DNA of 23,554 nt from an uncultured Desulfobacterium sp. (lineage in GTDB: Bacteria > Desulfobacterota > Desulfobacteria > Desulfobacterales > Desulfobacteraceae). The DNA lies in assembly GCA_937124525.1 (NCBI GenBank), contig CAKZLA010000121.1, positions 1-23,554 of the forward strand. The letters run 5' to 3'. The stretch's first letter is position 1. Each line of letters opens with the position of its first letter. Positions 1 through 23,554 of this stretch are shown one piece after another. The translations under genes were made by a program, and so were the position numbers. The notes under the pieces are model-generated. The model was not told where the DNA came from. It did no database searches and saw only the letters and a list, made by a program, of their open reading frames with translations.

Positions 1-186
1 GGATCTGCTGGTCGCGGCCCCTTAAATTATAAAGGTTGCAAAAAAAAGGGGGTGGGGGTAAATTTGCCACTTATTTTAAAAAATGGCCTGGGGTCCCATC
101 CCCGGAATAGATGATGGTAATTTTAAAAAAATGACGTTCCAAGGGCATTGTTTGAAAGGGAGTGCTGGGTCCAGGGAACCAAAGCA
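1..186. other. Leader region before the nuoE-like gene, no convincing gene
   Basis: I see no supported complete gene here. Reading frame 2 from the left edge encodes DLLVAAP and then a TAA stop at 23-25, which could be the tail of a gene cut by the window edge, but seven residues cannot establish that. A GC-rich hairpin is possible at 87-105 (GGGG at 90-93 pairing with CCCC at 100-103, extended by CC/GG across a bulged T). It is not followed by a T-run, so I do not call it a terminator. Homopolymer A and G runs dominate the rest. Confidence 0.4.
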
Positions 187-693
187 ATGGAGTCAATAAT
201 GATAAAAATGATTCATCCACACCATTCGGATATTGATGGAAAAATGTGGGAAAAAATAGATGGTATTATTGAAGCGGGCAGGGGAAAACCCGGGGCATTG
301 ATCACGGTGCTCCGGGAGTGCCAGGAGGTGGTGCGGTACCTTCCCCGGGAATTGTTGTCCCATGTCAGTTCTAAACTTGATCTACCTGTGAGTCAGGTGT
401 TTGGGGTGGCCACTTTTTATTCTTTTTTTTCCCTGACCCCCAAGGGGCGGCATATTATTAAGGCCTGCACCGGTACTGCTTGTTATGTCAAAGGAATCAA
501 GGAGAGTCTCAATCGCATCCATGGTAAATATAGTTTGAAAGAGGGCGGCACCACAGAGGATCGTCGGTTTTCCCTGGAAGGGGTGCGGTGTCTGGGCGCA
601 TGTGGTCTGGCACCTGTGATGGTGGTGGACAAGGATGTCCATGGCGCTGTTTCATCGGACAAGGTGATACAAATTTTGGAAAACTATAAATAG
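187..693 (+). CDS. nuoE: NuoE/HndA-like [2Fe-2S] subunit of an NADH-oxidising complex
   Basis: A 168-residue thioredoxin-like [2Fe-2S] protein of the NuoE / HndA / HydC family, the small partner of the NADH-binding flavoprotein encoded next to it; it relays electrons in the cytoplasm. Two cysteine pairs, CTGTAC and CLGAC, match the family cluster ligands, and the helical N-terminal part (ITVLRECQEVVRYLP) is also typical. The open frame extends up to a TTG at 148. I choose ATG 187 because an AGGGA lies about nine bases upstream and the extra residues before it have no family character; ATG 199 and ATG 208 remain possible. It ends 27 bases before the nuoF-like start, so the two are very likely co-transcribed. 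Family assignment is firm; whether the complex is a hydrogenase, formate dehydrogenase or transhydrogenase is unknown. Confidence 0.9.
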   Translation: MESIMIKMIHPHHSDIDGKMWEKIDGIIEAGRGKPGALITVLRECQEVVRYLPRELLSHVSSKLDLPVSQVFGVATFYSFFSLTPKGRHIIKACTGTACYVKGIKESLNRIHGKYSLKEGGTTEDRRFSLEGVRCLGACGLAPVMVVDKDVHGAVSSDKVIQILENYK

Positions 694-720
694 CCCAGGC
701 ATGGGATCAGGGAGATGTAC

Positions 721-2508
721 ATGAATAAAATTAGAATGCAGCTGATGCTCTGTGGCGGTACTGGATGCGATTCCACCGGAAGTGAGAAGGTGAGGGTGGC
801 GCTCAATGAAGAGATTGAAAAACAGGGCTTAAGTGAAGAGGTTGCCATTGTTATAACTGGTTGCAATGGGTTTTGCGCAGTGGGGCCTGTGATGGTGGTG
901 CAGCCTGAAGGGGTTTTTTACCAGAGGATACAACCCGAAGATGCAAGGGAACTGATCACGGAACATTGTCTGCACGGACGACCGGTGGAGCGGCTTTTTT
1001 ATAAAAATCCAGCCACCAAGAAGAAAATTGCCAAGATGGTGGATATTCCTTTTTTTGCCAGTCAGGAATTCAGGGCCATGCGGAACAAGGGACTCATTGA
1101 TCCTGAGTTGATTGATGAGGCAATTGCCAGGGATGGGTATTTTGGTCTTGCCAAGGTGCTTTCCGAGATGAGCCCTGAAGATATCATTGATGAAATGATG
1201 GCATCTGGCCTCCGGGGACGAGGGGGCGCCGGTTTCCCTGCCGGAGCAAAATGGCGGTTTGCCAAATGGGCGGACGGGGATGAGAAATACGTGCTATGCA
1301 ATGCCGATGAGGGGGACCCCGGGGCGTTCATGGATCGAAGTATTCTGGAGTCTGATCCCCATGCTGTGCTGGAGGGTATGGCCATTGCCGCCAGGGCCAT
1401 CAACGCCCATAAAGGCTATATTTATTGCAGGAGCGAGTATCCCCTGGCCATTAAACGACTGCACATTGCCATTGACCAGGCAAAGGATTACGGCCTTCTT
1501 GGGGATGATATACTGGGATCAGGGTTTAATTTTGACGTGGAGGTGTACCAGGGTGCCGGGGCTTTTGTGTGCGGTGAAGAAACCGCCCTCATGCGGTCCA
1601 TTGAAGGTAAAAGAGGGATGCCCATCCCCAGACCACCCTTTCCGGCTCACAAGGGATTGTGGGGGAAACCCACCATCTTGAACAATGTGGAAACCCTGGC
1701 CAATGTAGCCCAGATCATGTTAAATGGCGGGGCCTGGTATGCCAGTGTGGGCACCGAGACCAGCAAGGGAACCAAGGTCTTTGCCCTGTCAGGGGATGTG
1801 GCCAACATCGGCCTTGTGGAGGTGCCCATGGGAACTTCCATTCGAAGTCTTGTGTATGACATCGGCGGCGGGGTGCCTGGCAAACGAACCTTTAAGGCCG
1901 TCCAGCTGGGCGGGCCCTCGGGTGGGTGTGTGCCGGAAGAACACCTGGATACCCCCATTGATTATGAGGCCATTGCCAAGGTGGGGGCCATAATGGGGTC
2001 CGGGGGGGCCATTGTCATGGATAATACCACCTGCATGGTGGATATGGCACGCTATTTCATGGATTTTATCCAGGATGAGTCCTGTGGTAAATGCACCCCC
2101 TGCCGGGAAGGTACCAAAAGAATCCTCACCATTCTGGAGGATATCTGCAAGGGAAAGGGTAAAGACGGGGACATTGAACAGCTTGAGTCCCTGTGCCATG
2201 TGGTGGGGCACACGGCCCTTTGTGGCTTGGGGCAGACCGCTCCCAATCCGGTTTTGTCCACATTACGGTATTTCAGGGATGAGTTTGAGGCCCATATCTA
2301 TGACAAGATCTGTCCGGCAAAGACCTGTCCGGATCTGGTAAAATTTGAGGTGGACCAGGAGGCGTGCAAGCGCTGCGGGCTTTGTGCCAAGGGGTGCCCT
2401 GCCGATGCCATTACCTGGCATAAAAAAGAGGTGGCCGTCATTGATAGGGATAAATGTATTAAATGTATGAGCTGCTATGATCGCTGTAAATTTGATGCCA
2501 TTTTATAG
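721..2508 (+). CDS. nuoF: NuoF/HndC-like NADH-binding FMN and iron-sulfur subunit
   Basis: A 595-residue flavoprotein that oxidises or reduces NAD(P)H through FMN and passes electrons along iron-sulfur clusters. Domains in order: an N-terminal thioredoxin-like [2Fe-2S] domain (C11, C16, C48, C52); the NADH/FMN core with GRGGAGFPAG, NADEGDPGAF and CGEETALMRSIEG; a SLBB-like region; the [4Fe-4S] domain with SCGKCTPCREG; and a C-terminal two-cluster ferredoxin (CKRCGLCAKGCP and CIKCMSCYDRC). This extended layout is that of HndC/HydB-type subunits in anaerobes rather than the shorter respiratory NuoF. ATG 715 is also in frame, but GGGAG at 710-714 sits six bases before ATG 721, which favours 721. 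The catalytic partner is not encoded downstream, where the peptide-synthase operon begins, so it may lie to the left. Local GC is clearly higher than in that operon. Confidence 0.92.
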   Translation: MNKIRMQLMLCGGTGCDSTGSEKVRVALNEEIEKQGLSEEVAIVITGCNGFCAVGPVMVVQPEGVFYQRIQPEDARELITEHCLHGRPVERLFYKNPATKKKIAKMVDIPFFASQEFRAMRNKGLIDPELIDEAIARDGYFGLAKVLSEMSPEDIIDEMMASGLRGRGGAGFPAGAKWRFAKWADGDEKYVLCNADEGDPGAFMDRSILESDPHAVLEGMAIAARAINAHKGYIYCRSEYPLAIKRLHIAIDQAKDYGLLGDDILGSGFNFDVEVYQGAGAFVCGEETALMRSIEGKRGMPIPRPPFPAHKGLWGKPTILNNVETLANVAQIMLNGGAWYASVGTETSKGTKVFALSGDVANIGLVEVPMGTSIRSLVYDIGGGVPGKRTFKAVQLGGPSGGCVPEEHLDTPIDYEAIAKVGAIMGSGGAIVMDNTTCMVDMARYFMDFIQDESCGKCTPCREGTKRILTILEDICKGKGKDGDIEQLESLCHVVGHTALCGLGQTAPNPVLSTLRYFRDEFEAHIYDKICPAKTCPDLVKFEVDQEACKRCGLCAKGCPADAITWHKKEVAVIDRDKCIKCMSCYDRCKFDAIL

Positions 2509-2604
2509 CTCAATTTTCTGATTCAAACAGTGGGGGACGAGGCTGGCTTTTTTTCATTGAAGATTACCTGTCCTTTTTTATAAGAAATTTCGTCCGATGA
2601 TTTG

Positions 2605-2669
2605 TAATAACTGGAGTTTCGATATTTGTTGTGGGCAGGCCAGATCCCCAATATGGTCTGCCCATGGCA
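2605..2669 (+). repeat. ~65-bp hairpin-forming intergenic repeat, copy 1
   Basis: This segment reads AATAACTGGAGTTTC, a variable stretch, then GTTGTGGGCAGG, a loop, then GTCTGCCCATGGCA. The reverse complement of 14048-14114 is the same element (AATAATTGGAGTTTC ... GTTGAGGGCAGG ... GTCTGCCCGTGGCA); by eye 28 of the first 34 bases are identical. Inside it TGGGCAGGCCA (2632-2642) and TGGTCTGCCCA (2654-2664) form an 11-bp stem with one G-U pair. It may be a REP-like or MITE-like element or a conserved RNA hairpin; the sequence does not decide which. Confidence 0.7.
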
Positions 2670-2680
2670 GTTTATACAAA

Positions 2681-2709
2681 TTAAATGCCATGCAATCATG
2701 TGCTAAAAT
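2681..2709 (+). promoter_or_regulatory. Possible extended -10 promoter for the synthase operon
   Basis: TGC followed by TAAAAT (2701-2709) fits an extended -10 element. At the usual 17-base spacing only a weak -35 (TTAAAT, 2681-2686) is present. If used, it would give a leader of roughly 55-60 bases containing the CGCC/GGCG stem at 2734-2746. AT-rich sequence makes chance matches likely, so this is tentative. Confidence 0.25.
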
Positions 2710-2772
2710 AAAATATTGAGCCAGACTGAAGCCCGCCTAAAGGGCGCTAATTAAAAAAACGAATGGTTGATT

Positions 2773-5700
2773 ATGGATACAAACAAAGAAAAAAAATACC
2801 TGTCGACAATAAAGCAGGCGTCAAACAAAATAAAAGAATTGATTGCTGAAAACAATACGCTGAAAGAACAGTCGCCCATTGCTGTCATCGGCATGTCCTG
2901 TCGTTTTCCAGGAGCTGATAATCCGGAAGACTTCTGGCAAATGTTGCTGAAAGGCGAAGATGCTATCCGAACCATTCCTGAAGATCGTTTTAAGGTTGAA
3001 AAATATTTTGATCCTGTTTCACGCAAGCCTGGAACCATGTACACCAACAAAGGTGGATTCTTAGATGATCCCGGTGCCTTTGATCCACATTGTTTCGGCA
3101 TGTCGCTGGATGAAGCCAGATGGCTGGACCCACAGCAACGATTGCTGATGGAAGTAAGTTGGGAGGCATTGGAACGCGCCGGACAAGATTTTTCAAAGAT
3201 TAAAGGTTCAAACACCGGTATCTTCTTAGGTATGTGTAATCAGGATTATTATTTATCCCACATTGGCGGTGATACGGGCAATCTCAACGAATTTACAGCG
3301 ACGGGAAGCGGCTTCAGCACGGGCTCTGGTCGTCTTGCTTACATTTATGATTTTCGAGGGCCGGCTATTACCATTGACACCGCGTGTTCTTCATCCCTTG
3401 TCGCCTTAAACATGGCAGCACAAAATATTGAGAACAATCTTTGTGACATGGCGCTGGTGGGCGGTGTCAGTTTAATGTTGCGGCCGGAACCATTTGTCGC
3501 GTTTTCAGCTATCCAGGCGTTGTCTCCCGATGGGAAATGCAGAACATTTGATGCTTCGGCAAATGGCTATGGGAGAGGCGAAGGATGTGGTGTTGTCGTC
3601 CTTAAACGGTTGTCCTCGGCCATATCGGACAAAGACCCGATTTTAGCCGTTATTAAAGGTACTGCTTTAAATCAGGACGGAACAAGCAGCAGTTTGACCG
3701 CACCCAACGCAATTTCACAACAGAATGTGATTAATAAAGCCCATATACATGCGGGTGTCAATATAGACGATGTGGATTATATTGAATTACATGGAACAGG
3801 AACTTCCCTTGGAGATCCCATTGAAGCGCGTGCGCTTGGCATGGTCTTTAATAAAAGAAAGAACCTTGAAAAAGTTATTGTCGGATCTGTTAAAACAAAT
3901 ATCGGTCATTTGGAAGCGGCCTCCGGGATAGCCGGGTTTATTAAAACGATTCTTGCCTTGCAGCATAGACAAATACCTTCGAGTTTGAATTTCAAAGAGC
4001 CCAGTCCTCATATTCCATGGGATGAACTACCCATCCAGGTGGCTGACAGAGTCATCCCTTGGCCTGAAAAACAGGGTGACTGTATCGCTGGTATCAGCTC
4101 TTTTGGTTATAGCGGTACAAACGCTCATATCGTTATTTGCAATGCGCCAGAATGTGACAATCAAAAGACATACGGTACATATGCATTTCAGAGACAATCA
4201 TTTCCCATTCATCCCCCCGTTGTCGGTACTGATGCAAAGATTTCAAACAGCATCAATAGTTCGAACAGAAAAGATGCTGAAATTCAAGATATTGAGAAGA
4301 AGGAGGTGTCAAAAGAGCGGCAAAATATAACCATTGAAAATATTTTGATCCCGCTTCTTGACGAACTCCTGCCGGTGAGGATATCGTCTGATAATCGTCA
4401 CTTGCCATTGATTTCCATAGGTGCAAATTCAATCATATTTACCCGTTTACAACGAAAAATCGAATCCTCATTTGGCGTATCAATACCTTTGCGAAACCTT
4501 TTTGATGATATTTCGACCATTGATGCATTGATCTCATATATTGAAAAGAACCAGAAAAGTATTGAGCCGTCCACCCAAACCACCCAGTCCATCCAAACCA
4601 GACGGTCCACTGAATCCACACCGCCTGTAAAAGAAAATTACAGCATAGAAGAAAACTTTGTTGAATTAACAAATAATGATACGCCTCCATCTATAAATTC
4701 TATATTTCAACAACAATTAAAAACAATATCTGAAACCATGTCGGAGGTTGTTTCCAAACAACTCGAATTTTTGAAGACAAGCAATCTCTCTACAGATAAA
4801 GAGAGACCTGAACAGGAATCAGATTTATCTCAAATCAAACCTTTGAATCACAGCCTTGTAATAAATAATTCAAGCGAATCCGTAACCTTAAAGCAAGGTG
4901 AATTTCTCAGCGGACTTATAGCAAGATACATTAAACGGACTAAAACATCGAAGGAACTGGCTGAAAGATACCGTCCGATATTGTCAGACTGGATCAATAC
5001 ACTCAATTTTCGCATGTCAATAAAGGAGATTCAATATCCTATTGTGTCTAATCGTTCCGCTGGGGCTTATTTGTGGGATGTGGACCAGAATAAATATATT
5101 GACATGGCAATGGGGTACGGGGTCAATTTTTTAGGAAACAACCCATCTTTCATATCCGATGCCATTGAATCTCAGTTAAAGAAGGGCTCCCATCTTGGAC
5201 CACAATCTGATTTAACCGGCGAGGTAGCTGAACTTATTTGTGAAATATCAGGCATGGACCGAGTGACTTTTTGCAACAGCGGCACGGAAGCCGTCATGTT
5301 TGCTCTTCGTATAGCAAGAGCCGTGACAGGTCGCGATAAAATTGTCATTTTTTCAGGATCATTTCATGGCACCTTTGACGGCGTCCTGGCGGCCGAGGGT
5401 GAAAACGGCGTGATTCCACAAGCACCGGGAATTCCTCAAAGCATGATAAAAGAGGTACTTGTGCTTGATTATGATTCAGAGAAATCCCTTGAAATCATAC
5501 GTAAAAAAGGAAATGAACTGGCGGCTGTTTTAACTGAACCTGTGCAAAGCAGAAAACCGGGCGTTCAGCCAGCCAGCTTTTTAAAGAAACTAAGAACAAT
5601 TACTAAAAAAACAGGAACAGCTTTAATCTTTGATGAAATGATTACGGGCTTTCGCATAGGGCTTGGCGGGGCTCAGGAATTCTATGGTATTCGTGCTGAC

Positions 5701-8700
5701 ATTGCAACCTATGGGAAAATACTGGCAGGAGGCATGCCCATCGGCGTTTTTGCAGGTGCATCCGAATTTTTAGACGCCATCGACGGCGGGCAATGGTCCT
5801 ATGGAGATGATTCTTCTCCCGGGGTGAAGACGACTCTTTTTGGAGGAACTTTTTGCAAACACCCATTGACCATGGCCGCATGCAAGGCTTCTTTGAATTT
5901 CATGAAAGAACAAGGCCCAGCTTTACAAGAAAATGTCAACAAACGAACAGAATACTTTGCAAAAACCCTTAACACTTTTTTTGAAGAACATAAATGCCCG
6001 GTTCGCATCCATTATTTTTCTTCTCTTTTCAGATTTGAATCCTTTGGCAGGTATGATCTCTCTCTTTTCCCCATTGAGATGGACATCCTCTTTTATCTTC
6101 TCATGGAAAAAGGTGTTTATACATGGGAAAGGCGGATTTGCTTCTTTTCCATTTCACATACCGATGATGACATTGAATTTATTATCAATGCAGTAAAAGA
6201 GAGTATCCTGGAATTACGGAAAGGCGGATTTCATTTTTCACTTGACGACGAATCTGAGCCGGAAACCGCACCGATCTCCCTGGAGATTGAAGAGACTTAC
6301 CCCATGTCTTCTTCTCAAAAAAGATTGTTTGTGTTGTCGCAACTGGAAAGCGATGAAATCAAATATCAAATAAAAGGTGCGGTACTTATTGAAGGTGATT
6401 TGGATATAGATCGGTTTAAACTTTCATTTATGGAAATAGTAAAAAGACATGAAAGCCTTCGAACCGGTTTTGAAATGCAGGATGACAAATTTATTCAACG
6501 CGTGCATGACAATGTTGATTTTAAAATTATCACAAAAAAAATAGATGAAAGCGAATCAGAACAATTTATTGACTTTTTCAGCCGTCCCTTTGACCTGTCC
6601 AGTCCCCCCCTGATACGGATCGGCTTGGCAATTTTCTCAAAAAATCGTCACCTTATGGTTATGGATGCCCACCATATAGCCATTGACGGTTCTTCATTCA
6701 ACATTATCGTTCAAGAATTCATTACATTATATGAAGGGAAAAAACTTGCGCCTGTTCAAAACAGATACAGGGAGTATGTAGCCTGGGAACACAATCATAT
6801 TGTATCCGACGCTGTAAAGAAACAGGAACAATACTGGATTGACTCTTTTTCAGATGAAATTCCCGTATTGAATCTCCCCCTTGATTATCAACGAGGATCA
6901 CGTCAGAGTTTCAAAGGGGATGTGATTTATCTGAAAATTGATCAATTGCAGACAAATCAACTAATGGAATTGGCAAAAGAGACCAGAGCCACACTATTTA
7001 TGGTTCTTCTTTCAGCTTTTAAAATATTACTTTCGAAGTTAACCAGCCAGGAAGACATTTTAACCGGCATACCCATTGACAGCAGATCCCGGGGAGATTT
7101 CGATCAAACCGTCGGCATGTTTGCCAACACTTTGGTAATAAGAAGTTTTCCTGTTGGATCAAAGAGATATAAAGATTTTCTGAATGAAGTCAAAGAAAAA
7201 TGTCTCAATGCTTATGAAAATCAGGATTATCCCTTTGATCTCTTTGTGGATAAACTCGCATTGCAACGGGATATGAGCCGCAATCCCCTATTTGACGCTC
7301 AATTTGTATTTGAAGACGGAAACCGGAGAATCTTTAAGATCGAAGAACTCACATTTACCACTTGTGATGCAAACAAAAAGTCATCCATGTTTGATCTTAC
7401 CCTGGAGGTGACCGAGGCCCGGGGCCATCTTGACATCAGCCTTGAATACTGCACAAAACTTTTTAAAAAAGAGACCATCCAACGATGGAGCTGCTATTTT
7501 CAGAATATTTTGGGGGAGATAATAAAAAAACCGGATATTTTCATCTCCGACATGGAAATCCTCCCTTCCGCGGAAAGACGCAGATTGATTGATGAGTTCA
7601 ACAATACCGAGGCGGATTACCCATGCACGGAAACCCTTGTCAGCATGTTTGAAGCCCGTGCGGCAAAGAACCCCGACAACCTTGCCCTGATATTCAAGAA
7701 CAAGCGGCTGTCCTATAAGAAATTGAATGAATCGGCCAATCAACTTGCTCACATTCTGAGAGAGGAGCACGGTGTCAGCGGTGATGATCCAGTGGGGATA
7801 ATGGTTGAGCGGTCCGAGATGATGATCATCGGAATATTTGGAATACTTAAAGCAGGCGGGGCATATGTTCCCATTCACCCCGAGTATCCCCAGGAACGTG
7901 TCAAATACATTCTTGAGAACAGTTGCTGCAAGATCATTCTGACCGAGTCAAAATTTCTCGACGGATTACGGGGAGATTCCCAGGCAGCGGTTCTTGATAT
8001 CGGGGAAATGAAAGGAGACAAAAAAAGCAATCTGGAACAGAATATTTCGGCCGGAAATCTTGCTTATATCATTTACACATCAGGATCAACAGGTCACCCC
8101 AAGGGGGTTATGATAGAGCACGGGTCCGTCATCAACAGAATTCATTGGATGCATCGAAAATATCCAATTACCCCGGAACAGGATATCATACTCCAGAAAA
8201 CACCTTTTACCTTTGATGTCTCTGTATGGGAGTTATTCTGGTGGTCATTTTACGGTTTGCCCTTGTGCTTGCTCGAACCCGGCGGTGAAAAAGACCCCGG
8301 GATCATTGTAAGAACAATCCGTGAGAATCATGTCACGGTGATTCATTTTGTGCCCCCGATGCTCAATGCGTTTCTTGAATATCTTGAACACGGGTCCCAA
8401 GCCTCCCAGATCAAATGTCTAAGGCATGTCTTTGCAAGCGGAGAAGCACTGAGCTGTGTCCTTGTGGAAAAGTTCAACAGACTGCTGGGGCGAAGGTACA
8501 ATATTCAACTTCATAATCTGTACGGTCCCACGGAGGCAACCGTGGATGTCACTTATTTTGACTGTCCTCCGAACTTTGATCTGCCCGTGGTTCCAATTGG
8601 AAAACCTGTTGACAACACCCAAATATATTTGATGGATAGAGATATGAAGCACCCCTCGCCAACCGGGGTTGTTGGAGAGATCTGCATCGGAGGGGCGCTC

Positions 8701-11700
8701 CTGGCCAGAGGTTATTTAAATAAGCCCGGACTCACTAAAGAAAAATTTATACCACATCCTTTTACACACAAAAATAGAATCTACAGAACCGGGGATCTCG
8801 GAAAGTGGTGGCCCGACGGAAATATCGAGTATCTGGGAAGAACGGATCATCAGGTTAAAATCAGGGGATTCCGCATAGAACCAGGGGAGATCGAAAACGC
8901 CCTGGGGAAGCATCCTCATATTCGTCAGACAGTGGTTCTTGCAAAGGAACTGGGCTCTGACGTAAAAGAATTGGTCGCGTATATTGTGAGTTCCAAAGAT
9001 ATAAGCCGTTCTGATTTAAAGGCTTATATCGGGAAGATCCTTCCTGATTATATGATTCCTGCTTATTTTGTATTTTTAGATAACTTTCCCCTGAATCCCA
9101 GCGGAAAAATCGACAGAAAGATTCTGCCTGATCCTGTTCAGAAATCTGAGATGCCCTATGCCCCACCCGTGACAGAGATGGAGAAAACCCTGGCCGATAT
9201 ATGGATGATGGTGTTAGGCCGGAAAGAGATCGGCATCCATGACAATTTCTTTGCCATCGGGGGCGACTCCATAAAAGCGATTCAAATCATCTCACGTATG
9301 CACCGCGAAAACCTGAAATTGCAAACGCGTCATCTATTTGATCATCCCACGATCTCGGAACTGTCTGAAAAGGTTTCAAAATTCGTGTCTGAAACTTCGG
9401 CCGAGCAAGAAACCGTGTTTTCCCCGGAATCCGAGCATTCGGGAGCTTTGATGGATTTGAAAAATACCTATCCCATGTCCTCACCTCAAAAACGGCTTTT
9501 TTTATTGTCGCAATTGGAAAGCGATGAAATTCAGTATCATATCAATGGTGCAATACTGATAGATGGTGATTTGGACATTGATCGTTTTGAACTATCATTT
9601 ATTGAAATAATCAAAAGACATGAAAGCCTTCGAACCGGTTTTGAGATGCAGGATGACACTCTTTTCCAGCGCGTGCATGATAATGTTGACTTTAAAATTA
9701 TTACAAAAAAAATAGATGAAAATGAAATAGAACAACTTATTGATGATTTTATCCGCGTCTTTGATCTATCCACCCCTCCTTTAATACGGACTGGCCTTGC
9801 AAGTTTAAGAAAAGATCGTCATCTTATGGTCATAGATGCTCACCATATAGCGATTGACGGCTATTCATTTAACATTATAGTCCAGGAGATCATTACATTA
9901 TATCAAGGAAAAAGTCTTTCGCCTGTTAAAAAAACATATAGTGAATATGCGATATGGGAACAGGAACACATTCAATCCGATACTGTAAAAAAACAGGAAC
10001 GATACTGGATTGACTGTTTTTCAGATGAAATTCCCGTGTTGAATCTTCCCCTTGATTATCAAAGAGGATCGCGTCAGAGTTTTCAAGGAGATGTGATTCA
10101 TCTGGAAATTGGTCAGGAACAGACCAATCAATTAAAGGGATTGGCAAATGAAACAGGAACGACATTGTTTATGATTTTGCTTTCTGCTTTTAATATATTG
10201 CTCTTTAAATTAACCGGTGAGGAAGATATCATAACCGGCATGCCCATTGACAGTAGATTTCGCAAAAATTTCGACTATACTGTGGGTATGTTTGCCAACA
10301 CTTTAGTATTGAGAAATTTTCCAGCCGGCGACAAGACATATATGGATTTTCTGAATGAGGTCAAGACACACTGTCTTGATGCTTATGAAAATCAGGATTA
10401 TCCCTTTGATGTTTTTGTGAACAAACTCGATCTAAAAAGGGATATGAGCAGAAATCCACTCTTTGATGTGATGTTTGTTTATGTAAATGCAAATGAACGA
10501 ATTTTCAAGATAAAAGATCTCTCTTTTCATGAATATACTTATAATCAGAAGTCAACTAATTTTGATTTTACCGTGGAATTCATTGAAGAAGACAATCACC
10601 TTCACCTGAACGTAAAATACTGCACAAAACTTTTCAAAAAGAAAAAGATTGAAAGGTGGTCGGACTATCTTATAAAAATAATGCATGAAATCGTATTAAA
10701 CAAGAATATGAAATTATCGGATATAGATCATCTTCCTTTGGAAGAAAAACAAAAGTTGCTTATAGATTTCAACGACACAAAAACTGCCCATACCCATGAA
10801 AAATCCGTTGTTGATATGTTTGAATATCAGGTGAAAAAAAATCCCGGCAATATTGCCGTTGTATTTAAAGATCAAAAGCTCAATTATAACACTCTTAATA
10901 TGAAAGCGAACCAACTTGCCCGACATCTGAAGGATAATTACGATATTGGAAGCGGTGATTTCGTCTGTATGATGGTGCAATTGTCGGAACATTTAATTGT
11001 GGGGATGCTGGCAATCATTAAAACCGGAGCCGCTTTTATACCAGTAGATCCAGACGCTCCGCCTGAACGCGTGGACTATATATCAAAGGATTGTAATTTT
11101 AAATTAATTATTACAGATTCCAGGACCAAGGACAAACTATTATCAGATATTCCTGTTATTCAAATAGATAAAGAAACATTTGATGAATCACCAACAAACT
11201 TGAATATTGAAATCATGCCCTCTGATGTATTATCCGTTATTTATACATCCGGTTCCACAGGCCGACCAAAGGGCGTATTAATAAATCATAAAGGAATGGT
11301 GAATCACATCACATGGTTTATTAATGATTGTAATATAAAGGAAAATGATTCTTCTATTATTCTTGCATCATACGCATTTGACGCGCCTTATACAAACATA
11401 TGGGGAATGCTGTTCACCGGTTCTTGTCTTCATATTGTTTCAGATAGAATATTGAAGGATATTGAGCAACTCATTGATTATATAGTTCACAATGACATTT
11501 GTTTTTTAAAAATGACCCCTTCTCTTTTTCATGTACTTGTGCATGCTGCCAATGCTTCAAAATTATCATCATGCAATAAACTCAGATTGATAATGCTCGG
11601 CGGAGAAGCCATAAGAACCGAAGATGTTATGGAATTTCGCAGTATCAATTCAAGAACAGAATTTATCAATCATTATGGACCCACTGAAACAACAATAGGA

Positions 11701-14043
11701 TGTATTGCAACACATATAAACAACATTGAAGATTTTCATAAACGACCGGTAATTGGAAAACCGATTGCAAACACATCGATATACATACTTGACAGATATT
11801 TAAAGCCTGTTTCTCTTGAAACAACAGGAGAAATTCATATAGGAGGACCAGGGCTGTCAAATGGGTACAAGAACAGAGACAATTTGACAAAAGAAAAGTT
11901 TATTGCAAATCCTTTTCAACCCGGCGAGTTTCTATACAAAACCGGTGATTTGGGCAGGTGGTTGTCGGATGGAATGGTTGAATGTCTGGGAAGAATTGAT
12001 AATCAGATAAAAATCAGAGGGTTCAGGATTGAACCTGAAGAGATTGAAAGTCTCATATCACAGCATGATGACATCGGTAAGGTTGCGGTCATTGCAAAAA
12101 AAATGAAGAGAACAGATAAAGAGCTGATTGCTTACATAACCTGTATAAATGATCTTGAAATATCCGATTTGAAAGCATATTTAAAGAGCTATCTTCCCAA
12201 TTATATGATTCCTGCATATTTTGTTAAGCTTGAAAACATGCCCATGACCCGGAACAACAAAATAAACAGAAAAATGCTGCCCGCTCCTTTGGATACGGAT
12301 AACAGGATCTCCGATGAGATTATCCCCCCCGCAACAAGCATGGAAATAATTTTAGTAAACATTCTGAAAGACTTGCTTGTAAAAGATAATATTGGAATCA
12401 ATCATGATTTTTTTGAACTTGGCGGAGATTCCATAACGGCCATTCAAGTTGTTTCGCGTCTCAAAAAGAAGAATTTAAATATAAAATTTCACCACATTTT
12501 TGAATATTCTAAAATTGAAGAGACTGCGAAAAAGATAACCGGTCAGGATCAAATAATTAAAGATGCCAATTTGGATTTTTATGGACAGATGAATCCTGAT
12601 GAGTTGAAAGAGCACCTTTTGATTTGTAAAATAAAGGAAGATAACATCCAGGATATTTATCCACTTTCTCCAATGCAAGAAGGCATGTTGTTTCATGCCC
12701 TTTATGACGGTGATTCAGCGGCATTTTTGCAGATTGACTCTTTTCCCGTCACGGGAAACTTTGACATCAATATTTTTGAAAAATCCTGGAATGAGCTATT
12801 TAAACGATACGATATTTTTCGAACATTATTTTTGCATAAAGGACTTGAAAACCCTTTACAAATTGTTTTAAAAGAACAAAAAATTGTATTTTCATTCAAT
12901 GATATCAGTTACTTGGATAAACGGCAACAAGATTCATTCATTGTGAAGTGTAAACAGGAAGAGGAATCCCTAAAATTTGACTTAAGCAGGGATGTCTTGA
13001 TGAGAATCAAAATAATTGCATCCGGCAAATCAAATTATGAGGTTATCTGGACAAGACATCATATTCTCATGGATGGCTGGTGTTCGGGAATTATAATAAA
13101 TGAACTTTTTACAATTTATAAAAGTTTAGAAAAAGGAGTCAATCCTGACCTGCAAACGGTTATTCCATACAGTTCTTATATATCCTGGTTAAAGACTCAA
13201 ACCGACCCCGACGCCGCAAAGCAATATTGGAAAGATTTTTTAAGCGATTACAAACAGATTGCGACATTATCCGATCCCTCTTCTTTGAGTAATCGGTCCG
13301 GAGGGTATGAAATCAAAGCTGTAAGAGATGAATTATCCGTGGAACTTACTCAAAAATTACGACAATTGGCCATTGGAAACCGTGTGACTTTAAATACGGT
13401 GGTGCAGAGTATCTGGGCCGTATTGCTTGGTAAGTATAACCATGTTGATGATGTGATATTTGGACTGGTTGTTTCAGGGCGTCCTCCCCAATTGCCTGGT
13501 GTGGAAAATATCGTGGGGCTTTTTATCAATACAGTGCCTGTAAGAATAAAAACTGAAAAAACCGAAAAATTTTCTTCCCTGATCAAGAAGGTGCAAAAAC
13601 AATTTCTTGAAAGTGAAGATTTTCATTATAATTCTTTGGCGGATTTACAGGCAACGAGTAATTTGAAGGAGACCTTGATCGATCATGCCTTTGTTTTTGA
13701 AAATTTTCCTTTCAGTGGGAAATTGCACGATATCATCGAAAAAATTCAACTTGATTTTTCAATCGGCGATGTTGATGAAGGCATCCTACAAACCAATTAT
13801 GATTATTCTTTTGCTTGCTATCCCTTGGAGAGGATTATTTTTGAAATAAAGTATAATGCCGATATTTTCAGTGATCAATTCATGGAACTGATATTGAGAC
13901 AATATGTTTGTATGGCAAAAGCTGTTGTTGAAAATGAAACTCTGTGTATAAGTGAAATAAGGACTGAAATAATCGATAATGAAAAGAATATGCGAGAAAA
14001 TGCATTCGTTGAAACATTTATGAGTATTGACGAGGAATTTTAA
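2773..14043 (+). CDS. Giant hybrid PKS-NRPS with aminotransferase
   Basis: A 3756-residue assembly-line enzyme, about 425 kDa. Domain order with approximate residues: coiled-coil docking helix 4-33, KS 34-456, ACP 518-592, linker helix, PLP aminotransferase 706-1150, C1 1176-1595, A1 1620-2121, PCP1 2130-2200, C2 2233-2655, A2 2677-3171, PCP2 3185-3255, C3 3296-3745, short tail. It should extend an acyl chain by two carbons, aminate the beta-keto group, then add a Ser-like and an Asp-like residue. The layout recalls mycosubtilin MycA and microcystin McyE. There is no AT, KR, DH, epimerase or thioesterase. C3 lacks its own A domain, so the next step uses the first A-PCP of the protein starting at 16457. 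An in-frame TTG lies at 2767; ATG 2773 is chosen although no strong ribosome site is visible. The open frame is intact, arguing against a decayed gene. Confidence 0.9.
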   Translation: MDTNKEKKYLSTIKQASNKIKELIAENNTLKEQSPIAVIGMSCRFPGADNPEDFWQMLLKGEDAIRTIPEDRFKVEKYFDPVSRKPGTMYTNKGGFLDDPGAFDPHCFGMSLDEARWLDPQQRLLMEVSWEALERAGQDFSKIKGSNTGIFLGMCNQDYYLSHIGGDTGNLNEFTATGSGFSTGSGRLAYIYDFRGPAITIDTACSSSLVALNMAAQNIENNLCDMALVGGVSLMLRPEPFVAFSAIQALSPDGKCRTFDASANGYGRGEGCGVVVLKRLSSAISDKDPILAVIKGTALNQDGTSSSLTAPNAISQQNVINKAHIHAGVNIDDVDYIELHGTGTSLGDPIEARALGMVFNKRKNLEKVIVGSVKTNIGHLEAASGIAGFIKTILALQHRQIPSSLNFKEPSPHIPWDELPIQVADRVIPWPEKQGDCIAGISSFGYSGTNAHIVICNAPECDNQKTYGTYAFQRQSFPIHPPVVGTDAKISNSINSSNRKDAEIQDIEKKEVSKERQNITIENILIPLLDELLPVRISSDNRHLPLISIGANSIIFTRLQRKIESSFGVSIPLRNLFDDISTIDALISYIEKNQKSIEPSTQTTQSIQTRRSTESTPPVKENYSIEENFVELTNNDTPPSINSIFQQQLKTISETMSEVVSKQLEFLKTSNLSTDKERPEQESDLSQIKPLNHSLVINNSSESVTLKQGEFLSGLIARYIKRTKTSKELAERYRPILSDWINTLNFRMSIKEIQYPIVSNRSAGAYLWDVDQNKYIDMAMGYGVNFLGNNPSFISDAIESQLKKGSHLGPQSDLTGEVAELICEISGMDRVTFCNSGTEAVMFALRIARAVTGRDKIVIFSGSFHGTFDGVLAAEGENGVIPQAPGIPQSMIKEVLVLDYDSEKSLEIIRKKGNELAAVLTEPVQSRKPGVQPASFLKKLRTITKKTGTALIFDEMITGFRIGLGGAQEFYGIRADIATYGKILAGGMPIGVFAGASEFLDAIDGGQWSYGDDSSPGVKTTLFGGTFCKHPLTMAACKASLNFMKEQGPALQENVNKRTEYFAKTLNTFFEEHKCPVRIHYFSSLFRFESFGRYDLSLFPIEMDILFYLLMEKGVYTWERRICFFSISHTDDDIEFIINAVKESILELRKGGFHFSLDDESEPETAPISLEIEETYPMSSSQKRLFVLSQLESDEIKYQIKGAVLIEGDLDIDRFKLSFMEIVKRHESLRTGFEMQDDKFIQRVHDNVDFKIITKKIDESESEQFIDFFSRPFDLSSPPLIRIGLAIFSKNRHLMVMDAHHIAIDGSSFNIIVQEFITLYEGKKLAPVQNRYREYVAWEHNHIVSDAVKKQEQYWIDSFSDEIPVLNLPLDYQRGSRQSFKGDVIYLKIDQLQTNQLMELAKETRATLFMVLLSAFKILLSKLTSQEDILTGIPIDSRSRGDFDQTVGMFANTLVIRSFPVGSKRYKDFLNEVKEKCLNAYENQDYPFDLFVDKLALQRDMSRNPLFDAQFVFEDGNRRIFKIEELTFTTCDANKKSSMFDLTLEVTEARGHLDISLEYCTKLFKKETIQRWSCYFQNILGEIIKKPDIFISDMEILPSAERRRLIDEFNNTEADYPCTETLVSMFEARAAKNPDNLALIFKNKRLSYKKLNESANQLAHILREEHGVSGDDPVGIMVERSEMMIIGIFGILKAGGAYVPIHPEYPQERVKYILENSCCKIILTESKFLDGLRGDSQAAVLDIGEMKGDKKSNLEQNISAGNLAYIIYTSGSTGHPKGVMIEHGSVINRIHWMHRKYPITPEQDIILQKTPFTFDVSVWELFWWSFYGLPLCLLEPGGEKDPGIIVRTIRENHVTVIHFVPPMLNAFLEYLEHGSQASQIKCLRHVFASGEALSCVLVEKFNRLLGRRYNIQLHNLYGPTEATVDVTYFDCPPNFDLPVVPIGKPVDNTQIYLMDRDMKHPSPTGVVGEICIGGALLARGYLNKPGLTKEKFIPHPFTHKNRIYRTGDLGKWWPDGNIEYLGRTDHQVKIRGFRIEPGEIENALGKHPHIRQTVVLAKELGSDVKELVAYIVSSKDISRSDLKAYIGKILPDYMIPAYFVFLDNFPLNPSGKIDRKILPDPVQKSEMPYAPPVTEMEKTLADIWMMVLGRKEIGIHDNFFAIGGDSIKAIQIISRMHRENLKLQTRHLFDHPTISELSEKVSKFVSETSAEQETVFSPESEHSGALMDLKNTYPMSSPQKRLFLLSQLESDEIQYHINGAILIDGDLDIDRFELSFIEIIKRHESLRTGFEMQDDTLFQRVHDNVDFKIITKKIDENEIEQLIDDFIRVFDLSTPPLIRTGLASLRKDRHLMVIDAHHIAIDGYSFNIIVQEIITLYQGKSLSPVKKTYSEYAIWEQEHIQSDTVKKQERYWIDCFSDEIPVLNLPLDYQRGSRQSFQGDVIHLEIGQEQTNQLKGLANETGTTLFMILLSAFNILLFKLTGEEDIITGMPIDSRFRKNFDYTVGMFANTLVLRNFPAGDKTYMDFLNEVKTHCLDAYENQDYPFDVFVNKLDLKRDMSRNPLFDVMFVYVNANERIFKIKDLSFHEYTYNQKSTNFDFTVEFIEEDNHLHLNVKYCTKLFKKKKIERWSDYLIKIMHEIVLNKNMKLSDIDHLPLEEKQKLLIDFNDTKTAHTHEKSVVDMFEYQVKKNPGNIAVVFKDQKLNYNTLNMKANQLARHLKDNYDIGSGDFVCMMVQLSEHLIVGMLAIIKTGAAFIPVDPDAPPERVDYISKDCNFKLIITDSRTKDKLLSDIPVIQIDKETFDESPTNLNIEIMPSDVLSVIYTSGSTGRPKGVLINHKGMVNHITWFINDCNIKENDSSIILASYAFDAPYTNIWGMLFTGSCLHIVSDRILKDIEQLIDYIVHNDICFLKMTPSLFHVLVHAANASKLSSCNKLRLIMLGGEAIRTEDVMEFRSINSRTEFINHYGPTETTIGCIATHINNIEDFHKRPVIGKPIANTSIYILDRYLKPVSLETTGEIHIGGPGLSNGYKNRDNLTKEKFIANPFQPGEFLYKTGDLGRWLSDGMVECLGRIDNQIKIRGFRIEPEEIESLISQHDDIGKVAVIAKKMKRTDKELIAYITCINDLEISDLKAYLKSYLPNYMIPAYFVKLENMPMTRNNKINRKMLPAPLDTDNRISDEIIPPATSMEIILVNILKDLLVKDNIGINHDFFELGGDSITAIQVVSRLKKKNLNIKFHHIFEYSKIEETAKKITGQDQIIKDANLDFYGQMNPDELKEHLLICKIKEDNIQDIYPLSPMQEGMLFHALYDGDSAAFLQIDSFPVTGNFDINIFEKSWNELFKRYDIFRTLFLHKGLENPLQIVLKEQKIVFSFNDISYLDKRQQDSFIVKCKQEEESLKFDLSRDVLMRIKIIASGKSNYEVIWTRHHILMDGWCSGIIINELFTIYKSLEKGVNPDLQTVIPYSSYISWLKTQTDPDAAKQYWKDFLSDYKQIATLSDPSSLSNRSGGYEIKAVRDELSVELTQKLRQLAIGNRVTLNTVVQSIWAVLLGKYNHVDDVIFGLVVSGRPPQLPGVENIVGLFINTVPVRIKTEKTEKFSSLIKKVQKQFLESEDFHYNSLADLQATSNLKETLIDHAFVFENFPFSGKLHDIIEKIQLDFSIGDVDEGILQTNYDYSFACYPLERIIFEIKYNADIFSDQFMELILRQYVCMAKAVVENETLCISEIRTEIIDNEKNMRENAFVETFMSIDEEF
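2872..4140 (+). other. KS domain (residues 34-456), AT-less
   Basis: This ketosynthase performs the decarboxylative Claisen step. The full catalytic set is visible: Cys205 in DTACSSS, His340 in LHGTGTS and His379 in KTNIGHLEA. It is preceded by a charged amphipathic helix (KYLSTIKQASNKIKELIAEN) typical of PKS docking or dimerisation. No acyltransferase follows; instead a YAFQRQ motif (470-475), like the post-AT linker of cis-AT modules, appears about 14 residues after the KS end. Malonyl loading must therefore come from a separate acyltransferase, as FenF/ItuD do for mycosubtilin and iturin. Confidence 0.9.
4321..4551 (+). other. ACP domain with Ser553
   Basis: A carrier domain fold with SIGANSI, where Ser553 (codon 4429-4431) would carry phosphopantetheine. 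The motif is a variant of the usual LGxDSL, with Asn in place of Asp before the serine. It sits directly between KS and aminotransferase, so the beta-keto intermediate on it is the expected amination substrate. Confidence 0.8.
4570..4623 (+). repeat. Three imperfect 18-bp tandem repeats in the ACP-aminotransferase linker
   Basis: Units at 4570-4587, 4588-4605 and 4606-4623 each begin with TCC and encode STQTTQ, SIQTRR and STESTP. The first two share TCCAYCCAAACCA. This is a flexible Thr/Ser/Gln-rich linker that probably grew by slippage; a helix (QQQLKTISETMSEVVSKQLE) follows before the aminotransferase. Confidence 0.7.
4888..6225 (+). other. PLP aminotransferase domain (residues 706-1150)
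   Basis: A class III (glutamate-1-semialdehyde type) aminotransferase domain embedded in the synthase. Lys982 in ATYGKILAGG is the expected PLP Schiff-base lysine and Asp954 in IFDEMITGFR should hold the pyridine nitrogen; CNSGTEA and SFHGTFDG are the phosphate and ring-binding motifs. In MycA and McyE the equivalent domain converts an ACP-bound beta-keto thioester to a beta-amino thioester, and the position after KS-ACP without reductive domains fits the same job here. Confidence 0.88.
6298..9378 (+). other. NRPS module C1-A1-PCP1, serine-like specificity
   Basis: C1 carries HHIAIDG (His1301, Asp1305). A1 has YTSGSTGHPKG, NLYGPTEA, YRTGDL and SGKIDRK. Reading the eight variable specificity-pocket positions from the motifs FDVSVW, VIHFVPP, VFASGEA and NLYGPTEATVD gives D-V-W-H-F-S-L-V-D, the serine code I recall for EntF. 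PCP1 carries Ser2166 in IGGDSIKA. C1 would join the beta-amino acyl chain to serine. Confidence 0.82.
9469..12540 (+). other. NRPS module C2-A2-PCP2, aspartate-like specificity
   Basis: C2 is a near copy of C1 with HHIAIDG (His2358, Asp2362). The pocket of A2, read from FDAPYT, FLKMTP, IMLGGEA and NHYGPTETTIG, is D-A-T-K-M-G-H-I-G, matching seven of nine positions of the surfactin aspartate code D-L-T-K-V-G-H-I-G as I recall it. The A10 motif is NNKINRK rather than NGKIDRK but keeps the lysine. PCP2 carries Ser3220 in LGGDSITA. The residue is probably Asp or a close relative; Asn is less likely because of His where Asn codes have Glu. Confidence 0.72.
12655..14040 (+). other. C-terminal condensation domain C3 and short tail
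   Basis: This domain opens with YPLSPMQEGMLFH and has RHHILMDGWC (His3430, Asp3434), so it is a condensation domain, not an epimerase. This opening is common in C domains that follow D-configured donors, which would suit a D-Asp on PCP2, but that is weak evidence. The protein ends shortly after it with the tail FVETFMSIDEEF, so the acceptor must be PCP3 on the second NRPS. Confidence 0.82.
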
Positions 14044-14047
14044 AAAT

Positions 14048-14114
14048 TGCCACGGGCAGACTCCGTATTGGAATACTACCTGCCCTCAACGAGAATTGAA
14101 ACTCCAATTATTGC
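14048..14114 (-). repeat. ~65-bp hairpin-forming intergenic repeat, copy 2 (inverted)
   Basis: This is the reverse complement of the element at 2605-2669. On the + strand it gives GGGCAG (14054-14059) pairing with CTGCCC (14080-14085), with a perfect inner stem GTATT-GG-AATAC (14065-14076), then GAAACTCCAATTATT. It fills most of the gap between the first synthase and the next gene and could act as a transcript-end or processing hairpin, or be a mobile repeat. Confidence 0.7.
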
Positions 14115-14179
14115 GGTTTGTTGGGTGGAGCTTCTTTTAAACAACCAAGAGCTTTATTAATAGATATGGGATAAAACTG

Positions 14180-15085
14180 ATGCTTTATAAAAATTTTATG
14201 AAAATGGTTGGAAACACACCGGTTGTGGGTTTTCAATCAGACCTTGGCCTTCCGGTGGAATTATATATAAAATTAGAGGGTTTCAATCCCACAGGAAGTG
14301 TCAAAGACAGGGCCTCGTTAGCGCTCATCAACCATAAAATTGAAACAAAAGAACTTGTTCCCGGGAAAACCATTTTAGATGCTTCAAGCGGTAGTTTTGC
14401 CTGCTCTGTTGCATTTTTTGGAAAAATCAACAATTACCCGGTTACCGTGGTAACCGGAAATAAAATGACGAATGATAAAGTTGCATTTATCGAATACTTT
14501 GGCGCTGAAAGAATATCCCATGGAAGTTTCACCATTGAAGGCAATCGTTATTGCTCTGAAACATTATTCGCAAGGGATCCTGAAAAATATTGTTTTCTTG
14601 ATCAGCTTCATAATTGGAAAAATCCTGAAATTCATTACAAAACAACAGGTCCTGAAATCCTTTCAGATATTCCTGACATAAGCGCAGTGGCTTTTTCTCT
14701 TGGTTCAGGAGGAACCTTAAATGGCGTGTCCAAGTATATCAAAGAGAAGAGACCTGATATAAAAATAATTGCCACGACGTCAGCATCAGGTACTAAAATT
14801 CCGGGAACCGGAGCCTTTGTAGATGGTGATTATGTCACACCGTTTATTGCCGAGAGCAAGAAAAATAACCATTTTGATTACACGGCTGTTGTCAATCAGG
14901 ATCAGGCAGTTAAACGAGTCAAGGAGTTGCGAAAATATGGTTTTTATGTAGGTATTCAAACCGGAGCTGTTTATCAGGGAATGATTGATGGAGTCAGGGA
15001 GTTGAACATCCAAGGAAAAGTCTTGATTATTTCAGGTGATGCAGGCTGGAAAAATATGGACAAATTGATTTCTCTGGTTTATTAA
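14180..15085 (+). CDS. Cysteine-synthase-fold PLP enzyme
   Basis: A 301-residue member of the fold type II PLP family that contains CysK, CysM, SbnA and CysK2. Lys42 in PTGSVKDRAS is the PLP lysine, at the same number as in E. coli CysK. The substrate loop usually reading TSGNTG is ASSGSFACS, and the phosphate-binding loop is SLGSGGTLNG; both are divergent. The usual C-terminal PDSGERYLS is replaced by SGDAGWKNMD. Family enzymes exchange the beta-substituent of an activated serine for sulfide, an amine or another nucleophile, so it may make a beta-substituted alanine for one of the A domains; it is unlikely to be the housekeeping cysteine synthase. ATG 14180 has ATGGG nine bases upstream. It follows the first synthase by 136 bases in the same direction. 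Confidence 0.8.
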   Translation: MLYKNFMKMVGNTPVVGFQSDLGLPVELYIKLEGFNPTGSVKDRASLALINHKIETKELVPGKTILDASSGSFACSVAFFGKINNYPVTVVTGNKMTNDKVAFIEYFGAERISHGSFTIEGNRYCSETLFARDPEKYCFLDQLHNWKNPEIHYKTTGPEILSDIPDISAVAFSLGSGGTLNGVSKYIKEKRPDIKIIATTSASGTKIPGTGAFVDGDYVTPFIAESKKNNHFDYTAVVNQDQAVKRVKELRKYGFYVGIQTGAVYQGMIDGVRELNIQGKVLIISGDAGWKNMDKLISLVY

Positions 15086-15112
15086 GCCATCACAAAGGTT
15101 TTTGATGCTGAT

Positions 15113-15140
15113 ATTGAAATGGATTATCTCAAATTTCAAT
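15113..15140. repeat. Small inverted repeat between the PLP and PP-loop genes
   Basis: ATTGAAAT (15113-15120) and ATTTCAAT (15133-15140) form a perfect 8-bp AT-rich stem with a 12-base loop, 40 bases before the PP-loop gene start. There is no T-run after it. It could be an mRNA hairpin or an operator-like site, but AT-rich sequence makes chance plausible. The remaining bases of this 95-base gap show nothing else. Confidence 0.3.
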
Positions 15141-15180
15141 CATTATAGTCAAAACATTGAGAGCAAAGGGAAAATAATAA

Positions 15181-16350
15181 ATGAGTGAACCAAAATATTG
15201 TATGTCATGTTCAATACAAAAAGGGCATCCCAGTGTAATTTTTGATGAAAATGGCGTCTGTAATATATGTGCTGGACATGTTTCTGACGATATTGTGACA
15301 AAGTATACTGATATTTCAGCTAATTATGATGATTTCATTAATTCTCAAAAAAATATGCACGGAAAGTACGACTGTCTGTTAATGTTGAGCGGTGGAAAAG
15401 ACAGTTTGTACATATTGCATAAACTAAAGGATGAAACCTCGAAAAATGTACTTGCATTTACATTCCAAAGCATCTATCTGAGTATTTCTTCCAAAGCTAA
15501 CCTAAATAAATGCAAGCAATATCTCAGTGATATGGATTTCATGCCCTTTTATTCAGATCAGAAGTATATAAGTTTAATGTCGGATATATTTTCACGTGAA
15601 TATTCCCGGGATGAGATATCAAAGGCTGAAATAGCTGAAAAACTTCCATGTGAAATCTGTACATTATTTATGATTATAAATGCCTGTTTAACCGCTATCA
15701 AGCAAAAAATTCCTTATGTCCTTCATGGAGCAGATCCATTGCAAATGGTCGGATTGGGAGTTGACCTTAAAAAGATAATGAAAAGATTCAACAAAATAGT
15801 TGGTGAAAAAATGGCCAGGGATGTTTTGGGTAATCAACATAAGATAATTCTTGATACGGATGACGATGATCTCCCTAAATTAGTATATCCTCTTGTATCC
15901 TTATTTAATGAATATAACAAAGAAAAACTGATAGAATACCTCAACAAGACGACTCAATATGAATCAAACAAGATAAGAACCTCATGTAAACTCGATTCGT
16001 TTTTGCAATATTTTTCTTTCAAGAATTTCAATTGCTATGCAGGAGCGTTAACGGTGGCCGCCTCGGTCAGAGACAATGCAATAACAAGAGATTTTGTAAT
16101 TCAGGCGGAAAAAGATTACAAAAAAATAATTCTGGAAATAGCAGTCAAAAAAGAGATCAGCGAAGAAGAGAAAAAGTATATCAAAGATGTTGCGGATCAA
16201 TTGACTGAATCTGAAGGCGAATCAGATATCCTGTATAATAATTTTTTATCATTTCGGTCTCTGGCCGAAGAAATCGGCGTTTTTGAAAAGTCCGATGCAA
16301 CGGATGAGGATTTTTTGAAATCAACAATGGAGATTGATGAAAACTTTTAG
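15181..16350 (+). CDS. PP-loop ATP pyrophosphatase with CxxC zinc-type motifs
   Basis: A 389-residue enzyme of the N-type ATP pyrophosphatase (adenine nucleotide alpha hydrolase) superfamily. SGGKDS at 70-75 is the PP-loop that adenylates a carbonyl or carbonyl-like oxygen with release of pyrophosphate. The N-terminus has C7xxC10 and C27xxC30 in FDENGVCNIC, the knuckle seen in WbpG-type N-acetyl sugar amidotransferases. C157xxC160 (PCEIC) and C269 add a second set of cysteines, which in sulfur-transferring relatives bind metal or carry sulfur. Relatives make amidines, thioamides (CtaC of closthioamide) or thionucleosides, so nitrogen or sulfur insertion into the peptide or a building block is a reasonable inference. 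Its C-terminus FLKSTMEIDENF resembles that of the first synthase. AAGGG about ten bases before ATG 15181 supports the start. Confidence 0.8.
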   Translation: MSEPKYCMSCSIQKGHPSVIFDENGVCNICAGHVSDDIVTKYTDISANYDDFINSQKNMHGKYDCLLMLSGGKDSLYILHKLKDETSKNVLAFTFQSIYLSISSKANLNKCKQYLSDMDFMPFYSDQKYISLMSDIFSREYSRDEISKAEIAEKLPCEICTLFMIINACLTAIKQKIPYVLHGADPLQMVGLGVDLKKIMKRFNKIVGEKMARDVLGNQHKIILDTDDDDLPKLVYPLVSLFNEYNKEKLIEYLNKTTQYESNKIRTSCKLDSFLQYFSFKNFNCYAGALTVAASVRDNAITRDFVIQAEKDYKKIILEIAVKKEISEEEKKYIKDVADQLTESEGESDILYNNFLSFRSLAEEIGVFEKSDATDEDFLKSTMEIDENF

Positions 16351-16390
16351 ATTTGAGTAAATATTCATAGCTATTATTATTTAATAAACC

Positions 16391-16448
16391 AATCTTTTTG
16401 AAAGATTTTTGATAAAATCAGAGCAGATCGTTTAAAATCAAAAAAGGG
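16391..16448 (+). promoter_or_regulatory. Leader hairpins and ribosome site of the second NRPS gene
   Basis: AATCTTT-TTG-AAAGATT (16391-16407) is a perfect 7-bp stem followed by three T's. A second pairing, TTTTTGAT (16406-16413) with ATCAAAAA (16438-16445), overlaps it and would cover the start of the AAGGG ribosome site (16444-16448). The two pairings partly exclude each other. AT-rich sequence makes this uncertain. Confidence 0.3.
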
Positions 16449-16456
16449 TAATGTTG

Positions 16457-19400
16457 ATGAATAAGAAAATCCTTCACACGGTATTTCAGGAAACTGCAAA
16501 ACGCTTCCCAGACAACGTGGCAGTCCAGCATGAGAGTTGCAGTATTTCTTACAAATCATTGAATGGTGAAAGCAACAGAATATCGAGATATTTAAATGAT
16601 CTGGGAGTAAGAAAAGATGTTGTTGTAGGAATTATTCTGGAGAGCGGTATTGAATATATTGCGTCTATCTTAGCGGTAATGAAATCCGGAGGTGTGTTTC
16701 TTCCTTTGGATATTTCATTTCCTGAAAAACGACTGAAATATATTTTAGATAAAACCACTCCTGATGTTTTGATTATCGGCAAAAAAAATCAAGACACTAT
16801 TATTACCAAACTTGATCAAGTTGGAATTGATCAAAATAAATGTCCAATGATCTTTGTCGATGAAAATCTGAAATTATACCCTGAAAAAAAACAATATTCA
16901 GATATAGATCCTGGGATCATTCCTGATCCGGATGACAGCAATTACATCATATATACTTCAGGATCAACAGGCGCGCCAAAAGCCATTGTCGGCCAACATA
17001 AAAGCCTTTCCCATTTTATGCATTGGGAAACAAAGGAATTTAGGCTCGATGAATCCGTCAAATCAACTCAACTTACACCCATAACCTTTGATGCAAGTCT
17101 CAGAGATATATTTGTTCCTCTTCTTGTGGGGGGAACCGTGTGTATTCCCCCAGAAAATGTATTGACAAATATTGTTCATTTAATCGAATGGATCGATACC
17201 GCCGGAGTAACTCTCATTCATACAGTGCCGTCTCTTTTCAGAATGATAACTCAGCATCTTGAATCAGGACAAAAAGATATATATTTCAAGTCTTTAAAGT
17301 TTGTTATGTTGGCTGGAGAGGCTTTGTATGGAAAGGATGTGATACGATGGAAGGATCTGGTGGGCGACAGAATAGAACTTGTCAATTTATATGGAGCCTC
17401 GGAAACGACACTCATCAAATCTTTCAACAGAAAAATTGTCAGACCTTCAAGATCCAATGTCATGATTCCGGTGGGCGAACCCATATCAAATACGGCGATC
17501 CTGATATTAAAAGAAAACAGGCTTTGTGATATCGGAGAAACCGGGGAGATATTTATAAAAACTCCATTCAGAACAAAAGGGTATTACAACGAACCTGAAA
17601 TGACTAAAAAGTTCTTTGTTCAAAATCCATTAAATAAAGAGATCGAAGATATCATCTATAAAACAGGAGATCTCGGGAGGTATTTTCCGGATAGAAGCAT
17701 TGAATTCAAAGGCAGGGCAGATACCCAGGTAAAAGTGAATGGAATACGCATCGAACTTGCCGAGATTGAAAAAGCACTGATGAATAATGAAACAATAGAC
17801 CAGGCTGTCGTACTTGCATTCAAGAACAATGACAATGAAAATTCATTGGTCTGTTATTACACTGAAAAATTGGAAACCGACGTCGAGGATATCAGACTTA
17901 ATTTAAGTCTGGAGCTCCCTGTTTACATGTTGCCTGTATATTACTTGAAAATGGATGAATTTCCTCTGAACGTCAATGGCAAAATAGATAGAAAAGCACT
18001 TCCCAAACATGATGAAATGATCAAAAATTCGAAAGAATATGAACCTCCTGCAAGTGATATGGAAAAAGCGCTGGCGACGATTTGGGAAGAAGTTCTTGAA
18101 ATTGAAAAAGTGAGTGTCACAAGTTCCTTTTTTGAAATTGGCGGTCACTCTTTAAAAGCGACGAGGGTCGTATCAAGAATTTATAAAGAACTTAAGATAG
18201 AAATCAGTTTGAAAGAATTTTTCAAACATTCCACCATCAGAAAATTAGCGCCAATTGTCAGCCGCTCAGAAACAAGTTCATTTCTGCAGATTCAGCCTGT
18301 AAAGGAAAAGCCATACTATGATTTATCTCATGCCCAGCGCCGTTTGTGGATAATGGACCAAATGGATGATGGAGGAGGTATTGCTTATAGTCTTCCCGCA
18401 GTCTATTCAATTGATGGTCATCTCAATGTTTCAGTTTTTTACAATGCTTTTGAAGCATTGATCCAACGACATGAATCCCTGCGCACCACTTTTTTATTGG
18501 TGGATGGGGAACCAAAACAAAAAATTCATGAAAATAAAAAATTTTCATTCAAAGAGATTGACCTTTCCCAAGATAAAGACAGTTCGGACGTTTCAAAAGA
18601 AAATTTTGTAATTGAATACGCGGCAAAGGATGCAAAACTGCCCTTTGATTTATCCAAGGGCCCATTGCTGAGAATGCAATTACTAAAACTATCCAATGAG
18701 CGATTCATCGTTTTGTTCAATATGCATCACATTGTCAGCGATGCCTGGTCCATGGATGTGCTTGCAAAAGAAGTGCTGACTCTTTATGATGCGTTTATAA
18801 AAAACGAAACAAATCCTCTTCTTCCCCTTAGAATACAGTACAAGGATTATGCCGCATGGCAAAATAATCTGTTAAACTCGGATAAGATCAGAAAAAATCA
18901 AACCTATTGGCACGGCAAACTTTCGGGGGACCTCCCTGTTTTAAATTTACCCCTTGACTATCCCAGGCCACCTGTTCAGACGTTCAACGGAAATACCATT
19001 TCTTTTGAATTTGATGAATCTTTGACAAAGGGGCTGATCGAGCTGTCCAATGTGAATGATGTCACCATCTTTATGACCGTTCATGCATTGCTCAAGGTTC
19101 TTTTATATCGTTATACGGGGCAGGAAGATATCATCATAGGTGCTCCTGTGGCGGGCAGAGAGCATTTTGATCTTGATAACCAGATAGGGTTTTACGTCAA
19201 CCTACTTGCCCTTCGCGATGAAGTCAAAGGGGATGATGCTTTCAAGGAGATATTGAGAAAAGTAAAAGAAACGACAACAGAAGCATATGAGCACCAGGTT
19301 TATCCATTTGACAGCCTTGTCAATGAAATCGATACAAAAAAAGATATCAGCCGACCACCGATATTTAACGTTGCGATGACTTTTTATGACAATCCTCAAG

Positions 19401-22400
19401 TCGATTATGAAACCGGCGATATAAAGATTTCTCCATTTAGAACTGAATTGAATGTCAGTAAATATGATTTCATAATGACATTTACGCTAAAACAAGGGCG
19501 ATTTGGATTCAATGTGAATTACAACTCTGATCTGTTTAAATCAGATACGATCATAAGGTTGGGAAACCATTTTAAAGAATTATCCGTCAATGTGGTCAAA
19601 GATGCCGACTGTTCAATTAAACACCTGAATATTTTAGACAAGGTCGAAAGAAAAAAAATCTTCTCAGAATTTAACGACACATTTTATAACCACCCAAAAG
19701 ATAAAACCATTGTCGACCTGTTTCATGACAACGTAAAATCATTTCCCGATCATACAGCGGTCATATTTGAGGATAAACAACTTACTTATCAACAATTGGA
19801 TCAAAAGTCGGATCTACTGGCAAATTATTTGAAAAAAGCCGGTGTTCAACATGAAGAGATAGTTGGTTTGATGATTGACAGAAGCGAAATCCTGGTGATT
19901 TCATTTTTGGGAATATTAAAATCAGGCGCTGTTTATCTACCTGTTGATCCTGAATATCCACTGGACAGAGTCGCCCATATCCTCGATGACAGCAAATGCA
20001 ATATTATCTTGACCGAAGAAAAACACATTTCAAAGGTCAATGATTTTAAATTGCAAATCCGGGAATTATCTCGAATTTTTTCAGAAAATCATGATTTTTC
20101 AGACATAATAAACAATAGTGGTGTGATTACACCGCAAAGTCCGGCGTATCTGATATATACTTCAGGTTCCACGGGAAAGCCAAAAGGGAGCATGAATATC
20201 CATCAAGGCCCGGTCAACATGTCTCTTGATCAAATAAGGTCTTTTGGAATATCAGAATCCGACCGGGTATTGCAATTTGCATCCTGTTCATTTGATGCAT
20301 CTGTTTATGAAATGTGTATGGGGCTGTTTGCGGGGGCCGCAGTGGCGATTGTAAGTAAAGAAAGGATTAATGAGCCACAAAACTTCACCAAGTATCTGCA
20401 AGATAAAAACATAACGGTTGCAACGCTTCCCCCGGTTTATCTGAATACATTGGACAGAGAAAAACTTTTCACATTGAAAACCATAATTACGGCAGGAGAG
20501 CCCGCCATTCTAAATGACGCCGTATATTACAGCAAGCATAAGCAATATGTCAACGCCTACGGGCCATCGGAAGCATCGGTATGTATCTCCTTTCACATGG
20601 TCGATCCGAAACGAGAATATAAAACCGGCATTCCTATTGGAAAACCGATATCAAACACCTGTATATATATCCTGGACGACTTTTTACAACCTGTTCCCAT
20701 CGGTGTCCCCGGTGAAATTGCCGTTTCCGGATTTGGTCTGGGAAGGGGGTATCTGAACAGAGACGATCTGACACGGGAAAAATTTATTCAACATCCTTTT
20801 AAGCCCGATGAAAAGTTATATATGACAGGCGATATCGGAAGGTGGCTTTGTGACGGCAATATTGAATTTTCAGGAAGAAAAGACGACCAGGTTAAAATCA
20901 GGGGATACCGCATTGAATTGGGTGAGATTGAAAACTGCCTGCTTGGGTACGCCGGCGTAAACGAGGTTGTTGTGGTTATTTTAAATGATCTCGATGAATT
21001 AGTTGCTTATGTCGTAAGTGACAATGAATTGAATCTTACCAAGTTAAGATCGCATTTAATCCAGTTTCTTCCCGATTACATGATACCCGCATACTTTGTC
21101 CGGATTGAGTCAATTCCTCTTACATCCAACGGGAAAATTGATAAAAAAGCCTTGCCTGATCCTGAAACGAATTATCTGAAAACCGAGACCAAATATGAGG
21201 TGCCGCGTAATAACTTTGAAACAAAACTTATCCGAATATGGGAAGACGTTCTTGGAAAAAGAGATATAGGAATTAAGGACAACTTTTTCGATCTTGGTGG
21301 AAATTCACTCCATTCGGTTAAAATCGCTTCCAGAGCGACAACAGAGCTTAATTGTCCGTTATCAGTGAAACACATATTTTTGAATCCCACGGTGGCCGGA
21401 ATATCAAAGGCCATGAAACAAAAATCATTGAAATCAGAACTTGTCAGCCGGATTTCTGTTACCGATATCCCTTTAAATGGATCAAAACATTTATTAATTG
21501 AAAGACGTCCTTTGATTACACTTATGGCCATGGAAGAGATACCCCCTGTAAAATCAGCTGCAATAGGGTATCTTCATGATGATTTGATTTCCGATGCAGG
21601 TATAACACGCGATGAAGTCATTGATCATTGGTGCAATAACGCCCCGGTAATCAGCACAATATATCAAACTGTTCTGGGACGTATTGCTTTTATAACTATT
21701 CCGAAATTTTCTTCTGAATTGTACAGCAATAAAGTTGAACTGATAAACGCCATTCAGGACTCACTGAAAATAGCCGGTCATTTCGGCGCCGAAACACTTT
21801 CTCTTACGGGCATTATTCCCTCGGCAACGGATTACGCCCGCAAAATCATAGCCGATGATTCTTATAATAAGGATGAACTACCTGCCGTATCAACCGGTCA
21901 CGCCACGACAACAGCCACTGTAATTATGTCCATTGAAAATATACTGCAACAGGCCAATCGATCCCTTGAACGTGAAACTGTGGGATTTCTCGGTCTTGGA
22001 TCGGTGGGAACGGCAACGCTATACCTGATGCTGAAATGTTTACCGCATCCTGAAAAGCTTATTCTCAGCGATCTTTACACAAAAAATAGTTTGTTGAAAA
22101 GCATCAAACAGGATATTATAGAAAACATCGGATTTAATGGAACCATCCACATAATAGAATCCTCTCAAAATGTTCCAGATGAATTCTATGAAGCGACACT
22201 GATTATCGGGGCGACAAATGTACCTGATATATTGGATATTTCTAAAATAAATTCTGGTACAATGATTGTTGATGATTCCGGTCCGCACTGTTTTAAATCC
22301 GACGATGCAGTTTTACGTCTTAAAGAGGAGAAAGACATTCTGTTTACCGAGGGAGGGGTTTTGAACATGCCGCAACCTTATAGCTGCACGATACATATTC

Positions 22401-22678
22401 CATATCTTGTTGAAAAATCATTAAATGCGGTACAAAAAGATTATATGTTGAAATTCAACCCTTCAATGATAACTGGCTGTATTCTCTCAGGATTATTATC
22501 TTCTCTATATGAGGATTTAAAACCGACAATTGGGAATGTCGATATTGATGTCAGCTATAAAAATTATCAAAAGTTGAATCAGTCGGGATTTACAGCCGCA
22601 GGTTTACATTGTGAAGATTATTTCATACCTGATGAATATATATCTCATTTTCGTGATAACTTTGGTATTAAATCATAA
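16457..22678 (+). CDS. NRPS with terminal AAR-like reductase domain
   Basis: A 2073-residue assembly-line protein. Approximate domains: A3 7-518, PCP3 528-601, C4 619-1060, A4 1082-1570, PCP4 1580-1655, AAR-like reductase 1660-2073. It starts directly with an A domain, so its first residue is condensed by C3 at the end of the upstream synthase. It should add two residues, the second phenylalanine-like, and then release the chain reductively. There is no thioesterase and no SDR-type (TycA-like) thioester reductase. Carrier serines are Ser565 (IGGHSLKA) and Ser1617 (LGGNSLHS). An in-frame ATG at 16451 lies too close to AAGGG (16444-16448); ATG 16457 has an eight-base spacing and is preferred. 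The gene ends 15 bases before the racemase gene. Confidence 0.88.
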   Translation: MNKKILHTVFQETAKRFPDNVAVQHESCSISYKSLNGESNRISRYLNDLGVRKDVVVGIILESGIEYIASILAVMKSGGVFLPLDISFPEKRLKYILDKTTPDVLIIGKKNQDTIITKLDQVGIDQNKCPMIFVDENLKLYPEKKQYSDIDPGIIPDPDDSNYIIYTSGSTGAPKAIVGQHKSLSHFMHWETKEFRLDESVKSTQLTPITFDASLRDIFVPLLVGGTVCIPPENVLTNIVHLIEWIDTAGVTLIHTVPSLFRMITQHLESGQKDIYFKSLKFVMLAGEALYGKDVIRWKDLVGDRIELVNLYGASETTLIKSFNRKIVRPSRSNVMIPVGEPISNTAILILKENRLCDIGETGEIFIKTPFRTKGYYNEPEMTKKFFVQNPLNKEIEDIIYKTGDLGRYFPDRSIEFKGRADTQVKVNGIRIELAEIEKALMNNETIDQAVVLAFKNNDNENSLVCYYTEKLETDVEDIRLNLSLELPVYMLPVYYLKMDEFPLNVNGKIDRKALPKHDEMIKNSKEYEPPASDMEKALATIWEEVLEIEKVSVTSSFFEIGGHSLKATRVVSRIYKELKIEISLKEFFKHSTIRKLAPIVSRSETSSFLQIQPVKEKPYYDLSHAQRRLWIMDQMDDGGGIAYSLPAVYSIDGHLNVSVFYNAFEALIQRHESLRTTFLLVDGEPKQKIHENKKFSFKEIDLSQDKDSSDVSKENFVIEYAAKDAKLPFDLSKGPLLRMQLLKLSNERFIVLFNMHHIVSDAWSMDVLAKEVLTLYDAFIKNETNPLLPLRIQYKDYAAWQNNLLNSDKIRKNQTYWHGKLSGDLPVLNLPLDYPRPPVQTFNGNTISFEFDESLTKGLIELSNVNDVTIFMTVHALLKVLLYRYTGQEDIIIGAPVAGREHFDLDNQIGFYVNLLALRDEVKGDDAFKEILRKVKETTTEAYEHQVYPFDSLVNEIDTKKDISRPPIFNVAMTFYDNPQVDYETGDIKISPFRTELNVSKYDFIMTFTLKQGRFGFNVNYNSDLFKSDTIIRLGNHFKELSVNVVKDADCSIKHLNILDKVERKKIFSEFNDTFYNHPKDKTIVDLFHDNVKSFPDHTAVIFEDKQLTYQQLDQKSDLLANYLKKAGVQHEEIVGLMIDRSEILVISFLGILKSGAVYLPVDPEYPLDRVAHILDDSKCNIILTEEKHISKVNDFKLQIRELSRIFSENHDFSDIINNSGVITPQSPAYLIYTSGSTGKPKGSMNIHQGPVNMSLDQIRSFGISESDRVLQFASCSFDASVYEMCMGLFAGAAVAIVSKERINEPQNFTKYLQDKNITVATLPPVYLNTLDREKLFTLKTIITAGEPAILNDAVYYSKHKQYVNAYGPSEASVCISFHMVDPKREYKTGIPIGKPISNTCIYILDDFLQPVPIGVPGEIAVSGFGLGRGYLNRDDLTREKFIQHPFKPDEKLYMTGDIGRWLCDGNIEFSGRKDDQVKIRGYRIELGEIENCLLGYAGVNEVVVVILNDLDELVAYVVSDNELNLTKLRSHLIQFLPDYMIPAYFVRIESIPLTSNGKIDKKALPDPETNYLKTETKYEVPRNNFETKLIRIWEDVLGKRDIGIKDNFFDLGGNSLHSVKIASRATTELNCPLSVKHIFLNPTVAGISKAMKQKSLKSELVSRISVTDIPLNGSKHLLIERRPLITLMAMEEIPPVKSAAIGYLHDDLISDAGITRDEVIDHWCNNAPVISTIYQTVLGRIAFITIPKFSSELYSNKVELINAIQDSLKIAGHFGAETLSLTGIIPSATDYARKIIADDSYNKDELPAVSTGHATTTATVIMSIENILQQANRSLERETVGFLGLGSVGTATLYLMLKCLPHPEKLILSDLYTKNSLLKSIKQDIIENIGFNGTIHIIESSQNVPDEFYEATLIIGATNVPDILDISKINSGTMIVDDSGPHCFKSDDAVLRLKEEKDILFTEGGVLNMPQPYSCTIHIPYLVEKSLNAVQKDYMLKFNPSMITGCILSGLLSSLYEDLKPTIGNVDIDVSYKNYQKLNQSGFTAAGLHCEDYFIPDEYISHFRDNFGIKS
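16475..18260 (+). other. A3-PCP3 half-module, specificity unassigned
   Basis: A3 has YTSGSTGAPKA (alanine in place of the usual final glycine), FDASLRD (Asp212), NLYGASE instead of YGPTE, YKTGDL and NGKIDRK. The pocket reads D-A-R-H-M-A-L-L-I. The first four positions equal those I recall for the beta-methyl-aspartate A domain of microcystin McyB (D-A-R-H-V-G-I-F-V), but the rest differ, so I do not assign a substrate; a non-proteinogenic one is likely. PCP3 has Ser565. Confidence 0.75.
18312..21420 (+). other. NRPS module C4-A4-PCP4, phenylalanine-like specificity
   Basis: C4 has HHIVSDAWS (His758, Asp762) with alanine where HHxxxDG has glycine; the catalytic His and structural Asp remain. 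A4, read from FDASVY (Asp1280), VATLPP, IITAGEP and NAYGPSEASVC, gives D-A-Y-T-I-A-A-V-C, very close to the gramicidin S synthetase phenylalanine code D-A-W-T-I-A-A-I-C. An aromatic residue, most likely Phe, is predicted. PCP4 carries Ser1617. Confidence 0.78.
21430..22675 (+). other. AAR-like (acyl-ACP reductase) terminal release domain
   Basis: About 400 residues after the last carrier domain match the plan of cyanobacterial aldehyde-forming acyl-ACP reductase (compared from memory with the Synechococcus PCC 7942 enzyme). GHFGAETLSLTGIIPSAT corresponds to KHGIDISALGGFTS; STGHATTTATVI to TTGNTHTAYVI; the NAD(P)H loop is GLGSVG (1846-1851); GGVLNMP corresponds to GGVVEH; and Cys2008 in SMITGCILSGLL lines up with the AAR active-site Cys294 in QMFACFAEAMLL. 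AAR takes an ACP thioester onto this cysteine and reduces it to an aldehyde. Here the donor would be the peptide on PCP4, giving a C-terminal aldehyde. Homology is well supported; the reaction is inferred. Confidence 0.72.
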
Positions 22679-22693
22679 ATCATCGAGATTTTA

Positions 22694-23455
22694 ATGAATA
22701 AAAAAAACGACAAAATTTTAGGTGTTTTAGGTGGAATGGGACCCCTTGCATCCGCGGAGTTTTTAAAGACCATTTACGAACAGAATATTTCAGACGAGGC
22801 TGAGCAGGGATATCCCAATGTGATTTTGCATTCTATAACATCAATGCCTGACAGGACAAATGTGCTTATGAACAATTCTGACAACCGATTCTTGAACAGA
22901 TTGGTTTACCACCTGGAGCTATTATGTAAAGCGGATGTATCACATATCATTATCTGCTGCATGACGTCTCATTGTTTTTTGCACATGCTTCCCCAACTCC
23001 TTCTCGACAAGATTGTTTCCTTAATTCCTGTTGCGATCAATGAACTTGAAAGAAAGAAAGAACCGGCGCTCTTACTGGCTACGATGGGTACATATCATGA
23101 ACGACTCTTTGAAAAAGAGGCTTTATTAAATAACAGCGATAAATACCTTGTAATACCCTCGGATGAAGATAAGCAGTTTATCCATAATCTCATATATGAC
23201 AACCTGAAAAAGGGGAAAAATATTTCAGAAGTTCATCAGAAAATTCAAAGAATGCTTGATAATTATAAAATAAATTCATTTGTTTCAGGATGCACCGAGT
23301 TTCATTTACTTGTTAAATACGTCCTTGAAAGCGGCAGTGGAATCAATTTTGTCGATCCGCTGGTATCTGTCGCAAGAGAGTATTGTACTGATAGTAAATA
23401 TTCGGCCAGCACCCCATTCATTGGGGGACATATTTTAAATATGCCCTGCTCATAG
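22694..23455 (+). CDS. Asp/Glu-family amino acid racemase
   Basis: A 253-residue cofactor-independent racemase of the Asp/Glu/hydantoin racemase superfamily. GGMGPLAS near the N-terminus, the first catalytic cysteine Cys89 in ICCMTSH (usual form CNTAH) and the second, Cys200 in SGCTEFH (usual form GCTEL), are all present, so it should be active. The operon has no epimerisation domain, so this enzyme could supply a free D-amino acid, with D-Asp for A2 the simplest idea; microcystin clusters similarly carry the racemase gene mcyF. It starts 15 bases after the second NRPS stop, probably translated from the same mRNA, with only a weak CGAG ribosome site. Substrate (Asp, Glu or other) cannot be told from sequence. 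Confidence 0.83.
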   Translation: MNKKNDKILGVLGGMGPLASAEFLKTIYEQNISDEAEQGYPNVILHSITSMPDRTNVLMNNSDNRFLNRLVYHLELLCKADVSHIIICCMTSHCFLHMLPQLLLDKIVSLIPVAINELERKKEPALLLATMGTYHERLFEKEALLNNSDKYLVIPSDEDKQFIHNLIYDNLKKGKNISEVHQKIQRMLDNYKINSFVSGCTEFHLLVKYVLESGSGINFVDPLVSVAREYCTDSKYSASTPFIGGHILNMPCS

Positions 23456-23554
23456 CATTAGTATGCTACGCAGTCCCAAATAGGCGAATATGGGGCACTG
23501 GCCAAACATTTACATTATCAACCCGAATATTTACTACTGATATGAAATGAATCG
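23456..23554. other. Right-edge noncoding sequence with a possible hairpin
   Basis: No gene is seen in these 99 bases. CAGTCCCA (23471-23478) can pair with TGGGGCACTG (23491-23500), with a bulge and an inner ATA/TAT, closing a loop GGCGAA. No T-run follows, so a terminator is not established, and the operon may continue beyond the edge. Confidence 0.35.

Follow-up and report, generated by a model that had tools for sequence, protein, structure and literature searches.

On the plus strand of the window, the 23,554-nucleotide stretch of DNA analysed here, lie NRPS1 (2767..14043), a PLP enzyme of the cysteine synthase/SbnA kind (14180..15085, by family models), a WbuX-like protein of the N-acetyl sugar amidotransferase family (15181..16350; it scores 75.8 bits where the cut-off is 203.2), NRPS2 (16451..22678) and an Asp/Glu racemase-family protein (22694..23455, by family models). 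The gaps between these genes are short (15-136 bases) and the strand is shared, so that the block from NRPS1 through the racemase-family gene is probably a single operon. According to Pfam, NRPS1 has the order KS-ACP-aminotransferase-C-A-PCP-C-A-PCP-C and is the upstream partner of NRPS2; C is its last domain, and A is the first domain of NRPS2. The aminotransferase of the cluster lies within the first module.

NRPS2, of 2075 aa, has the order A-PCP-C-A-PCP-TAD (open reading frame and Pfam), comprising a first A domain (16484..17587, PF00501), a first PCP (18068..18250, the first of two PF00550 stretches), a condensation domain (18317..19660, PF00668) and a second A domain (19721..20755, PF00501). 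In the last PCP, phosphopantetheine is expected on Ser1619, in the sequence DLGGNS (21305..21307). By eye and by general rules we take the A-domain codes to be Ser-like, Asp-like, unassigned (first A domain of NRPS2) and Phe/Tyr-like (second A domain of NRPS2); these specificity codes were not recovered by a pattern script run on the A domains.

The terminal domain of NRPS2 and its family

The terminal ~400 residues of NRPS2 sit directly behind the last PCP. The initial annotation had described them as an AAR-like domain fused behind a PCP, and this observation is real: the AAR structures and the TAD entries of the PDB both match, the fold, the place of Cys294 and the motif order are common to the AAR structures, and the fusion is seen in both Pfam and sequence. 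The domain, of AAR fold and TAD type by sequence and structure matches, spans residues 1679-2072 (21485..22666). Alignments place in it a GLGSVG dinucleotide loop (residues 1848-1853, 21992..22009), the TAD-specific motif DDSGPHCF (residues 1941-1948, 22271..22294) and the expected active-site Cys2010 (22478..22480), the counterpart of AAR Cys294 and of the active-site Cys2238 of the carmabin TAD. The loop and the Cys were originally numbered 1846-1851 and 2008, two lower, because the second ATG had been taken as the start.

Relatives were collected by searching a protein database with residues 1662-2075 (7993 candidates scored, 325 at E <= 1e-5), and conservation was counted in the query plus the best 120 of the 325. 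Loss of the aligned Cys in homologues had been named as grounds for abandoning the annotation; Cys2010 is kept in 121/121, as are G1853 and Cys1947, and Asp1874 (22070..22072) in 120/121. An Asp that closes the second strand of the Rossmann fold usually signals NAD(H) use. This residue and the crystal forms of the carmabin TAD with NAD and NADH point to NAD(H) as the probable cofactor, so that the assay with NADPH proposed earlier likely has the wrong one; NADH, not NADPH, is to be considered first.

The domain belongs to the TAD family, which is known from marine cyanobacteria and consists of domains that terminate megasynthases. It matches the carmabin-pathway TAD (PDB entries 9e4s, 9e4u, 9e4x, 9e50 and 9e56) over the full length in both sequence and fold; 9e56 is a Cys-dephospho-CoA disulfide. 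These five entries, along with HcaD (hectoramide B) and VatR (vatiamides) in the accessible text of PMC10949194, correct the statement that no characterised example is known. The find is real, the family was already known, and what is new is a member from a little-studied lineage. "TAD" presumably stands for terminal amidation domain; a literature search whose scope left aside most subscription papers and all preprints found no paper on TAD enzymology.

Profile searches had been proposed to place the domain among AARs; it falls instead in the TAD family. At a threshold of E <= 1 the curated AAR model TIGR04058 did not pick up the window domain, it matched only 2/14 family members (best 0.02), and a 14-member profile run against PDB sequences gave strong E-values only for TAD entries, the next being 0.0099. 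The description as neither a thioesterase nor an SDR-type reductase holds, as neither PF00975 nor PF07993 (NAD_binding_4) matched at E <= 10. Indeed, not a single Pfam model matched the domain at that threshold, HMMER filters discarding most weak matches, and for the 14 members Pfam reached nothing better than weak matches (best E 0.019); Pfam annotation will therefore overlook the family. A model of the SbnB-family dehydrogenase matched 12/14 members (best 1.5e-6), but only over a Rossmann stretch within residues 157-279, an extent taken from three members examined, and this is taken as a shared nucleotide-binding fold. The top NCBIfam match of the window domain is PigE (5.7e-6).

Spread, architecture and phylogeny of TADs

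Fusions of this kind, which the initial annotation had proposed to seek in other genomes, are there: a search of genome contigs with alignment A1 gave 60 loci out of 177 stretches. With the window protein as query the same contigs gave 46 stretches, none confirmed as relatives, and phage records held no match to the TAD search. By the labels in the tree, of which individual ones may be wrong because many are metagenome bins, TADs occur in Cyanobacteriota, Pseudomonadota, Planctomycetota, Chloroflexota, Bacteroidota, Bacillota, Myxococcota, Gemmatimonadota, Nitrospirota, Verrucomicrobiota, Thermodesulfobacteriota and Fidelibacterota; two more distant members are found on Streptomyces plasmids. 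The family thus stands at the end of NRPS and PKS assembly lines in a dozen phyla or more.

A PCP motif precedes the TAD in 110/121 proteins (query and best 120 relatives) and in 43/65 locus segments, where partial and stand-alone segments are scored as misses and the pattern overlooks some PCPs. The Syntrophaceae locus L018 was so missed, yet its NRPS holds two PF00550 stretches in the order A-PCP-C-A-PCP-TAD, shares 49.5% identity with NRPS2 (residues 3-2072) and adjoins KS-AT and methyltransferase-aminotransferase-C-A genes. The TAD ends within 21 residues of the end of the reading frame in 64/65 segments, a count that takes in partial segments cut by a stop (e.g., L024 and L025); the remaining one is part of a gene that is split. 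Among the proteins listed, P0032, P0082, P0095 and P0111 are PKS fusions. A thioesterase or an SDR-type reductase follows the TAD in 4/121 proteins of the same set, a thioesterase standing behind it in P0063 and P0096 among those listed; these four fit neither an amide nor an aldehyde product well. In flanks of up to 10-15 kb, on some short contigs, the PLP, WbuX-like, racemase and NuoF proteins of the window were met at none of 62 TAD loci, an aminotransferase domain at one and a KS at nine. With so few shared neighbours, the product is not decided by the neighbourhood.

The tree was built from 84 rows: 77 TADs (the window domain, 57 locus domains of more than 300 residues and 19 proteins chosen from the best 120 of the 325), five AAR and two PigE. 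A PigE search of 398 genomes had given matches in 390 and in 14/14 controls, of which the two over the cut-off were used; the listed matches below it fall in the aminotransferase half of PigE. A branch with 100/98 support splits the 77 TADs from the AAR and PigE rows, and the window domain stands in a nine-row clade (support 99/98) together with rows from Candidatus Anammoxibacter, Brocadiaceae and Syntrophaceae, the Moorena rows belonging to a different TAD clade. Only these two groupings are relied on, because the bootstrap had not converged, the tree is rooted at its midpoint and L101, L050, L056, L053 and L002 are long branches, the first of which joins the AAR/PigE rows with a warning from the tool.

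The same rows differ around the active site. His1817 is present in 75/77 TADs, L018 (Gln) and L053 (Asn) being the exceptions, and Ser2013 in 72/77, where both Streptomyces plasmid members are among the exceptions, with Glu; all seven AAR/PigE rows have Asn and Glu, respectively, at these places. D1874, S1943 and R1956 are found in all 77 TADs, C1947 in 76 and D1942 in 75; L018 has E at 1942 and R at 1946 besides its Gln. The changes close to the Cys, together with the extra DDS-PHCF motif, suggest, from the sequences, a chemistry that may go beyond plain reduction.

Release chemistry

As a TAD-family member, the domain probably (about two chances in three) takes the peptide onto Cys2010 and releases it with a primary amide at the C-terminus. 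Once complete, the peptide on Ser1619 would pass as an acyl group to Cys2010, a step suggested by the disulfide in 9e56 and by the AAR and PigE precedent. The acyl-Cys would then be attacked by ammonia or an ammonia equivalent, most likely giving the amide, since the products of the relatives are amides. NAD(H) would be bound meanwhile, with a hydride shuttle or the shaping of the active site as a first guess at its part in an otherwise redox-neutral reaction. For NRPS2 itself the fold, the family, the Cys, the NAD-type site and the place behind a PCP are shown, whereas we infer the acyl-Cys step, the amide end, where the ammonia comes from and what NAD does. Given the first module and the four A domains, the cluster would make a beta-amino-acyl tetrapeptide amide.

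The initial annotation had proposed reductive off-loading to a peptide aldehyde. An off-loading role is likely; the aldehyde is doubtful, because relatives whose products are known make primary amides and the tree places the domain on their side, away from AAR/PigE. Cys2010 would here take the peptide, NADH would reduce the thioester, and the aldehyde would be freed and possibly modified further. Enzymes with the aligned Cys are reported to do this: PtTamH, whose AAR-like reductase domain has a putative catalytic Cys, forms its product from carrier-bound C12 with NADH, not NADPH, the C12 aldehyde being detected (accessible part of PMC9594044), and PigE is reported as a thioester reducer in which Cys296 occupies the place of AAR Cys294 (accessible part of PMC8341465). 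The PigE model also hits every one of the 14 family members examined (best 1.6e-12). The fold, the Cys and the kinship with PigE all speak for a reductase and keep the aldehyde as an unlikely but serious candidate. Against it stand the amides of TAD-linked pathways (PMC10949194, as far as accessible), the change of Asn to His1817 and of Glu to Ser2013, the extra motif and the separation in the tree; moreover, family models recognised no aldehyde-using enzyme among the window genes searched, and the aminotransferase belongs to the first module.

Several observations run counter to an amide. AAR and PigE/TamH, the nearest groups of known chemistry on this fold, make aldehydes with the aligned Cys, as far as the accessible sources tell; PigE is also the best NCBIfam match; the clade of the window domain differs from that of the Moorena rows; the thioesterase or reductase behind four of the 121 TADs would be odd if the TAD always frees the product; and plain ammonolysis needs no conserved dinucleotide site.

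The last point, together with the thioesterase of P0063 and P0096, would suit a dinucleotide site that is a relic or structural, release being by hydrolysis or by transfer to another nucleophile such as an amino acid or an amine. This is improbable, as D1874 and the residues of the loop vary hardly or not at all and NAD and NADH are present in the carmabin TAD crystals. Less probable still is that the domain oxidises an amino acid with NAD+ and hands its own ammonia to the acyl-Cys: amino acid dehydrogenases depend on a catalytic Lys, and the best Lys column covers only 55/77 TADs. For want of a conserved Lys, that dehydrogenase chemistry is rejected as very unlikely.

A retained site in a redox-neutral amidation would be explained by a hydride shuttle. 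NADH would first reduce the acyl-Cys to an aldehyde or hemithioacetal that stays bound; after the addition of ammonia, the NAD+ just made would reoxidise the hemiaminal. That TADs are NAD(H)-using amide formers of such a new chemical type, with the window clade perhaps stopping at the aldehyde, is a speculative proposal; if true, the shuttle would convert a thioester into an amide while leaving the overall redox state unchanged. The interest of the family lies in its chemistry, including what NAD(H) does in amide formation, and for NRPS2 the peptide aldehyde once expected becomes a probable peptide amide.

Comparison with known systems

The closest system is the carmabin TAD, which likewise lies within an NRPS (named "Amino acid adenylation domain protein") and resembles the window domain across its entire length (44-45% identity, same Cys). 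Its sequence is Moorena-like, as judged by eye against row P0098, its stand-in in the tree, whereas the window domain belongs to the clade of anammox and Syntrophaceae rows. In HcaD and VatR the terminal domain stands directly behind the last PCP, as in NRPS2, and the products bear C-terminal amides. The accessible text of PMC10949194 has this post-PCP domain believed to off-load via terminal amidation, counts the dragonamides, carmabin A and vatiamides E and F among the NRPS products that end in an amide, and gives the mechanism and enzymology as not studied, suggesting ammonolysis; the amide of carmabin A is also stated in PMC6164609, in the part accessible. P0108 of Moorena producens JHB, of the same family, has a PCP motif at 1487, a terminal domain at 1545 and its end at 1958, and the paper gives HcaD a PCP at 1477-1543, a terminal domain from 1544 and an end at 1977; P0108 may be HcaD, a tentative identification because the ends differ.

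PigE is a profile relative of the TADs (hhalign 98.6) with an aligned Cys, as TamH also has, the latter using NADH; unlike the window domain, both reductase domains are fused to an aminotransferase. The two PigE sequences have Glu at 2013 and Asn at 1817 and no DDS-PHCF motif, unlike most TADs. The cyanobacterial AARs (6jzq, 6jzu, 6jzy and 6jzz) share the fold, the Cys and the motif order with the window domain, but are stand-alone enzymes of ~340 aa that make fatty aldehydes, use NADPH (title of 6jzy) and are only 16% identical to it.

Architectures of the AAR-fold terminal domain

Among the best 120 of 325 database relatives of the AAR-fold terminal domain (TAD) that ends NRPS2, an SDR-type reductase directly follows the TAD in P0059 and P0085, and a thioesterase directly follows it in P0063 and P0096; no PCP was seen by eye between the TAD and the trailing domain in these four tails. 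These four proteins do not fit easily with a TAD that alone releases the product.

Stand-alone TAD genes are present on a Pantoea plasmid (locus L001, 14869-16158), in Robbsia (L036), and on a Streptomyces plasmid (L101, 7812-9008); the Pantoea gene adjoins a KS gene, a luciferase-like monooxygenase gene and NRPS genes. Short NRPS proteins of ~1632-1655 aa with a PilZ domain (PF07238) and a terminal TAD recur in cyanobacteria among the matches listed (Microcoleus, Laspinema, Nostoc, Dolichospermum). In loci L024, L025, L030, and L054 the TAD is broken by a stop or spread across ORFs, possibly reflecting decayed genes or assembly errors.

Genes accompanying NRPS1 and NRPS2

Between the two NRPS genes lies a WbuX-like gene of the N-acetyl sugar amidotransferase family (15181-16350; E 4.1e-21, below the curated cut-off), a copy of which was found in none of the 62 other TAD loci, compared over flanks of at most 10-15 kb and including some short contigs. 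Through enzymes of this type acetamido groups gain nitrogen, and an amide-to-amidine conversion of the cluster product is therefore conceivable. An unusual amino acid for the Asp-like A domain of NRPS1 may be provided by two enzymes encoded in the same gene run: an SbnA/cysteine-synthase-like PLP enzyme (14180-15085) and an aspartate/cysteate-type racemase (22694-23455). The NuoE/NuoF-like pair with Fe-S domains immediately upstream of NRPS1 (148-2508) probably belongs to primary metabolism, unrelated to the NRPS genes.

First module of NRPS1

This module (2767-6117) has the order KS-ACP-aminotransferase, and Pfam found no acyltransferase domain in it, which suggests that the chain begins with a beta-amino acyl unit. 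The Syntrophaceae locus L018, which contains KS-AT and methyltransferase domains, encodes a similar aminotransferase (48%).
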